A stretch of DNA of 64,000 bases. Origin: Ilyomonas limi (GTDB lineage Bacteria > Bacteroidota > Bacteroidia > Chitinophagales > Chitinophagaceae). A program made the position numbers and the translations under genes. Below, one piece after another: positions 1 through 64,000 of this stretch (positions are counted from its first letter, which is position 1; each line of letters begins with the position of its first letter). Under the pieces are notes generated by a model that was not told the origin of the DNA, did not search any database, and saw only the letters and a list, made by a program, of their open reading frames with translations. The stretch is from contig NZ_SZQL01000024.1 in the NCBI RefSeq assembly GCF_005233845.1, positions 1 to 64,000 of the forward strand. Reading direction: 5' to 3'.

Positions 1-83
1 GCTACAACCTTTAAAATCAACCGCTTATCATACCGTGAAAGGCGGTTAGGACGAACACTAAATTGTTCAACTTCTTTAGACAT
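1..83 (-). CDS. N-terminal fragment of a probable transposase helix-turn-helix protein (runs off window)
   Basis: Reading the minus strand from an ATG at 83 gives 27 residues beginning MSKEVEQFSVRPNRLSRYDK and continuing in frame off the left edge. The basic run with RYDK and LILKVV resembles the start of IS3-type OrfA/helix-turn-helix transposase proteins, where such a segment precedes the recognition helices. Only the N-terminus is visible, so intactness cannot be judged. It could also be another small DNA-binding protein; the family call is inferred from this short resemblance. Confidence 0.4.
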   Translation of the reverse strand, partial: MSKEVEQFSVRPNRLSRYDKRLILKVV

Positions 84-130
84 ATACACCTGATTTTGCG
101 TATAGCCATTTCAGGACAAGACATTTTTTC

Positions 131-167
131 TTATAAAAGCAAAAGCCCGTTATGGATATAACAGGCT
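131..167 (-). terminator. Intrinsic terminator of the isomerase gene
   Basis: Arms 144-153 and 158-167 form a 10-bp stem with one G-U pair and a 4-base loop. On the minus strand the stem is followed by a T-rich run (complement of 131-143). It lies 63 bases past the stop of the isomerase gene at 231, correctly oriented to end that transcript. Confidence 0.65.
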
Positions 168-230
168 GAATGATTGCTTGTTTTTATGCTACTTATATAT
201 TAGACAGTTTACAGGAACGATATACTGATC

Positions 231-1658
231 TCAGCAAATCTTTATCACCTGCATATCCAGTAACTGTCCAAGCTTTTCAATTTTTGAACTGATATGACCA
301 ATGCCTATAGCGCAATGGTGCGCAGGCCCCTGCGCATTCCAATCGTTTACGAACTTTCGGGCACCAATGGGAAATTTGTACCGGCTGTTGGTATTTCCTA
401 TTTGCAAAATAGGACCAGGTACCGACTCCCCTTCTGCTACCAGCAGCATTAATTTATCCCTTTTTTCTACTACACTCAGCAAGGTCACCGGCCCGTTTTT
501 TACCATCATTTCCACCGATACGCCTTTGCCTACTTTTCCATGATACACTTTTAAAGGTCTCACCTTTGTTTTACCTTCTGCAATGGCTATATGACCAGGT
601 CCATCGTGCCCCATCAATATCACATCTTCATTATAATCCATAGCATAATATTCTGTAAAAGAGCCGCCTGCACCAAAGCTGTCCATAATCTTCATTGCCT
701 GTACATTCTTTATTTCGTACTCCCCAGCTACCGGAATACCTCTTGCCGTAAGCAAAGAATTGCCAAGTATAATAGAACTGATAGCCTCTTCATTTTCAGC
801 ATTGCCAGTGCCTTTGTAATAATAAGCCATAGATCCCAGCTTATGCGCTTCCACCAGCCTGTCCAGCGCTACAGAAGTAATAGCCGCTTTCTCCAGTTCT
901 TCTACTGAGCAATCATGTTGCACATCAAATTCCTGGTAAAAAAGCTGTATTCTTTCTTTTATTTGTTGCGCGTTAACTTCTTTGCGTAAGGCTGCCAATT
1001 GCTCTACTTCCAACAGTTCAATGTGCCCGCCAAAATGTGCATATTGTTGGGTAAGATCGGTATAAATATCCAGCATGCCGCTATAGTAATGCCCCATACA
1101 GCCCAGCCGGTTGTAAAACATGATATTGGCAACTTTAGCTGCAGTTATCCATTCTTCTATTTCTGTCCAGCATGGCGGATCGTCATGCAGTATGCCGGTA
1201 ACCTGGTGGAATTGTATGCCGGTACGGTTAAATACATTGGCTATTTCCGGCACCGGGCAGGCAGAACAAAAAGCCAGCCATTCACCTGTCATATCAGTCC
1301 TGCTGGGCATCGCATTAAAGGCCTCATAATCAATGGCAGGTTCGGGTGCAAGATTTAATATAATAACCGGCACTTTAGCCCGTTGTACTACAGGCAATAC
1401 GGTAGAAGATAGAGCATAGGTGCTAACGTATAAAAAGATGATATCCACGTCTTCCTGTTTAAACCTGCGCCCGGCTTCAAAAGCCTTATCAGCAGTGTCC
1501 ACCAGTCCCGCATTGATGATATATGGATGAATATTCGAGAGTTTTTCTTCAACAATTTGCAGATAACCTTCCAGCCTTTGCTGCAAACCCGAAAACTGCG
1601 GCCAGTATGTATCCAGCCCGATACCAAAAAGCCCTATTTTTAAAGATGAAACAGCCAT
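231..1658 (-). CDS. L-fucose/L-arabinose isomerase family protein
   Basis: Cytoplasmic 475-residue protein of the sugar-isomerase superfamily that contains AraA and FucI, enzymes that interconvert aldoses and ketoses using a divalent metal. The N-terminal half has the alternating fold typical of the family, including the stretch around VDIIFLYVSTYALSS. The C-terminal part carries NTNSRYKFP and GPAHHCAIGIGH, matching the AraA-like C-terminal domain with its paired histidines. Length is close to that of AraA (about 500). It stands alone with its own terminator and is divergent from an AraC-type regulator, the usual set-up for a sugar-inducible gene. The substrate is not determined; an arabinose- or fucose-like sugar is an inference. 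Confidence 0.75.
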   Translation of the reverse strand: MAVSSLKIGLFGIGLDTYWPQFSGLQQRLEGYLQIVEEKLSNIHPYIINAGLVDTADKAFEAGRRFKQEDVDIIFLYVSTYALSSTVLPVVQRAKVPVIILNLAPEPAIDYEAFNAMPSRTDMTGEWLAFCSACPVPEIANVFNRTGIQFHQVTGILHDDPPCWTEIEEWITAAKVANIMFYNRLGCMGHYYSGMLDIYTDLTQQYAHFGGHIELLEVEQLAALRKEVNAQQIKERIQLFYQEFDVQHDCSVEELEKAAITSVALDRLVEAHKLGSMAYYYKGTGNAENEEAISSIILGNSLLTARGIPVAGEYEIKNVQAMKIMDSFGAGGSFTEYYAMDYNEDVILMGHDGPGHIAIAEGKTKVRPLKVYHGKVGKGVSVEMMVKNGPVTLLSVVEKRDKLMLLVAEGESVPGPILQIGNTNSRYKFPIGARKFVNDWNAQGPAHHCAIGIGHISSKIEKLGQLLDMQVIKIC

Positions 1659-1989
1659 TATTATTGCGGGATATTCCCTGTTATAAGCGTTAATTATTGT
1701 GTTGATTTCAGAGGAAGAGTTTTTGATTAATCATATTATGCAGAGGCTTTGATACAAACTTCTTTATGTAGCCTTTCCCTGTGAAATATACCATACCGAA
1801 ACTATAATGCAAGTGTTGATTACAGCTAAGTTTCCTTATGACAATGCATCGCTTGTTAATCATTTCAGTATAACAAAAATAGGTTTGCTCTTTTACTTGA
1901 TAAGTATTCCCTTTGAGATATGAACTATAATTTTTGATATATTTTTTCACAGGCAATGAACTTTTCTTATAATTGTTAAACTGCAAATT
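1659..1989. promoter_or_regulatory. Divergent promoter region between isomerase and AraC-type regulator
   Basis: This 331-base AT-rich gap separates two divergent starts and must hold both promoters and probably the AraC-type binding sites. On the minus strand TATTTTTG at 1874-1881 fits the Bacteroidota -7 pattern TAnnTTTG, but no convincing -33 TTTG is seen at the right distance. A 92-codon minus-strand reading frame here (1708-1986) has no recognisable protein character and is not called. Confidence 0.35.
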
Positions 1990-2916
1990 ATGCTCAACTA
2001 TTACCGCTACCTGCCATTAAGTGATCTGGATGAACAGTGGGGATTATCTGTTCTTAATGCAGGCTGTACCAGTATAAAACCTAATCAGTTATACCCATAT
2101 AAAGAACATCCTGCGCATCATTATTTTAGTTGGGAAAATGGTCGCATATTGAATGAATATCAACTGGTATATATTACCTGTGGCGAAGGTATATTTGAAT
2201 CATCAAGTATGGGAAAAACAACAGTAAAAGAAGGTTCGGTTATCCTTTTATTTCCCGGAGAATGGCACCGGTACAAACCCAACGACGATATGGGTTGGGA
2301 TGAATATTGGGTGGGATTTAAAGGTACTATTGCAGAGAACATTTTTAAGGAAAGCTTTTTCGCTCGTAAAGAGGCGGTGCTGTTTATAGGATTTAAAGAA
2401 GGAATTGTTACTTTACTTACAGAGATAATGGAGCAGACAAAAAAAGAAAAACCCGGGTACCAGCCGCTTATCTCCGGTGCCGTTTTGTATATGCTTGGTA
2501 AAATACATACTATTTGTAAGCAACAACAAATTCAACAGGAAGATAATGTTCACCTGATAATCAACAAGGCTATTCTATTGCTGCGAAACAGGATGGACGA
2601 GCAGATAGTAATGCAAAACATAGCTGCAGAATTGCAGGTGAGTTATGCGTGGTTCAGGAAGATGTTTAAACTATACACAGGCATGGCACCACAACAGTAT
2701 CTTATTCAATTAAAAATTGAAAAAGCAAAAATGCTTTTAAACGACTTAAACAGATCAGTAAAAGAGATAGCCTATGAACTAAACTTTGAATATCCACTCA
2801 ACTTTTCCAAGCTGTTTAAGGAAAAGGTAGGACTTTCCCCCGAGCAATACCGCAAAAAGTTTATAATAATCAATGAAGCCGGTGCTGTTACATCTGGCAA
2901 ACCAAGTAAGCAATAA
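1990..2916 (+). CDS. AraC family transcriptional regulator
   Basis: A 308-residue regulator. Residues about 20-150 form the cupin-like sugar-sensing domain, including the typical PGEWHRYKP segment. Residues about 200-290 form the double helix-turn-helix AraC domain, with AAELQVSYAWFRKMFK as the first motif and VKEIAYELNFEYPLNFSKLFK followed by PEQYRKKF as the second. Divergent transcription from the isomerase gene suggests that it senses the sugar used by that enzyme and activates the gene; the ligand is unknown. The start ATG directly follows the intergenic region with no better alternative. Confidence 0.85.
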   Translation: MLNYYRYLPLSDLDEQWGLSVLNAGCTSIKPNQLYPYKEHPAHHYFSWENGRILNEYQLVYITCGEGIFESSSMGKTTVKEGSVILLFPGEWHRYKPNDDMGWDEYWVGFKGTIAENIFKESFFARKEAVLFIGFKEGIVTLLTEIMEQTKKEKPGYQPLISGAVLYMLGKIHTICKQQQIQQEDNVHLIINKAILLLRNRMDEQIVMQNIAAELQVSYAWFRKMFKLYTGMAPQQYLIQLKIEKAKMLLNDLNRSVKEIAYELNFEYPLNFSKLFKEKVGLSPEQYRKKFIIINEAGAVTSGKPSKQ

Positions 2917-2999
2917 ACGGTTAAAGATTGAGCTTACCCGACCGTAGAGCAGATGTATTGTAAGCAGTTATCAGTGAAATATAATTTAATCTTCGCGGA

Positions 3000-3194
3000 T
3001 CAATTTCCAACCATTTCAACACCTAAGCGTAAGTCCTTCCACTTTATAAACGTACAATCCCATTCTATACTATTATTCAGGTACTTACACTGCCGAATTC
3101 TTATTGCTTTTGTTCCTCGTTTGTCGTATGTGCTAATGGCTTTCCTGCATTTTCCTGACGATTTCTTCTCCTTATCTCTCCATTTATTTACCAA
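3000..3194 (-). pseudogene. IS6-family transposase remnant
   Basis: The minus-strand frame contains IRIRQCKYLNNSIEWDCTFIKW (3104 to about 3035). This matches the hallmark of IS6/IS26-type DDE transposases, IR..KYLNNIVEQDHR.IKW, whose glutamate is the last acid of the DDE triad; the E is kept here. Only this C-terminal segment is recognisable. The preceding residues are low-complexity and basic, and no upstream DDE domain is found, so this is a dead fragment. The rest of the gap 2917-3472 shows no gene, only a hairpin at 3270-3297. Confidence 0.65.
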
Positions 3195-3269
3195 CAGAAA
3201 TATTTATAAGCTGCCCTTTTAAAAACTTGATATCTAAAGGCCAATGTGCGGTTGTGCCTGTCCTTACAA

Positions 3270-3297
3270 CCTTGCCCCATTTAGTTTGGGGCTAAGG
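3270..3297. other. Stable hairpin in intergenic region
   Basis: GCCCCA (3274-3279) pairs with TGGGGC (3287-3292), extended by CCTT (3270-3273) with AAGG (3294-3297) across a one-base bulge. There is no clear T-tract on either side. It may be a weak terminator or a leftover end of the neighbouring IS6-like remnant. Confidence 0.35.
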
Positions 3298-3472
3298 TCT
3301 TAAGTCTGTCAAAAGAGTATGCCTTGAGCACATATTGCCTCATGGCAATAGTTCTTGATAGCGCGCTCTTCTTCTGTTACTTTTTGCTTTAAATTGAAGC
3401 TGCTAACGGTCAGCTATAGTCAAACGCAGCGATTGACTGTTTATTAATATCAATTCCATGCATAAAGCCTGG

Positions 3473-4498
3473 TTATAATAACCGCACTGACTTACCCGTA
3501 CGGGCTGATTCATCGGCTGCAAAAATAACCCGGTGAGTAGTAAGGGCGTCGTTAAGACTGGTAAGCGGCATTTCCACATTCTCTTCAATAGCATCGAAGA
3601 ATGCCTGAAATTGCCTTTGATAAGGATGGTCGGAAACATCACCGGAATCAAGCATTTTTACCCCCAATGTACTCCACTGGTGCCGTTCGGTTCCAAGCTT
3701 CATCGAATGAAATTTATTATCGAGCAAACTGCCTTCGCTACCGCATAAATGCGTATGAAAATAATAGGGCTGTAAACAGTCTATGATGGCTGCACATTTA
3801 CCAATACGGCCACTGCTGAATTTAAGGATGGTTACGCTGCTGGTGGAGTACTCATAAGGCTCAAAAACCTTGCTTGCGGATTTGGTATGGTAGCTGCTTA
3901 CCTCGGCAACGTCGTTACCCATGCACAGCAGCAGTGCATCCAGCGCATGACAACCAGCAGTAAGCAGTGCGCTGCCGCCCGCCTCTTTACGGATATTCCA
4001 CCGGAAAGGACTGTACCAGGGACCAATACCATGGTAATAATCAATTTCTCCATAATGCAGATCTCCAAGCAATCCCTGGTCCAACACCGCTTTGGTGGCA
4101 ATAAACTGGCTTGAATAACGGCATTCAAAACAAATACAAGTTTTAACGCCGGCCTTATCAACGGCCGCTTTGATAGCATCGCAATCTGCTTCGGTAAGCG
4201 CCAACGGCTTTTCGATGATCAAGTGTTTGCCTGCGGCGGCAGCCGCAACAGCGTGGTCTTTGTGCTGAAACGGATAACTACATACGGAAACAATATCGAG
4301 TTCCTCATCAGACAACATTAAATTCAAGTCCGTATAAGTCTTGATCGGTGTACCCCACCTTTCACTTAGTTCCGCAGCATTTTGCGGGCGGGAAGAGTAG
4401 ATAGCCGTTACCTGAGCGTTGGATGTGGCATTGATAGCCTGGATATGGGCTGAGGCCACCCATCCATACCCAATAATGCCTACGTTGTATTTTTTCAT
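3473..4498 (-). CDS. Gfo/Idh/MocA family NAD(P)-dependent oxidoreductase
   Basis: A 341-residue cytoplasmic dehydrogenase of the glucose-fructose oxidoreductase/inositol dehydrogenase family. The Rossmann motif GYGWVASAHI is at about residues 10-20. The family EKP motif (EKPLALTEADCDAI) is at about 95. The C-terminal half has GGSALLTAGCHALDALLLCMG, with the conserved histidine at the active site. Such enzymes oxidise or epimerise sugars and cyclitols. No close functional partner is encoded except the decayed XylR-type regulator immediately upstream on the same strand (4740-5150), which may once have controlled it. The specific substrate cannot be read from the sequence. Confidence 0.85.
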   Translation of the reverse strand: MKKYNVGIIGYGWVASAHIQAINATSNAQVTAIYSSRPQNAAELSERWGTPIKTYTDLNLMLSDEELDIVSVCSYPFQHKDHAVAAAAAGKHLIIEKPLALTEADCDAIKAAVDKAGVKTCICFECRYSSQFIATKAVLDQGLLGDLHYGEIDYYHGIGPWYSPFRWNIRKEAGGSALLTAGCHALDALLLCMGNDVAEVSSYHTKSASKVFEPYEYSTSSVTILKFSSGRIGKCAAIIDCLQPYYFHTHLCGSEGSLLDNKFHSMKLGTERHQWSTLGVKMLDSGDVSDHPYQRQFQAFFDAIEENVEMPLTSLNDALTTHRVIFAADESARTGKSVRLL

Positions 4499-4739
4499 AC
4501 ATGCAAATTAGTTCATTCGTTTTTTGTCCCAAATCCCCTGCTGCTCCTTTTCCAAAAAAAGACCGGATCGAAACCTTTAAAAGAAAACACGTCGCCTGCA
4601 CCGCTTTGCACTTATACCAAAGTTCATTTTACAGTAAAGATAAGACTGCCTTCCAGCCTTATCTTATAAAACCCGGACTCAAGCGGGAAACCGTAAGATT
4701 ATTCAAGAGAACAAAGCGTAAAAAGTAAAACCAATTGCT

Positions 4740-5150
4740 TTGCCGAAAATTTTTACGGTATTCAAAAAGTGCCACCCCTTTGACTTGCTTGAATTGACGG
4801 GCAATATTTTTTAGCATCGCTTAATTCCGGCTCTTATGCAATCTCCTTAATTGCTATATCATCTCCAACAATTTTTCTGCAAACTTTTCTATCCGAATGT
4901 TATAGATGTATTTATAAACGGGATATCCGGGGATTTGGATGAAACGTTTCTCCAGAAACCTTCTCAACAGAGGCATGTTCTTAAGAATCTGATCTATTTT
5001 TAGATTTTTATTAAGATACGAATGAATGTATTTCAAAGCACTCACTATATAATTGTCATCCATGGAAGAAATATCAGTGGAAGAACGGGTATTAACGTGT
5101 ATAGGTTTTATGGTTATAGCTTGAAAATATTTTTTGTTTTTTGTAATCAT
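4740..5150 (-). pseudogene. Decayed XylR-type (LacI sensor + AraC domain) transcriptional regulator
   Basis: The open part (4854-5150) starts mid-protein with IKPIHVNTRSSTDIS, then DDNYIVSALKYIHSYLN and LRRFLEKRFIQIPGYP, the linker and first helix-turn-helix of XylR-type regulators. After LLE near 4860 the frame breaks by an apparent one-base loss. The next frame reads DDIAIKEIA, a TAA stop at 4834-4836, then EPELSDA. A one-base gain in the T6 run at 4807-4812 (A6 on the coding strand) shifts it again to KNIARQFKQVKG and FEYRKNF, the expected C-terminus. At least two frameshifts and a stop, plus loss of most of the sensor domain, make it non-functional. It lies upstream of the Gfo/Idh gene at 3473-4498. 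Confidence 0.8.
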
Positions 5151-5318
5151 TGCCTGAAATTGTATCTAAAACAATGCGTGCAAATCAGCGCTATTTATCG
5201 CTTGATATTTTCGGAGTTTCAACTGTCGCTTTTATTTTCTTTTGGTCAATCGCCTGCCGGTTTGAAAAAAACTTACATCAAGGTATAATGCAGATTATGT
5301 AACCGTTAAAACAAAAGC

Positions 5319-6110
5319 ATGAAAACAGCAATTGCAATAGGCGCTCACCCCGATGACATAGAATTCATGATGGCAGGAACTTTATTGCTGCTAAAAAAAC
5401 AGGGGTTTGAAATCCATTATCTCAATCTTTCTACCGGCAACCTGGGCACTACTGAATATGACGCTGAAAGTATAAAAAATATAAGGCTTGGGGAAGCAAA
5501 AAGCGCTGCAGCAATATTAGGGGCACATTTTCATCCTCCTTTTTGCAACGACCTCGAAATATTTTATGATGAAAAGACATTACGGCGAATGGCAGCCATC
5601 ATTAGAGAAGTAAAGCCAACAATCGTTTTAACGCATTCGCCGGTAGATTATATGGAAGATCACACCAATACCAGCCGGCTTGCCGTAACCGCAAGCTTCG
5701 CAAGGGGAATGCCCAATTTTCATTCTATTCCTGAACGAAGTGCAGATAACTATAATTGCACTGTCTATCACGCTTTGCCGCATGGTTTAAAAGATCCTTT
5801 GCGAAAAACAGTAACTGCCGGTGCTTTTGTAAATACCACTTCAGTTCATCAACAAAAATTAGAAGCATTAAAGGCACATCAAAGTCAGCAAAACTGGCTG
5901 GATGTAAGCCAAAAGCTAAACTCCTATTTACAAACCATGGAAGATTTTTCTTTAAAAACAGGACAGATGTCGCAGAAATTTAAATATGCGGAAGGCTGGC
6001 GCAGGCATTTGCATTATGGCTTTTGCGGGCAGGATGACGATCCGTTAAAAGTATTAGGTAATGATTATGTCGTGAGTGAAGAATACGAACGAACGCTTGA
6101 TCAATTTTAA
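5319..6110 (+). CDS. PIG-L (LmbE-like) family deacetylase
   Basis: A 263-residue zinc-dependent de-N-acetylase of the PIG-L/LmbE family, which removes acyl groups from N-acetylglucosamine-type substrates. It begins with the hallmark GAHPDD at residues 8-13, whose His and Asp residues bind zinc and act as base. THSPVDYMEDHTNTS at about 109-123 supplies the downstream zinc histidine. No signal peptide is seen, so it should be cytoplasmic. It is 21 bases upstream of a NagB-family gene and heads the amino-sugar cluster. That fits deacetylation of an N-acetylated sugar or sugar conjugate before deamination. The exact substrate is inferred only from context. Confidence 0.85.
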   Translation: MKTAIAIGAHPDDIEFMMAGTLLLLKKQGFEIHYLNLSTGNLGTTEYDAESIKNIRLGEAKSAAAILGAHFHPPFCNDLEIFYDEKTLRRMAAIIREVKPTIVLTHSPVDYMEDHTNTSRLAVTASFARGMPNFHSIPERSADNYNCTVYHALPHGLKDPLRKTVTAGAFVNTTSVHQQKLEALKAHQSQQNWLDVSQKLNSYLQTMEDFSLKTGQMSQKFKYAEGWRRHLHYGFCGQDDDPLKVLGNDYVVSEEYERTLDQF

Positions 6111-6131
6111 AATCATTAATTCAACTATACT

Positions 6132-7061
6132 ATGCCAAGAAAGTTAAGTTCAATAGCGCCGGGTTGGTGGGATTATACCACGCTGGATACAGCAATCATA
6201 AAAGAAGTAGCATCATTAACGCCGGAAGATTTAATGCAACTTTCGCGCCCGGGTTTTAAGGTGGTCATGTACAATACCCTCGAAGAGTTTTATCTCGCCG
6301 AAGCATTGGAATACATTAACGCCTGGAAGGAATCAACACCGGACAATCCTGCAGGTATTTGCGGCCCGATTGGACCTACAGAGCAATTACCACTTGTAGC
6401 AAGAATTGTAAACGATTTGGGCATACCGGTACAATCGGCACATTTCTGGGGAATGGATGAATGGTTTATGGATGGAAAAGAGGTGTCGCCGAATCATCCT
6501 TTATCCTTTGAAAGAGCAGATAGGGAGTTATGTTTTAACCGTATCAGAAAAGACCTGGTAATGCCGGATGAAAATTTACACTTTCCAAAAGGAGATACAA
6601 CAGCTTACCAGAAAAGCTGGGAAGGTGTTCGCTGCGCGGTAATGCAGGGTGGGCAGGGCGATATAAAACACTGGGCATTTAATGATCCTCCAAAACGGGA
6701 AGGCAATTATATAGAGGAGCCGCCTTCTGCAGAAGAATATAGAAAGTTAACCACCCGTGTTGTTGACCTGCATCCTATTACCATTGCGCAGAATGCAAGA
6801 ACATCGGGCGGCGGAAATATTACTATCGTTCCTACACAGGCCATAACAGTGGGACCTTTTGAAACGTGGAAGGCAGAAAAAGTATCTATCTGGCATGCGG
6901 GCATGCATGATAATCCGTTTGGTCAGCGACTCACCACTTTTATGATCGCTAAAAATATTGTTGATACTTCCGTTCCTATGTCATTACTGGCCGATCATCC
7001 GAATGTTCAATTCAATTTTTACAGGCCCGGTTTAGGAACCTGTGAAGTAACCATGCATTAA
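6132..7061 (+). CDS. NagB-family glucosamine-6-phosphate isomerase-like protein (long, divergent form)
   Basis: A 309-residue member of the glucosamine-6-phosphate deaminase/6-phosphogluconolactonase superfamily. It is longer than NagB (about 260) because of an N-terminal extension and an internal insertion. It keeps GMDEW at about residue 107, equivalent to the catalytic MDEY of NagB. The second active-site motif is altered to [14 protein letters not shown]: the histidine and AFN are kept, but the Asp two residues before His in E. coli NagB (D141) is replaced and the later Glu is Asp. A canonical-size NagB is encoded at 12508-13284, so this copy probably acts on a different or modified amino sugar. 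It follows the PIG-L gene by 21 bases. Confidence 0.75.
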
Positions 7062-7072
7062 TTTATTCACAA

Positions 7073-7238
7073 ATGAAAAGGTAATATTACGGCAAACACT
7101 ACCCGCACCCAGCATCAATATGGCTCTATGATCATCATTGGGTCATTGTTCTTTGCATTTGGTTTTATTACCTGGGCTTATCGGTATTATGAGCCAAACT
7201 TTACCGATGCAATGCTGCTGCGCCGCACTCTTGTATAA
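7073..7238 (+). pseudogene. Truncated start of a FucP/GluP-type sugar:proton symporter
   Basis: Twelve bases after the NagB-like gene an ATG opens a frame that stops after three codons (A4 run). Skipping one A gives MKGNITANTTRTQ, then QYGSMIIIGSLFFAFGFITW, the typical first membrane helix of the fucose/glucose-galactose permease branch of the major facilitator superfamily. The resemblance ends after FITW and the frame stops at 7236-7238. Only about 35 of some 430 residues remain, so this is the stump of the transporter that once followed the NagB-like gene. The region 7239-7414 holds nothing recognisable. Confidence 0.7.
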
Positions 7239-7414
7239 CTCTTGTACAACAGCAGGTCATGAGCTGTTGCTGCCGGCTACAAGCATTGCCCGTAGCTTAT
7301 GGTTCGAAGCGCTAAGCTCCTAATGTATTGAACATAAAAGTGAGTGATACACCCAAGATGCTATACGTATAAAAGCCGGGAACGAAAGGGTGTGATGCAA
7401 ATAGAAATTATTTT

Positions 7415-8242
7415 CTACTTAATGTTAAGTGTTATCTCATTTTCTTTCCTTAGAAAATCAGCTTGTGCTGATAGGGTTACAGCATCTGTAAGGATCGCTT
7501 CATCGGGCACAGTCTGGAGCGGCGTAATACAGGAAGTGCTTTTTTCGCGGAACGGCACATTGTAACTTAAATTATAAGCGGAAATAAATGACCAGCGTGG
7601 CTTGTCAGATAGATTACCTTCTGACATGTGCAGGATGTTGCTATGAAAGAAAAGTACATCACCGGGATTCAACTCTGCATAAACCAGTTCACATCTCTTT
7701 AATGCTTCTTCCACAAAAGGCATATCTGCACCTTGTTGCTCGCCAACAAAATTATGTTCAAACCTCCCCATCTTGTGCGAACCTTTCAATACCTGCAAGC
7801 AGCCGTTTTCTTTTGTTGCCTGTGTAAGTGCAAGCATCACACTGATGAGTGCATCAGGATAAAGAAAACCATTCTTATACCAGTAGCCATAGTCCTGGTG
7901 CCATTCCCACGCACCACCAACCTTTGGCTCTTTCTGCATGAGTTTTGAATGAAAGTGGCAAACTTCGCCTTCTCCCAGCAAAGCCTGTACAGCGCTTACC
8001 AGGCTTTCACTTCTAACCAGTAACCCAAAATTATCATCACCTGGGGTGAACCATAGCGTTAGTCTGGTACTCTTTCCGGATTGGTCATTAAGGTCCCAGG
8101 CATTACTAAGGAGTGCGTCATCTTTTGTTGCATGATCGTACAGCAAGGCTACTTCTTCCGCATTAAGGAAATTACGGATAATTAAGTACCCATCCTCGTT
8201 ATACTGCGCCTTTTGGGAGGCTGATAATTGTATGTTATTCAT
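7415..8242 (-). CDS. Phytanoyl-CoA dioxygenase (PhyH) family protein
   Basis: A 275-residue Fe(II)/2-oxoglutarate-dependent oxygenase. The motif WEWHQDYGYW supplies the HxD iron ligands and HSNILHMSEGN the distal histidine; the arginine after it (KPRWSF) fits the 2-oxoglutarate salt bridge. The ATG at 8242 (MNNIQLSASQKAQYNEDG) is preferred over the upstream one at 8347 because PhyH proteins begin just before the YxxDGYLIIRNFL segment. It is on the opposite strand to the surrounding amino-sugar genes. PhyH members hydroxylate very diverse substrates, including 2-aminoethylphosphonate in the PhnY* branch, so the substrate is open. Confidence 0.8.
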   Translation of the reverse strand: MNNIQLSASQKAQYNEDGYLIIRNFLNAEEVALLYDHATKDDALLSNAWDLNDQSGKSTRLTLWFTPGDDNFGLLVRSESLVSAVQALLGEGEVCHFHSKLMQKEPKVGGAWEWHQDYGYWYKNGFLYPDALISVMLALTQATKENGCLQVLKGSHKMGRFEHNFVGEQQGADMPFVEEALKRCELVYAELNPGDVLFFHSNILHMSEGNLSDKPRWSFISAYNLSYNVPFREKSTSCITPLQTVPDEAILTDAVTLSAQADFLRKENEITLNIK

Positions 8243-8544
8243 ATCGCAGGTTTTCGGTATCAAATGTATTATTTCTACATTAGTACATGAAAAATAAATA
8301 TACAAGTTACGCGAAGGGGCTTTTACTGAAAATGCATCTATTTCCATTCGATAATTAAAAACACTTATCTGCCACTAAAATAATAAAGCATCCTACATTT
8401 GATAACATTACCTTTTTAGTTGCCTTAACTGTTTAGAGCATACACAGCGGATGAGCAGATTCCAAAAAAGGTTAACCAAAAAGAGTAGCAGAAAAAGGTC
8501 AAAGGCTGCAAGACAAATCATTACTTAACGAACATAACAAATAG

Positions 8545-10008
8545 ATGACGCTTAATACACTGGATATAGTTGTTATTATTCTTTTCTTTTTAAGCATGGT
8601 AGTGATAGGTATTTTGTCGTATTTCAAAAGTAAAAATGCGGAAGATTATTTTGTTGCGGGCGGAAAGCTTCCGTGGTGGTTAGCAGGAATTTCTCATCAT
8701 GTGTCAGGACATAGCGGGGCAGTATTTGTTGCCTATGCAGCAGTGGCTTATACACATGGTTTCACGATGTATATGTGGTGGGCTTTTCCGGTAGCGGTTG
8801 TTATAACAGGCACTTCCAACATATTTCCGGTATATTGGTTTCGCTTACGAAGAGAATTGGGGATACAATCACCGCTCGAATATTTAAAGATCCGATACAA
8901 CCTGTTAACACAGCAAATTGTAGCTTGGAGTGGCGTACTGCTGAAAGTATTTGATGTTGGAGCCAAATGGGCAGCAATAGGTATTTTGCTGCATGTAGTG
9001 GCAGGTATATCAATGACCACAGGTATTATTATTTCAGGCGTAGTCACTTTAATTTATGTCACTTTCGGAGGTTTGTGGGGTGTAATTGTTACTGATTTTA
9101 TTCAATTTCTTGTTCAGATAATCGGGGGTATTGTTATGTTCGTACTGGTTGTAAACCGGCTGGGCGGAGTAAGTGCTGTTACAGGCTTGTGGGATCGTTT
9201 GCCGCCAGCGCATAGTCAGCTGTTCAATGCACCTTATACTACAGGTTTTGTAGGCGTTATGTTCTTCATTTATTTTCTAAGTTACAATGGAGGCATCTGG
9301 AGCCTTGCTACGAGATATATATCATCACCAAATGAAAAAGAAGCATCCAAAGCGGCCCGCCTGTCGGGCATTTTATACTTCGTTTGGCCGTTAATATTGT
9401 TTTTCCCCATGTGGGCTGCTCCGGTTATTTTGCCCGGCTTAAAAACACCAAACGAATCTTACGGCTGGCTGATGCTGGAAATATTGCCACAGGGAATAAT
9501 AGGGCTGGTGGTAGCCTCCTTATTTGCTGCAACGATGGGAATGACTTCATCGGACGTCAATACGATTGCTGCAGTTATTACAAGAGATATTCTTCCGGTT
9601 GTTTCCAATAAGTTTCGAAAGGATAATCATTCGTTGCGAACTGCACGTATAACTACTTTTATATTTACACTTGCAACGATTGCTATTGCGCTTAATTATG
9701 AAAGGTTTGGCGGAGTATTAGGACTCATTGTTAATTGGTTCGCAGCATTATTGGGACCCACAGCAATGCCTTTAATTTTTGGTCTGCTGCCCCTGTTTAA
9801 ATCTTGCGGTCCAATGGCGGCTATTGCTTCCATTATTGCGGGACTTATTACATTTATCATTACAAAAGATATGAGGTTGAGCAGTCTTGCCCTCGAAGTA
9901 GGTTTGCCTACCATTGTTTCCGCAATTGTGTTTATAGGAATAGGACTGATCACGAAAAGAGTTCCGCCCAGTGTAAACAACCTTATTGCTGCACTTAAAA
10001 GACCATGA
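8545..10008 (+). CDS. Sodium:solute symporter (SSS family)
   Basis: A 487-residue inner-membrane protein with about 13 hydrophobic helices. Family features include the N-terminal helix, the KSKNAEDYFVAGGKLPWWLAG segment after helix 1, PLEYLKIRYN, and the TFGGLWGVIVTDFIQF sodium-site region. Relatives import sugars, sialic acids and similar solutes with Na+. It directly precedes nagA and therefore most likely brings in the amino sugar used by the cluster. It may have replaced the lost FucP-like permease at 7073. The upstream gap (8348-8544) contains AAAAAAGGTTAACCAAAAA, a weak relative of the dispersed repeat at 14848 and 15328. Confidence 0.88.
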   Translation: MTLNTLDIVVIILFFLSMVVIGILSYFKSKNAEDYFVAGGKLPWWLAGISHHVSGHSGAVFVAYAAVAYTHGFTMYMWWAFPVAVVITGTSNIFPVYWFRLRRELGIQSPLEYLKIRYNLLTQQIVAWSGVLLKVFDVGAKWAAIGILLHVVAGISMTTGIIISGVVTLIYVTFGGLWGVIVTDFIQFLVQIIGGIVMFVLVVNRLGGVSAVTGLWDRLPPAHSQLFNAPYTTGFVGVMFFIYFLSYNGGIWSLATRYISSPNEKEASKAARLSGILYFVWPLILFFPMWAAPVILPGLKTPNESYGWLMLEILPQGIIGLVVASLFAATMGMTSSDVNTIAAVITRDILPVVSNKFRKDNHSLRTARITTFIFTLATIAIALNYERFGGVLGLIVNWFAALLGPTAMPLIFGLLPLFKSCGPMAAIASIIAGLITFIITKDMRLSSLALEVGLPTIVSAIVFIGIGLITKRVPPSVNNLIAALKRP

Positions 10009-10021
10009 CAAAAAAGCTGTT

Positions 10022-11194
10022 ATGCAAGCAAGCATTTATAAAAAGAATAGAACCATTACTGGTATTAATTGCATTACAGGCAAGGCAGCAGCATTGTTTT
10101 TTGAAAACGATATTTTAATAGATGTTCTCGAAAAAGAAAGCGGGCAACAGCACCTTCCATTTATAGGCCCCGGTTTAATTGACCTTCAGATAAATGGTAT
10201 TAACGGAATTGATTTTAATAATCCCGATTTAACACCGCAAGATGTTGTAACCGCAACCTATTATTTATTGAGTAAAGGGATAACCACTTTCCTGCCCACT
10301 GTAATCACCAATTCAGATGAAAATATTTGTAAATTGGTGCATACCATTTACACAGCTTGCTTATCCGATCCGGTTGTAAACGATTGTATTTGGGGCATTC
10401 ATGTAGAAGGGCCTTTCATTTCACCTTTGCCCGGTGCCAAAGGCGCTCACGACGAAAAATATATCAGAGCACCGGATTGGGAAACTTTTCAAAAATTTCA
10501 GGCAGCAGCCGGAGGAAAAATAAAACTTACAACGATGGCTCCTGAATGGGAAGGTGCAACTGCATTTATAGAAAAATGCAACACCCACAATATTCTTGTA
10601 TCCATCGGGCATTCAATGGCTGATTCGGAGCAAATTGCAACAGCGGTTAAGGCAGGTGCCTCTTTAGCTACTCACGTAGGCAATGCAGTTCCGTTACTGT
10701 TGCCACGGCATCCAAATATTCTGTTCGATATATTGGCAGAAGAAGCCTTATATGCTTGTCTCATAACTGATGGAATACACATTCCGGGCTCGTTTATAAA
10801 AGTAGTAATGAAAAATAAAGGAGACCATACGTTGCTTGTAAGCGATGCTACCTGCTTTGCGGGGATGCCTGCGGGAGAATATCAAAATCATATTGGCGGC
10901 ACAGTGATAGTGGATAATGAAAAAAGAGTATCGCTGAAAAGTACGCCCGGAATGCTTGCAGGAGCTGCTAAGTCTTTATTAGAAGATGTTGAATATTTAA
11001 TAAATCAGCATCTTGCATCTGCAGGAGAGAGTTGGAAAATGGCATCAACAAATGTGGCAAAAATGCTTGCAAAAAATGATAAAACCTTTTACAATAAACA
11101 TGATGATTTAGTAATATTTAAATTTAACGGGAAAGAAATACAGGTTGAAAAAGTAATAAAAAATAAGAGGGTTGTTTTTGAGCGTAATTCTTAA
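10022..11194 (+). CDS. nagA: N-acetylglucosamine-6-phosphate deacetylase
   Basis: A 390-residue amidohydrolase that removes acetate from N-acetylglucosamine-6-phosphate, giving glucosamine-6-phosphate for NagB. The family signature HVEGPFISPLPGAKGAH carries the metal-binding Glu. SIGHSMAD and ATHVGNAVP supply the two metal histidines, and LVSDAT near the C-terminus supplies the catalytic Asp. The ATG at 10022 is chosen because the alternative at 9986 overlaps the symporter and adds a non-family lysine-rich stretch. The usual HLFNAM is HVGNAV here, a mild departure. It follows the symporter by 13 bases. Confidence 0.88.
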   Translation: MQASIYKKNRTITGINCITGKAAALFFENDILIDVLEKESGQQHLPFIGPGLIDLQINGINGIDFNNPDLTPQDVVTATYYLLSKGITTFLPTVITNSDENICKLVHTIYTACLSDPVVNDCIWGIHVEGPFISPLPGAKGAHDEKYIRAPDWETFQKFQAAAGGKIKLTTMAPEWEGATAFIEKCNTHNILVSIGHSMADSEQIATAVKAGASLATHVGNAVPLLLPRHPNILFDILAEEALYACLITDGIHIPGSFIKVVMKNKGDHTLLVSDATCFAGMPAGEYQNHIGGTVIVDNEKRVSLKSTPGMLAGAAKSLLEDVEYLINQHLASAGESWKMASTNVAKMLAKNDKTFYNKHDDLVIFKFNGKEIQVEKVIKNKRVVFERNS

Positions 11195-11401
11195 ATAATA
11201 ATACATTTTGCATTTTCTGTACAGACAAATGCAAGTAATTGTAGGTCGCAGATTCCGGACAAAGCGCCCGCAAGTTGTAAGTAATTATGAATTTTGTATC
11301 GGGTATAATTCCGGAATGACGTACGGCAACTTATACTTCTATTTAAATTAAAAATTTCAAATAGCGTCAACATCAATTTTTAAACAAATAAAATTTCAAC
11401 A

Positions 11402-12460
11402 TTGAAAGCAAGAGAATTTGGTTTTGGAATAATTGGAGCAGGAACGATTGCCGACATTCATGCGCTTGCTATTAAAGCTATACCCGATGCCAAGTTGTAT
11501 GGTGTGTATAGCATTAATAAAAACAAATCGCAGGCGTTTGCAGATAAGCATGATTGCACTTCTTACGATAGTTTGGAGGAAATGCTCAGGATCTCCGAGA
11601 TAGATATTGTGTGTATTTGTACGCCCTCCGGAATACATCTTGATCCTGCAATCAAATGTATAGAGGCAGGTAAGCATTGTGTGATAGAAAAACCGCTGGA
11701 AGTAACGCTCGAAAAGTGTGATAAAATTATTGAAACTGCTTATAAAGCTGGTGTAAAAACCGCTGTAATTTTTCCATCCCGTTTTTATGAGTCCAGTAAA
11801 CAGATTAAAAAAGCCATTGATGAAAAAAGATTTGGCAATCTGGTACTCGGCGATGCATATGTAAAATGGAGCAGAAGCGAGGCATATTATCAATCTGCAC
11901 ACTGGAGAGGAACGTGGGAACTGGATGGCGGCGGAGCCTTAATGAATCAAGGTATTCACTCTGTTGATTTACTGCAATGGTACATGGGACCTGTTGAGTC
12001 GGTGCAATCGGTATCAGCCAATATTAAACACAAAGGGATTGAAGTGGAAGATACGATTGTTTCTGCTGTAAAATTCAGGAATGGAGCACTGGGAACAATA
12101 GAATGCTCGACTGCTGTTTTTCCCGGTGCTTTTAAACGAATAGAAATAATGGGTACAACAGGTACTGCTATTCTTGAGGAAAGTAACCTGATAAAATGGC
12201 AATTTGAAAAAGCAGCGAGTGACGATGAAAGGATAATACATAACATGCAAGGCGGCAATGTTTCGCATGGCGGTGTTTCCAATCCTGCTGATATCAGTTT
12301 TGCAGGCCATCAAAGCCAATTGGAAGATATGATACGTTCCATTGAAACAGGTAAAAAGCCATTCATTGATGCAATAGAAGGTCGCAAACCGGTAGAGATT
12401 GTGCTGGCGATGTATAAAAGTGCACATACCGGGCAAAAAGTTACATTATCAAACGATTGA
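11402..12460 (+). CDS. Gfo/Idh/MocA family oxidoreductase
   Basis: A 352-residue cytoplasmic NAD(P)-dependent sugar dehydrogenase. The Rossmann motif GIIGAGTIADIHA is at residues 9-21 and EKPLEVTLEKCD near 98. GTWELDGGGALMNQGIHSVDLLQWYMG contains the family histidine and matches the subgroup acting on UDP- or free amino sugars and on GH109-like substrates. No ATG is available; a TTG at 11402 is the only sensible start because the Rossmann strand begins seven codons later. It sits between nagA and nagB, so it probably oxidises or epimerises an amino-sugar derivative before these enzymes act. The 207-base gap before it shows nothing recognisable. Confidence 0.85.
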   Translation: MKAREFGFGIIGAGTIADIHALAIKAIPDAKLYGVYSINKNKSQAFADKHDCTSYDSLEEMLRISEIDIVCICTPSGIHLDPAIKCIEAGKHCVIEKPLEVTLEKCDKIIETAYKAGVKTAVIFPSRFYESSKQIKKAIDEKRFGNLVLGDAYVKWSRSEAYYQSAHWRGTWELDGGGALMNQGIHSVDLLQWYMGPVESVQSVSANIKHKGIEVEDTIVSAVKFRNGALGTIECSTAVFPGAFKRIEIMGTTGTAILEESNLIKWQFEKAASDDERIIHNMQGGNVSHGGVSNPADISFAGHQSQLEDMIRSIETGKKPFIDAIEGRKPVEIVLAMYKSAHTGQKVTLSND

Positions 12461-12507
12461 AAATTTTAACCTCTTTTGGAAATCTAAAAGTATAATAAAG
12501 GAGCATA

Positions 12508-13284
12508 ATGCAAACAACAAGAATAAGGGAAATGGTTGCTGGTAAATTAAAAGTTAGCATTTATGAAAACCGTACGCAAATGGGTGAGGAAGCCGCTAAA
12601 GAGGTAGCCAAAAAAATCAAAGCATTGTTATCAGCAAAAAAGGGATGTATTAATATCATTTTTGCGGCGGCACCTTCACAAAAGGAACTTTTATATTTCC
12701 TCTCATTACAACAAGGTATTGATTGGAGCAGGATAAATGGTTTTCACATGGATGAGTATATTGGTATCGATGAAAATGCTTCACAAAGCTTTGCTTATTT
12801 TCTTAAGGAAAATATATTTAATAGAGTTCCTTTTAATAAAATTTATTGCATCAATGGCAACGCAGAAAATATAAATGAAGAATGCCTTAGATACGCTAAT
12901 CTGCTTAATGAAAATCCAACAGATATAGTTTGCATGGGTATTGGCGAAAATACGCACATTGCGTTTAATGATCCGCACACGGCAGATTTTAATGATCCGC
13001 TACTGGTTAAAGTAGTTACGCTTGATGAAGCTTCCCGTCAGCAACAGGTACACGACGGTTGTTTTGCTGAGTTAGGCGATGTTCCTACTGCTGCCATTAC
13101 ACTTACGGTACCGGCACTGTTGCAGGCAAATGCAATCTATTGCGTTGTTCCCGGAAAGAACAAAGCAATAGCGGTGCATCATACATTACACGAAGAGATG
13201 GATGAGCGTTATCCTTCCACCGCGCTTAAGACACATCCTAATGCCGCGCTATACCTGGATAAGGACAGTGCAGGTAGATTGTAG
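12508..13284 (+). CDS. nagB: Glucosamine-6-phosphate deaminase
   Basis: A 258-residue cytoplasmic enzyme converting glucosamine-6-phosphate to fructose-6-phosphate and ammonia. The catalytic MDEYIGID segment is at about residues 80-87, and GIGENTHIAFNDP matches the second active-site motif (His conserved, Asp for the usual Glu). ALKTHPNAALYLD is the usual C-terminal phosphate-site region (S.L..H). GGAG lies six bases before the ATG, an unusual Shine-Dalgarno-like match for this phylum. With nagA two genes upstream it completes the route from N-acetylglucosamine-6-phosphate to glycolysis. Confidence 0.85.
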   Translation: MQTTRIREMVAGKLKVSIYENRTQMGEEAAKEVAKKIKALLSAKKGCINIIFAAAPSQKELLYFLSLQQGIDWSRINGFHMDEYIGIDENASQSFAYFLKENIFNRVPFNKIYCINGNAENINEECLRYANLLNENPTDIVCMGIGENTHIAFNDPHTADFNDPLLVKVVTLDEASRQQQVHDGCFAELGDVPTAAITLTVPALLQANAIYCVVPGKNKAIAVHHTLHEEMDERYPSTALKTHPNAALYLDKDSAGRL

Positions 13285-13313
13285 AGAATGGTTTTCATTA
13301 AATTTATCAGCTT

Positions 13314-14735
13314 ATGAATGGCGCTGTTTCTTGTATTCTTCTTCAAAGAAAACTGCCTTTTCTCATTATCTCTATTTTAGTAATCATTGTTAGCACGGAT
13401 TGTAAAAATAATAACGTGAAAGCAACTACAGATACTTCAACGCTTGTTCATTTAATCACCTTAGCGCCAGGACATTTTCATGCCGCATTGTTACAAAAAT
13501 CAATGTACCGGGAAGTAGATTCCACCGTTTATGTATTTGCTCCTGAAGGCCAGGAAGTACAGGCTCATCTTGCTTTAATTAATGAATACAATAACCGTAA
13601 GGAAAATCCAACAGCCTGGAAAGAAAAAGTGTATACCGGTAAAGATTACCTGGAACAGATGATACAAACAAAGCCGGGCAATATTGTTGTGATAGCGGGC
13701 AATAATCAAATGAAGACGGAATATATAAATCGGTGCATAGATGCGGGATTGAATGTTTTGGCGGATAAGCCAATGGCAATCTCAACAACAGATTTTGACC
13801 AATTAAAAAATGCGTTTGCAGCAGCAGATAAGAAAAAAATATTGTTATATGATATCATGACCGAGCGTTATGAGATTACCAATATTTTACAGAAAGCGTT
13901 TGCACAGTTACCTGATGTTTTTGGGCATCTGCAAAAAGGAACATTGAAAGATCCCGCAATCACTTCAGCAAGCATTCATTATTTTTTCAAGGATGTTTCG
14001 GGAGTGCGTCTTATCCGTCCATCCTGGTATTTTGATGTAAACCAGGAAGGAGAAGGTATCGTAGATGTAACTACCCACCTGGTAGATCTGATCCAGTGGC
14101 AATGTTTTCCTGATGTTGTACTCGATTACAAGAAAGATATAAAGATGCTCAGTGCCAAACATTGGCCCACTGTTTTAACGCCTTCCCAATTCTATGAAGT
14201 TACTAAAAAAGATACCTATCCTGATTTCCTGCAAAAAGTTGTAAAAGATAGCTTGCTGAGTGTATATGCCAACGGCGAAATGAATTATACAATCAAAGAT
14301 ATTCATGCTACAATATCAGTTGTCTGGAACTTCAAAGCTGCTGATGGCGGCGGTGATACTTATTATTCGGTGCTTAAAGGTACAAAAGCTAATCTGATTA
14401 TCAGGCAGGGCAAAGAACAGCAGTATAAGCCATCGCTATACATTGAACCGGTTGACAAAAGTCCGAAACCCTGGAACGAGGCGGTACAGGCAGGCCTGCG
14501 TGAGTTATCAAAAAGGTATCCTGGCATACATCTACAACAGAGCAATAACGGATGGGAGGTAATAATACCTGGAAATTATAAAACAGGGCACGAACAACAC
14601 TTTTCGCGGGTTGTAAAAAATTATATTCAATGTTTAAATGAGGGCAACATGCCGCATTGGGAAGTTGCTGGCATGTTGGCAAAGTATTATACAACAACGC
14701 AGGCATTAGAGAAGGCTATAAATAATAAGCAATAA
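13314..14735 (+). CDS. Exported Gfo/Idh-type oxidoreductase with oxidoreductase C-terminal domain
   Basis: A 473-residue protein with an N-terminal hydrophobic segment (about residues 14-29) ending VSTDCKNNN, which looks like a lipoprotein signal although Asp at -1 is not a canonical lipobox residue. The mature part has a Gfo/Idh-like N-terminal fold (VIAGNNQMKTEY, then DKPMAISTTDFDQL) and a C-terminal region with EGEGIVDVTTHLVDLIQW, the family histidine motif. Exported Gfo/Idh proteins of this type are common in Bacteroidota sugar clusters. Their cofactor would need to be tightly bound, because free NAD is scarce in the periplasm. It follows nagB by 29 bases and precedes an exported cytochrome c protein, suggesting periplasmic sugar oxidation. 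Confidence 0.75.
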   Translation: MNGAVSCILLQRKLPFLIISILVIIVSTDCKNNNVKATTDTSTLVHLITLAPGHFHAALLQKSMYREVDSTVYVFAPEGQEVQAHLALINEYNNRKENPTAWKEKVYTGKDYLEQMIQTKPGNIVVIAGNNQMKTEYINRCIDAGLNVLADKPMAISTTDFDQLKNAFAAADKKKILLYDIMTERYEITNILQKAFAQLPDVFGHLQKGTLKDPAITSASIHYFFKDVSGVRLIRPSWYFDVNQEGEGIVDVTTHLVDLIQWQCFPDVVLDYKKDIKMLSAKHWPTVLTPSQFYEVTKKDTYPDFLQKVVKDSLLSVYANGEMNYTIKDIHATISVVWNFKAADGGGDTYYSVLKGTKANLIIRQGKEQQYKPSLYIEPVDKSPKPWNEAVQAGLRELSKRYPGIHLQQSNNGWEVIIPGNYKTGHEQHFSRVVKNYIQCLNEGNMPHWEVAGMLAKYYTTTQALEKAINNKQ

Positions 14736-14847
14736 AGAGATTTAGTGTACTGTAACATGGATAAGTTTACAAAGAGATAAATCTGTTTTGAATGCTACGG
14801 ACGTGTGGGGTGTAGTAAGTATGATCTCTTATAGTTAGTTCTTGTTT

Positions 14848-14911
14848 TACCTTTTTTCTTGATAAAAAAGGTAACCAAAAAATCAAGCACGACATAATCG
14901 CTCCGCGCATT
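14848..14911 (+). repeat. Dispersed repeat, left copy of an inverted pair
   Basis: The copy starts with an 8-bp self-complementary stem CCTTTTTT/AAAAAAGG around CTTGAT and continues through GGTAACCAAAAAATCAAG to CTCCGCGCAT. It matches the reverse complement of 15328-15390 at most positions. Sequences of this kind recur between genes in related genomes; this is knowledge of the group and not shown by this window alone. Confidence 0.75.
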
Positions 14912-15327
14912 CGTGTGGGCCAACGCCACCACATTGCCGAAGGTGCATCTGTTATTTGGAGGTAGCTTATGTAGCTAACTATAGTGCATGCGTGGCTTCG
15001 GTGGATACGTTACACGTCAGCGGATTGCCCTTGGCATTGAATAGTAGACAGAGCAATTGAAGGTAGCATGAACAGAAGGCGGTGTTTAGCAAAATATAGC
15101 TTAAATAAACTTACTTAGTTGATGTGTACTCATTACAAATTAAGGAAAGGATAGTGTATTTAGGAAGACAACAAAAGTATGATAGGAGGTACTAAATGTA
15201 CTGTAACATAATTTGTTTCAAATATTAGCGAGAAAAGCTATACAAATGCATATTGTGCCTTTGCTAGCCAATTCATACACTCAAATAGGAGAGGCAATTT
15301 AGAGTAAGTGGCGGGAGGCCCGGACGG

Positions 15328-15390
15328 ATGCGCGGAGCTATCATGCCGTCCTTGATTTTTTGGTTACTTTTTTATCAAGAAAAAAGTGAC
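15328..15390 (-). repeat. Dispersed repeat, right copy of an inverted pair
   Basis: On the minus strand it reads CACTTTTTTCTTGATAAAAA, then GTAACCAAAAAATCAAG, a short variable stretch and CTCCGCGCAT, matching the left copy at 14848-14911 with a few substitutions and a one-base gap. The CTTGAT/ATCAAG core could fold as an independent hairpin. Confidence 0.75.
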
Positions 15391-15512
15391 AAATAAAAGT
15401 TTATTGTAAGCAATCAAACTTACAATTAATTAAAATAAACAGCACTTTGAATGATTATGTTTTATAAACTTACTTGTATTACACAATACGCAATATCCAG
15501 TTAAAAACTTTT

Positions 15513-17756
15513 ATGAAAATTCAATACACCATTTTATTTTTTCTTATAGTAATTATATCCTTAGCTGCCTGCAAATCGGGTAGCAATAAACATCCAAAAA
15601 TTGCTTTTGATAACTATAAAATTGCCAATGGTTTCGAAATACAATTAGCAGCTTCAGAGCCTTTAATTGAAGCTCCTGTTGCTATGGATTTTGATGACGG
15701 GGGAAGAATGTGGGTAGTAGAAATGCGTGGCTTTATGCCCAATCTTGCCGGCACCGGCGATGATGCTCCAAATGGCAGAATCAGTATTTTAGAAGATGAT
15801 GATCATGATGGTGTAGCCGATCGCTCGGTAACATTTTTAGATAGTTTAGTATTGCCCCGTGCCATAAGCCATGTGTATGGTGGGTTATTATATACCATTC
15901 CACCCTTTCTTTGGTTTGTAGAAATCAATAATAATAAGCCCGGAAAAAGAACGTTGGTGGATTCTACCTATGCGGAAGGGGGCAGCCCGGAAGCACAACC
16001 TAATGGATTAATGATGAATATTGATAACTGGATTTACAGTGCAAACGCACATTACCGGTATCAGCTCAGAGATGGAAAATGGATAAAAGAACCTACCTCC
16101 TTTCGCGGACAGTTTGGAATTACAAAGGACAATTTTGGAAGGCTTTATTACAATTATAACGAGATACAAATTGCGGGTGATTATGTATTACCCAATACCC
16201 TTATTAATAATCCTTATTTTAAACCTAAAGTTGGCATCAATGAACTGCTTACCCAAGACCAAAGAGTGTATCCGCTACATCCAACTACTGTAAACAGGGG
16301 TTATGCAAAAGACATTCTCGACAAAGACAGCTTACTGGTTAATGTTACCGCAGCATGTGGACCCTTAATTTACCGTGGAGACCGGTTTCCTGATGATTAC
16401 AATCAAAATGCATTTGTTTGTGAACCCCAGGCTAATCTTGTAAAGCGTGACATATTAACTTTTGCAGAAGATAAAACAATAGCCGTACAGGCGTGGAACG
16501 ACAGGGAATTTCTGGCTTCAACAGATGAAGGCTTTCGTCCGGTAAATTTATTTAATGGACCTGATGGGGAGATGTATGTTGTAGATATGCATCGCGGCAT
16601 AATGGAATACCGTGCATTTACTACTCCCTATTACAACAGCGGAATAGCTCAAAAAAAGTTGGATACGCTTTTACATGCAGGCCGGATATTAAGAATAAAA
16701 AGTAAAAGAAAAGAGGTTGGTAAAATACCCGATCTTACAAGCGCATCAGGTACCGAATTGGTCTCTTTACTAAAAAGTTCCAATGGCTGGATCAGGGATA
16801 GAGCACAGCAATTAATAATATACAAGCAGGATAAATCAGTCGTTCCGGAATTAGAGCAGCTCGCCAATGATTCCAACAATTTCACTGCGGCTATACATGC
16901 TTTACACACCTTGGAGGGGCTGCACGCTTTATCTTTTGAATTCCTTAAAAAAGTTGCTGCTTTAGGAGAACCTATGCTTACAGCACACGCCTTGTTACTC
17001 CTCCAACAGTATAGTGCTGGTAATAACGTTAAGGCTATGGAGGCGTTGGCGACTGATTTATTAAGTAAGAATAATCCTGTCATCAATCTTTATCTCGCTC
17101 TTTCACTTGGTGCATGGAATGAAGTTTCAAACGGAGCATTTTTGCCTATCCTGGAAAAAATATCAAAAATGTATCCCGATAAAGGGCTTTACCCGGAAGC
17201 AATTGTAAGTAGTTTAAAGGGCTGGGAGAATAATTTTCAAAAAATTATTAGTAAAGCTGCTCCACAAAAATCAACTATTTTAGATACGCTGTTAGCTGAA
17301 ACAATTAAGAATAAGCGTGATGGAAAAATGAATTCGATTTTTGTACAGGTAAAAACGCCACCAGATGCAAGAACAAATGGGCTGGCAATTTTCCGTAGTA
17401 CGTGTGCTACTTGTCATGGCTTGGATGGTGACGGTATCGAACATGTAGCTCCGCCGCTAAAAGGTTCTGAATATGTAGAAGGATCCCCGCAAAGATTAGC
17501 AATGATCATTTTAAATGGTTTGGAAGGCCCTATTCATATGAATGGCAAGTTGTATAACTTTAATGGTACAATGCCCAACTTTGCAAACAACTACACGGAT
17601 AAAGATATAGCAGATGTAATTGAATATTTACATAATGCCTATGTCACAAAACCTGTCAAATCAATACATGTAGATAAAATAAAAGCGCTTCGAAATACAA
17701 AATCAGGAACGTTACGGGAACAGGATTTATTGGAGATGGACAACCTGAACAATTAG
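15513..17756 (+). CDS. PVC-type heme-binding dehydrogenase with C-terminal cytochrome c domain
   Basis: A 747-residue lipoprotein with signal ending ISLAACKSG (lipobox LAAC). Residues about 30-400 form the beta-propeller-like membrane-bound dehydrogenase domain seen in planctomycete/Verrucomicrobia-type proteins, including AMDFDDGGRMWVVEMRGF. A helical HEAT-like middle follows, then a cytochrome c domain with STCATCHGLDGDG (CxxCH heme attachment) and GTMPNFANNYTDKD supplying the axial methionine. The ATG at 15513 is chosen because the upstream TTG at 15474 precedes a perfect signal peptide. It probably oxidises a sugar in the periplasm and passes electrons to the respiratory chain, alongside the exported Gfo/Idh protein upstream. 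Confidence 0.82.
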   Translation: MKIQYTILFFLIVIISLAACKSGSNKHPKIAFDNYKIANGFEIQLAASEPLIEAPVAMDFDDGGRMWVVEMRGFMPNLAGTGDDAPNGRISILEDDDHDGVADRSVTFLDSLVLPRAISHVYGGLLYTIPPFLWFVEINNNKPGKRTLVDSTYAEGGSPEAQPNGLMMNIDNWIYSANAHYRYQLRDGKWIKEPTSFRGQFGITKDNFGRLYYNYNEIQIAGDYVLPNTLINNPYFKPKVGINELLTQDQRVYPLHPTTVNRGYAKDILDKDSLLVNVTAACGPLIYRGDRFPDDYNQNAFVCEPQANLVKRDILTFAEDKTIAVQAWNDREFLASTDEGFRPVNLFNGPDGEMYVVDMHRGIMEYRAFTTPYYNSGIAQKKLDTLLHAGRILRIKSKRKEVGKIPDLTSASGTELVSLLKSSNGWIRDRAQQLIIYKQDKSVVPELEQLANDSNNFTAAIHALHTLEGLHALSFEFLKKVAALGEPMLTAHALLLLQQYSAGNNVKAMEALATDLLSKNNPVINLYLALSLGAWNEVSNGAFLPILEKISKMYPDKGLYPEAIVSSLKGWENNFQKIISKAAPQKSTILDTLLAETIKNKRDGKMNSIFVQVKTPPDARTNGLAIFRSTCATCHGLDGDGIEHVAPPLKGSEYVEGSPQRLAMIILNGLEGPIHMNGKLYNFNGTMPNFANNYTDKDIADVIEYLHNAYVTKPVKSIHVDKIKALRNTKSGTLREQDLLEMDNLNN

Positions 17757-18191
17757 CCTGATTTGAGACAATAAAGGGGCATCGTTATAAGATTATCTCA
17801 TCCAGCTTTACAGGAAATATATTAAACCTTCAAAAGGTTAATGTTACAATTTATCTTTAGCATAATGCGCCGGTACATTTACCAGCACATTACCAACTTC
17901 TCTTCTTATTACACACATAAAAATATTTGCTGTTTATATAAACCATGTGGCAAAGCCACTTTATTTCTGAAGGCGATAATATCATCAATATGATGACCTT
18001 TTTCCTAATTCTCTAACCTGATATTAAGGATATCACTTTCAAAAAGCAAGCAGTAATTTTAATGAGAATGCCTTATTAACTTAGCCCGCTCTGCGCATGT
18101 AGTGCCATAGATTTAGAAGCACCTGCCTTCTAAATTTGAATGTAGCCTGCAAAGGGCTGTACAGGTGCTGTTGAAGAAGCTAAAATTGTGT
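17757..18191. other. Gene-poor, apparently decayed DNA
   Basis: No intact gene. One short minus-strand peptide frame ending near 17851 (MCVIRREVGNVLVNVPAHYA, then a few residues) has protein-like character but no recognised family. It may be another remnant in the degraded stretch that continues to 19444. Confidence 0.4.
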
Positions 18192-18425
18192 TTAGCTGAA
18201 ATGATACAATATGGTAAACGTAATAAAGAAGATCCAAACAACAAAGGAAGTAATCTTACGAACGTACCACTTCTGAGCGTACATGTCTTTGTTATCTCTT
18301 GCCAGGTGATCTTCCCTGCGGTGGGCAAAATAAACGAATAAAAGAAAAATGATGCTTATAATTACATCAATGTAAACAATGTTTTCCTCTGCGGTGACTC
18401 TCAGGTCGTAAAAAGCGAGATTCAT
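18192..18425 (-). CDS. Small membrane protein, hypothetical
   Basis: A 77-residue frame with an ATG start and two predicted membrane helices (about residues 18-34, IDVIISIIFLLFVYFA, and 57-74, ITSFVVWIFFITFTILY) separated by a charged loop rich in H, R, E, D and K. The composition is that of a real two-helix membrane protein, and no overlapping frame explains it. It lies in a degraded gene-poor stretch without partners, so it could be a remnant of a larger protein. No family is recognised. Confidence 0.35.
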   Translation of the reverse strand: MNLAFYDLRVTAEENIVYIDVIISIIFLLFVYFAHRREDHLARDNKDMYAQKWYVRKITSFVVWIFFITFTILYHFS

Positions 18426-18499
18426 GCGATGAAGATATATTTTAGCGCATATCGAAAAATTAAAATATGATTAAAATATAATATATATAGCAGCGCTTT

Positions 18500-18610
18500 C
18501 TAATTTTCAACAATCTCAAGTTTATAGCTCAGTAATTTTCTAATTGCTACACTCCCAAATGTAGCCGACCGTACTTTTTTATCTTCATACAATGCTACGC
18601 CTTTATACAT
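18500..18610 (-). pseudogene. Unidentified 36-residue protein remnant
   Basis: A minus-strand frame starting MYKGVALYEDKKVRSATFGS and ending KLLSYKLEIVEN has a residue make-up typical of coding DNA and a stop directly upstream of its ATG. It looks like the C-terminal piece of a larger protein. The family is not recognised. Confidence 0.3.
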
Positions 18611-18785
18611 TTATTTCAATCAGCGAGGTTAAGCCGAGGTTGTTACAGCTTATGTGTAATCATCACAGCATCTTGCACATTGGTTGAAGCTGGTTAGAGT
18701 GAATTTACAAAAGCATGATTTGACATACTCATGCATCGAATATCCAACAATAAAGCAGATCTTCCATGCAGCTATGTTTTTAGCT

Positions 18786-19120
18786 CCTATTTTATAAATG
18801 TTTGCAGCTAATTATTGGTAGACAGTACCAATTGTTACTTTTTTACAATCAGTTGCCGATCATACCAGCAGTGGCATATTGTACAAGGACATCGTTTTTA
18901 CTCGTTACCAGTGCAATGCTTACGGGCGGGTTATCTGTTGGCTGTGCCACTTCAGCTTTGTAATAATGGGGGTAAGAATTCCAATGCCCTGCGTTAGCAT
19001 GAGAAAACGCTCCTGCTTTCAACGCTACCAGCATATAACACTTAAGTAAGCAGTGATAGAAAACAAGTTCTAAAAGCAGTATTCATCACCTATCAACATT
19101 TTCTTTCGGCAGGCTTCGAA
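18786..19120 (-). pseudogene. Broken YhcG-type (DUF1016) PDDEXK nuclease
   Basis: Frames on the minus strand join into the nuclease part of a YhcG/DUF1016 protein. FEACRKKMLIGDEYCF comes first (19120 to about 19070), then after a frameshift ELVFYHCLLKCYMLVALKAG, AFSHANAG, YYKAEVAQPTDNPPVSIALV and DVLVQYATAGM. After a lost base near 18855 follow QLIVKK, a stop, QLVLSTNN, a stop, and LQTFIK. The order and spacing match the family (FEARQKR, DLVFYHR.LKC, DNPPVGILL, EYA..GM.NQLFVSKYQL). Two frameshifts and two internal stops show that it is dead. The family is often linked to restriction or defence loci. Confidence 0.75.
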
Positions 19121-19444
19121 AACATCTGCAATTTGATAGTCTTTTTCCGCAAATCAATACTGTAATTGTAAAAGCAACCTGAACGTATATAGAAGATAAT
19201 GATCACAGCGTTCTCTGGTTTACACTTATTGAATTCGCTACCCTTCTGGTAATCGTGGCAGCGCGAGAGTTAATTTATAAAGATTACGCAATCGTATGCG
19301 AGTGGTTACTTAGTAAACTTTTATATTAATTTGTCTTCCTGTATGCCACTTGCAATAACTAATCAGTTTGCAAGCTGCATATATTTTTCAAATGCTGCTC
19401 CCTGAATCCCGGTATTAAAAACAACACCATAAATTAAACATCGA
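19121..19444. other. Intergenic region upstream of the FecI-type sigma gene
   Basis: Nothing gene-like is seen. The region separates the nuclease remnant from the sigma factor and should hold the sigma gene's promoter. No motif was clear enough to call. Confidence 0.4.
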
Positions 19445-20008
19445 TTGCTGGAAGCTAAGTATGATACAACATGGAGCCGTTTTAAAAACGGCGATAGTAA
19501 GGCGCTGGAAAGCCTTTACAGAACGTATATTCAATCGTTGCTAAACTATGGTTTAAAAATTACGGAAGACGACAACCTGGTTAAAGATTGTATCCAGGAT
19601 TTATTTGTGGAATTGTGGAAAAGCAGGCAAAATATTGCCGATACTACCGATCCGAAATTTTATTTGTTCCGGGCATTGCGCAATAAATTATCCAGGACCT
19701 TATCGCAACAATCTTTTGTGAGCGAAGTTGAAATGCAGCTTGCCGCTGATAGCTTGACAACGGGATATATTGAGCTGGAAATAATCGCCAAAGAGCACGA
19801 ATTGTATAACCACCATAATCTGCAGCAATTATTAGATAAACTACCCAGGCGTCAGCACGAAGTTATCTATCTCCGTTTCTATCACAACTTTCCTTACGAA
19901 ACAATTGCCGCACTCATGAACATGAATTATCAATCCATGCTCAACCTGATGCAGCGGGCTTTGAAAACATTGCGCAAGGGATATTCACCTATTACGCCGC
20001 AGCAATAA
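19445..20008 (+). CDS. ECF RNA polymerase sigma factor, FecI-like
   Basis: A 187-residue sigma-70 factor. Region 2 spans about residues 14-80 (SLYRTYIQSLLNYGLKITED, then DLFVELWKSRQNI) and region 4 about 125-180 (LPRRQHEVIYLRFYHNFPYE with a final helix-turn-helix). A TTG at 19445 is taken as start because region 2 begins soon after and no upstream ATG is in frame. It sits before a FecR-type anti-sigma gene and a SusC with an STN domain. This is the classical surface-signalling arrangement in which substrate binding at SusC releases the sigma factor to transcribe the transport genes. Confidence 0.88.
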   Translation: MLEAKYDTTWSRFKNGDSKALESLYRTYIQSLLNYGLKITEDDNLVKDCIQDLFVELWKSRQNIADTTDPKFYLFRALRNKLSRTLSQQSFVSEVEMQLAADSLTTGYIELEIIAKEHELYNHHNLQQLLDKLPRRQHEVIYLRFYHNFPYETIAALMNMNYQSMLNLMQRALKTLRKGYSPITPQQ

Positions 20009-20088
20009 TTTTTCTTGAAAAATAATTCCCGAAAAGTGAGTATATAAACCACAAAACCGCCATTATTATATAGGTTATAGGATCTTAT

Positions 20089-21180
20089 ATGGAGGACAGA
20101 GCGGAAAAAATCAATGCCTTATTACTGGATAACAGGTTTGTAGATTGGGTGTTAAATCCTCAAAGCCCGTATGCCCAATACTGGCTGCAATGGATAGGCG
20201 CCGGCACCGAAAATGCTGCCTTGGCCGAGGAAGCAAAACAGTTTTTACTGGAAGTGAGAACGGCGGAGAACAACAGGGAGAAAGCAGTGGATGAAGGAAG
20301 TGCCGAACAAATATGGGCGCATATTCAGCAGGCGATAGGTCAGGAGGAATTGGTGGAGGTGAAAAATATGCCACGCCGCCGGAGCATCTATTGGATGATG
20401 GCGGCTGCCGTCTTTGCCGGGTTGGTTTTATTTGCAGGCCTTATTGTTTTCAAACAACGCGTTCAGCAGCCGGTAGCAACAACGGCAACGATAAAGGAAA
20501 GTTCGCCTGCTGCTGAAGTAGTACGTTATAATGGTGGTAAAAATAATGAGTTGTTTTTTTTACCCGATGGCTCTAAAATTACGCTGGCCAAAGGCGCCCG
20601 CATTTCGTACAACCGGTTGATGAATGGCAGCAAGCGCCAGGTGCAACTTACCGGCGAAGCTTTTTTTGAGGTAGCCAAAAACCCCGAAAAGCCTTTTTAC
20701 ATCTATACGCCCAATATGGTAGTAAAGGTATTGGGCACGAGTTTCAGAATTACTGCTTCGGGCAACAAAGAAACAGTAGCCGTAAAAACCGGCAAGGTAT
20801 CCGTATATCTCAAAGACCAGGATTTAGAACAATCAGCACCTAAAATTCTATTGCCGCAGCAAACCTGTACCTATTCAGCATCCAAAAAGGAATTAGAAAC
20901 TACGACTTATACCAGCCTCTCGAAAATTGAACTGGAGACAGATAATATATCAGGTTACAATTTTGAAGATGCACCACTTGACACGGTTTTCAAAACGCTG
21001 GAAATGATGTATGCGATCCCTGTACATTATAATGCAGAAACATTCAAAAATTGCTACATCACCATATCGCTGGGCAGTGAAAGCCTTGAAGAAAAACTGG
21101 AAGTCATCACCAAAACTATTGGTGCTTCTTTCAGCATCAGCGATTATGGCATTGACATACAAGGCAAAGGTTGTAACTAA
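20089..21180 (+). CDS. FecR-type anti-sigma factor
   Basis: A 363-residue inner-membrane protein. The N-terminal cytoplasmic part (1-100) binds the sigma factor. One membrane helix lies at about 102-124 (YWMMAAAVFAGLVLFAGLIVF). The periplasmic FecR domain contains FFLPDGSKITLAKGARISY and LTGEAFFEVAKNPEKPFYI, followed by VKVLGTSFRI. The C-terminal region (DAPLDTVFKTLEMMY) is the domain that contacts the STN domain of the TonB-dependent receptor. It lies 80 bases after the sigma gene and 341 bases before its SusC partner. Confidence 0.9.
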   Translation: MEDRAEKINALLLDNRFVDWVLNPQSPYAQYWLQWIGAGTENAALAEEAKQFLLEVRTAENNREKAVDEGSAEQIWAHIQQAIGQEELVEVKNMPRRRSIYWMMAAAVFAGLVLFAGLIVFKQRVQQPVATTATIKESSPAAEVVRYNGGKNNELFFLPDGSKITLAKGARISYNRLMNGSKRQVQLTGEAFFEVAKNPEKPFYIYTPNMVVKVLGTSFRITASGNKETVAVKTGKVSVYLKDQDLEQSAPKILLPQQTCTYSASKKELETTTYTSLSKIELETDNISGYNFEDAPLDTVFKTLEMMYAIPVHYNAETFKNCYITISLGSESLEEKLEVITKTIGASFSISDYGIDIQGKGCN

Positions 21181-21407
21181 CACATAAAATCAAAATAAAT
21201 GTTGAAATAAAGCATAAAGATTTTCGAACAACTTCATACAACTGCGATGAAATCGCCTGCATTTACAAACACAAATAAAAACAATAATGGAGTGAGTAAA
21301 TTTTTATGCGGAATTCGCTGCCCGGCTGCGTCATTCAGGCGGACATGTGGCAATTGAAAAACCATAAAAAATATACACATGAAACCTAATTAAGCACGAA
21401 AAGAAAA

Positions 21408-21426
21408 CGGTCAGCAATCCTGACCG
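21408..21426 (+). other. Hairpin in the susC leader
   Basis: CGGTCAG (21408-21414) and CTGACCG (21420-21426) form a perfect 7-bp stem with a 5-base loop, about 95 bases before the SusC start and inside the 341-base gap after the anti-sigma gene. No T-tract follows. It could act in transcript processing or leader control; the role is inferred. Confidence 0.4.
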
Positions 21427-21521
21427 GCTGCCAAACGCCTGATACCTTTTCCTGCCTGGGCGAATGGAGCATTAAAAGGAGTTTTTACATTAATTACTTA
21501 ACTGCAAAACTGATTGAAGCT

Positions 21522-24500
21522 ATGAAGAAAACCGGATTACGTATTCAAATCCCTTCTTTTGTCATGAAAGTTGCACTGCTTTATTCCTTTCTGACGCTGG
21601 GCCTCACCGTATGGTCATTTGCAAAAGAAGCAGATGGTCAGGAAGTTTTAGACAAAAAAATTACTATCAGCATCAAAGAGGAAAATTTCAAATCTGCATT
21701 GCAAAAAATAAGTCAGGAAGCCGGCGTTAAATTTTCCTATACCCGGAATACTATTCCGGAAAAAGAAAAAGTGTCGGTAACGGCTACTGATGAAACATTG
21801 GCTAGTATTTTTAATTCCCTGTTCCAGCCCTATAATATCCAATTTGAAGCAGTAGGAAACCAGGTGATATTGAAAAAAAACGGCTCGTTGGATTTACTGG
21901 CGGAGCAAGAAACAGTGGCTGCGGAGACTAACTATTTTGTACTTATTAGAGGAACAGTAACAGATGCAGGAGGCAAGCCCATTGCTGATGTAAGTGTAAT
22001 AGTAAAAGGTACCGGCAAAGGCACTACCACCAATGCCAGTGGCGAATTTACTATTGACGCGGAGACTGGTGATATATTGGAGTTTTCTATTGTTGGGTAT
22101 AAACCTGTTTCAGTTACAGTAGGCAATAATGCGTCCATAGCCGTACAAATGCAAACAGATGTTTCGGGCTTAGGCGAAGTAGTGGTGGTGGGTTATGGAA
22201 CGCAGAAGAAGGCAAGCGTAACAGGGGCTGTGTCAACTGTAAAAGCCACAGATATTGAATCAATCCCAACTTCTAACCTATCTAATTTATTAGCAGGACG
22301 ATTGCCAGGTGCACAAATCATCAATAATTCAGGTTTTGTTGGAGCTTCTTCTGATATATTGGTTCGTGGAGTAGGCTCTGGTAATGGAGGTACCTACCCT
22401 TTGGTAGTTATTGATAACGTAGTATCTTCCAGAGCCGATTTTGATGCATTGGATCCAAACGAAGTAGAATCTGTAACGCTTTTAAAAGATGCTGCAACAG
22501 CAGCGGTTTATGGCGCCAGGGCTTCAAACGGTGTATTGCTGGTTACTACCAGGTCTGGTAAAAGCAATCAAAAAGCGGTATTTAGTTATAAATCATATTT
22601 TACTACCAGTACCACAACTAAACCCCTCCAGTCTTTTACCGCTACGGATGAATTAATCTATAAAAATAAGCAGTATAAAAATAAGCAGGAGTTAGCAGGC
22701 CAACCTGTTGGAACTTTGCCTTATGGTACGGCCGCTTTTGAATACTATAAAGACAAGTCGTACCAGTTAATGGATGATTTATGGCGAAATCCCACTTCAC
22801 AACAACATGATCTTAGTGTTTCGGGAGGAAGTGAACAGCTTAGCTATTTTATACTGGGTGGGTTTAATCAATCGAAAGGCTCTTTTTATAATACCGATTA
22901 TAACAGATATAACTTTAGAAGTAAAGTGGATGCAAAGATTTCCGACAATTTAACCATAGGGTTAAATCTCAGTGGATACCGCCGCACTGGCGACAGATTT
23001 TATTGGCCTTATGATGCAGAAGAGAGTACAACATTACAGGATTTCTACAGAGCTACTTTTAACTGGAGCCGCCTGTATCCCTTTTACGAAAAAGCAGATG
23101 GTACACCAACCAATAGATTGGACCCCAACGGCTACCCCGTAATATCCGGCGGCTGGCATCCTATTGAACTGGTATATAATGGCGGATACCGGAATGTAGT
23201 GTACAATAACCTGAATGGTATCTTTAATATAGATTTAAAAATACCCTTTATCAAAGGGCTAAGTACGAAGGCGCTGGCAAATTATAATGTGGATACAAGA
23301 AACGCCAAGGCTTTTATAAAATACAATAAAGCTTATACTATCCAATTTAAAGAGGCTGGCCCGGGCTTAAGTAATTATGAACCTGCACCGATTAATTTTG
23401 ATCAGCAAAACATTCATAATTTAAGCAGTGCACTGGAGCGGATTACGGAGAACGTTACTCTAATTAATTCATATCAGTTTGACTGGTTTTTAAATTATGC
23501 CAGAACATTTGGTAAACATGATGTATCGGCTAACCTGGTTTATGAGCAATCAGAAAACAAATCAAAAACATTAAATGGTTCAGCAGGCCGGCTAATATCC
23601 AGCAATTATGATCAAATATTAGCAGCATCCCCAGATGCAGTAGACAGGTATTTCGATGGCGGAGAAGACGCCGGTGCAAGATCGGCCTGGATTGGAAGAG
23701 GGCATTATGAGTACAACAATAAGTACATTACAGAGTTTGCTTTCAGAAGAGATGCTTCTTACATTTTTGCCCCGGATAAGCGCACTGGCTTTTTCCCCTC
23801 TGCATCTGCAGCCTGGAGAATTTCAAAAGAAAAATTTTTCAACATTTCATTTATTAATGAGTTAAAACTCAGAGCTTCTGTTGGCACAACCGGTAACGAT
23901 AATATTGCAGCTTATCAATGGCAAAACAATTATGTTATTGGAAATTCTTATGTTTTTGGAAACAATTATTTGATTGGATTGAGTCCCAGCGTTCTTCCCA
24001 ATCCGGATGTTACCTGGGAAAAGACAACCTCTTATAATGGCGGCCTTGATTTTACCGCAATGGACGGGAAATTGAGCGGGGAGTTTGATTATTTTAAGCG
24101 TATTATTTCAGATATATTAGGAACAAGGTTGAGCACACTACCCGGTACTTTAGGCGCAACACTTCCGGCGGTAAATTATGCCAAAAAAGATATTCATGGC
24201 TTCGAACTGGCATTGCAGTATCGCAATACAATAGGTCAAATAATGTATTCTATCGGCGGCAACATGGGGTATGCTAGAGATAAATGGGTTTTGGTTGATG
24301 AACCCGAAGCCATTAAAGGAACATGGCGCAGTGCAATTGATCAGCCAAGCAACAGGTTGTATGGTTATGTTTCCGAAGGTATTATACGGGATGAGAAAGT
24401 AGTAGAAGCCCTTAAAACAAAAGGATTTAAACAATTCGGGAGAGACCCCATGATAGGAGCACTGTTATTTAAAGATATTCGTGGTGCCAATTTTTCAGAA

Positions 24501-25034
24501 GGTCCGGATGGTAAAATTGATGAAAACGATGCTACTTATCTTTCCAACAACGCTATCCCGCGCATCAATTATGGTGTTAATCTTTCGGCAGCATGGAAAG
24601 GCTTTAGAATTGATATCCTTTTGCAGGGTGTTGGAGCATACGATAAAATTGTCTCTACCTTAAATACTTCTACAGGCGGCGTATTTCAGGTGGATCGCCC
24701 CTATTTCCATTTATGGACGGATGCATGGTCGGAGGATAATCCTAATGGAAAATATCCGAAAATAATAGACTGGGGATATGAAGAAGTAGGTTATGCACCC
24801 AGTAGTTTTTGGATTCGTAGTGGAGCTTATCTCAGGTTGAGAAACCTTAATATATCTTATAGCTTTCCAAAAAAATGGATCGGTAAAGCTGGCATTAAGC
24901 AATTGCAGCTATTTTTTACAGGAACCAACCTGCTAACCTTTAGCGCATTTAAAGAATATGATCCGGAACAACTCGCTTTAGATTCTTATCCCATTATGAA
25001 GTCATTTACCGGGGGACTTAATATTAATTTTTAA
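21522..25034 (+). CDS. SusC/RagA TonB-dependent outer-membrane protein with STN signalling domain
   Basis: A 1170-residue outer-membrane transporter. After the signal peptide (to about residue 38) come an STN domain (about 45-118, KKITISIKEENFKSALQKIS onward), a carboxypeptidase-regulatory-like domain (about 145-215), the TonB-box/plug region with EVVVVGYGTQKKASVTGAVS, and the beta-barrel ending GGLNINF. The STN domain is what contacts FecR-type anti-sigma factors, and the sigma/anti-sigma pair lies directly upstream. With the SusD 10 bases downstream it forms a nutrient uptake complex, probably for oligosaccharides given the hydrolase that follows. Confidence 0.92.
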   Translation: MKKTGLRIQIPSFVMKVALLYSFLTLGLTVWSFAKEADGQEVLDKKITISIKEENFKSALQKISQEAGVKFSYTRNTIPEKEKVSVTATDETLASIFNSLFQPYNIQFEAVGNQVILKKNGSLDLLAEQETVAAETNYFVLIRGTVTDAGGKPIADVSVIVKGTGKGTTTNASGEFTIDAETGDILEFSIVGYKPVSVTVGNNASIAVQMQTDVSGLGEVVVVGYGTQKKASVTGAVSTVKATDIESIPTSNLSNLLAGRLPGAQIINNSGFVGASSDILVRGVGSGNGGTYPLVVIDNVVSSRADFDALDPNEVESVTLLKDAATAAVYGARASNGVLLVTTRSGKSNQKAVFSYKSYFTTSTTTKPLQSFTATDELIYKNKQYKNKQELAGQPVGTLPYGTAAFEYYKDKSYQLMDDLWRNPTSQQHDLSVSGGSEQLSYFILGGFNQSKGSFYNTDYNRYNFRSKVDAKISDNLTIGLNLSGYRRTGDRFYWPYDAEESTTLQDFYRATFNWSRLYPFYEKADGTPTNRLDPNGYPVISGGWHPIELVYNGGYRNVVYNNLNGIFNIDLKIPFIKGLSTKALANYNVDTRNAKAFIKYNKAYTIQFKEAGPGLSNYEPAPINFDQQNIHNLSSALERITENVTLINSYQFDWFLNYARTFGKHDVSANLVYEQSENKSKTLNGSAGRLISSNYDQILAASPDAVDRYFDGGEDAGARSAWIGRGHYEYNNKYITEFAFRRDASYIFAPDKRTGFFPSASAAWRISKEKFFNISFINELKLRASVGTTGNDNIAAYQWQNNYVIGNSYVFGNNYLIGLSPSVLPNPDVTWEKTTSYNGGLDFTAMDGKLSGEFDYFKRIISDILGTRLSTLPGTLGATLPAVNYAKKDIHGFELALQYRNTIGQIMYSIGGNMGYARDKWVLVDEPEAIKGTWRSAIDQPSNRLYGYVSEGIIRDEKVVEALKTKGFKQFGRDPMIGALLFKDIRGANFSEGPDGKIDENDATYLSNNAIPRINYGVNLSAAWKGFRIDILLQGVGAYDKIVSTLNTSTGGVFQVDRPYFHLWTDAWSEDNPNGKYPKIIDWGYEEVGYAPSSFWIRSGAYLRLRNLNISYSFPKKWIGKAGIKQLQLFFTGTNLLTFSAFKEYDPEQLALDSYPIMKSFTGGLNINF

Positions 25035-25043
25035 TTTTTTGAT

Positions 25044-26762
25044 ATGAAAGCACTGACATTCATTTTATATTCATATAGTTTACTTTTCTTATTATCAGGA
25101 TGTAAAAAAACACTTGATGTTGAAAATGTAGCAGCATTTGATCCAAATAAGGTGTGGAATGACCCTCAGCTTGCCCAGGCTTATTTAACCAATCTTTATG
25201 CCCAGGCTTTGCCGGGTAGTTGGCCTGTCAATAGCGGAGGCTACGCGGATGAATTAGCCGGTAATTTACAAACAGATGCAGTAACAAGCGCAAGCGGGCC
25301 ATTTAAAGATTGGCCCTATGCCACCATTAGGAATATCAATATATTATTCAACGAAATTGATAAAGGCACTTTATCTGATGATACTAAAAATCCAATTAAG
25401 GGACAAGGCTATTTTTTGAGAGCATGGGTATATTTTAATATGGTTATTCTTTATGGCGGCGTGCCTATTATTGATAAACCTCAGGGCCTTAACGATGACC
25501 TGTTTGTAGCCCGCAACTCTACAAAAGAGTGTTTTGATTTTATTGAAGCAGATTTACAGCAGGCCTTAACACTGTTACCGGATAAATATAGCGGAGACGA
25601 CCGTGGAAGAATAGACAAAGCAGCAGTGCTTGCGTTTTTAGGCAGGGTATTGCTTTTTAAAGCAAGTCCGCAATTCCATTCTTCTAATCCTTATAATAAT
25701 GCAGATTGGAGTGAAGCTTATGAAGCTAACAAAATGGCAAAGGATCAATTAGCAGCAATGGGATATGGTTTGGTCCCCAATTATGCGGATATCTGGAGTA
25801 AAGAAAATAAGGGTAACCAGGAAGCGATACTAAGTGTAGTGTTCAACAGTCCTAATAAAACCAATGGCAGGCAGGAAGACGCTTGCAGACCGTTAAGCGA
25901 ATCGAAAAATGCAACCGGTGGCGACCAGCCTGTCTGGGAAATGATAGAAGCTTTCCCAATGAAAGATGGCTACCAACCCGGAGCTTCTCCAAATTATGCT
26001 TATGATTTACAAGCTTACTGGCAAAACCGGGATCCAAGGTTTTATAACTCCATCGTATATAATGGGTCTATTTATGAATTGAGTAATAAGGCCGGGCGTA
26101 GGCAATATACAGCTAAAGGAATAGCCACCAACGAAGACATGTTTGGCCCGGGTGAATTATTCAACAGAACCGGGTTCTATCCGAGAAAAGGCATGGATTC
26201 TACGTTACCACAGGCTGCCGTAACCGAAAATGAAACAGATTGGATAGAGTTGCGCTATGCTGAAGTGCTGTTGAATTTTGCCGAAGCAGCCAATGAAACA
26301 GAACATCCTGCCGAGGTGATGAGTGTGTTAATAGAAATTCGGCAGCGTGCCGGAATTGAACCAGGCCCTGCCAACCTGTATGGTTTATCGGCCGGTATGA
26401 CAAGAGAGCAATTGCGGGAGGCAATTTATCATGAAAGAAGAATTGAGTTTATTTATGAGGGAAAACGTTTTAATGATTTACGCAGAACAAGGAGGTTAAA
26501 CCTGATTGATGGAATGAGCAAACATGGGCTGCTGGCTACGCTGAAACCAGGTAAAGATCCTGCTGAAGGAATAACGTATTCTCTTTTGCCGGAAGATTTT
26601 ACCTACAGCATATTGCCGCTTCTTTCAAACGGCACCAATGTTATGTCAACACCCGATACGTACTACTTTTTTCCGATACCTAAAAGCGAGATTGATAAGA
26701 ACCTTAAGTTGGAGCAAAACATTGGCTGGGATGGAGGTACGTTTAACCCAGTGCTCGATTAA
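25044..26762 (+). CDS. SusD/RagB family outer-membrane lipoprotein
   Basis: A 572-residue surface lipoprotein with signal ending LLFLLSGCKK (lipobox LSGC). The N-terminal tetratricopeptide-like helices include QGYFLRAWVYFNMVILYGGVP, and the C-terminal part has WIELRYAEVLLNFAEAANE and HERRIEFIYEGKRFNDLRR, all hallmarks of SusD/RagB. It caps the SusC barrel and binds the incoming glycan. It is ten bases downstream of SusC and co-transcribed with it. Confidence 0.92.
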   Translation: MKALTFILYSYSLLFLLSGCKKTLDVENVAAFDPNKVWNDPQLAQAYLTNLYAQALPGSWPVNSGGYADELAGNLQTDAVTSASGPFKDWPYATIRNINILFNEIDKGTLSDDTKNPIKGQGYFLRAWVYFNMVILYGGVPIIDKPQGLNDDLFVARNSTKECFDFIEADLQQALTLLPDKYSGDDRGRIDKAAVLAFLGRVLLFKASPQFHSSNPYNNADWSEAYEANKMAKDQLAAMGYGLVPNYADIWSKENKGNQEAILSVVFNSPNKTNGRQEDACRPLSESKNATGGDQPVWEMIEAFPMKDGYQPGASPNYAYDLQAYWQNRDPRFYNSIVYNGSIYELSNKAGRRQYTAKGIATNEDMFGPGELFNRTGFYPRKGMDSTLPQAAVTENETDWIELRYAEVLLNFAEAANETEHPAEVMSVLIEIRQRAGIEPGPANLYGLSAGMTREQLREAIYHERRIEFIYEGKRFNDLRRTRRLNLIDGMSKHGLLATLKPGKDPAEGITYSLLPEDFTYSILPLLSNGTNVMSTPDTYYFFPIPKSEIDKNLKLEQNIGWDGGTFNPVLD

Positions 26763-26772
26763 GCCGTAACGG

Positions 26773-26846
26773 AATTGAAATATTTTCAATTACAATAAAA
26801 AATGGGAAGAGGAGGGAATAAAAATTTAAGATTATCCCCCCCTCCT
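26773..26846 (+). terminator. Two hairpins after susD, probable attenuator or processing site
   Basis: AATTGAAA (26773-26780) pairs with TTTCAATT (26784-26791) around a three-base loop, eleven bases after the SusD stop. A second stem pairs AGGAGGG (26810-26816) with CCCTCCT (26840-26846), followed by TTTCTG. Such hairpins after SusD commonly lower expression of downstream enzymes relative to SusCD; that role is inferred. Confidence 0.5.
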
Positions 26847-26898
26847 TTTCTGTCCTCAATACTTTTAGAGATTTAGACAAAACATTATCTTACTTGTT

Positions 26899-29283
26899 AT
26901 GATCTTTCATTTAATAAAAACGCTCCTCATTACGGTATTTGCTTGTATTACTTTGTTTGCGCGGGCTCAGGTATCTTTTACTTCCGGTGAGTTGGAGATA
27001 AGCCTGAACGGGAAAGGTTACCTTACTGAATTAAGCAATAAAACAACAGGAAAAAATTACTTATATACCGATACCCTTGCTCCTCTTATAACAGTTGTGC
27101 GTAAAAGCAAAAAGTTTCATCCTACTTCATTAACTTATAATAAATCTCAGAAAAAAATTACTTTGGGTTATACGGATGCAGGTGTAAATATAGATATCAA
27201 GGTGTTGAATAAACCTACTCATCTGATACTGGAAATCATTAAAGCCGGCCCCGCCGATAAAATAGATGCAGTCGTATGGGGTCCATATCCAACTACTATC
27301 AATAAAACAGTAGGTGAAGTTATTGGTGTAGTAAGAGATGGTACAACATCTATTGGGCTACAGGTGCTGAATGTAAAAACGCTGGGTGGAGATTATCCTA
27401 ATAATGAAGGGAGCACCTGGCAAAGAGGCATAGCAGCCATCAGCCGCCCCTGGGGCAGCCTTCTACAGGCTTATTCTATCAATCGAGAACATGAACGTTA
27501 TGTAGATGCCTGGGGCGGTGTATATAAAAACATGCCGATAGCTCCTATTAAAGGCGAAACAGTGGTAGGCAGTAAGATAGCTTTATTCAGTTGTGATGAA
27601 CCAAAAACCTTAGACCGGCTGGAGCAAATTGAATTAGCTGAAAATTTACCGCATCCTACTATTAAAGGTGTATGGTTTAAAAAGTCTCCTTTATTTGGAA
27701 AGTCTTATCTCATTTCTTCCTTCAGCGAAAAGGATGTTGACGAGATAATTGGTTATACCAAAAGAGCCGGCCTTTTTTCGCTTTACCATGAAGGTCCTTT
27801 TAAAAGCTGGGGGCATTTCGTGCTCAACCCCACTCAATTCCCTAACGGAAAAGAGGGATTAAAAAAATGTGTCGAAAAGGCCCATGCCGCCGGTCTGATG
27901 ATGGGTATGCATACGCTTTCGAATTTTATCAATACCAATGATCCTTACATAACACCGGTACCCGATGACCGGCTGAGTATGACCGGCTCCTCTACGCTCA
28001 TGCAAAATATGGATGCCTTACAAAAAGAAGTTGAAGTGGCATCGCCTGAATATTTCAATCAACAAGAGAGCAATTACCTGCATACAGTGAAAATAGGCAG
28101 TGAGCTTATCAGGTATAAATCGGTTACGAGTACACCACCTTATCAACTTCTCGACTGTCAGCGGGGCGCCTTTGGCACCACAGCTTCTGCTCACAACAAA
28201 GGAGATGTAGTAGGCAAATTATTTGACCATGGCTATGGCGTATTTTTCCCCAACATCAATATGCAACGCGACGTAGCTAAAAATATTGCTATCCTTATGA
28301 ATGAAACAGGTATTGATCATTTGGATTTTGACGGTTTTGAAGGCGGGCTTGCTTCCGGTCAGGGAGATTATGCTGTGAATCTGTTTGCAAAGGATGTGTA
28401 CGATAATGTAAAGCACGAATTTATCTGTGGCACCAGCATCAGTAAATCTTTTTTTTGGCATATTGGTTCTTATTATAACTGGGGCGAACCCTGGTATGGT
28501 GGATTTAAAGAGAGTATGCAGGAATACCGCATTGCTAATCAAGCTCTGTTTGACAGAAATTTTATGCCCCACATGTTGGGATGGTATTTGCTTGCAGAGC
28601 ACACCACTTTGCCGGAAATGGAATGGATGCTGGCCCGTGCTGCGGGTTATAATGCAGGCTTTGCCCTTGTAGCCCGCCCTGACGCTTTAAGGAAAAATCC
28701 GCTTACACCTGTACTGCTGGATGCCATTAGGGAGTGGGAGAATGCACGAAACGGCAGCGCATTCAGTAAAGAGCAGCAGGAGCGATTGAAAAACCCGGCC
28801 AATGCATTTCATTTGGAGAAAGTAAGTGAGGGCAAATGGAACTTTTATCAGTATTCCACATCGCCGGTATTTGTAAGAGAGAAGTTTGAACGGCAGCCAG
28901 GAGAGCCAACCCATACCATCTGGAACTTCAAGCAGCAATGGAGCGAACAACCGCTTCAATTCAACTTAAACGTGACGGGCAATGAAGGAGCGGTCGGTGA
29001 TATTACAATGCAAATAGATAATTATGCAGAAATAAATTTGCCCCAGGAATTGCAGGCAGGGGAAAGTGTGGTGTGCGATGGTACGGAAATACTGCGCCTG
29101 TATGATAAGGACGGAAAGCCCAAAGGACAGTACAAAATGTCTTCACCTCCGCCCGTTGTTTCGCCCGGCACACATTCTATTACAATTGATTGTTCGTTTA
29201 CAGGCGAAAAACCTCCAAAAATAGAGGTGCAGTTCAAAGGGCTGGATAAGATGGAAACAGTTAACGTAAATAAGAAAGGCTGA
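26899..29283 (+). CDS. Exported putative glycoside hydrolase, family uncertain
   Basis: A 794-residue exported protein (signal ends ITLFARAQ). An N-terminal beta-rich domain (about 25-240) is followed by a predicted (beta/alpha)8 barrel (about 260-600) with strand-end acids in GIDHLDFDGFEGG and a GMHTLSNF segment. A C-terminal beta domain follows (about 640-790). This order resembles clan-D-type alpha-galactosidases and related retaining hydrolases, but no family signature is certain. The gene follows SusCD and should act in the periplasm or at the surface on the imported glycan. Confidence 0.6.
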   Translation: MIFHLIKTLLITVFACITLFARAQVSFTSGELEISLNGKGYLTELSNKTTGKNYLYTDTLAPLITVVRKSKKFHPTSLTYNKSQKKITLGYTDAGVNIDIKVLNKPTHLILEIIKAGPADKIDAVVWGPYPTTINKTVGEVIGVVRDGTTSIGLQVLNVKTLGGDYPNNEGSTWQRGIAAISRPWGSLLQAYSINREHERYVDAWGGVYKNMPIAPIKGETVVGSKIALFSCDEPKTLDRLEQIELAENLPHPTIKGVWFKKSPLFGKSYLISSFSEKDVDEIIGYTKRAGLFSLYHEGPFKSWGHFVLNPTQFPNGKEGLKKCVEKAHAAGLMMGMHTLSNFINTNDPYITPVPDDRLSMTGSSTLMQNMDALQKEVEVASPEYFNQQESNYLHTVKIGSELIRYKSVTSTPPYQLLDCQRGAFGTTASAHNKGDVVGKLFDHGYGVFFPNINMQRDVAKNIAILMNETGIDHLDFDGFEGGLASGQGDYAVNLFAKDVYDNVKHEFICGTSISKSFFWHIGSYYNWGEPWYGGFKESMQEYRIANQALFDRNFMPHMLGWYLLAEHTTLPEMEWMLARAAGYNAGFALVARPDALRKNPLTPVLLDAIREWENARNGSAFSKEQQERLKNPANAFHLEKVSEGKWNFYQYSTSPVFVREKFERQPGEPTHTIWNFKQQWSEQPLQFNLNVTGNEGAVGDITMQIDNYAEINLPQELQAGESVVCDGTEILRLYDKDGKPKGQYKMSSPPPVVSPGTHSITIDCSFTGEKPPKIEVQFKGLDKMETVNVNKKG

Positions 29284-29381
29284 TGCAAAGCTTCGGCAAT
29301 AGTTTAGTCCTGCGCTTGCGGAGTTGAAATGTGAATAAACCTGCTAATTTTCAAAGAGCAATTTGAAAAATCATCAACAGT

Positions 29382-30164
29382 ATGTGTAAGTTATTTTTCT
29401 TTTTTCTTTTCTTTCTGACTGCTGTTTTTATTACAGTAAACGATGCACAGGCACAAACTATAAGAGTGCTTGCATATAATATTCACCACGGCGAAGATGT
29501 AAACGGAAAACTCAATCTTCAGCAAATTGCCGATGTGATTAATAAGGCAAACCCTGATGTGGTAGCGCTGGAGGAAGTGGATAGCATGACCAACCGCACC
29601 AACAAAGTAGATCAGTTAAAAGAGCTGGCAGCACTTACCAACATGCAATATTTCTACGGTAAAAATATGGACTATGATGGCGGTGGTTATGGTGTAGGCA
29701 TTCTTACCAAATGGCCTATCACCCGTACATTTACTACCCGCCTGCCAAACTTTCCACAGAGCGAACCAAGAGTTGCCGCCACAGTTGAAGTGCAGTTAAA
29801 AGATAATAAAAGCTTTCTTTTTACCGCTATACATTTAGATTATGTGAGAAACCCTGCGGAAAGAATAGCGCAGGCTAAAAAGTTACAGGAAGTATTTTTT
29901 GCAATTGATACCCCTTCTATCCTTGCCGGCGATTTTAATGCTCAGCCGGATGAAACCGCCATGAAGGATATTATATTCAGTATGTACGATGAAACAGATT
30001 TTACCGGGCATTCACTTTCCTTTCCTTCCGATGAACCGAAAATAAAAATTGATTATGTACTCGTTTCAAAAAATCATCATTGGGAAAAACAACACTATGA
30101 AGTAATAGATGAAAAAGTAGCATCAGACCACCGCCCGGTTTTGTCTGTTGTGCAATTGAAGTAA
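29382..30164 (+). CDS. Exported endonuclease/exonuclease/phosphatase-family hydrolase
   Basis: A 260-residue exported EEP-fold protein (signal ends NDAQAQ). RVLAYNIHHGED carries the metal-binding Asn, VALEEVD the catalytic Glu, AIHLDY a conserved His, LAGDFNAQPDE the Asp-Asn pair and ASDHRPVLSVV the final Asp-His. The family covers DNases, sphingomyelinases and inositol-phosphate phosphatases; secreted members beside SusCD genes usually cut phosphodiesters or phosphoesters. The substrate is undetermined. It is the last gene of the FecI-SusCD group. Confidence 0.82.
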   Translation: MCKLFFFFLFFLTAVFITVNDAQAQTIRVLAYNIHHGEDVNGKLNLQQIADVINKANPDVVALEEVDSMTNRTNKVDQLKELAALTNMQYFYGKNMDYDGGGYGVGILTKWPITRTFTTRLPNFPQSEPRVAATVEVQLKDNKSFLFTAIHLDYVRNPAERIAQAKKLQEVFFAIDTPSILAGDFNAQPDETAMKDIIFSMYDETDFTGHSLSFPSDEPKIKIDYVLVSKNHHWEKQHYEVIDEKVASDHRPVLSVVQLK

Positions 30165-30531
30165 GGACAGCTTTGATATGGAAGTGTTGAACGGGTTGTT
30201 GCTGCATACGGAATAGTGTCTGCTATTTAAAGGCAAACTCATTTGTTGAAAAACTATTAAATAAACACCCCGACTCACGTTATAGTAAGTAGCTTCTATC
30301 AGAATAGCTACTTACTATTCTCATACCATCATGAATTTCTGTTTGGAGTTGCGAATTTTAAGTAACAAAAAAGCTTACCAATTGTAATAATGGCAGCACC
30401 ATCTTTGCAATTGATAAGCTATAAAATCAGCAAAATAGTAGCTGGTATTTGCTCAAGCTGAATGAATCAGTATGTACTTATTTAAGCGTACAATGAAGGT
30501 CTAACCAAATAAGTATTTTTTGTAAAAAAAC
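30165..30531. other. Intergenic region between convergent genes
   Basis: No coding signal. It holds the long hairpin described at 30282-30318 and separates the plus-strand SusCD group from the minus-strand sigma-factor group. Confidence 0.6.
30282..30318. terminator. Bidirectional hairpin terminator candidate
   Basis: A perfect 13-bp stem (ATAGTAAGTAGCT at 30282-30294 with its reverse complement at 30306-30318) encloses an 11-base loop. It sits between convergent genes ending at 30164 and 30532. There is no long T-run, so termination efficiency is uncertain, but the position and stem length fit a shared terminator. Confidence 0.5.
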
Positions 30532-31173
30532 CTACTCCTGCTTTCTTACATATATATCACCACTAATCGTTTCCAGCTCTACATTATCACCACCGCCATT
30601 ATACTGATAAGAGACCGCATTTCCACCTTTGTCATGTCTGGTATTATTAATAGCCAAATCGGTATAAATGGTTCCGGAGATCGTACTCATTTTTAAATCA
30701 GCCTTCCGGGAACCAGCAAACTGAAGGTCAATAAATCCGCTGATACTGTGCGCATTGATGGCTGCTGTTTTTCCCTCAATAATAATATTGCCGTTGATCG
30801 TTTCTACGGAGAGCTCGGCTCCTTCCGGAACATACACGTCCCAGTATATATTGCTATGGTAGTTGCAATGACAGGAATCGCCTCCTTGCCGGCTTTTTTG
30901 TTCATCAAACTTTGCCGTAATGTTTATACTGTTGCCCGATGCATCAAATGTTGTTTTATACACCTCATTATCCTTATTATCATTGATGTTAACAGCAGCT
31001 TTTGCATATACTTCATTCTTATTCCAAGAGCGAATGCGGATAGAATCTGCTATCTGTATGTTCATGCGTATCTTTTCACCGGCAGCATAATTGAGATGCT
31101 GTTCTATTATTTTCTGTGCATAATTGCAACAGCTTAACAGGCAAAACAGTATTATAAAGGTTATATTTTTCAT
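30532..31173 (-). CDS. Exported DUF4097-like beta-helix protein
   Basis: A 213-residue exported protein (signal ends CLLSCCNYAQ). The mature part has repeated beta-strand units of the kind ETINGNIIIEG, SISGFIDLQFAG, STISGTIYTDL and ETISGDIYVRK, the ladder of DUF4097-type (putative adhesin-like) proteins. It is paired with a similar gene 35 bases upstream and lies downstream of an ECF sigma/anti-sigma pair. Such proteins in this setting are thought to be exported targets of the sigma factor; the function is not established. Confidence 0.72.
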   Translation of the reverse strand: MKNITFIILFCLLSCCNYAQKIIEQHLNYAAGEKIRMNIQIADSIRIRSWNKNEVYAKAAVNINDNKDNEVYKTTFDASGNSINITAKFDEQKSRQGGDSCHCNYHSNIYWDVYVPEGAELSVETINGNIIIEGKTAAINAHSISGFIDLQFAGSRKADLKMSTISGTIYTDLAINNTRHDKGGNAVSYQYNGGGDNVELETISGDIYVRKQE

Positions 31174-31208
31174 ACTTCGGCTATTAATGGGTTTATGATG
31201 TATGATTA

Positions 31209-31988
31209 TCAGGCAGCTTTTTTCCGGAGATAGATATTACCGCTTACATTAGTAATTTTAAAACTAACACCACCACCGTTTAACTGGCTCCTGATGCTGT
31301 TGCCGCCAATCTTTTTGAGCTTCTTTTCATCCGATGGAAAATCAAAGTCGGAATAAATGCCTCCTGAAATCGTTTCCATCTGTATATCCACGTCGGCATT
31401 GGCAGGCAGTGTTACGTCTATATCACCGCTGATAGAAGCAAGAGAAATGGGTTTGTCTTTACTTAACCCGCCAAATACAACATCTACATTGCCGCTGATG
31501 GTAGAGAGTACCAGCGGACCAGCTACATTTTTGAGGTGAATGTCGTGGCAGTTAGTAATTTCAATTTCTCCTTTTGTATTCTCCACACGCACATCGCCGG
31601 AGCGCCCACACTCATTATTTACCAGAACACTGAAATTATCAGGCACTTTGATGGTATAGCTGGCTGACTGTGTGATAGGCAGCAGGCATTGTAAGGTAAT
31701 CTGGTTACCATTTTTTTGAACAGCAACCGCAAGCCCGGTGTTGTCCGTTCCATCTGCATAAACGGCTTGCAGCCCCTTTGCACGTGCAGGAGGCTTGCTT
31801 TCTCTGCTGGACGTTATTATAATATCACTGCCATTGTAACCTTCTATTGGTAAGTCGCCTGAAAAATTGGTTAGTGTAAGTTTTCCATCCTTTACGTTCT
31901 GAACAGGAATTTTGTACTCCTGTGCCTGCAAGGTCAGGCTGATCGGCAATAGAAAAAGAAGAAATAATAAGTAATTAACTGATTTCAT
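31209..31988 (-). CDS. Exported DUF4097-like beta-helix protein
   Basis: A 259-residue exported protein (signal ends ISLTLQAQ). After about residue 120 it carries the same ladder units as its neighbour (STISGNVDVVFGG, SISGDIDVTLP, ETISGGIYSDF, NVSGNIYLRK), so the two probably arose by duplication. It lies between the anti-sigma gene and the other copy. The biological role is unknown. Confidence 0.72.
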   Translation of the reverse strand: MKSVNYLLFLLFLLPISLTLQAQEYKIPVQNVKDGKLTLTNFSGDLPIEGYNGSDIIITSSRESKPPARAKGLQAVYADGTDNTGLAVAVQKNGNQITLQCLLPITQSASYTIKVPDNFSVLVNNECGRSGDVRVENTKGEIEITNCHDIHLKNVAGPLVLSTISGNVDVVFGGLSKDKPISLASISGDIDVTLPANADVDIQMETISGGIYSDFDFPSDEKKLKKIGGNSIRSQLNGGGVSFKITNVSGNIYLRKKAA

Positions 31989-32158
31989 TTGTAATGGTTT
32001 AAGCGATAAATAAGTATTTGAATTTGTTGTATCTGTTTATAACAATGCTATAATCATGTGCTTTGGGTAAAACAATGCCGTTAAGCAAAGCTTAGATGAT
32101 GCTATGCTATTATATTCCTTGCGAGGAGTTACTTCAGCTTTAACAATGGTCTGCTACT

Positions 32159-32977
32159 TTATAACAGTTTAAGTCCTTTTTGTGCCATCTCTTTTACAGA
32201 TGGTAGTGCTTTTTTATCTGAAAGGATTTTTTTAATAGGCTCTTTTGCTTTCTGTTCCCGGCGTTCCGTAAGCATATTGATCAGCACGATCTGCATGATA
32301 GGTTCTGTTTGTTTACTTAAAGAAGCTACCAGCGAATCCCTTACTGCCTGGCTGCCCGAAAATTGTTCAATGGCATATAGCGCAGCTAATCGTACGTTTA
32401 CATTTTTATCGGTGTTCAGTGTATTTATAAGCGCAGTAATTATTTTCTGATCGGGGTTGCTTATTTCTTCTACATAATTTACGGCTTTTATCCGCTCACT
32501 GGCCGATTCTGCATTCAGCAGATTAAATAGCAGCGTCTCTTTTATTTCTTTTACTTCTTTATTCAGCCTTGCTATCTGAGCTGTATTATCATGCTGCTTT
32601 TGCGGAACGATTTTCATCCCTATCACTATGCCACCTGCTACCAGTATAATGCTTGCAGCAACACGCCACCACGCAGGATATCTTTTTATAACTGTTGTCT
32701 TTTGCTCCCTTTCTTCCCTTTGTAAAATCCGGGAAGTAGCATCAATATTGATCTCCGACTGAAGCATGCTATCAAACTTTTCCTGCAGGGCAGGGCTTGG
32801 TTGTGCAGGTTTGTTATACTCCATTACGCGGAACAATGTCCTGTATTCATCGAGGCTCTGTTTACAGGCTGCACAGCTTTGAATATGCTTCTCTATGTTT
32901 GTACGCATAGCCGGGCTTAGCCTGCCATCCAGATACTCCATCAGCAACGCATCTATATCATCACATTGCATATTCAT
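32159..32977 (-). CDS. Zinc-finger anti-sigma factor with membrane helix and HEAT-like repeats
   Basis: A 272-residue membrane protein. The N-terminal HIQSCAACK fits the HxxxCxxC zinc anti-sigma motif. A membrane helix lies at about residues 98-116 (VAASIILVAGGIVIGMKIV). The periplasmic C-terminal part is a run of alpha-helical repeats resembling HEAT units (LINTLNTDKNVNVRLAALYA and a similar repeat before it). The ATG at 32977 is preferred to one at 33007 that overlaps the sigma gene. It follows the sigma gene by four bases and should hold the sigma factor inactive at the membrane. The repeat tail as a sensor is an inference. Confidence 0.8.
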   Translation of the reverse strand: MNMQCDDIDALLMEYLDGRLSPAMRTNIEKHIQSCAACKQSLDEYRTLFRVMEYNKPAQPSPALQEKFDSMLQSEINIDATSRILQREEREQKTTVIKRYPAWWRVAASIILVAGGIVIGMKIVPQKQHDNTAQIARLNKEVKEIKETLLFNLLNAESASERIKAVNYVEEISNPDQKIITALINTLNTDKNVNVRLAALYAIEQFSGSQAVRDSLVASLSKQTEPIMQIVLINMLTERREQKAKEPIKKILSDKKALPSVKEMAQKGLKLL

Positions 32978-32981
32978 ACAT

Positions 32982-33533
32982 CTATAATTGTTTAAAATAA
33001 AGGGCACGCAGTTCTTTCATCGCTCTATGTATCTGAACCTTGACAGCGCTTAAAGACATATTCTTTATCTGTGCTATCTCTGCATATTTTAAACCTTCGT
33101 ACCTGCTTAATACAATCAGTTCCCGGTCAATAGGTCCTAATTCCAGTAAAGCGGCTTGCAGCTTTTCAAAGTCCTGTTCTTCAACACCTCCTTCCTCCAG
33201 TGGCACCTCTTCTGTATCGCTGTTTGTGCTTTTTACTACTTCGCTGATGCGCATTTTTTGCTTGCAGTAGTCGGCATGTATGTTTCTGGCCATCTGGTAC
33301 ATCCAAGGCTTAAAGCTCCCGTTGGCATGATTGAATGTATGCCTGAACCGGAGGATGCGGTAGAACAATGTTTGCGTCAGGTCTTCACTTGTGCTCTTAT
33401 CGATAGTCAGCTTCAGAAAAAAGTTGTACAGGGGTATATGGTAGCGCTCGAACAATGTAGTCAGTTCAGACAATTGCCCGTCTTTTACCTTGTGCATTAT
33501 TTTTTCATCAGTTGGTTCTTCTACCCGTTGCAA
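32982..33533 (-). CDS. ECF RNA polymerase sigma factor
   Basis: A 183-residue sigma-70 factor with region 2 (about 15-85, YNFFLKLTIDKSTSEDLTQT and SFKPWMYQMARNIHADYC) and region 4 (about 120-175, LGPIDRELIVLSRYEGLKYA then MSLSAVKVQIHRAMKEL). The TTG at 33533 is used; an ATG at 33497 would remove a few residues before region 2. It is co-transcribed with its zinc anti-sigma factor and the two DUF4097-like genes. It is a separate regulatory unit from the FecI-type sigma gene at 19445. Confidence 0.87.
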   Translation of the reverse strand: MQRVEEPTDEKIMHKVKDGQLSELTTLFERYHIPLYNFFLKLTIDKSTSEDLTQTLFYRILRFRHTFNHANGSFKPWMYQMARNIHADYCKQKMRISEVVKSTNSDTEEVPLEEGGVEEQDFEKLQAALLELGPIDRELIVLSRYEGLKYAEIAQIKNMSLSAVKVQIHRAMKELRALYFKQL

Positions 33534-33973
33534 TGAAATTGTTTGTGCTTTGTATTGAATACTGTGAGAAAGGAAAAAGGTTACAAAAAAAGGGAAATAT
33601 TTTTTAGGGCAAGATGCGCTCTCCTCAATCTTGTACTTTGCTCAATAAATTATCGCAATAACAAACATGCGAATGCACTTTATTTTATACACATTGACTC
33701 TGGTATTCTTTATTGGCAAAATCATTAAAAAGGAATGACATATTGCAGGAAAGCTTCCGTAACAGTTGGCGTACAAGGCAGCAGCAAACATCTTTATTTC
33801 AAAAATAGCGGTACACAGAATATCCTTGCTTTCCTGCATGCAGATAAGCAGGTTTGTGAAAATTTATATCTTTTATGGCCAAACAAATATGGCTAAACAA
33901 TCTTTTAGAGAAAAAAGTGGAGTGGACAACCCTTCAAAGGAAAGCGTAACTGCATCAACTTTTATTACTTTTT
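33534..33973. other. Intergenic region between sigma-factor operon and phosphonate locus
   Basis: No intact gene is seen in this 440-base AT-rich stretch. Being upstream of the minus-strand sigma gene it should carry that operon's promoter, and it also receives the 3' end of the DUF5690 transcript. Small frames here lack protein-like composition. Confidence 0.5.
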
Positions 33974-35290
33974 TTATTCAACAACCACTTCTTTGTTTAG
34001 TTGTATGACCGCGCTTTTACGATGCTTCCGCTTTTCATGCTTATAGAAAAACAATCCTGTAATAACTAATAAGAGTAAAGACACTATCGTTTGCAGATAA
34101 GAGAATTCAATTAATACATGCATCCAGCTGGTTGTTTGCATAAAAAACTCTTTATACAACAGCAGCACCACACTGCCCAGGTAGCCAATAGAATCGCAGA
34201 TATACACAAAGAAACCTGCATTGGCTTTAATACGGAATAAAGCGATCATCCGTTCAAACAGGGCAACCTGTATAGGTATGTATGCAAGAAACAATCCGGT
34301 GCCTAACAACAACATCCACCAAAAAGGGGTTAGTACACGCAACTGAAAAAATATGGTGGACAAACCACTCAGCAGTAAGCCAAGAAATAGTAAGAAATTA
34401 GTTGCCCAAAAGCCTTTACTGTTGCTTTTTATTGCTGATAGACTTCCAATAGCAATCAATACAACTATACCTGAAATGGTTTCTGTTAATGCAAACACAT
34501 CTTTATTAAAATGTGCATCCATTTCAGTCCATATCTCTACAGAAAAATTGTCTCTGAAATCCCGGAGCGTTGCTAAAAAAGCATACACAATAACCAGTCC
34601 GATGATGCCTGCACCATATTCTTTTAAAACGTTTTGCTTACCTTCTTTAGTCATGGGTAAACGCGGACTTCGATGCTTAATATCTTCTGCCGTAGGTGCA
34701 GGAATTACAGAAAGCATCCAAACAAATAATAAAAAAAGTGGCAGAAAAATAAGTCCGATTAGAAACGGCATCCAAAACTCTGATATGAAAGGCAAGGCAT
34801 CCTGCACATAAAAATAAATGGTCTTTAAAAATCCTGAAGAAATAACAAGGCTAATACTTAATCCCATTGCCAGTGTTTCGGTAAATAATCGTCCTTCCAG
34901 ATAGCTGAATACAATGCCCCACACCATTCCCAACGGCAATCCGTTAAGAAATAAAAAAATAAAATTGTAAGGATGGGGTACCAATCCAAAGAACAATAAA
35001 GCGATCTCTGCAAAAAGAATCAAACCGATAATTAATTTTTTCCGTTGGTGTGCTTTCAGCTCGGAAATTATTTTGATACCAATAAATTTTGAGGTCATAT
35101 AACCAAACACCTGTGCAATAATTAAAATGACTTTATAATCTATCCCCCAAAGATTATATCCTTCATAAGTGCCTGCATTGAAAGGTTTCCGGAAAGCATA
35201 CATGCAGAAGTAAGTGCCAAATGCTGCCAGCATGCACCAGGCAATAAAAAAAACTTTTGAAGTGGACAGCAATCGTTGAATATAGTTCAT
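33974..35290 (-). CDS. DUF5690 family multi-spanning membrane protein, candidate phosphonate transporter
   Basis: A 438-residue inner-membrane protein with about 12 hydrophobic segments arranged like a major facilitator, for example TYFCMYAFRKPFNAGTYEG after helix 1 and LGMVWGIVFSYLEGR in the first half. The ATG at 35290 (MNYIQRLLST) replaces an upstream frame start that overlaps the promoter of nothing and adds a cysteine-rich stretch. The family (DUF5690) is of unknown function and in Bacteroidota is found beside 2-aminoethylphosphonate genes. It is the last gene of the phosphonate block, 113 bases after phnW. Import of 2-aminoethylphosphonate is an inference from fold and position. Confidence 0.75.
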   Translation of the reverse strand: MNYIQRLLSTSKVFFIAWCMLAAFGTYFCMYAFRKPFNAGTYEGYNLWGIDYKVILIIAQVFGYMTSKFIGIKIISELKAHQRKKLIIGLILFAEIALLFFGLVPHPYNFIFLFLNGLPLGMVWGIVFSYLEGRLFTETLAMGLSISLVISSGFLKTIYFYVQDALPFISEFWMPFLIGLIFLPLFLLFVWMLSVIPAPTAEDIKHRSPRLPMTKEGKQNVLKEYGAGIIGLVIVYAFLATLRDFRDNFSVEIWTEMDAHFNKDVFALTETISGIVVLIAIGSLSAIKSNSKGFWATNFLLFLGLLLSGLSTIFFQLRVLTPFWWMLLLGTGLFLAYIPIQVALFERMIALFRIKANAGFFVYICDSIGYLGSVVLLLYKEFFMQTTSWMHVLIEFSYLQTIVSLLLLVITGLFFYKHEKRKHRKSAVIQLNKEVVVE

Positions 35291-35377
35291 ACAACAGGTG
35301 TTTGGTGTTTGTGTGCGGAAATAAAACAAGGCAAGTTTAATAAAAACAACTATACTATGGAGATACTAAATACTTTT

Positions 35378-35412
35378 AAAGTGCCTGATACCTTGTTGGC
35401 ATTCAAAGTGCC
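35378..35412 (-). repeat. GGCACTTT repeat pair overlapping the end of phnW
   Basis: On the minus strand GGCACTTT occurs at 35412-35405, inside the last phnW codons and including the T of its TGA stop, and again at 35385-35378. The same octamer forms a perfect hairpin at 42775-42791. It may contribute to transcript folding between phnW and the DUF5690 gene. Confidence 0.5.
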
Positions 35413-36521
35413 ACTTCCATCACTTTCTTATTTTCCATTACTTCTTTTATGGCTGCAATCAAAGCCCTCACATCATCAGGAAAAATTTGCCCGATATTAC
35501 CGATACGAAAAGCATTCGCTTTACTCAATTTACCAGGATAAATTACAAAGCCACGTTCACTGAGTTGATTATAAAAGTTTTCAAAATTGAAATCGGCATC
35601 ATCCGGGTAAAGAAAAGAAGTAATGATATGCCCTTGTATGCCTGGCTGTAGATATTCTTTAAAGCCGAGCGATGCCATGCCTTCATCCAACATTTTCTTG
35701 TTCATTTTATAACGCTGCTCTCTTGCTTTTACACCGCCTTCCGCTTCCAATTCTTTTAAAGCCTGCCGAAAGGCCAAAATACTTAAGGTGGGTGGCGTAA
35801 AACGGAACTGCCCGTTTGCCTCCAGCCCTTTCCACTGGTCGTACAAATCAAGCGTTAAACTTCTTGCCTGTCCTTTTGCTTTTTCCAATTCTGTTTTTTG
35901 GCACAACACAAATGCAAACCCCGGAACGCCTTCGATGCATTTGTTGGAGGAGGAAACAAGAAAATCAATCTGCATTGCTTTCATGTTCATTTCCACGCCG
36001 CCAAAGCTACTCATCGCATCTACAATAAACACCACGTTGTGTTGCTTGCAAACAGCACCAATTGCTTCTACAGGATTCAATAAACCTGTAGTTGTTTCGC
36101 TGTGAATACAAGCTACGTGCGTAACATCGGGATGTTCTTTTAAAAATACTTCGGTCGCTTCCGGCGTAACAATTTCATCTTCCGCAAAGCGCAATACATA
36201 ATGATTGAGCTGATGAATAGTGGCCATCTTTGCAATACGTTCGCCATAAGCACCGTTTGCCAACACCAGCAACACATCATCTTTTCCAACAGCACTGCTG
36301 ATTACGCTTTCTATTCCAAAGGTACCCGAGCCTTGTATGATCACACATTCATAACCTTCTTCTTTTGAAACATGTGCAAGCTGCAATAACTCATTGCGGA
36401 TTTCTTTTACCGCATGTACAAATTCATGATCTCTTGAGCCAACATCTTCGAGCATGGCTTCTTTTACGGTGAGAGATGTTGTTAGCGGACCGGGAGTGAA
36501 TAATAATTTCTTTTGTGTCAT
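35403..36521 (-). CDS. phnW: 2-aminoethylphosphonate--pyruvate transaminase
   Basis: A 372-residue PLP-dependent aminotransferase that converts 2-aminoethylphosphonate and pyruvate to phosphonoacetaldehyde and alanine in the cytoplasm. LLFTPGPLTTSLTVKEAM and VGSRDHEF open the protein as in PhnW. D168 (FIVDAMSSFGG) should contact the cofactor ring nitrogen, and K194 (SSSNKCIEGVPGF) is the lysine that binds the cofactor, at the same number as in well-studied PhnW proteins. Length is typical. It is part of the operon with PhnY and PhnA homologues, so its product most likely goes to phosphonoacetate and not to a PhnX phosphonatase, which is absent. Confidence 0.93.
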   Translation of the reverse strand: MTQKKLLFTPGPLTTSLTVKEAMLEDVGSRDHEFVHAVKEIRNELLQLAHVSKEEGYECVIIQGSGTFGIESVISSAVGKDDVLLVLANGAYGERIAKMATIHQLNHYVLRFAEDEIVTPEATEVFLKEHPDVTHVACIHSETTTGLLNPVEAIGAVCKQHNVVFIVDAMSSFGGVEMNMKAMQIDFLVSSSNKCIEGVPGFAFVLCQKTELEKAKGQARSLTLDLYDQWKGLEANGQFRFTPPTLSILAFRQALKELEAEGGVKAREQRYKMNKKMLDEGMASLGFKEYLQPGIQGHIITSFLYPDDADFNFENFYNQLSERGFVIYPGKLSKANAFRIGNIGQIFPDDVRALIAAIKEVMENKKVMEVAL

Positions 36522-36605
36522 AATGAAATTTTATTGGTAAATATTTTTTGATATACTGAATACACCATTACACAAATTGTTCTAAGTCTTAAGTAGATTT
36601 ATATC

Positions 36606-36749
36606 CGTCATTGCGAGCGATAGCGAAGCAATCTGTGGGTAGCATTAAATCATTGTTGATGTTTTTTTGTACTTTATAATATTTAACCTAACGGCTTATT
36701 TTGATTTTACTTAAGTCCACAGATTGCTTCGCTATCGCTCGCAATGACG
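36606..36749. repeat. 144-base MITE-like element with 33-bp perfect inverted ends
   Basis: The arm 36606-36638 starts CGTCATTGCGAGCGATAGCG and ends CAATCTGTGG; its exact reverse complement lies at 36717-36749. The 78 bases between are AT-rich and without a reading frame. GTCATTGCGAG...AAGCAATCTG sequences are widespread dispersed palindromes in several bacterial groups. It lies in the 314-base gap between the FAD oxidoreductase and phnW genes, where it could form a long hairpin in the transcript. Confidence 0.85.
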
Positions 36750-36835
36750 TGCATTCATGTTCTTAATACTGCGGATGTTTATTATTCATTTGGCTATACT
36801 AAACATACTTTTATTACATTGTACTGATTTTGAAA

Positions 36836-38068
36836 TTATCCGCTCAGTTTTTTTGAACGTGCTTCTGCACATTTATTCAGCCATGCTTCGCTAAAAGCAT
36901 CTATTTTTCCGAACCTTTCAATATCAAAATGAGAAAAATCGTAAGGATTTGCGTTGCCTGCAGCCATTTCTGCAAAAGCTAATCCTATACCTCCTGAAAC
37001 AGAAATACCTGCACCTACACAGCCTGTTGCCAGCAATAAATTATGTACTCCCGGGGCTGCCCCCATTGATAAATTATTATCGGGCGTATAGCCTGAAAAA
37101 CCAGCGACATAATATTTCAAACCAACATCATATATTGTTGGAAAGAAGCGGGCAAGCCGGTCAATCACTTCCTGCAAATCATTCATTCCTTTGTCTCCAC
37201 TGAAAGAAAAGTGACTGACATCGGCAGGAATATTTTTGGGTGATACACTGAATGATTTTTTTTCGCGAATGCCAAATAACAAACTTCCGCCTTCAGGTCT
37301 CGCATAAGCCTGTGCATCAGGCAGCAGCACAATAGGTGAATTCAACGGAAAAATGTCAGCTCTTTCTGTTATCCAATACTGGCTTCTGGTAGGCGCCATC
37401 GGTAAATCGACACCCGCTTGCTTTGCAAAAATGGGTGACCATGCGCCTGCAGCAATAATTACCACATCCGCGTAAATTTTTCCTCCTGTTGTATTTACAC
37501 CAACCGCCGTATTATTGTCCATCAATACATCGGTAACTTCCACGCCCTGCCGCAAATCTGCTCCCTGCAATTTTGCGCAGCGTGCAAAAAAAGTTCCCAG
37601 TAAATACGGATCGCAATAGGCTTCTTCCGGCATAAAGCCAATGCATAATGCCTCCTCTGTTTTTAACCACGGCGCTTTTTTGTGTGCTGCTGTATTTGAA
37701 AGGTAGGTAGCCGGTTGATTGAATACTTCAGCAATAGCCATCAACTCTTTCAGATCGCTCACTCTTGGTTCGCTTGCTGCTACATGCATGACACCCACTT
37801 TTTTTATATCGAGCGATTCGCCCAACATTTTTTCCATCTCCGGAATAACACGGTACGTTTCTAAGGAAAGCGGGATGAAATATTTCTTTGCTCTGATCTT
37901 GGTGATCAGTGCAGCAGCCCGGCTGGTAGCGGCATTACACAACTCATTACGCTCCAAAACAACGATCTTTTTTCCGGGATTATTTCTTGAGTAATAATAA
38001 GCAATAGCACAACCAAATATGCCGCCGCCTATCACTACTACATTTGCTTTTTCGGAATTAAACTGCAT
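36836..38068 (-). CDS. FAD-dependent amine oxidoreductase (DAO family), PbfC/PbfD-like
   Basis: A 410-residue flavoprotein of the D-amino-acid/sarcosine-oxidase fold. The FAD-binding motif VVVIGGGIFGCAIAYYYSRN is at residues 10-29 and ADVVIIAAGAWSP at about 203-215, with AGFSGYTPDNN and LATGCVGAGISVSGGIG near the C-terminus. In phosphonate clusters such enzymes (PbfC/PbfD types) oxidatively deaminate 2-aminoethylphosphonate or N-methylated forms to phosphonoacetaldehyde, feeding PhnY. Its place between PhnY/PhnA and PhnW supports that role. Which amine it prefers cannot be told from sequence. Confidence 0.8.
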   Translation of the reverse strand: MQFNSEKANVVVIGGGIFGCAIAYYYSRNNPGKKIVVLERNELCNAATSRAAALITKIRAKKYFIPLSLETYRVIPEMEKMLGESLDIKKVGVMHVAASEPRVSDLKELMAIAEVFNQPATYLSNTAAHKKAPWLKTEEALCIGFMPEEAYCDPYLLGTFFARCAKLQGADLRQGVEVTDVLMDNNTAVGVNTTGGKIYADVVIIAAGAWSPIFAKQAGVDLPMAPTRSQYWITERADIFPLNSPIVLLPDAQAYARPEGGSLLFGIREKKSFSVSPKNIPADVSHFSFSGDKGMNDLQEVIDRLARFFPTIYDVGLKYYVAGFSGYTPDNNLSMGAAPGVHNLLLATGCVGAGISVSGGIGLAFAEMAAGNANPYDFSHFDIERFGKIDAFSEAWLNKCAEARSKKLSG

Positions 38069-38099
38069 AAAATATTCATAATTGACTATTCACAATTGA

Positions 38100-39182
38100 C
38101 TATTGGGCCATCACCGTCTTCACCGGCTCACCCACGGGATGATTGGCTGTGAAATGAAAACCTAACAAACTGGCGATGGTTTGTGCAAACTGATCCTGGT
38201 AAATTTGTTCTTTTGTTTTTACTTCACCCAGTGCAGGTGTATCGGGTCCTATTGCTATTAAATAAGTTTCGTTGGCATGGGCAATTTTAGAACCATGGCT
38301 TGTCCACTCATCACCATAGCCACGCCCATGATCGGGGAATATTAAAATGGTTGTTTGATCTTTATAAAAATCATCCTGCTGCAAATAATCCCATAGCTGA
38401 GCAATCATTGCGTCCGCTTTATGCGCAGCATCTAAATACATATCATACTTGCTTCCGTGTGCAAACTCATCGTTATCGCCAAAATCAATATACACCACGC
38501 GCGGATGACTTGCCATCAGGTATGCTTTTGTCATTTCATATGTCATCACATCCAATCTTTCACCCTGCCCAAAAACTTCAGGCATGTTATGCTGCATTAA
38601 ATTCAGTTCTTTTTGCAATGGCGTAAGATTGGGACCTTTCACATCTTCGCCATAAATATTAACCAACATGCCATTGCGGTTGCGGTTGATGATTCTTGCA
38701 ACGGCATCCCACGAAGCAAACGTTACTACTTTTCCATTGTAACCATTTTGTTTATTGATAAATTCTAATACATTTTCATTCGGATTGTCAGGATATTCGT
38801 TGGAGTTAACCAACGAATCGTAATAGCCGGTAAATGTTTCACTGCGACCCGGATAAGAAAACCAGTATTTGTTCTTTACGTTCACCAGATTTCCAAGATC
38901 GCGGTTGCCATAAATCTGTCCATGCTTTGCAATTTCGCTCCACACAAAAGGCATTAATTTTTCTCTTCGCTTTGTTGCATCGGCTGCCCAGTATTTTTGC
39001 ATCAGCCAGGAAGAATCCTGTGAGGTGTATTTTTTATTAAACAGTAAAGCAGAATCGGCACCGCCAAAAAGTTCTTTCCAGCGATAACCATCCATAGAAA
39101 GAAGAATGACGTTTTTGGTTTTGTGTTGGGCAAAAATATTGGTGATGAAAAAGAGTGAAATAATGACAAAGACTGTTCTCAT
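38100..39182 (-). CDS. Exported alkaline-phosphatase-superfamily hydrolase
   Basis: A 360-residue exported protein (signal MRTVFVIISLFFITNIFAQ). NVILLSMDGYRW gives the first metal Asp, GRSETFTGYYD the Ser/Thr nucleophile region, DFGDNDEFAH a metal Asp/His pair, FPDHGRG the Asp-His pair and SHGSKIAHANE the last histidine. The superfamily includes phosphodiesterases, phosphonate monoesterases and PhnA itself. The start at 39182 is chosen because it begins a clean signal peptide. Between PhnY and the FAD enzyme, it plausibly frees aminoethylphosphonate from an ester in the periplasm; this is an inference. Confidence 0.78.
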   Translation of the reverse strand: MRTVFVIISLFFITNIFAQHKTKNVILLSMDGYRWKELFGGADSALLFNKKYTSQDSSWLMQKYWAADATKRREKLMPFVWSEIAKHGQIYGNRDLGNLVNVKNKYWFSYPGRSETFTGYYDSLVNSNEYPDNPNENVLEFINKQNGYNGKVVTFASWDAVARIINRNRNGMLVNIYGEDVKGPNLTPLQKELNLMQHNMPEVFGQGERLDVMTYEMTKAYLMASHPRVVYIDFGDNDEFAHGSKYDMYLDAAHKADAMIAQLWDYLQQDDFYKDQTTILIFPDHGRGYGDEWTSHGSKIAHANETYLIAIGPDTPALGEVKTKEQIYQDQFAQTIASLLGFHFTANHPVGEPVKTVMAQ

Positions 39183-39229
39183 TAAAATGGATTTTATTAT
39201 TGCTATTAATGAATAAATACATTCTTCAG

Positions 39230-39290
39230 CCACGAAGACACAAAAACTCAGAGAAAATTGTGTACACTTCGTGTCTTTGTAGCTTTGTGG
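39230..39290. repeat. Imperfect inverted repeat with CACGAAGACAC-type ends
   Basis: CCACGAAGACACAAA (39230-39244) faces TTCGTGTCTTTGTAGCTTTGTGG (up to 39290). Its halves resemble widespread CCACGAAG/CACAAAG intergenic repeats seen in this phylum. It occupies most of the gap between phnY and the exported hydrolase gene and could fold as a hairpin. Confidence 0.6.
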
Positions 39291-39303
39291 GCATTTGTAT
39301 TAC

Positions 39304-40785
39304 TTACCACGGCATCGAAAATGTTTTTATAAAACTGAAACATTTCATTGCTTCGATCACGCCTTCTTTAATTCCTAAACCCGAATCTTTAATGCCACCA
39401 AAAGGAGAATTTTCAATACGATAGCCCGGCACTTCATTGATGTTTACCGTACCCACTTTTAATTCTTTCACAAAGCGTATGGCGTGCTGCATATTATTGG
39501 TAACCACGCCCGCAGATAAACCGTAGGATGTTGAATTAGACAATGCAATGGCATCATCAATATCTGTAAAGCCGAGAATAGGCGCTAACGGACCAAATGA
39601 TTCGCACATCACCATTTGCGCATCTCTAGGCACATCTGCAATAACTGTTGGTTCCAACAGTGCGCCTTCGCGCTTGCCGCCCAATAAAACTTTTGCGCCC
39701 GCCGCCACTGCTTTTTTAGTTACATCTTCCAAATAAATAGCTGCCGGTTCATCTATTACCGTACCCACTTTTGTTTCAGAATCGGCTGGGTCGCCACAGG
39801 TATATTCTTTTGCTTTTTCAACCAGGCACTTTGTAAATGCTGCTTTGATATTTTCGTGCACCAATATTCTTTTTACCGCAGTGCAGCGCTGACCGGAGTT
39901 TCTGAAAGCGCCTTCTGCTGCCAGTGTTACGGCGAGGTTCATATCTGCATCTTCTAAAATAATTAAAGGATCATTACCACCTAATTCGAGAATTACTTTT
40001 TTATAGCCTGCTGTTTTTGCAATATGCTTTCCTACCGCAACGCTGCCTGTAAAAGAAACAAGGTCTATGCGCTCATCTTTTACCAGTTGTTCTGCCACTT
40101 CGCTGGTAGGACCAAGTAATACGCTTAACATATAATGCGGCAACCCTGCTTCGTATAAAATTTCTGTAAGGCGAATGGCAGTAAGTGGTGTTTTTTCAGA
40201 AGGTTTTAAGATCACCGGCGTTCCAGACGCAATAGCCGGAGCAATTTTATGCACCACCTGGTTGAGCGGATGATTAAAGGGCGTGATAGCAACCGCTACA
40301 TTCAATGGTTCTCTGAATGTGAAGATTTTTCTTGCTTTACCATTGGGCGAAATATCGCAGGAAAAAATTTGCCCGTCGTCTTTTAAACACTCTATGGCTG
40401 CAAACATGAGCACATCATTTGCACGTCCCATTTCATAACGCGCCTCGCGAATTGCCAGTCCGGATTCGGCACTGATAAGCTGTGCCATTTCTTCTTTGCG
40501 CTGCATCAACAAGTGGCGCGTTTTATCCAACACTGAATAGCGTTCGTAACGGTTCAATTTTTTTCCGCCTTTCAATGCAGCTTCAATGGCTTCATTCGTT
40601 TCCTTTGCGCCTGCCAATGCCACTGTTCCTACTATTCTGTTATCGTAAGGGCTACGCACCTGGAGCACATTATCCGATGCTATTGGCTTGCCTGCCACAT
40701 AGCAGGACAAATTCAAAACATGGGTGCCGTTTGCTACTGCAACTTCTTCACTGTTTGCTGTTGCCGAAATAATTGTATTACTCAT
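39304..40785 (-). CDS. phnY: Phosphonoacetaldehyde dehydrogenase
   Basis: A 493-residue NAD(P)-dependent aldehyde dehydrogenase. GNDP and the catalytic Glu267 (VILELGG), the nucleophile Cys301 (FRNSGQRCTAVKR) and the Rossmann SFTGSVAVG are all present. PhnY oxidises phosphonoacetaldehyde to phosphonoacetate. The assignment rests on family similarity plus position: PhnA, which uses the product, is 46 bases upstream, and PhnW, which makes the substrate, is downstream on the same strand. Other aldehyde dehydrogenase activities cannot be excluded from sequence alone. Confidence 0.85.
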   Translation of the reverse strand: MSNTIISATANSEEVAVANGTHVLNLSCYVAGKPIASDNVLQVRSPYDNRIVGTVALAGAKETNEAIEAALKGGKKLNRYERYSVLDKTRHLLMQRKEEMAQLISAESGLAIREARYEMGRANDVLMFAAIECLKDDGQIFSCDISPNGKARKIFTFREPLNVAVAITPFNHPLNQVVHKIAPAIASGTPVILKPSEKTPLTAIRLTEILYEAGLPHYMLSVLLGPTSEVAEQLVKDERIDLVSFTGSVAVGKHIAKTAGYKKVILELGGNDPLIILEDADMNLAVTLAAEGAFRNSGQRCTAVKRILVHENIKAAFTKCLVEKAKEYTCGDPADSETKVGTVIDEPAAIYLEDVTKKAVAAGAKVLLGGKREGALLEPTVIADVPRDAQMVMCESFGPLAPILGFTDIDDAIALSNSTSYGLSAGVVTNNMQHAIRFVKELKVGTVNINEVPGYRIENSPFGGIKDSGLGIKEGVIEAMKCFSFIKTFSMPW

Positions 40786-40831
40786 TATAGATTTGAAATT
40801 TTTGATGATTAATAATCTGATTTATTGATGC

Positions 40832-42085
40832 TCACACATTGGCACCTTCATTCGTTCCGTTGATAGTAAAATCGAAAATGTTGAAGTTGCGTGGATCACC
40901 GGCAGCCTTCTTTTTATAGGTTTCATTCAGCGGATGAGAAATGATCATCGGCACCATTTCTTCGTATCTGCCGCCGTGAGAACGAAGCGTGCCATCCAAT
41001 GCAGAGAGATCATGGTATTGCGGGCTTCGTCCTACTACCACATCTCTTGCAGACAGTACTACCAAATCGCCGGTTCTGTCTTCCGGTTGTTCCAATACAC
41101 GAACAGCAGTGGCTTTATCATATACTTCTGTAATGCCGGGCTGCATCGCTAACCAGTTTTTTACCTCATTAATAATTGATTTATCAGCCACATGCACTAC
41201 CACATAAGAACCCAAAGCGCCATGGTGTTTTACATAAGGATCGGTGATAGGGCAAATAACCCGGAAATGGTCACCAAATTGTTCTTGGAGCATATCTTCT
41301 ACAAACAACACATTGGGCGAACCATCTTCCTTTACTTTAGCATTCATCCCGTGGTCGGCAGTAGCGCCAACGATAGCACCAAGTGCTAACAGTTTTCCAA
41401 CTTCTTTATCCATTGCTTCATAAAAATCCAATGATTCCTTTGTTTCCGGCGCATACGTGTGCTGCATATAATCGGTGAGTGATAAATAGAGAAAATCGGC
41501 TAAACCTTTTTCAATCAAAGCAACACCGGCACGTAGTACAAAAAGGCTTGCATCGGCGCTGTAAATAGCCGGTGTTTGATAGCCCACAATGGCTTCTACA
41601 TCATCAATTCCATGTGTTTCTTTCTTCGCCTGGTTAGCTTTTTCTGCCGAAATGGCAATGCCTTTCATTTTATAAGAAAGAATATCACGCAGTTTTTCTT
41701 TTGCAGTAACAACCGCTACTTTTCTTCCTGCATCAGCGGCGGCAGCAAGAATGGTTTCTGCACGCAGGTATTCAGACGAATTCATCATTACTTCTTTATC
41801 TTTTTCCGTATCATAAAAAAAGTTGCCACTGATGCCATGCACTGCCGGAGATACCCCAGTTACTATAGACGAATTATTTACATTGGTGAAAGAAGGCAAT
41901 GCGCCACGCACCATACCGCGATAGCCTTGTTTGCTCATGCACTTTACATTTGGCATTTTATCGAATGCCATGCTTATATCAAGGTATTCATCGGCAGAGC
42001 CATCAATACAAATAACAACGATGGGGCTTTCTACAGGATGATATGTTGCACCGTTTACAGAGAATGAATTGGTAACTACTGTCAT
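40832..42085 (-). CDS. phnA: Phosphonoacetate hydrolase
   Basis: A 417-residue zinc enzyme of the alkaline-phosphatase superfamily that splits the C-P bond of phosphonoacetate to acetate and phosphate. D28 (VICIDGSADEYL) and T67 (GALPSFTNVNNSSIVTG) match the metal Asp and nucleophile Thr of characterised PhnA, with SLTDYMQHTY, ATADHGMN and RSHGGRYEE supplying the remaining metal ligands. No signal peptide is present, so it acts in the cytoplasm. It is adjacent to phnY, as in known PhnW-PhnY-PhnA pathways. Paralogues with PhnX are not seen here. Confidence 0.92.
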   Translation of the reverse strand: MTVVTNSFSVNGATYHPVESPIVVICIDGSADEYLDISMAFDKMPNVKCMSKQGYRGMVRGALPSFTNVNNSSIVTGVSPAVHGISGNFFYDTEKDKEVMMNSSEYLRAETILAAAADAGRKVAVVTAKEKLRDILSYKMKGIAISAEKANQAKKETHGIDDVEAIVGYQTPAIYSADASLFVLRAGVALIEKGLADFLYLSLTDYMQHTYAPETKESLDFYEAMDKEVGKLLALGAIVGATADHGMNAKVKEDGSPNVLFVEDMLQEQFGDHFRVICPITDPYVKHHGALGSYVVVHVADKSIINEVKNWLAMQPGITEVYDKATAVRVLEQPEDRTGDLVVLSARDVVVGRSPQYHDLSALDGTLRSHGGRYEEMVPMIISHPLNETYKKKAAGDPRNFNIFDFTINGTNEGANV

Positions 42086-42158
42086 TAATTGTGTTTTCTT
42101 TTATGTTGTAATCAACTACTTCCATTTCGCCGGAAGTGTTTTGAAATGTTGTTTTTAA

Positions 42159-42737
42159 TTACGCTTTGCTATCTAAATATTCATTTATAGCATTGATAAA
42201 ATAATGCAGCGGAAGCGTTTTTGCGTTGCGGTCTTTCGCTCCTTCATCCCATAATCTTACTCTGATGATGTCTTTGAAAAAAGGATGTTTTTCAAAGACG
42301 GCGGCTTCCTCTTTACTCATAGCACCGCCCTGCCATTCAAGTGTTTGTAAGCTTGCAAAAGATAATTTTTCTTTATAGCCAGGCTGTGCTGTTACTAAAT
42401 ATCTTTTTGCATCCACATGTTTTTCTACTACTGCGCAAATCCGTTCTGAAAAGCCATTTGTACGTAAGTACTCCGCGCCTATTCCTTCGTGATTCACTAC
42501 ACCATACTTACCCATTGCTTCTGTTTTCTGCCGATGGCGCAGTAAATGCCCAATATCATGTAAAAAAGCACCAAGCACTAATTCTGTATCTGCACCCTCG
42601 TTTATTGCCTGCATGGCACATTGTATCATGTGCGATGTTTGCGATACCGGCTCTCCATCATAATCTTCATCACCATATTTTTCAAATAAAGAAAGAAGTT
42701 CATCAGAAACGGATCCGGTATTAATCTGCTGATTCAT
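42159..42737 (-). CDS. PhnZ-like HD-domain di-iron oxygenase
   Basis: A 192-residue HD protein of the phosphonate-degradation branch. The six PhnZ iron ligands are kept with nearly the same spacing: H36, H60, D61, H83, H107 and D164. Y26 and E29 match the two PhnZ residues that contact the substrate. The family pattern TLEWQGGAMSKEEAAVFEKHP is also present. PhnZ cleaves 2-amino-1-hydroxyethylphosphonate to glycine and phosphate using O2. No hydroxylase of the PhnY* type is in this operon; a PhyH-family gene at 7415-8242 is the only candidate in the window. It precedes phnA. Confidence 0.85.
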   Translation of the reverse strand: MNQQINTGSVSDELLSLFEKYGDEDYDGEPVSQTSHMIQCAMQAINEGADTELVLGAFLHDIGHLLRHRQKTEAMGKYGVVNHEGIGAEYLRTNGFSERICAVVEKHVDAKRYLVTAQPGYKEKLSFASLQTLEWQGGAMSKEEAAVFEKHPFFKDIIRVRLWDEGAKDRNAKTLPLHYFINAINEYLDSKA

Positions 42738-42774
42738 GTTGTTATTATTTTAATACTTTTTGGAAGAGGGATCC

Positions 42775-42791
42775 GGCACTTTGAAAGTGCC
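42775..42791. repeat. Perfect GGCACTTT/AAAGTGCC palindrome
   Basis: GGCACTTT (42775-42782), one G, and AAAGTGCC (42784-42791) make an 8-bp palindromic stem, followed by AGACACC. The octamer recurs near 35378-35412 at the end of phnW. It lies in the 132-base gap between the SusD and HD-domain genes. Confidence 0.6.
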
Positions 42792-42869
42792 AGACACCAA
42801 TAAAACATTTAAAAGCAGCAGCGCCTGGAAAGACTCCGCTGAAAACTATTGCTTATAAGACTAATTATT

Positions 42870-44474
42870 TTATTTAATCAACCACATTTTTGCATTTATA
42901 TCGTCGTTGCCACCATATTGACTTTGCAAAGCAGCCTGAAGATTGGCATTGTTGGCTGTTATTTCATTGGTTGGATATTGCCATCTTAACGGTATAACTC
43001 CACCATTACCTGTTCCGGGTCCGGCATCAAAAGCAGGCACTCCTGTTCTGCGCCATTGATAATATGCCTGATAACCTGAATTGCGGGCATACGCTAGATA
43101 TTTTTGCGTAAGTATTTGCTGTAAACCTGTGCTATTATTGCCGGCATATTTAACTGCCGGTTGATTGAAATAATCGGCAAATTTAAATTGGACAGGATAA
43201 GGTATTTCTGTACCGGCAGCGTTCATTAAAACAACAGTATTACTTCCATCAACAATACCATAAAACGCAAATTGTGCCTCTGTGCCTTTTTCATACCAGC
43301 TTTCTGCATCACCCGTTATCCAGCCTCTGTTAATAGCCTCTGCAATGCAAAAACATATTTCGGGATAACTTAAAATATAGGTAGGCTCTGCAGTATAACC
43401 CGAATAAAAATGATTACGGTTATATAAAGACAATTTTGAATTTGCCAAACCTGAATTAATAAGCGCATTCATAGTACTTAAATCCATGCCTGATGGCGCA
43501 CCTACATACGATGCATAAGAGGTATCGCTATGTCCTAAGCCACGCGCAGGTTCGCCTAACACCATGCAACGCAAATCATGTAATTGGCCTAAAGTTGTTT
43601 CTAATGTTGCCGCAAGGTTTAAACGAAGCTGGTTATTACCATAGTTAGTTATATTGTCCGGATAATAATTGTAGGTGCTGTTATATACATATTGTAAATT
43701 ATCTGCACTGCTTGAAAAAATTGGATATGTAGCCGGATCATTTATAATAGTAGCAAATTGTTGCGGTATATTTAAATCAGCATTGTCATCGGCTCTTTTG
43801 CTCAATTCAATCAACACACGCAATTTATAACTGTTTACTACTTTTTGCCATTCAACTAAAGCATCAAGCCCATTTCCTCCATTTACCGGATTATTAATTC
43901 TTTCTTTATAATAAAAATCTCCGGAGAACTCGAGAAATCCATTCTTTATCAATCCGCCTAAAATGATATTGGCTGAATCAAGCCATAATAAAGATTGCTT
44001 AAATATATCTTTCTGTGTATCATACTTGGGCTGCGTGTTATTTAAACCCTGTAAGGCTTCTGTCATTGGCAGATCACCTACTTTTTCTGTCATGTTCACA
44101 AAGAAAAAGGCACGAAAGAAAAGACCCAATGCGTGATAAGGATTATTATCAGAACCTGCAAGACGCCTGGCTTCTGCTTCCATTTGCAAAGTATTATTAA
44201 GGTCGCCATAATTGAGTGACGCACTTCCGGTCCAATACTCATTGTTTCCGTAATAAACATAGTTAGAGCAGATAAACTGGCACGCCTTATCCGCATCACC
44301 GCCCGGAAAAACAACAAGGTCGCTTAAAATTGATTTTAATACAATACCAGGCGGCACTTTGCCGGGCGATGGCTGGTTTAAATTTTCCGAATAAGCTTCA
44401 AACTTTTTCGTGCAGCCCGCAGCAACAGCTGCTATTACCAGAATAAGTAATAAAGAAGACTTTATAGATTTCAT
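42870..44474 (-). CDS. SusD/RagB family outer-membrane lipoprotein of the phosphonate locus
   Basis: A 534-residue lipoprotein with signal ending AVAAGCTKKFEAYSEN (lipobox AAGC). It has the SusD-like helical N-terminus (HALGLFFRAFFFVNMTEKVGD) and a C-terminal region with YPEICFCIAEAINRGWI, typical of the SusD-like_2 branch. It lies 33 bases after a SusC on the same strand and upstream of the phosphonate enzymes. It should bind the substrate at the surface for import by SusC. The ligand is inferred to be a phosphonate or phosphonate conjugate purely from the operon. Confidence 0.87.
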   Translation of the reverse strand: MKSIKSSLLLILVIAAVAAGCTKKFEAYSENLNQPSPGKVPPGIVLKSILSDLVVFPGGDADKACQFICSNYVYYGNNEYWTGSASLNYGDLNNTLQMEAEARRLAGSDNNPYHALGLFFRAFFFVNMTEKVGDLPMTEALQGLNNTQPKYDTQKDIFKQSLLWLDSANIILGGLIKNGFLEFSGDFYYKERINNPVNGGNGLDALVEWQKVVNSYKLRVLIELSKRADDNADLNIPQQFATIINDPATYPIFSSSADNLQYVYNSTYNYYPDNITNYGNNQLRLNLAATLETTLGQLHDLRCMVLGEPARGLGHSDTSYASYVGAPSGMDLSTMNALINSGLANSKLSLYNRNHFYSGYTAEPTYILSYPEICFCIAEAINRGWITGDAESWYEKGTEAQFAFYGIVDGSNTVVLMNAAGTEIPYPVQFKFADYFNQPAVKYAGNNSTGLQQILTQKYLAYARNSGYQAYYQWRRTGVPAFDAGPGTGNGGVIPLRWQYPTNEITANNANLQAALQSQYGGNDDINAKMWLIK

Positions 44475-44507
44475 AATAATTTTTTTGTTGTGTTTTGCAC
44501 TACAATT

Positions 44508-47500
44508 TTAGAATACTACATTGATGTTTATACCGTAGCTTCTGGTAGTTGGTGTTTGCAATGTTTGCTCTCTTGATATGCCGTTAAACCGGCTTCTGCC
44601 GGGGAACTGATCAACATCAATATCATGAAACTGACTATGGAAAAAGTATAAAAGATTTCTGCCAACAAGCGAAACATCAACTTTTGATATAAAGCTTTTT
44701 TCAAGCAATTTATAAGGAAGTGTATAGGTTAATACTACTTCGCGCAGCTTAGCATACGTTTTACTGGTGCTTGTATGTTCTGCATCGTTATAATAGCTGC
44801 TCACAAAATCCTGAATCCAGTGTGTTGCTACCGTATTTGGGGTGTAAGAAAGTGCCTTGCCGTTTGTGATTACGCCTGTAACAGGATCGTACACAATGTT
44901 TCCTGCACCGCCAACAACCTGTACCATATCGCCGCTTAATATTGGTTTACCATTAACTATAGCACCGTTATAATCCGGATCGGCCCAATGCTGTGATTCA
45001 TATAAGCGCGCTTCGCCGATGATACCTGTAACTGTACTTTCGCCTCTGCCACCTTCAATCAATTTGCGATATACATAATCACCAATTGTACCGCCAACCA
45101 TTCCATCAAACTGAAACGACAAACTGAAAGACTTGTAAGAAAATTTATTGTTTATACCCCATGAAAAATCAGGATCTGCATGACCAAATTTTTGCGCTTT
45201 CGGTAAGTAAATGGGAAAACCAGATTCATCTACTATTACTTTACCATCCGGCGTTTTTGCTTCAATGTCAGCATATAATTCGTCAACCCTGTCGCCTATT
45301 TTGTAAGGATAACCGGTTCCGTTATCTACTTCTTTAGCACCACCGGCAAAAGCAGTATATACTTCTTTGTAGGTTGACCAGTTGATTAATACATTCCACG
45401 CAAAATTTTTATGCTGAATTGCAGTGCCTGTTAGTGATAGTTCTGCTCCGGTTCTTTTTGTTGTTGCACCGTTTGTTGTGAAATAACTCAAACCTGTTGT
45501 TTCTGAAATATATTGATTTGATATCTGTGGGCCATCTTTATATTCGAAATAAGTTCCGCTTAAGCCCAACCGGTTTTTAAGAAATCTTATATCAAGCCCA
45601 AATTCATAACTGCTGCGCGAAGACGGCTTGATATTTTTATCAATAACATAGTTTGGAGCTACAGCACCGGTTTGATTATTGTATGTATAATTTGTATAGT
45701 AGAAAGGAGTTGAAAGGCCATAAGTAGGACCATCATAAGGTGTATAATAATTATTTCCATAACCCACCGGGCTGCTCGCGCCAAGTGATTGAAACGATGC
45801 GCCAATATAAGGAGTAGTGCCGCCATCCTTAACAGTTGCCAAACCTCCACGTACTTTTAAAAAGGAAATCGCACCCGGCATTTTAACGTAATCTGATATA
45901 ACAGAGCTTAACGAAACCGAAGGATAGAAAAATGCATTATTTCCATTGGGTAATGCTGATGTTTTATCAACACGGCCTGTTGTTGATACAGTAAAGTAAT
46001 TTTTATAAGAAATGTCTGCTGAATAATAAGCACTAAGCATCAACAGGTTTGAACCGTAAGAAAAGGAACGCACGGGTAAATAGGAATTAGCAAATGTGTA
46101 CACTTCCGGAACGATCAACTGGTTAGTGCTGTTATAGCTTGAAGTAAACTTCATATTACGGGCAGAACCACCTGCATTGGCACTGATAGCAATACCAGTA
46201 TTACCAAGGTTCTCTTTATTATAACTTAATAAAATTTCAGTATTATTTTCCCAAAGATCGCGGCGGTCTTCACGATAATTACCATGATTATGCTCATCTC
46301 CATAAGGGTGTGCCGACCAGGGCTCCTTTTCAGTTCTTAACAGGTTATAGGTAGTAATGTTTGAGCGAGCCATTAAGTTAAGGTTCTTGTTGAACCTGTA
46401 AGTAAACGAAGCCCAACCATATAAATCATTTTTATAATGGCCTCTTAACCATTCATAACTCATAAAATAAGGATTTTGGTAACGCTTGTATTCCACAAAC
46501 ATCGACTGGGTGCCTTCCTTACCCGGCTGCCATATTGCTTTAATTTTCGGATCGAGCACATTCCAGTCTGCGCCTGTCCAAATATCAACATCATATATTA
46601 TACTGTTGGGGCCGTAAGCGACATCAGGAATATTTGGAGTGAACTGTCGGTTATAATTTAAATTGGCTTCAATCCTAAATTTGTCAGACACATCATAACT
46701 TTCAATCAGATTGAAATTAACCGAGTTTAAACTTGTATTTGGCGTGATGCCGGTTTGATATGATTGTGATGCTGAAACACGCAGATTTGAACGATCTGAA
46801 ACAGCTGAAAAGCTTACATTATTTTTTGTAAGGAAGCCTGCCTGTAAAAAGTTTCGCAGATTATCTTTTCCTCTTGAAATCCAGGGTGTAGGCTTAATAT
46901 GGCTTTGATGCGTAACACCGCCCAACGTATAATCATAATATTCTGTTGGGTTATATTCACCATCAAACTGAGGCAACATTAAACCAATATCAAGTTGCGG
47001 ACCCCAAACGTCATAATCTTCATCATTGATACCATCGACAGAATTACCGGAACTGTTGTAATCACCAAAAGCATACTGTTGTTTTTCGCCACCGCCGTAC
47101 ATGTTCTGTACTTTAGGAATGGCAATAAAACCCTTATTTATTTGATTACTGCTGTTTAGCTCAACAGTATAACCTTTTTTATTTCTACTTCCGCGTTTTG
47201 TAGTAATTAGAATAGCACCATTAATTCCCCGGCTGCCGTATAAAGCTGCTGCAGTTGGGCCTTTTAAAACTGTAAAAGTTTCAATATCGTCAGGACTGAT
47301 ATTCCATGTATCTGAATTGATTGGAATACCATCAACCACATAAAAATTTAACGGAGAACCTCGAAGCAGTACTGTTGGTGATGCCAGCAGTTCCTGGTTA
47401 ATACCTACATTCAATCCTGCTACTTTTCCTACTAAACTATTTATTGGGTTTGACTCCCGCGCCTTTACCAAATCAGCTCCTTTAACTTCCTGAATCGAAT

Positions 47501-47870
47501 ATCCAATACGCTTCACTTCTTTTTTAATGCCTAATGCCGTTACCAGCACATCAGATAGCTGCCCTTCTTCTCTTTTAAGTTTGATGGAAAGCGGTTGATT
47601 ATTTTCGATGGGCACTTCCTGGGCTGCAAACCCTACAAAAGAGATTACCAGCACATCTCCTTTTTTTGCATTAATAGAAAATTTTCCGTAAGCATCGGTG
47701 CTGGTTCCTCTGCCGGAATTTTTAACTACTACCGAAGCGCCTGCTACAGCAGCATTGTCTTCGGCGGTTACAGTACCATTGATCATTGATTGAGCGAACG
47801 ACGGCAAGGCTGCGGTTATGATAACAAAGAATAATAGTAGCCTTTTGCTCATTAGAAATCTGTGTTTCAT
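44508..47870 (-). CDS. SusC/RagA TonB-dependent outer-membrane transporter of the phosphonate locus
   Basis: A 1120-residue outer-membrane protein. After a signal peptide ending AALPSFAQ comes a carboxypeptidase-regulatory-like domain (about 28-100), then the plug (SDVLVTALGIKKEVKRIGYS, VVDGIPINSDTWNISPDDIE, LKGPTAAALYGSRGINGAIL) and the barrel ending GININVVF. No STN domain is present, so it is not FecR-signalling; control more likely comes from the XRE-cupin regulator 244 bases upstream. SusD follows. Its presence at the head of a phosphonate operon is unusual. Confidence 0.9.
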   Translation of the reverse strand: MKHRFLMSKRLLLFFVIITAALPSFAQSMINGTVTAEDNAAVAGASVVVKNSGRGTSTDAYGKFSINAKKGDVLVISFVGFAAQEVPIENNQPLSIKLKREEGQLSDVLVTALGIKKEVKRIGYSIQEVKGADLVKARESNPINSLVGKVAGLNVGINQELLASPTVLLRGSPLNFYVVDGIPINSDTWNISPDDIETFTVLKGPTAAALYGSRGINGAILITTKRGSRNKKGYTVELNSSNQINKGFIAIPKVQNMYGGGEKQQYAFGDYNSSGNSVDGINDEDYDVWGPQLDIGLMLPQFDGEYNPTEYYDYTLGGVTHQSHIKPTPWISRGKDNLRNFLQAGFLTKNNVSFSAVSDRSNLRVSASQSYQTGITPNTSLNSVNFNLIESYDVSDKFRIEANLNYNRQFTPNIPDVAYGPNSIIYDVDIWTGADWNVLDPKIKAIWQPGKEGTQSMFVEYKRYQNPYFMSYEWLRGHYKNDLYGWASFTYRFNKNLNLMARSNITTYNLLRTEKEPWSAHPYGDEHNHGNYREDRRDLWENNTEILLSYNKENLGNTGIAISANAGGSARNMKFTSSYNSTNQLIVPEVYTFANSYLPVRSFSYGSNLLMLSAYYSADISYKNYFTVSTTGRVDKTSALPNGNNAFFYPSVSLSSVISDYVKMPGAISFLKVRGGLATVKDGGTTPYIGASFQSLGASSPVGYGNNYYTPYDGPTYGLSTPFYYTNYTYNNQTGAVAPNYVIDKNIKPSSRSSYEFGLDIRFLKNRLGLSGTYFEYKDGPQISNQYISETTGLSYFTTNGATTKRTGAELSLTGTAIQHKNFAWNVLINWSTYKEVYTAFAGGAKEVDNGTGYPYKIGDRVDELYADIEAKTPDGKVIVDESGFPIYLPKAQKFGHADPDFSWGINNKFSYKSFSLSFQFDGMVGGTIGDYVYRKLIEGGRGESTVTGIIGEARLYESQHWADPDYNGAIVNGKPILSGDMVQVVGGAGNIVYDPVTGVITNGKALSYTPNTVATHWIQDFVSSYYNDAEHTSTSKTYAKLREVVLTYTLPYKLLEKSFISKVDVSLVGRNLLYFFHSQFHDIDVDQFPGRSRFNGISREQTLQTPTTRSYGININVVF

Positions 47871-47901
47871 AGACAGTAGTTATTGTTTATAATGTATATA
47901 A

Positions 47902-48035
47902 ATACTAAACTTATTACACGAAGCATTTATTAAACTTAACTTACAGTTAGATAAGTATTTACTGCCAAAAGTAGAAGGCTGCTGTTAAGTGAATGTTACG
48001 TGAAAATAAAGTTATTGTAAATATATACTAAACTT
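47902..48035 (-). promoter_or_regulatory. Candidate operator repeats upstream of susC
   Basis: The gap between the XRE-cupin gene and susC contains two exact copies of AAGTTTAGTAT on the minus strand (48025-48035 and 47902-47912), both followed by AT-rich (W)TATA-like sequence, 123 bases apart, and a looser third copy (AAGTTTAATAA near 47930). TACTTTTG at 47966-47973 fits the Bacteroidota -7 element but no clear -33 element is visible. Binding by the adjacent regulator is an inference. Confidence 0.45.
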
Positions 48036-48114
48036 TATTTACTATTTGCCACCCCAAATCATTTCACACAAACGTTTGCGTAATGGCACAGATGAGAAAA
48101 GAAGAAAGCTGTTG

Positions 48115-48690
48115 TTATTTGCTGAGAAAAAAATAAACAACCAGCATTAGGGCATCTCCATCACCGATATTTTTAGGGTTATGCAACTGGCGGGCATCAA
48201 AGAAAATGGAATCACCTGCTTCAAGCACATGTTTTTCTTTACCAATGGAATATTCAACCGTACCGCTTATGAGATATTTGTATTCATAAGCTTCGGTCTT
48301 TACCATCGCTCTTCTTGCATTTTTTTGTAACCGCAACATCACAATATCTACGTGATGATCGTCTATGCTTGTAGATAGTATGCGCTGATATAAAAAACCT
48401 TTGGCATTCTCTTTTTCAAACGGCTGGTAATTCGAGTTTTTTTTAAAGATGACATTGGAAGGTTTTTTTTCAAAATCAATCGTATCAAAAAATCCATTCA
48501 AATCTAATTTTAGTTCTCTGATAATATTCATCAGTACAGGCAGAGAAGGTATGGTTCTGCTGTTTTCAATTTGAGAGATCAACCCTTTGGTTACGCCTAC
48601 TTTGTCGGCCAGTTCTTGCAGCGTAACATTTTTTTGAGTACGTACTTCTTTTAGCCTGTTGCTGATTTGTATAATAATATCTTCCTGCAT
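48115..48690 (-). CDS. XRE-family helix-turn-helix regulator with C-terminal cupin domain
   Basis: A 191-residue regulator. The N-terminal helix-turn-helix (about 8-65, TLQELADKVGVTKGLISQIE) binds DNA, and the cupin domain (about 110-185, KYLISGTVEYSIG and EAGDSIFFDARQLHNPKN) should sense a small molecule. The class often controls catabolic genes for amino-phosphonates, amines or polyamines. It is the first gene of the phosphonate block on the minus strand, 244 bases before susC, and candidate operator repeats lie in that gap. Whether it represses or activates cannot be told. Confidence 0.87.
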   Translation of the reverse strand: MQEDIIIQISNRLKEVRTQKNVTLQELADKVGVTKGLISQIENSRTIPSLPVLMNIIRELKLDLNGFFDTIDFEKKPSNVIFKKNSNYQPFEKENAKGFLYQRILSTSIDDHHVDIVMLRLQKNARRAMVKTEAYEYKYLISGTVEYSIGKEKHVLEAGDSIFFDARQLHNPKNIGDGDALMLVVYFFLSK

Positions 48691-49132
48691 GTAATTCCTG
48701 CTTCTTTAGATAAAAATTTTTCTTTAGAAGGATAAAGATAAACAGAAACTATGCGAGAGAATTCATTGCCACTAATTTGGTATTTGATTACCTCCTCAAA
48801 AAATCATCCTGGCAGTACAAAATGGTGCTCACAGATAAACAAAAGCAGCAACCTATTCCGCTGTTATGCCCGTGGCATGCAACACGGCTACCGAGAAGTG
48901 TACTATGTGTGGTAAGCAATCTTGCATCACTGAGCACTGCTGCTCGTACCTGTTACAACAACAATGGTCACCCGTTTTTTAACACCCTTCTGCCGTAAAC
49001 ACCGGTACCCCAAACGGATTAACCGATACAGAGAAGAAAGACTCAAAATGTATATTCCTTACGCGCATACATGCTAATAACGAGATCGATTGGCAGAAGA
49101 AAAAATTATCGGAGTGTTTGCAAAGCTATTTA
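48691..49132. other. Intergenic region upstream of the XRE-cupin gene
   Basis: No recognised gene. A cysteine-rich short plus-strand frame around 48890-48980 (TMCGKQSCITEHCC) is probably chance. The regulator's own promoter must be in the first part; the remainder follows the end of the operon at 49133. Confidence 0.45.
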
Positions 49133-50764
49133 CTACTCAATCATGATGACTACTTTACCTGCCTTCAACCTATTTACCTGTAAAGCATAATCACCATTGC
49201 CCAATTCCCTTAATGTATAGCTCTCACTCCCTGCTTTTGACCCCGGCGAAATCTTTTTACCATCTAGCGTTATTACCATCGGTTTAAAAGAAAGACGCAC
49301 GTAATCTATACCTTTTTTTTGCAACGCAGTGTACATCACCTTTTTATCACTGTACCGGATATCCTTCAATACGTTCTCTGAATAAAGAATATGGTTTTCA
49401 TGCGCAGGAGCCCATTCGGGGATGGCTGCAAAAACATGATAAAACATTCTGGGTCCTTCCCCATAACAATCGGACCACCACGAATGCACATCTTTACTCA
49501 CCGGGCTTTCAAAAGCTTTACCAACTGAATCGTTGCAATAAGTAACCCAGTTCAAGGAACGGAAGGCTTTTTCTTTATAGGCCTCATCACCCGAAACCGA
49601 ATACCAGGTGGCGCACTGCGCCGCGTATCTTGCCGTTTGGTAATCCATCTTGGGCATAAAATCGACCTGCTCACTTACTAAATTGGCTCCCCACATAGTG
49701 GAAGGCTCACCTGGCGCAGATTTGGCAATAAAATGATCTTCTGTCCACTTTATCAAACCCGGAAGCGTTGTTTTCCAGCCGGTATCAAAATCGGTGAAAT
49801 CAGCAATAAATAAAGCTGCGTTACTTGCACTCATATTACTCAGATTGCCTGTGCCTTGCGTAAGATTATCCGTGTGCCCATCCACCCATAAACCATTTTG
49901 TATAGGGTACTTCAACAACCAGGTACGTGCTGTTGCTACCGTTGTTTTATAGGCGCCCACATCCCCCGTATTATCCGCTATCAGCATTTTGAGCAGCCTG
50001 ATACAACCAAACCAGTTGGTGCCATAATCTGATACCACTCTCCCGGTATGCATATTCACGACGTATGGCCAGGGAGATTTGGTGGCATTTCCCGGACTTA
50101 TTTTCTTAGCCAACACATTGGCAACATTAATTGCGGCTTCTTTATATTTTGTATCTCCGTAAAAGAGGTATGCGCGGTAAAAGGTTGCCCCTATATCGCC
50201 GGCATGATCTACCTGCACATCATCAGTAGAGAATCTTTTAGCAGTAGTAAAACCGCGGAACTCTGTGGCACCTGCATCAGCACCTGTCTGCGGAAAATGG
50301 GGCCAGCTATATGTGGAAGGTGTCAATCCGTGTTCAAGACAATAATCGATCAACCCCTTTGTAATACTTAACGGCTTCGTATCGCCTGTATAGGCATAAT
50401 ACGAAAGCGCTGATTCAAACCAGTTTGGAATTTTTTCACCTACATCATTCATCCACATATCGGGTAAAAGAACATTGGCCGAGTCGATAAAAGCACAATA
50501 AAAATAGTACTGCGGATATAAGGACCTGGGGGCAGGTCCGGGGCTCATGGGAACTTTAGTCTCCACAAAATTCCAGCGGAGCCGAAGAAAATGATCATAC
50601 GCGTTTGAAGCATTATTTTTCCACGGGAGAATCTTTTTACTGCTGTCCAGCAGAACGGTATGCCCGCAAAGTGTACTATTGGTATAGTTTTGCGCGTACA
50701 GGTGCGGCCCCAACACACAGGCTAACAAAGTAAAAATGATGGTATGTTTAATCTTTACACGCAT
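49133..50764 (-). CDS. Exported alpha/alpha-barrel protein, putative glycan-active enzyme
   Basis: A 543-residue exported protein. The ATG at 50764 (MRVKIKHTIIFTLLACVLG, signal to about residue 25) is chosen over 50830, which overlaps the upstream gene region. The body is rich in amphipathic helices with YYAYTGDTKPL, GDIGATFYRAYLFYGDTKYK and TWYSVSGDEAYKEKA, the TPR-like helical pairs of (alpha/alpha)6-barrel enzymes such as uronate hydrolases, lyases and epimerases; a beta-rich C-terminal domain follows. It is the last gene of a sugar-acid-type operon. The activity is not identified. Confidence 0.55.
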   Translation of the reverse strand: MRVKIKHTIIFTLLACVLGPHLYAQNYTNSTLCGHTVLLDSSKKILPWKNNASNAYDHFLRLRWNFVETKVPMSPGPAPRSLYPQYYFYCAFIDSANVLLPDMWMNDVGEKIPNWFESALSYYAYTGDTKPLSITKGLIDYCLEHGLTPSTYSWPHFPQTGADAGATEFRGFTTAKRFSTDDVQVDHAGDIGATFYRAYLFYGDTKYKEAAINVANVLAKKISPGNATKSPWPYVVNMHTGRVVSDYGTNWFGCIRLLKMLIADNTGDVGAYKTTVATARTWLLKYPIQNGLWVDGHTDNLTQGTGNLSNMSASNAALFIADFTDFDTGWKTTLPGLIKWTEDHFIAKSAPGEPSTMWGANLVSEQVDFMPKMDYQTARYAAQCATWYSVSGDEAYKEKAFRSLNWVTYCNDSVGKAFESPVSKDVHSWWSDCYGEGPRMFYHVFAAIPEWAPAHENHILYSENVLKDIRYSDKKVMYTALQKKGIDYVRLSFKPMVITLDGKKISPGSKAGSESYTLRELGNGDYALQVNRLKAGKVVIMIE

Positions 50765-50789
50765 GGTGGTACATTGATAGGTGAAAATG

Positions 50790-51701
50790 TTAATGCATAA
50801 GAAAAGAATGAACGAGTGGCAGCAAAGCAAGATCTATAGATGCTTCATCTTCCGAGACCATTGCTTCTGCTAAAAGCCAGTACTCTGAATGCTCCACTAT
50901 CTCTCCAGGTTTTAATGATGACAAAGGACCAAGTGTTTCCATTTCAAGATAATTGCCATTGATGTATATCTCATTATTACAATTGTAATCAGGATATGCT
51001 GCGGAAGGATCATAATTCATCTTTTTTATCAGCACCTCGTTATTCAAGCTGTAAACCATCCAGCCTTGCTTATTGGTAACACCTATTTTTTGTTCTGAAG
51101 TGTATAATGAATCCTGCTTTGCCCGAATATATTTTTCACCCCAGTTCCAGCGTGGGTCGTTCATCTTTGTAAAGTGCCATATCGCTAAAGCGCGGGCGGG
51201 CAGTAAGTAATCGTCCCCTTCCCCAAAAGGCTCCTGTGGTATGATAGCAGTTCCACCAGGAGAAAGCATGGTAATTGCCCATGGAGCTAATTCTACATTC
51301 CAATTATTTTTATTCGTTAGCTTGTGTACCACTTTTAATTCGTTCGCATCCTTAGCGATGGTGATCTCCATTTCTTTTACAATACCGGTGATGCTTTCTT
51401 TAGCCTGTATCAGCCTGATGCTACTATCCTGTACAACATATTCTACCTTGTCGTTGTCGGGGTTATAACTGAATGGAATGGCTTCGGGGGCAAGCCATAA
51501 ACGGTGCCCCCCGTATATGCGCCAATCATTGCCGCCGGTAGTACCCCGATGCGCCGGTACGAGGTACAAAAAATTCTGCCCGCCGGTAAATCCGAATTTT
51601 ACGATGCGCGGGCCAACATCGGTAGTCACGATCAATTCTACCTCATCGTTGTACAGCCTGATGCAATTGGGCCAGCCTTCATATTTTATTCTTTCATACA
51701 T
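50790..51701 (-). CDS. DUF4380-like protein (aldose-epimerase-type fold)
   Basis: A 303-residue cytoplasmic protein. The N-terminal VTTDVGPRIVKFGFTGGQNF and YGGHRLWLAPEA segments match the DUF4380 family, whose fold resembles galactose mutarotase. No signal peptide is seen. It overlaps neither neighbour and is ten bases from the M24 peptidase gene. In this operon it may handle a sugar anomer, but the family has no settled function. Confidence 0.7.
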   Translation of the reverse strand: MYERIKYEGWPNCIRLYNDEVELIVTTDVGPRIVKFGFTGGQNFLYLVPAHRGTTGGNDWRIYGGHRLWLAPEAIPFSYNPDNDKVEYVVQDSSIRLIQAKESITGIVKEMEITIAKDANELKVVHKLTNKNNWNVELAPWAITMLSPGGTAIIPQEPFGEGDDYLLPARALAIWHFTKMNDPRWNWGEKYIRAKQDSLYTSEQKIGVTNKQGWMVYSLNNEVLIKKMNYDPSAAYPDYNCNNEIYINGNYLEMETLGPLSSLKPGEIVEHSEYWLLAEAMVSEDEASIDLALLPLVHSFLMH

Positions 51702-51711
51702 GCGCTTATAG

Positions 51712-52845
51712 TTAAATACCTTGTTGAAAACAGTGATTAAATTTTGTCAATACTTCGCAGCCGTCATTTGTTACGGCAACCAGGTGTTCCAATCTAATTC
51801 CATAATCTGCGGAATACACCGCGGGCTCCAGCGCGATCACCATTCCCGGTTGCAGGGCCATGGTGTTATATGGCGTAATGCGCGGTTCTTCATGATATAT
51901 AACGCCTACCCCATGGCCACCATGATGCCCAAAGTTTCCTTTTGCCTGCAGATGTTGGCGCATTGCAAAGTCCACTTCCCTGGCCTGAACGCCGGGCTGT
52001 ATAGAATGAATGCCGATTTCCAAAGCTTCTTTAACCAAGTTAAAAACACTGCGTTGTTCCATAGTTGGCGTACCCATTACAATGGTGCTGCAAGAGTCGC
52101 CCCAATAGCCATTCAGACAAGGTGTAAAGTCGGTGAGAATCAAGTCGCCATCATTTATTATTTTGCTTGTTGGCAGTCCGCCCCCTGTAGCGGTTGCGGT
52201 TCCGCTTACAAAGTCTGCCATTAAAGGCACCCTCGTGCCTACAGACTCTTCGATTTCGCGGCGTACGAGGTTAAATAACTCCAGTTCACTCATCCCCGTT
52301 TTGGCAAGCCGTAATACTGCCGCCTGGCCAATATCACTTAAGTTAGCGGCTCTCCTGATAGATGCAATTTCATCTTCGTCTTTAATGATTCTAAGATGGG
52401 CAATTTCGGCACTAATGTCTACAAGTTCAATGGCAGGATATTGAGCAGTTAAAAAGAAGGCAAGGCTTGCTGGAAGCGCATTTAATTCAACGCCAAGCCT
52501 GCCACTTTTTATTCCAGCTTGTTTGAAAGCTTCGCCAAGCTGCAACAGGAATTGCGTAGTGTGATCGATCGGCTTTTGGTACACATAACTTTCGTAGGTC
52601 TTTACTGAAATGGATGGATCAATAAACGCCAATTGCTGCGTTTCATTATCAGCCAGCACAAGACTTGCCTGTTGTTCCACACCTACTACAAGTGCGGCGG
52701 GTAATAATTGAAATGGCGACAGACCATGTTCAAAGTAAAAAAAATAGCCACTCAGATATTTAAGCGAGGCGAGCGAAGTAATCAAAAATGCATCTACTTT
52801 TTTAGCGTTTTTTATTGCTGTCAATTTTTGAATCCTGTTTTTCAA
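51712..52845 (-). CDS. M24 family metallopeptidase (Xaa-Pro aminopeptidase/creatinase type)
   Basis: A 377-residue protein with the N-terminal creatinase-like domain and a C-terminal pita-bread domain. The five metal ligands are present: Asp in LILTDFTP, Asp in GYWGDSCS, His in HHGGHGVGV, Glu in YHEEPRI and Glu in IRLEHLVAV. TTG at 52845 is used because no in-frame ATG precedes the N-terminal domain. Its place among sugar-acid genes is odd; M24 relatives also hydrolyse amidino and amide bonds in small molecules, so it may trim an amide-linked conjugate instead of a peptide. Confidence 0.82.
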   Translation of the reverse strand: MKNRIQKLTAIKNAKKVDAFLITSLASLKYLSGYFFYFEHGLSPFQLLPAALVVGVEQQASLVLADNETQQLAFIDPSISVKTYESYVYQKPIDHTTQFLLQLGEAFKQAGIKSGRLGVELNALPASLAFFLTAQYPAIELVDISAEIAHLRIIKDEDEIASIRRAANLSDIGQAAVLRLAKTGMSELELFNLVRREIEESVGTRVPLMADFVSGTATATGGGLPTSKIINDGDLILTDFTPCLNGYWGDSCSTIVMGTPTMEQRSVFNLVKEALEIGIHSIQPGVQAREVDFAMRQHLQAKGNFGHHGGHGVGVIYHEEPRITPYNTMALQPGMVIALEPAVYSADYGIRLEHLVAVTNDGCEVLTKFNHCFQQGI

Positions 52846-52889
52846 TTTACTTTTTTTAGAAAATATACTGGTAAATGAAAGTCCGTAGA

Positions 52890-54008
52890 TTACATAACGA
52901 CACCATATTTCCTGATCACTTCTTCATTCAGTTCTATACCCAACCCCGGTGTTTGCGGCACACTGACATAACCGTCTTTTAATTCAAACGGCGTTTTCAA
53001 AATGCCTTTTCTTATCGGGGATTCTGTTACAGAAAATTCCAGGACCGGTGCATTGGGTATAGCAGCAATAAGATGTATAGATGCTGCCACCAAAATGCCG
53101 GTCTTAAAGGCATGTGGAACACATAAAATATTCTTATCCGCTGCCATTGTAGCAATCTTTTTTGCTTCGGTCAATCCACCGCACCGAGACATATCCGGCT
53201 GAATAACATCGACATGCGTCTCATTGATCAACCGTGCAAAAGCAAGCCTGCCGCTCTCTTCCTCCCCGGTCGCTATACGCAGGGTTGTGGCTTCGGTTAG
53301 CTTTTTGTACCCTATATAGTCCTCTGCAGGTAAAGCTTCCTCCAGCCAATAAATATTCAGGTCTTCCAATGCCTTCGCCACGTAGATAGCTTCTTTTAAA
53401 CGATAGCGTTTACCGATGTCGATCATAATGTCCATCTTATCACCGGCTGCTTTACGTGCTGCTTTGATAAGGTTAATATCAAAATGAATATCATACCCCA
53501 ATGGACCCCATCCAAATTTCAATGCGGTATAACCCAGAGCGGCATGTTTCTCAACCATCCTTTTCACCTCATCCGCATTCTCCGGCATCAGCGCACTGGC
53601 ATAAGCCCTTACTTTATCTGCATAACTTCCACCTAATAATTTGTGTACAGGTTTTTTAACTGCTTTACCCATGATATCCCATATAGCCATGTCGATACCA
53701 CTCATGACGTGCATCACCGGACCAAACCGGCCGTAGTAATACGTTTTCGCCCACATATTATTCCATATTTGCTCGTAGTCAAAAGGATCGCTGCCTACCA
53801 CTACTTCCCTTAAACCATAACAGGTGCCATGAGACATGTAGGCGTCAACCACAGCCTTTCCAACAAAAGGAGCTGTATCTACCTCACCATATCCGGTAAT
53901 GCCTTCATCGGTCTCTACAACAATAACTAAATCGTCCTGGGTACCATCTGCCGCATCTGAAATATGCGGGAGACGAAGCACTGTAGCGGTTACGTTGGTA
54001 ATCTTCAT
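52890..54008 (-). CDS. Enolase superfamily (mandelate racemase-type) sugar acid dehydratase
   Basis: A 372-residue enzyme. The N-terminal capping domain (EGITGYGEV) is followed by a barrel with K164 (ALKFGWGP) as base, metal ligands D197 (MIDIG), E223 (WLEEA) and E249 (ATGEEE), and H299 (CVPHAFKTG) as the second catalytic residue. This pattern fits acid-sugar dehydratases. Its start overlaps the transporter stop by four bases (ATGA), indicating tight co-translation. With the SDR and RraA-like genes it outlines a sugar-acid pathway whose substrate is not known. Confidence 0.85.
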   Translation of the reverse strand: MKITNVTATVLRLPHISDAADGTQDDLVIVVETDEGITGYGEVDTAPFVGKAVVDAYMSHGTCYGLREVVVGSDPFDYEQIWNNMWAKTYYYGRFGPVMHVMSGIDMAIWDIMGKAVKKPVHKLLGGSYADKVRAYASALMPENADEVKRMVEKHAALGYTALKFGWGPLGYDIHFDINLIKAARKAAGDKMDIMIDIGKRYRLKEAIYVAKALEDLNIYWLEEALPAEDYIGYKKLTEATTLRIATGEEESGRLAFARLINETHVDVIQPDMSRCGGLTEAKKIATMAADKNILCVPHAFKTGILVAASIHLIAAIPNAPVLEFSVTESPIRKGILKTPFELKDGYVSVPQTPGLGIELNEEVIRKYGVVM

Positions 54009-55015
54009 AAGTGTGTTTTATTTGCCATGTAAATATCTTTTTGTGCAATATCATTTTCAACCGGGCGGTCTTTGTTTTTTCCAGTAAAAAGAGACAATAG
54101 CTGCTTCTCATAGACGGTTACCATCAAGGTGCCAGCAAAAATGATGATGCCACCGACTATCATTGCAGCGGTAATCTTTTCATTCAGTAACAGAATGCCA
54201 AGTAAAGCAATGAAAAATGGTAACAGGTAATTGCCCAATATTGCCTGTGTCACATCCATTCTTTTCAGGATGTAAAAAAAGAGTAGCATCGACACTCCAT
54301 AGACGATAAAACTAAGCTCCAGCAATCCGAAAAGAACCGTCGTGCCTGAATGAATAATAACTGATATGTGCAGCGGCTCTACCCAGATCAATAATGGAAT
54401 GCAGGCGATACTTCCTATGGTAGAACAATACACCAATATTTCCAGTTCGGTAAAACCTTTGTCTATCAAAACTTTACTATAAGTATTAAAGAAAGCAGCG
54501 CAGGCACAGGCCAACAAAAAAATAAGGTTGCCTTTGAAATAGCTGTTTTCTGAAAAGCTTGCTCCTTTGATATCGGGCAAAGAGGTTAATAAAACACCGG
54601 CAAGTGTAATGATAAATCCTGCTATTCTTACAATGTTCATTTTTTCTTTCAGTAACAGTGAAGCGAAAATGGCTACCAGTACAGGGATGGTTAAGGTGAT
54701 AATGCCAGCATTGGATGCTAAGGTTAAAGATGAGCCGACCGTATAGAGATATTGCATTAAAAATATCCCGATCAACCCGGGTATTATAAAGTATCCCAAA
54801 TCTTTCCAGGTGCGGCGCACAGACACTTTCCTCCTTTTGTTCTCTGCCCATAAAAAAGGCATAAACATGATGGTGCTGACCAGCATAGGAACAAAGGCTA
54901 TAGCCATTGGTCCAATCTTATCTCCCATCAACCTAATAACGGGTACCTGTGTTGCCCACATAAAATTAACCACAACAACAAGAAACCAGTCGCGCGTCTT
55001 TTGCAATTTGATCAT
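54005..55015 (-). CDS. EamA/DMT family transporter
   Basis: A 336-residue inner-membrane protein with ten hydrophobic helices in two EamA repeats (ITLTIPVLVAIFASLLLKEK and NYLLPFFIALLGILLLNEK end the two halves). DMT-family proteins carry small metabolites across the inner membrane. It lies between the SDR and dehydratase genes and overlaps the latter by four bases, so it probably imports the sugar acid used by them. Confidence 0.85.
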   Translation of the reverse strand: MIKLQKTRDWFLVVVVNFMWATQVPVIRLMGDKIGPMAIAFVPMLVSTIMFMPFLWAENKRRKVSVRRTWKDLGYFIIPGLIGIFLMQYLYTVGSSLTLASNAGIITLTIPVLVAIFASLLLKEKMNIVRIAGFIITLAGVLLTSLPDIKGASFSENSYFKGNLIFLLACACAAFFNTYSKVLIDKGFTELEILVYCSTIGSIACIPLLIWVEPLHISVIIHSGTTVLFGLLELSFIVYGVSMLLFFYILKRMDVTQAILGNYLLPFFIALLGILLLNEKITAAMIVGGIIIFAGTLMVTVYEKQLLSLFTGKNKDRPVENDIAQKDIYMANKTHL

Positions 55016-55047
55016 ACAAGTGCAGTTATTGATTTGGTGTAAAAACC

Positions 55048-55818
55048 TTATTTAGGAGGCAGGCCAGAACCAAAGCCTCCATCCACGACGTAGGCAGAAC
55101 CAGTAACAAATGAAGCGTCGTCGCTCGCCAGAAAAACAGCAACTTTTGCTACTTCTTCCGCTTTACCTATACGCCACAAGGCATGTAACTTGCCGGCTTC
55201 TGCACGTGCCCGCGCAGGATCAGGCTGACTTTGAAAATATCCTTCGGCGAGCCCGGTATCGATGTAACCGGGGCAAATACAATTCACGCGAACGCCCTCA
55301 TGCCCATGATCTATAGCCATAGCTTTTGTAAGGCCAATAATAGCCGCTTTGGTAGCGCAGTAACCGGCACAGGAAGGTTCTACAAAATATGCGTTCACGG
55401 AAGACAAACTCACAATGGAACCTTTAGTAGTTTTCAGGTGGGGCAGAAACAGTTTTGAACAAAGAAAAATGCCACCCACGTTGATAGACATTTGTGTATT
55501 CCATTCCTCGAGGCTGGTGTCCTCGACGGTCTTATTAATCTGGATAGCAGCACTATTGATCAGTGCATTCGCCTTGCCGTATTGCTGAAGTGTTGTTTGC
55601 ACGAGCGATGCGACGCTGACAGGATCTGCCACATCTGCGGTACAAGCAATAGCATTTCCTCCGGCTGCCTGTATTTGTTTTACTGTTTCTGCTGCGCCTT
55701 CTTCATTTATGTCTGCAACAACAACGTTAGCGCCTTCTTCAGCACATTTTACAGCACAGGCTCTTCCTATACCCGAGCCAGCGCCGGTAATTACCACACA
55801 ACGGTTTTGTAATTTCAT
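55048..55818 (-). CDS. Short-chain dehydrogenase/reductase
   Basis: A 256-residue NAD(P)-dependent enzyme. TGAGSGIGRACA at about residues 11-22 is the cofactor motif, INSAA near 88 takes the place of NNAG, and the catalytic Ser-Tyr-Lys are in SIVSLSSVNAYF and GYCATKAA. The ATG at 55818 is preferred to a TTG two codons earlier. It follows the RraA-like gene by ten bases. A role in oxidising a sugar-acid intermediate is inferred from the operon. Confidence 0.87.
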   Translation of the reverse strand: MKLQNRCVVITGAGSGIGRACAVKCAEEGANVVVADINEEGAAETVKQIQAAGGNAIACTADVADPVSVASLVQTTLQQYGKANALINSAAIQINKTVEDTSLEEWNTQMSINVGGIFLCSKLFLPHLKTTKGSIVSLSSVNAYFVEPSCAGYCATKAAIIGLTKAMAIDHGHEGVRVNCICPGYIDTGLAEGYFQSQPDPARARAEAGKLHALWRIGKAEEVAKVAVFLASDDASFVTGSAYVVDGGFGSGLPPK

Positions 55819-55828
55819 GACCAATAAT

Positions 55829-56512
55829 TTATAGAACTTTATAAGTATCGAACACTTCTCTTAAAGATTTTCCGCTAAGCAATGCGGCCCTCGACAAATT
55901 TTCTGCATCTACCTTTTCATTGGCCATTTTAATAACTTCTTTCTCTATGGATTTTGGTATAACAACAATACCGTCAAAATCCGCAAACACCAAATCTCCG
56001 GGATTTACAAGTACCTGTCCACACATAATGGGCACGTCGTAAGCCACCACAAGTCCCCTGCCTTTCGAATCTAACGGCCTAATGCCTGCATAAAATACCG
56101 GAAAATTCATGTCGATAATTTTGATACAGTCCCGCACCTGACTATCGCAAACACAACCTGCCACTCCTTTCCTTTTTGCCAGCGTGGACATAAGCTCACC
56201 CCAGGGTGCATTTGTGCTGCTCATATCTGTTGAATGTACAACAACATCGTCTTTATTGAGGGAATCCATGGCTTCTATTTCCAGTTTATATGGATTTTCT
56301 TCATCCACGTAATCTACTTCTTTCCATTGTAATGTTCTGGCTCTACCCACAAATCCACAGTTACGGATATCGGGCAGCAGCGGCCTTAACCGCTGATGCA
56401 TTGCCTGGTTACGATAACCAAATTCATCCAGTATATCACAAATAGCTGCTGTATAAAGGTGTGGTATAATCCCTTTCAAAAATTCCAGATCAAGATCCGA
56501 TTCATGTACCAT
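55829..56512 (-). CDS. RraA-like (HMG/CHA aldolase family) protein
   Basis: A 227-residue protein of the RraA fold. TAAICDILDEFGYRNQAM opens the family core, followed by GRARTLQW, the catalytic-type VCDSQVRDC (Arg-Asp pair) and MCGQVLVNPGDLVFADFDGI. The fold includes aldolases and decarboxylases acting on 4-carboxy-4-hydroxy-2-oxo acids, besides the ribonuclease regulator RraA. In a sugar-acid operon the enzyme reading, a retro-aldol cleavage or decarboxylation, is more likely. Confidence 0.8.
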   Translation of the reverse strand: MVHESDLDLEFLKGIIPHLYTAAICDILDEFGYRNQAMHQRLRPLLPDIRNCGFVGRARTLQWKEVDYVDEENPYKLEIEAMDSLNKDDVVVHSTDMSSTNAPWGELMSTLAKRKGVAGCVCDSQVRDCIKIIDMNFPVFYAGIRPLDSKGRGLVVAYDVPIMCGQVLVNPGDLVFADFDGIVVIPKSIEKEVIKMANEKVDAENLSRAALLSGKSLREVFDTYKVL

Positions 56513-56601
56513 ATTAGATTGTATTATCTGATTTATATTTTGAACTCAGTTTTATAAAAATGCGGTGGGAGTCTTCAGTGTATTTCATTCATGTGCTGAT
56601 G

Positions 56602-58464
56602 CTAATTGCTTGCCGCATAAGTTGCTACTATGTTATACGCAGCGCCGGGACTTACAGTAACCAGTACATACTGATAACCTTTTATCCATCTTACGGCATA
56701 CTTTTGATTGGCTCCATTGCTGGTGATGGAACTTATTTTTTTCCCTTTGCTTACAAAAGGAATCATGCAAGTGATACCACTCGTATGCCTTAAAGCAGAT
56801 TGTATGCTGAATGAAAGTTGATTATTGTTCCAGGTGATATCTTTAAAAGAAGCTTCATCTTTGGCCCGCATGAAATCAAGAAACTTTATTTCCGTCCAAA
56901 CCGGGATGTTTTTGCTATTGGCATAGTCAAGCATTTTTCCCAAAGGTTTTTCAGAAAAGAAATACTCCGCATTGTGCGCTTTTACGCTTACAAAGGAATA
57001 AATTTCAGCGTCGAGGCTTCTATCTACAAGCCCCTTAAAGCAATTGAAAAACCCATCCTTGTCATCATGCTCCATGTATTGCTGGTCGTACACATTATTG
57101 AAGTGCTGGTACACATCAATCACATCGCCCTGCAGGTTTGCATACTTTATCGTAAGTCCGCTGCCGGTATAATTGCCCTGGTTTGTACCAAAACTTCCCA
57201 GGAAATGTCCCTGATTTGAACCATTGTCATAATGCGCATAATTGCAATCCATCTCTATCCCATTATTCTTTTCTATCTGAACCTGTGCAGTATAATCTGC
57301 TTCCCCTTTTTCATTCTTTCCACACCATACAAACCAGTGATTGGTGACTGTGCGCATGGGTTCAATCCCATACTTTGTTGTAAGCCTGTTATTTAAACCT
57401 TTGAATACCGTATCCATTGTTTTCCAATCCGGGTTGGTTGCCTGCTTCGTATCATCAGGATGTCCCGACATTTCAAAGCCCTTGCCTGCCCAATGTTGTA
57501 TCCATTCTTTAGAAATGAAATCGACCTCTTTTACATACAGCGTCATCTTAGCGCCTTTTGCATCCACATCTTCAAACTGTTTAGTAAACTGGGCTTCTTT
57601 TGTGTCTTCGCCATCGTTGTTAAGCGTAACGAGGCATTTCAAGGTATCCGGGAAATACCAAAACCGTGGCAAGGGCTTGGTATAGGTACTCATCTTTTCA
57701 ATACTATGAGATAGTAATCGCAATTGTTCATCTGCCTGGTTGATGATGTTTTTAGTTGTATCGACCCAGCCATTGGTAAACAGGTCCATAGCGCGAATAC
57801 CTGTTATGCCGTCCATCTCTTTACCGGCATACTGGTAGTTACCTTGCCGGGTATAAGCAATACTCTGCGGTAAGTTGTAGGAGAAGCACACTCCCTGCCC
57901 CTTGCCATACTTGTTACTCACTACTGCCGGGTATTCAGTGGCGCCGGATGCATCTTTGTACAAGGCTGCTATTTTTTCCCCATCCTTCAAAATGTATTCA
58001 TCTGCTGTGACGTGCGTTTGTAAAGTTTGCGTTGTAAGTCCTTGTCCAATGTCGTTGTTGGGATCTATTGAAACGTAGGCATTATTCATCGTTCCGGATA
58101 CCTGTGAAATTCCAAAAACAGCATGCAACTTCTTGTCGGGTTTAAATGCGATTAAATGTCCTCCTTCCTTTACATAATTTATGAGTGTAGTGGCTTGTTG
58201 GTCAGTCAGAGAAATAGCTGTTAATATGATTACATCAAATTGCTTTAGAAAGATTGGAGTGACCTTGTTAGCTGTTAAAAATTCCATTTGATATTCATTG
58301 AAGCCCTCGGTTTTTAACAGCTCACCCGTGTAAGGACCAAAACTATTTTCGCTTTTGAGTACCAGAATGGGATTTTGTGCATAGCCAGACGTATAACCCA
58401 GTGTGATAGTAAACACGATGAGCATAAAAAGAAAGTGAATGTATTGCCTGCTGTAATGCTTCAT
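56602..58464 (-). CDS. Exported two-domain protein: GATase1-like plus polysaccharide-deacetylase-like
   Basis: A 620-residue exported protein (signal ends TSGYAQ). Residues about 32-220 look like a class-I glutamine-amidotransferase-like domain used here as a binding module (DVIILTAISLTDQQATTLIN, then EGGHLIAFKP). Residues about 270-530 contain VTLNNDGEDTKEA and MSGHPDDTKQ, resembling the acidic and His-Pro-Asp-Asp motifs of polysaccharide-deacetylase-type metal enzymes. A beta-rich tail follows. It is encoded between the RraA-like and CehA-like genes. The substrate is not determined. Confidence 0.65.
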   Translation of the reverse strand: MKHYSRQYIHFLFMLIVFTITLGYTSGYAQNPILVLKSENSFGPYTGELLKTEGFNEYQMEFLTANKVTPIFLKQFDVIILTAISLTDQQATTLINYVKEGGHLIAFKPDKKLHAVFGISQVSGTMNNAYVSIDPNNDIGQGLTTQTLQTHVTADEYILKDGEKIAALYKDASGATEYPAVVSNKYGKGQGVCFSYNLPQSIAYTRQGNYQYAGKEMDGITGIRAMDLFTNGWVDTTKNIINQADEQLRLLSHSIEKMSTYTKPLPRFWYFPDTLKCLVTLNNDGEDTKEAQFTKQFEDVDAKGAKMTLYVKEVDFISKEWIQHWAGKGFEMSGHPDDTKQATNPDWKTMDTVFKGLNNRLTTKYGIEPMRTVTNHWFVWCGKNEKGEADYTAQVQIEKNNGIEMDCNYAHYDNGSNQGHFLGSFGTNQGNYTGSGLTIKYANLQGDVIDVYQHFNNVYDQQYMEHDDKDGFFNCFKGLVDRSLDAEIYSFVSVKAHNAEYFFSEKPLGKMLDYANSKNIPVWTEIKFLDFMRAKDEASFKDITWNNNQLSFSIQSALRHTSGITCMIPFVSKGKKISSITSNGANQKYAVRWIKGYQYVLVTVSPGAAYNIVATYAASN

Positions 58465-58502
58465 TGTTATTTCTTAAGTTGATAATCTTTCTGAAATGAA
58501 AA

Positions 58503-59840
58503 TTATTTTTCAGTCGTCTCCTTTAATATCTGTTCATAAACAGCTTTTGCCTTTATGTATCTTTCCTTCACTGTTACTATATCATTCGGAAAATATTTAT
58601 TCCATTTACCGCCCGGTTCAATATTTTCCAGAATATTGTCAATCCACGTTATAAAGAACTTAGCATCATCTGCACTTGCCCGAACAGGCTTTTTATTTAC
58701 CGTTATATACACAGGGGCAGTGTGGGTTTCATGACCATGTTCGTCCATTCTTCTTGCGCATAGCCAGCTGCTTTGGCTAAGGTCCACTGTTGTATCAAAC
58801 ACCAGGGGCTCGCCTGGCGTTGCTGTTCCGGGCATAGCAGCAATTACTTTTCCATTGCTTACTAATTCTATCCTGCCCGTCAGTGCTTCGGCTGCTGTCC
58901 AAATAACCTGCACGGTAACCTTGCCTTTATTTTTCAATTGAATTTCGTCGCCGGGGCTATATTTCCCATTTACTTTCAGCAATAGAAATTCCTGGTGCCC
59001 GTTACGCGATACCACGGTTCTACCCTTTTTGATTCCTTCAATCCACTTTTGATAGGTAAGTTTATCTTTTACGTTTACATAGGTGAGTAAAGTACCCAAT
59101 GGTTCATTGTTATTGCAGGGATAATCTGTTCCTGCGGCGATGCCCAGGCGAAATCCACAATTCAACAATTTGTAATAAGCGTTTACAACACCCTCGCTGA
59201 AATAATTACCATTATTGGGCGACCGCATTCCATACACATCTTCGGATACAAAATCAATCGTTCTCAAAGCCGCTTCTACCGGAAAATCAACAGGTATGCA
59301 ACAATTTAGTTCATTTTGAATGCTGTCATTTAAATATTCAAGGTGTGCAAACCCGCTGATGGCGTTTTTTTTCCTTGACCATTCCAGTATTTTGTAGGGC
59401 GATTCTTCCCATATCTGATGTGCATTAGTTAATCCTAATAAAACAAGATGACCACCAAGCGCCTGGTTGCTAAAATTGGAATAGGTAGCATCCCAATGCC
59501 ATTCTGCGTCCCAATGAATGATACGATCAGGTGTGGATTGCGGCGCATCTTTACCGTTTACTTTTGGCAAGTCTCTTTTGCTGTCCATTACTTCTCCATT
59601 ACCCATATCCGCCAAAAGACTAATGACCGCCAGATCGTTTGGCTCCATCATTTGCGCCAGCGAGTCTTCGGGTAATTGAATAGTACCCTTTCCGCAGTTC
59701 AAATGCACATGTATGTCGCCTGCGTACCAATCTGATGGTTCCGGCTTTGAACGTTTTGCCTCATTGCCTTGGCCCAAGACGCAGAGAGAAGAAAAACAAA
59801 TACTGATGCAAACAATTATTAATAAAAAACTTTTTCGCAT
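58503..59840 (-). CDS. Exported CehA/McbA-type PHP metallohydrolase
   Basis: A 445-residue exported protein (signal ends SSLCVLGQG). YAGDIHVHLNCGKG gives the HxH metal motif; GFAHLEYLND and GIAAGTDYPCNN supply further ligands of the PHP-type site. Members of the CehA/McbA group hydrolyse carbamate and phosphate esters and occur widely beside SusCD genes. A beta-sandwich follows the catalytic part. It is directly downstream of SusD, so it probably acts on the glycan or conjugate at the periplasm. Confidence 0.78.
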   Translation of the reverse strand: MRKSFLLIIVCISICFSSLCVLGQGNEAKRSKPEPSDWYAGDIHVHLNCGKGTIQLPEDSLAQMMEPNDLAVISLLADMGNGEVMDSKRDLPKVNGKDAPQSTPDRIIHWDAEWHWDATYSNFSNQALGGHLVLLGLTNAHQIWEESPYKILEWSRKKNAISGFAHLEYLNDSIQNELNCCIPVDFPVEAALRTIDFVSEDVYGMRSPNNGNYFSEGVVNAYYKLLNCGFRLGIAAGTDYPCNNNEPLGTLLTYVNVKDKLTYQKWIEGIKKGRTVVSRNGHQEFLLLKVNGKYSPGDEIQLKNKGKVTVQVIWTAAEALTGRIELVSNGKVIAAMPGTATPGEPLVFDTTVDLSQSSWLCARRMDEHGHETHTAPVYITVNKKPVRASADDAKFFITWIDNILENIEPGGKWNKYFPNDIVTVKERYIKAKAVYEQILKETTEK

Positions 59841-59918
59841 GAGAAGTAATCTGAGGTGTTTTAATATAGTAAATAACCTGGAAAAGTGAATTACATATCG
59901 CTGGTACAGCAGATAGGG

Positions 59919-61496
59919 CTAGTATCCAGGATTCTGTTGAACTTTCTTTGCAAGGTCTATCTGGCTTTGGGGCACCGGCCACAAGTAATTTTTAGAAGGA
60001 TCAAATACCCGGTCTTCAATTTTAGCGTGCTCAGTTGAAGTATAGGTCACATTGCCATTGGCATCTATCTTACTGTAACGCAGGCCGTAAACCGGGCCAT
60101 TCATCACTTCCTCACCAATTTTCCAACGTTGTATATCGTACCAGCGCAGCCCTTCCAATGCCAGTTCCACTCTTCTTTCCCTGCGCAGCAGTACACGCAA
60201 TTGCGCCTGTGTAGCGTACTTTGCCTTGTCAACTGCAGGTAACCCGGCACGCAAACGCACTGCGTCTATAGCATCATACACCGTGTTATCAATCTGGTTC
60301 AGTTCTATTTTTGCCTCAGCATAGGTGAGCAATACTTCGGCGTAGCGAATCAGTGGTATATTAAGGCCGGCTTTATAAAGGTCTGAGTAATCAGATTTAT
60401 AGTGAATGTATTTGCGTCCTACATAGCCTGTGTAATTGTAGGTGGGCCAGTAGTCCAGCGAGTTTGGATCCATGGGGTTAAAAATTATGCCTGCATATTC
60501 AGCACCTGGTATTATTACGGTTTGCAACAGCCTGGGATCCCGGTTTTTAAACGGATGATCAACGTCGTAGCCGGAGGTTGGATCATCAATTGTTTTACCA
60601 TTTGCCATTTCGTAAGCATCCACCAGCGATTGCGTAACATTTACAGAGCTCCAACCTCCGCCGGGCGTAGATTCCGGGGCCAGTACCATCAGCCCGATGG
60701 TAAGATCGGGGTCAGATTCAATGTATTCGCGATCAAGAATTATTTCCGGATTATACTCGTTGCTCATACGAAACATATCCTGGTAGCTGGGGAATAACGA
60801 ATATACACCAAGATCCATCACTTTTTTACTGGAGGCCGCAGCTTCGGCATACATTCCATTAAACAATTCCACCCTGGCTTTTAAAGCCCATGCAGCACCC
60901 TGTGTAATGCGCCCCAGGTCGCTCCCTTGATAGGTGGTGGGCAAGGTAGGCGCAATAGTGTCCAGCTCATTTAGAATAAATTGAACTACCTCCGCTTTGG
61001 GTGTGCGCTCTACTTCGTTAGCCTCGGTAGTAGTAAGCAATTTTGTTACCAGTGGAAAATCGCCGTATAACTGTGTTCTTTCAAAATATTGATACGCTCT
61101 TATAAATCTTACTTCTCCTTTCAGCCTGTTCATCAGGTTTGCATCCATAGGTGTTTTGTCAATATTAGCCAGGAACCAGTTGCAGGTGGTAATGGTAGTA
61201 AAATCATATTTAGTTCTCCAGCTATTAGGTGAGAGAAGTTGCATATTGCCAAACTCCTGCCATCCTTCCCAAGGGTAAGGATCGTGCGCGTTATCGCTTG
61301 CATCATCCATATATACCACCCATTGACCATCTTCAAAATTGGAGTAAGCGGCATTGCATGCAGCAATGGCATCATTGGGTCCTGTCCATAAAGTTGTTTC
61401 GCTATATTCGGTTAGTGGCTGCCGGTTTAAAAAGTCTTTATCACAGGAGCAGAAGGCTACCAACAGTAAGGATATGATGTATAATTTATTTCGCAT
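59919..61496 (-). CDS. SusD/RagB family outer-membrane lipoprotein
   Basis: A 525-residue lipoprotein with signal ending LLVAFCSCDKDFLNRQPLTE (lipobox FCSC). It has helices such as RFIRAYQYFERTQLYGDFPL and the C-terminal IRYAEVLLTYAEAKIELNQ and RRERRVELALEGLRWYDIQR, all family hallmarks. It pairs with the SusC cut by the window end, 25 bases upstream, and heads the catabolic operon that runs to 49133. Confidence 0.92.
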   Translation of the reverse strand: MRNKLYIISLLLVAFCSCDKDFLNRQPLTEYSETTLWTGPNDAIAACNAAYSNFEDGQWVVYMDDASDNAHDPYPWEGWQEFGNMQLLSPNSWRTKYDFTTITTCNWFLANIDKTPMDANLMNRLKGEVRFIRAYQYFERTQLYGDFPLVTKLLTTTEANEVERTPKAEVVQFILNELDTIAPTLPTTYQGSDLGRITQGAAWALKARVELFNGMYAEAAASSKKVMDLGVYSLFPSYQDMFRMSNEYNPEIILDREYIESDPDLTIGLMVLAPESTPGGGWSSVNVTQSLVDAYEMANGKTIDDPTSGYDVDHPFKNRDPRLLQTVIIPGAEYAGIIFNPMDPNSLDYWPTYNYTGYVGRKYIHYKSDYSDLYKAGLNIPLIRYAEVLLTYAEAKIELNQIDNTVYDAIDAVRLRAGLPAVDKAKYATQAQLRVLLRRERRVELALEGLRWYDIQRWKIGEEVMNGPVYGLRYSKIDANGNVTYTSTEHAKIEDRVFDPSKNYLWPVPQSQIDLAKKVQQNPGY

Positions 61497-61521
61497 AATG
61501 ATGTGTGTTTAGTTGTATTGA

Positions 61522-64000
61522 TTAGAAAGTCAGGTTTACGCCCACAGAATTTACTTTCACCATAGGATAGCTATAACTGTTACCACCGAGCGGTGATTCA
61601 GGATCTACCCATTTATAAAAATTTGTAATTGTGAGTAAGTCCTTGCCCGTCCAGAAAACCCTGAGTTTGATACCCTTCCTGGATAACCATGCATTTGATA
61701 AGGTATAGCCAATTTGAACATTTTTAAGCCTCATGTAGCCGGCACTCCGTACCCAAAAGGAAGAAGGTGTAGCAGACGGATCATTCTGCGAGTTTGAATT
61801 CCATACACGCGGAAAACTTGCGTCGGTATTATCAGGCGTCCAGCGGTCGAGCCAAATACTGGTGGGGTCACCATTTTTATCGTACAGCGAACCCAGTATG
61901 CGACCAGATACAAAAGACTTCACATCGCCTGCGCCCTGCAAAAACAAAACAGCATCAAACCCCTTATACCTTGCAGACAGATTAAGCCCATAGGTGAGTT
62001 TGGGAAAATAGGTGCCGAGATATTGCCTGTCTTTACTGTCAATTACACCATCATTATTAAGGTCTTTATATTTTATATCGCCAGGACCAACCGGTCCTCC
62101 CATACCATTCTGGCTGGCATGTTTAGCAATCTCTTCCTCCGATTGAAAAAGTCCTTCGGCTACCCAGCCATACAACGCATTAATAGGCAAACCCTCGCTT
62201 TGTATGGTAGAGCCATTGGGGAACGGACCGGTACCTGCAAGGCTTGTTATTTTATTTGTTATAAAAGATATATTGGCATTAGCGTTAAAGGAAAATTTGC
62301 GTTGCATTAAATGATAACCTGCCGATAATTCTACACCCTTGTTTTGTACACTTCCTGCGTTTATTACAGGAGCATTTAATCCAAAAGCATTTGCCACAGG
62401 AAGTGATAGTAGAATATTGTCAGTGTTGCGTATAAAGTAATCTCCCGTAAATGTGATCTTACCATTGAACAAAACGGCGTCTAACCCTATGTCTGTTGTT
62501 GTTGTGCTTTCCCACTTAATACCTGCATTCACACCGTTTATAGGGGCAATGCCATCTACCGTTTGCCCGCCAAATGAGTAGTTCTGACCTGTGGCGATGG
62601 TTGCCTGGTAAGGATAAGTGCCGATGTTCTGGTTGCCAAGCTTGCCCCACGATGCCCTGATCTTAAGATCTGAAAATGCTTTTTTGGCGCCTCGAAAAAA
62701 AGCTTCTTCAGAAATGCGCCATCCCACAGAAGCAGAGGGGAATATTGCCCACCGGTTACCCTTTGCAAAACGCGATGATCCATCATCCCTGATATTACCT
62801 TCTATCAAATATTTTTTCTTGTAAGCATAGTTGATCCTTCCAAATACAGACTGTAAGGCATATTCAGATGCATTGCCACTATTCTGCAAACCAGTGATTG
62901 GCCCGGCATCCAACTCGGTCAAAGCATTATTGAGGTATCCGCGCCTGCTGCCAGATAAGTAATCGTCTTTATTGTGCTCCTGTGAATATCCACCCAACAG
63001 GCTCAGGTCATGATCGCCAAAAGATTTGTCGTATTGCATCAATACCTGTAGCAGTAAATTGTCTAAAAAACTGGAGTTACTAGCTACAATGTTGGGACCT
63101 TCCCAAATGGTTGGTGAGCCGGTACTGGGATCATAGTATTGCACATCATTGACTTTTGATTTTGCCGCCAAAATATTTGCTGTATAGCCGAGGAGCGGCT
63201 TCACGTGCAAGCCCGTTAATACTTCAACATCAGCTTGCAATATAGCAGAGAGCCTATGTATTTTGTTGAAATTGTTAGAGCCACTTTTAAGTACAGCAAC
63301 CGGGTTTCCTTCGTCACTATATCCATAGTATCCATTGATCATGTTGGGCACCACCCTGCCTGTTTGGTGTAGTGTTCCTATCAACTGGGCAAAGTCAAGT
63401 GCGTGAATATTGCTTACTGGTTCTCTGAATTGCTGTTGCGAATAGGCCAGGTTTCCACTCACTTTTATGCGGCGGCTAATGTTCATGTCAGTCTTAAACC
63501 TTGTATTATATCGCCTTAAGCTGGAGCCTTCCACAAGCCCCTCCTGCGACAGGTATCCCATAGATAGGTAACTTTGCATTTTATCGGTGCCGCCACTAAC
63601 ATCCAGGGAATGGCTTTGCTGAAGCCCGCTGCCTCTCCAGAACAGATCGTACCAGTCTGTGTTAGGATAATGCTCCGGATCAGAACCGTCTTTAAATTTC
63701 TGAATTTCCGCATCGCTGTATTTGGGCGATTTGCCTTCGTTTACCAATGCCTCGTTGTATAACGTTGCTGCCTGCCATGAATCAATAAAGTCGGGAGTAG
63801 CGGCCATTGACTGCTTACCAATATCCATATTGTAATGCGCAACGGTCTCTCCTTTTTTAGCATTTTTTGTAGTGATTAAAATAACACCGTTCGCAGCTCT
63901 TGATCCATAGATGGAAGCAGAAGCCGCATCTTTTAATACAGTTACAGATTCAATGTCGTTTGGATTTATATCATTCATGCTGGAAACAACCCCATCTACC
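61522..64000 (-). CDS. SusC/RagA TonB-dependent outer-membrane protein (5' end beyond window)
   Basis: At least 825 residues are visible; the frame continues past the right edge upstream of [20 protein letters not shown], the plug motif. [20 protein letters not shown] follows, and the barrel ends [11 protein letters not shown]. The signal peptide, regulatory-like domain and any STN domain lie outside. It is the first visible gene of the operon with SusD and the sugar-acid enzymes. Confidence 0.92.

Follow-up and report, generated by a model that had tools for sequence, protein, structure and literature searches.

Introduction

SusCD complexes are importers of large cargo. In the classic Sus-type loci, a TonB-dependent SusC transporter and a SusD lipoprotein are encoded by adjacent, co-directional genes. 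Peptides are carried by some members of the class, with BT2261-2264 and RagAB representing the peptide SusCDs. To our knowledge, phosphonate uptake by Bacteroidota is little known.

The closest described systems are the PusCD complexes of Flavobacterium, SusCD-like complexes that are induced under phosphate starvation and encoded beside phosphonate-degrading enzymes (Lidbury et al. 2020, PMC8115612). A role in organic phosphorus uptake has been proposed for them; PusD is polyphyletic, and the main text of that study singles out no phosphonate-specific clade (PMC8115612). Aminoethylphosphonate uptake feeding PhnW-type catabolism, the combination also proposed below, is represented by AepX, AepP and AepSTU (PMC8316502). 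However, these are not described as an outer-membrane SusCD, and PMC8316502 mentions neither TonB nor the outer membrane. Among open-licence papers, none was found that ties a SusD protein to aminoethylphosphonate.

The locus described here belongs to Ilyomonas limi (Chitinophagaceae) and lies in a 64,000-nucleotide stretch of one contig, referred to as the window. As with PusCD, its SusCD pair is co-located with phosphonate enzymes and a predicted inner-membrane transporter for organic phosphorus; moreover, Flavobacterium loci of the same SusD clade (L048-L050) share the PusCD layout. PusCD is defined by its induction under phosphate depletion; the window operon, recognised from its gene content, has a full PhnW/dehydrogenase/PhnA route together with a cupin regulator. 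Classic Sus-type loci are matched in the arrangement of SusC and SusD, but the clade to which the window belongs has no conserved CAZyme neighbour and its catabolic genes serve phosphonates. BT2261-2264 and RagAB are comparable as non-glycan SusCDs. BT2264, whose complex carried peptides, is also the closest solved SusC by sequence, but the window locus gives no sign of peptidases and its neighbours are phosphonate enzymes.

In view of the PusCD precedent (Lidbury et al. 2020, PMC8115612), the idea of a SusCD serving phosphonates is not new in principle. The original prediction that such a link would broaden the ligands known for this transporter class therefore has to be toned down, as both PusCDs near phosphonate enzymes and non-glycan SusCDs were already known. 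What the present analysis adds is a SusD clade traced across families with a same-genome control, the swapping of catabolic enzymes within it, and an OPA-like reading of the DUF5690 protein. If a SusCD clade is tied to phosphonate catabolism in several families, organophosphonates would join sugars and peptides among the cargoes of the class. We consider it rather likely that the window SusCD is the outer-membrane step of a system for phosphonate acquisition and breakdown, with a conjugate as cargo and DUF5690 as the inner-membrane carrier. The wider claim, that the clade is a dedicated importer of phosphonate conjugates which together with DUF5690 forms a complete two-membrane organophosphonate route in Bacteroidota, is in our view evenly balanced between right and wrong.

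Operon layout, catabolic enzymes and regulator

Ten co-directional genes on the minus strand run from the regulator (48690-48115) through DUF5690 (35329-33974), in the order XRE-cupin regulator, SusC, SusD, Phn-HD, PhnA, dehydrogenase, hydrolase, FAD amine oxidase, PhnW and DUF5690. SusCD had been placed between the regulator and the first phosphonate enzyme gene, and intervals of 33 and 132 bases had been noted behind SusC and SusD; the ORF coordinates bear out the placement, give exactly these lengths and confirm that SusCD stands ahead of the phosphonate enzymes.

The first of these enzymes, Phn-HD (42159..42737), is a PhnZ-type HD-domain phosphonate oxygenase. Its score against TIGR03276 is 206 bits, slightly below the cut-off of 214.6; the nearest solved structure is PhnZ (4mlm, E 3e-46), and the His/Asp positions of the HD motif, the metal ligands, are retained in the alignment with 4mlm. 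The PhnW-dehydrogenase-PhnA route is complete, all three enzymes exceeding their curated cut-offs: PhnW, the 2-aminoethylphosphonate:pyruvate transaminase (35403..36521; TIGR02326, 496 bits), the phosphonoacetaldehyde dehydrogenase (39304..40785; TIGR03250, 666 bits) and PhnA, the phosphonoacetate hydrolase (40832..42085; TIGR02335, 492 bits; 1ei6, E 3.5e-110). Additionally, the operon encodes an FAD-dependent amine oxidase of the DAO family (36836..38068; PF01266, 191 bits), which reaches only 54 bits against TIGR03364, far under the cut-off, and is a possible N-methyl-AEP oxidase. Oxidation of N-methyl-AEP by FAD enzymes of such clusters is known, including a TIGR03364 member (PMC10590968). 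Elsewhere in the window, at 30532-33007, two DUF4097 proteins are encoded next to a zf-HC2 zinc-finger/HEAT-repeat protein, and these genes probably form an anti-sigma-type unit.

The regulator (48115..48690, minus strand) combines an XRE-family HTH with a cupin domain (PF01381, PF07883) and lies 244 bases upstream of SusC; homologues occur in 10 of 55 related loci. The intergenic region between the two (47871..48114, minus strand) is a candidate operator or promoter with two copies of the 9-mer GTTTAGTAT, at 47902-47910 and 48025-48033. The window holds four copies of this 9-mer against 0.72 expected, the others being upstream of PhnW (36796-36804) and at 15844-15852, and it is found near phosphonate genes in eight further loci as well (L004, L028, L031, L039, L041, L054, L113 and L131). 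Among the upstream regions of relatives, 6 of 47 contain it, and it is absent from their commonest 9-mers. GTTTAGTAT is thus a candidate regulator site, weakly supported as a conserved operator. We infer that the system is under the control of the XRE-cupin protein.

The outer-membrane pair

SusC (44508..47870, minus strand) is a TonB-dependent outer-membrane transporter that scores 445 bits against TIGR04056 (cut-off 368) and carries the TIGR04057 signature. Its barrel of SusC type is accompanied by a CarboxypepD_reg-like domain (PF13715) and a Plug domain (PF07715), as in SusCD importers. The domain-model scan of 44508-47870 gave no STN match, so the protein was rightly described as lacking this domain. 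The weight placed on this absence proved misplaced. Across the genome, 55 SusC-type matches above cut-off stand against five STN matches, one of the five below its cut-off; at most five of the 55 SusCs have an STN domain, and about 50 lack it. The missing STN domain was therefore rejected as a meaningful trait, and it says nothing on the ligand. One of the five STN matches falls within the window itself, where a SusC with STN is followed by a 572-aa ORF at the SusD position (21522-26762).

SusD (42870..44474, minus strand), the lid and ligand-binding partner, is a surface lipoprotein with its lipobox at Cys21. Its assignment to the SusD-like_2 branch holds, with 191 bits against PF12771. An AlphaFold2 model built with 47 relatives in the input (pLDDT 83, pTM 0.86) has the SusD fold, the best match being 3mx3_A (Z 38.9, rmsd 2.7, 447 aligned), and the SusC gene is hence adjoined by a lipoprotein of the kind that SusCD importers require. 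Besides, sequence comparison reveals SusD residues that the clade keeps but its paralogues do not. The structures closest to the model are BF0972, BVU_1254 and BF3025 (Z about 39), with no ligand in their entry titles, and the next-closest are chitin- and glycan-binding SusDs.

Such same-fold glycan binders, and the oligosaccharides that SusCDs commonly carry, would fit a ligand in which aminoethylphosphonate decorates a glycan or glycolipid, so that SusD would read the sugar and the phosphonate enzymes would use the decoration; a sugar-type utilisation locus next door (49133-64467) points the same way. Nevertheless, the conserved neighbours among the relatives include neither glycoside hydrolases nor lyases, a GH1-like gene recurring in three loci only, and no recurrence of the adjacent sugar locus was seen beside them. 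Furthermore, the operon enzymes are phosphonate enzymes in place of the co-located CAZymes of a polysaccharide utilisation locus. A decorated glycan is accordingly considered improbable. The neighbouring locus is co-directional and occupies 49133-64000 of the window, with a SusD at 59919-61496 and a SusC that is cut by the window end and extends to 64467 on the contig. It also holds an enolase-superfamily enzyme, an EamA transporter and a short-chain dehydrogenase-like gene, and looks like a sugar-acid utilisation locus.

Linkage to phosphonate genes across relatives

Relatives were collected from GTDB genomes in a scan whose only query was the SusD sequence, and 56 loci with 26-81% identity were obtained. 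To score the neighbouring genes, profile models were derived from the gene clusters that recur there, and neighbour counts are given over 55 loci; for the main clusters without a name, representatives were identified by NCBIfam as TIGR03364 HpnW, TIGR03351 PhnX-like, PbfA and HpnZ. For 40 of the loci, the sequence extends 5 kb or more beyond SusD on the downstream side. Of these, 33 contain one phosphonate gene or more, and 31 contain at least two; some phosphorus gene is present in 36 of the 40 once DUF5690 and phosphatase-type genes are counted. Against the link stand L040 and L045, in which no phosphorus gene lies within reach. As a control, 18 regions of the window genome that surround different SusD genes were inspected, and none (0/18) has a phosphonate gene. 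The difference between 33/40 and 0/18 corresponds to a Fisher p of about 1e-9, with the reservation that related loci are not independent. Moreover, of 149 genomes drawn from the order without bias, 12 encode this SusD; in eight of the 12, Phn-HD and DUF5690 are no further than about 10 kb away.

The enzymes beside the pair vary. The PhnW/dehydrogenase/PhnA set is shared by the window and four other loci (L004, L016 of the culturable Segetibacter koreensis, L028 and L031), and most of the remaining loci have the PhnX-like protein and HpnW, often with Phn-HD; PbfA stands beside SusCD in four loci and HpnZ in three. A SusCD that stays constant while the neighbouring enzymes change is what would be expected if its ligand is a phosphonate.

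A phylogeny was built from 70 SusD sequences (support given as SH-aLRT). The window SusD falls in a clade of 58 rows with a support of 97, whose assessable rows are mostly phosphonate-linked, and all members of the seven-row subclade that contains it are phosphonate-linked (7/7). Chitinophagaceae, Cytophagaceae, Sphingobacteriaceae and Flavobacteriaceae are represented in the clade. The link between SusCD and phosphonates proposed by the original prediction is thus real as a matter of gene neighbourhood, being supported, at that level only, by neighbourhoods that are conserved within a SusD clade spanning different families. Outside the main clade, a distant SusCD (L112, 7937-9500) adjoins Phn-HD, HpnW, DUF5690 and the regulator; phosphonate genes may thus have recruited a SusCD a second time, independently, although L112 forms a long branch.

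SusCD pairs are abundant, as the number of SusCs in this genome illustrates, and phosphonate operons without SusCD exist; on these grounds the pair might be a chance or passive neighbour that serves an unrelated nutrient. The complete hydrolase-PhnHD-PhnXlike-DUF5690-HpnW cluster of L113 has no SusCD, nor have the regulator-PhnA-dehydrogenase-DUF5690-PhnW cluster of L131 and the PhnW-PbfA-PhnA clusters of distant Bacteroidota (L127, L128 and L130). PhnA itself was found in 8 of 395 Bacteroidota genomes, and SusCD adjoins it in only two, the window genome and G088. These clusters imply that SusCD is not required for phosphonate use as such. Chance adjacency, on the other hand, is rejected by the 18 control regions, from which the linkage is absent, and the linkage recurs in several families with differing gene orders and enzyme sets; an accidental neighbour is therefore very hard to credit. 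Phn-HD alone was also rejected as a marker of phosphonate use. The nine Phn-HD (TIGR03276) genes inspected in more distant families (L104-L111 and L114) are isolated, none having a further marker gene in its vicinity, which makes this marker unsafe by itself, and the family may serve some purpose besides phosphonate breakdown.

The breadth of the cargo is a more serious matter. Four clade members (L012, L015, L017 and L021) adjoin a glycerophosphodiester phosphodiesterase gene and have no phosphonate gene in reach, and a beta-propeller/phosphoesterase protein occurs in 24 of the 55 loci. The PusCDs of Flavobacterium are likewise induced by phosphate depletion and tied to phosphatases and diesterases (PMC8115612). 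SusCD might accordingly import organic phosphorus in general, such as glycerophosphodiesters and phosphate esters, with phosphonates as one cargo and the phosphonate enzymes as one downstream module. The members beside glycerophosphodiesterase genes keep this explanation a live rival. However, phosphonate genes are far commoner in the clade (33/40) than diesterase-only loci, and the subclade of the window is wholly phosphonate-linked. We regard general organic phosphorus import as possible though rather unlikely, and an importer whose cargo contains phosphonate is preferred below.

The secreted hydrolase and the proposed route

Between the dehydrogenase and the FAD amine oxidase lies a secreted hydrolase of the sulfatase/phosphodiesterase superfamily (38100..39233, minus strand; PF00884, 29 bits). 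Its signal peptide lacks a lipobox, and the true start of the protein is probably an internal Met near 39180. A search of solved structures by sequence gave no match for this protein. In 20 homologues, the residues that form the metal site in the alkaline-phosphatase superfamily (D, D..AH, DHG and H) are invariant, and the hydrolase is present in 14 of 55 loci, commonly right behind SusD. Its presence in the operon suggests that the imported compound may be an ester, and an ester cargo would in turn account for the use of a large-cargo importer. The conjugate is a tentative idea, drawn from this hydrolase and from general knowledge of SusCD cargo size.

Gene content, conserved linkage, the SusD clade, the SusD and MFS folds and the kept catalytic or binding residues are observations, from which we infer the ligand, its conjugated nature, and the direction and order of transport. 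In the proposed route, SusD would capture a compound containing phosphonate at the surface of the cell, and SusC would carry it into the periplasm on TonB energy. The cargo would most likely be a conjugate and not free aminoethylphosphonate, namely 2-aminoethylphosphonate, or its N-methyl form, esterified with glycerol or a sugar, for example a phosphonolipid head group; esterified aminoethylphosphonates are probably the cargo of the organophosphonate system. The secreted phosphatase-superfamily hydrolase would cleave the ester, and DUF5690, as a putative OPA-type carrier, would take the aminophosphonate released in this way across the inner membrane. Phosphonoacetaldehyde would then be formed by PhnW or the FAD oxidase; the dehydrogenase would convert it to phosphonoacetate, which PhnA would split into acetate and phosphate. 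The PhnZ-type oxygenase would deal with 1-hydroxylated variants. If so, the clade would flag organisms able to obtain phosphorus from phosphonolipids and similar material, and SusCD and DUF5690 together would be candidate genes for both membranes.

The candidate inner-membrane carrier

The last gene of the operon encodes the DUF5690 membrane protein (33974..35329, minus strand; PF18943, 515 bits), and a DUF5690 gene is found in 40 of 55 loci. As the DUF5690 profile had no match among PDB sequences, fold comparison and an alignment with GlpT were used instead. The model (pLDDT 88) has the major-facilitator (MFS) fold. In Foldseek, human G6PT ranks on top with GlpT among the matches, although structural Z values are tied with those of other MFS proteins. 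Sequence similarity to the organophosphate carriers is faint: the profile matches GlpT/UhpT/UhpC with an hhalign E of 5e-4 and a probability of 32%, and the PgtP model is matched by one of 19 DUF5690 members (8e-7).

In the alignment with GlpT, UhpT and UhpC, the GlpT residues Y38, Y42, R45, K46, Y76, K80, R269 and Y393 are kept in all 19 DUF5690 proteins, while H165 is not conserved. Among the kept residues, R45, R269 and K80, which belong to the substrate site of GlpT, are invariant in the 19 proteins and in GlpT, UhpT and UhpC, as in an OPA-type carrier. The MFS fold of DUF5690, for which human G6PT is the top hit, and its retention of R45, K46, K80 and R269 of GlpT/UhpT lead to its reading as an inner-membrane carrier, probably an OPA-type (GlpT/UhpT-like) carrier of organophosphates or organophosphonates. 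The PhnW-PbfA-PhnA clusters of L127, L128 and L130 encode an MFS protein whose first helix resembles that of GlpT (YAGYYLCR / YAGLYFCRKNF) and which apparently stands in for DUF5690.
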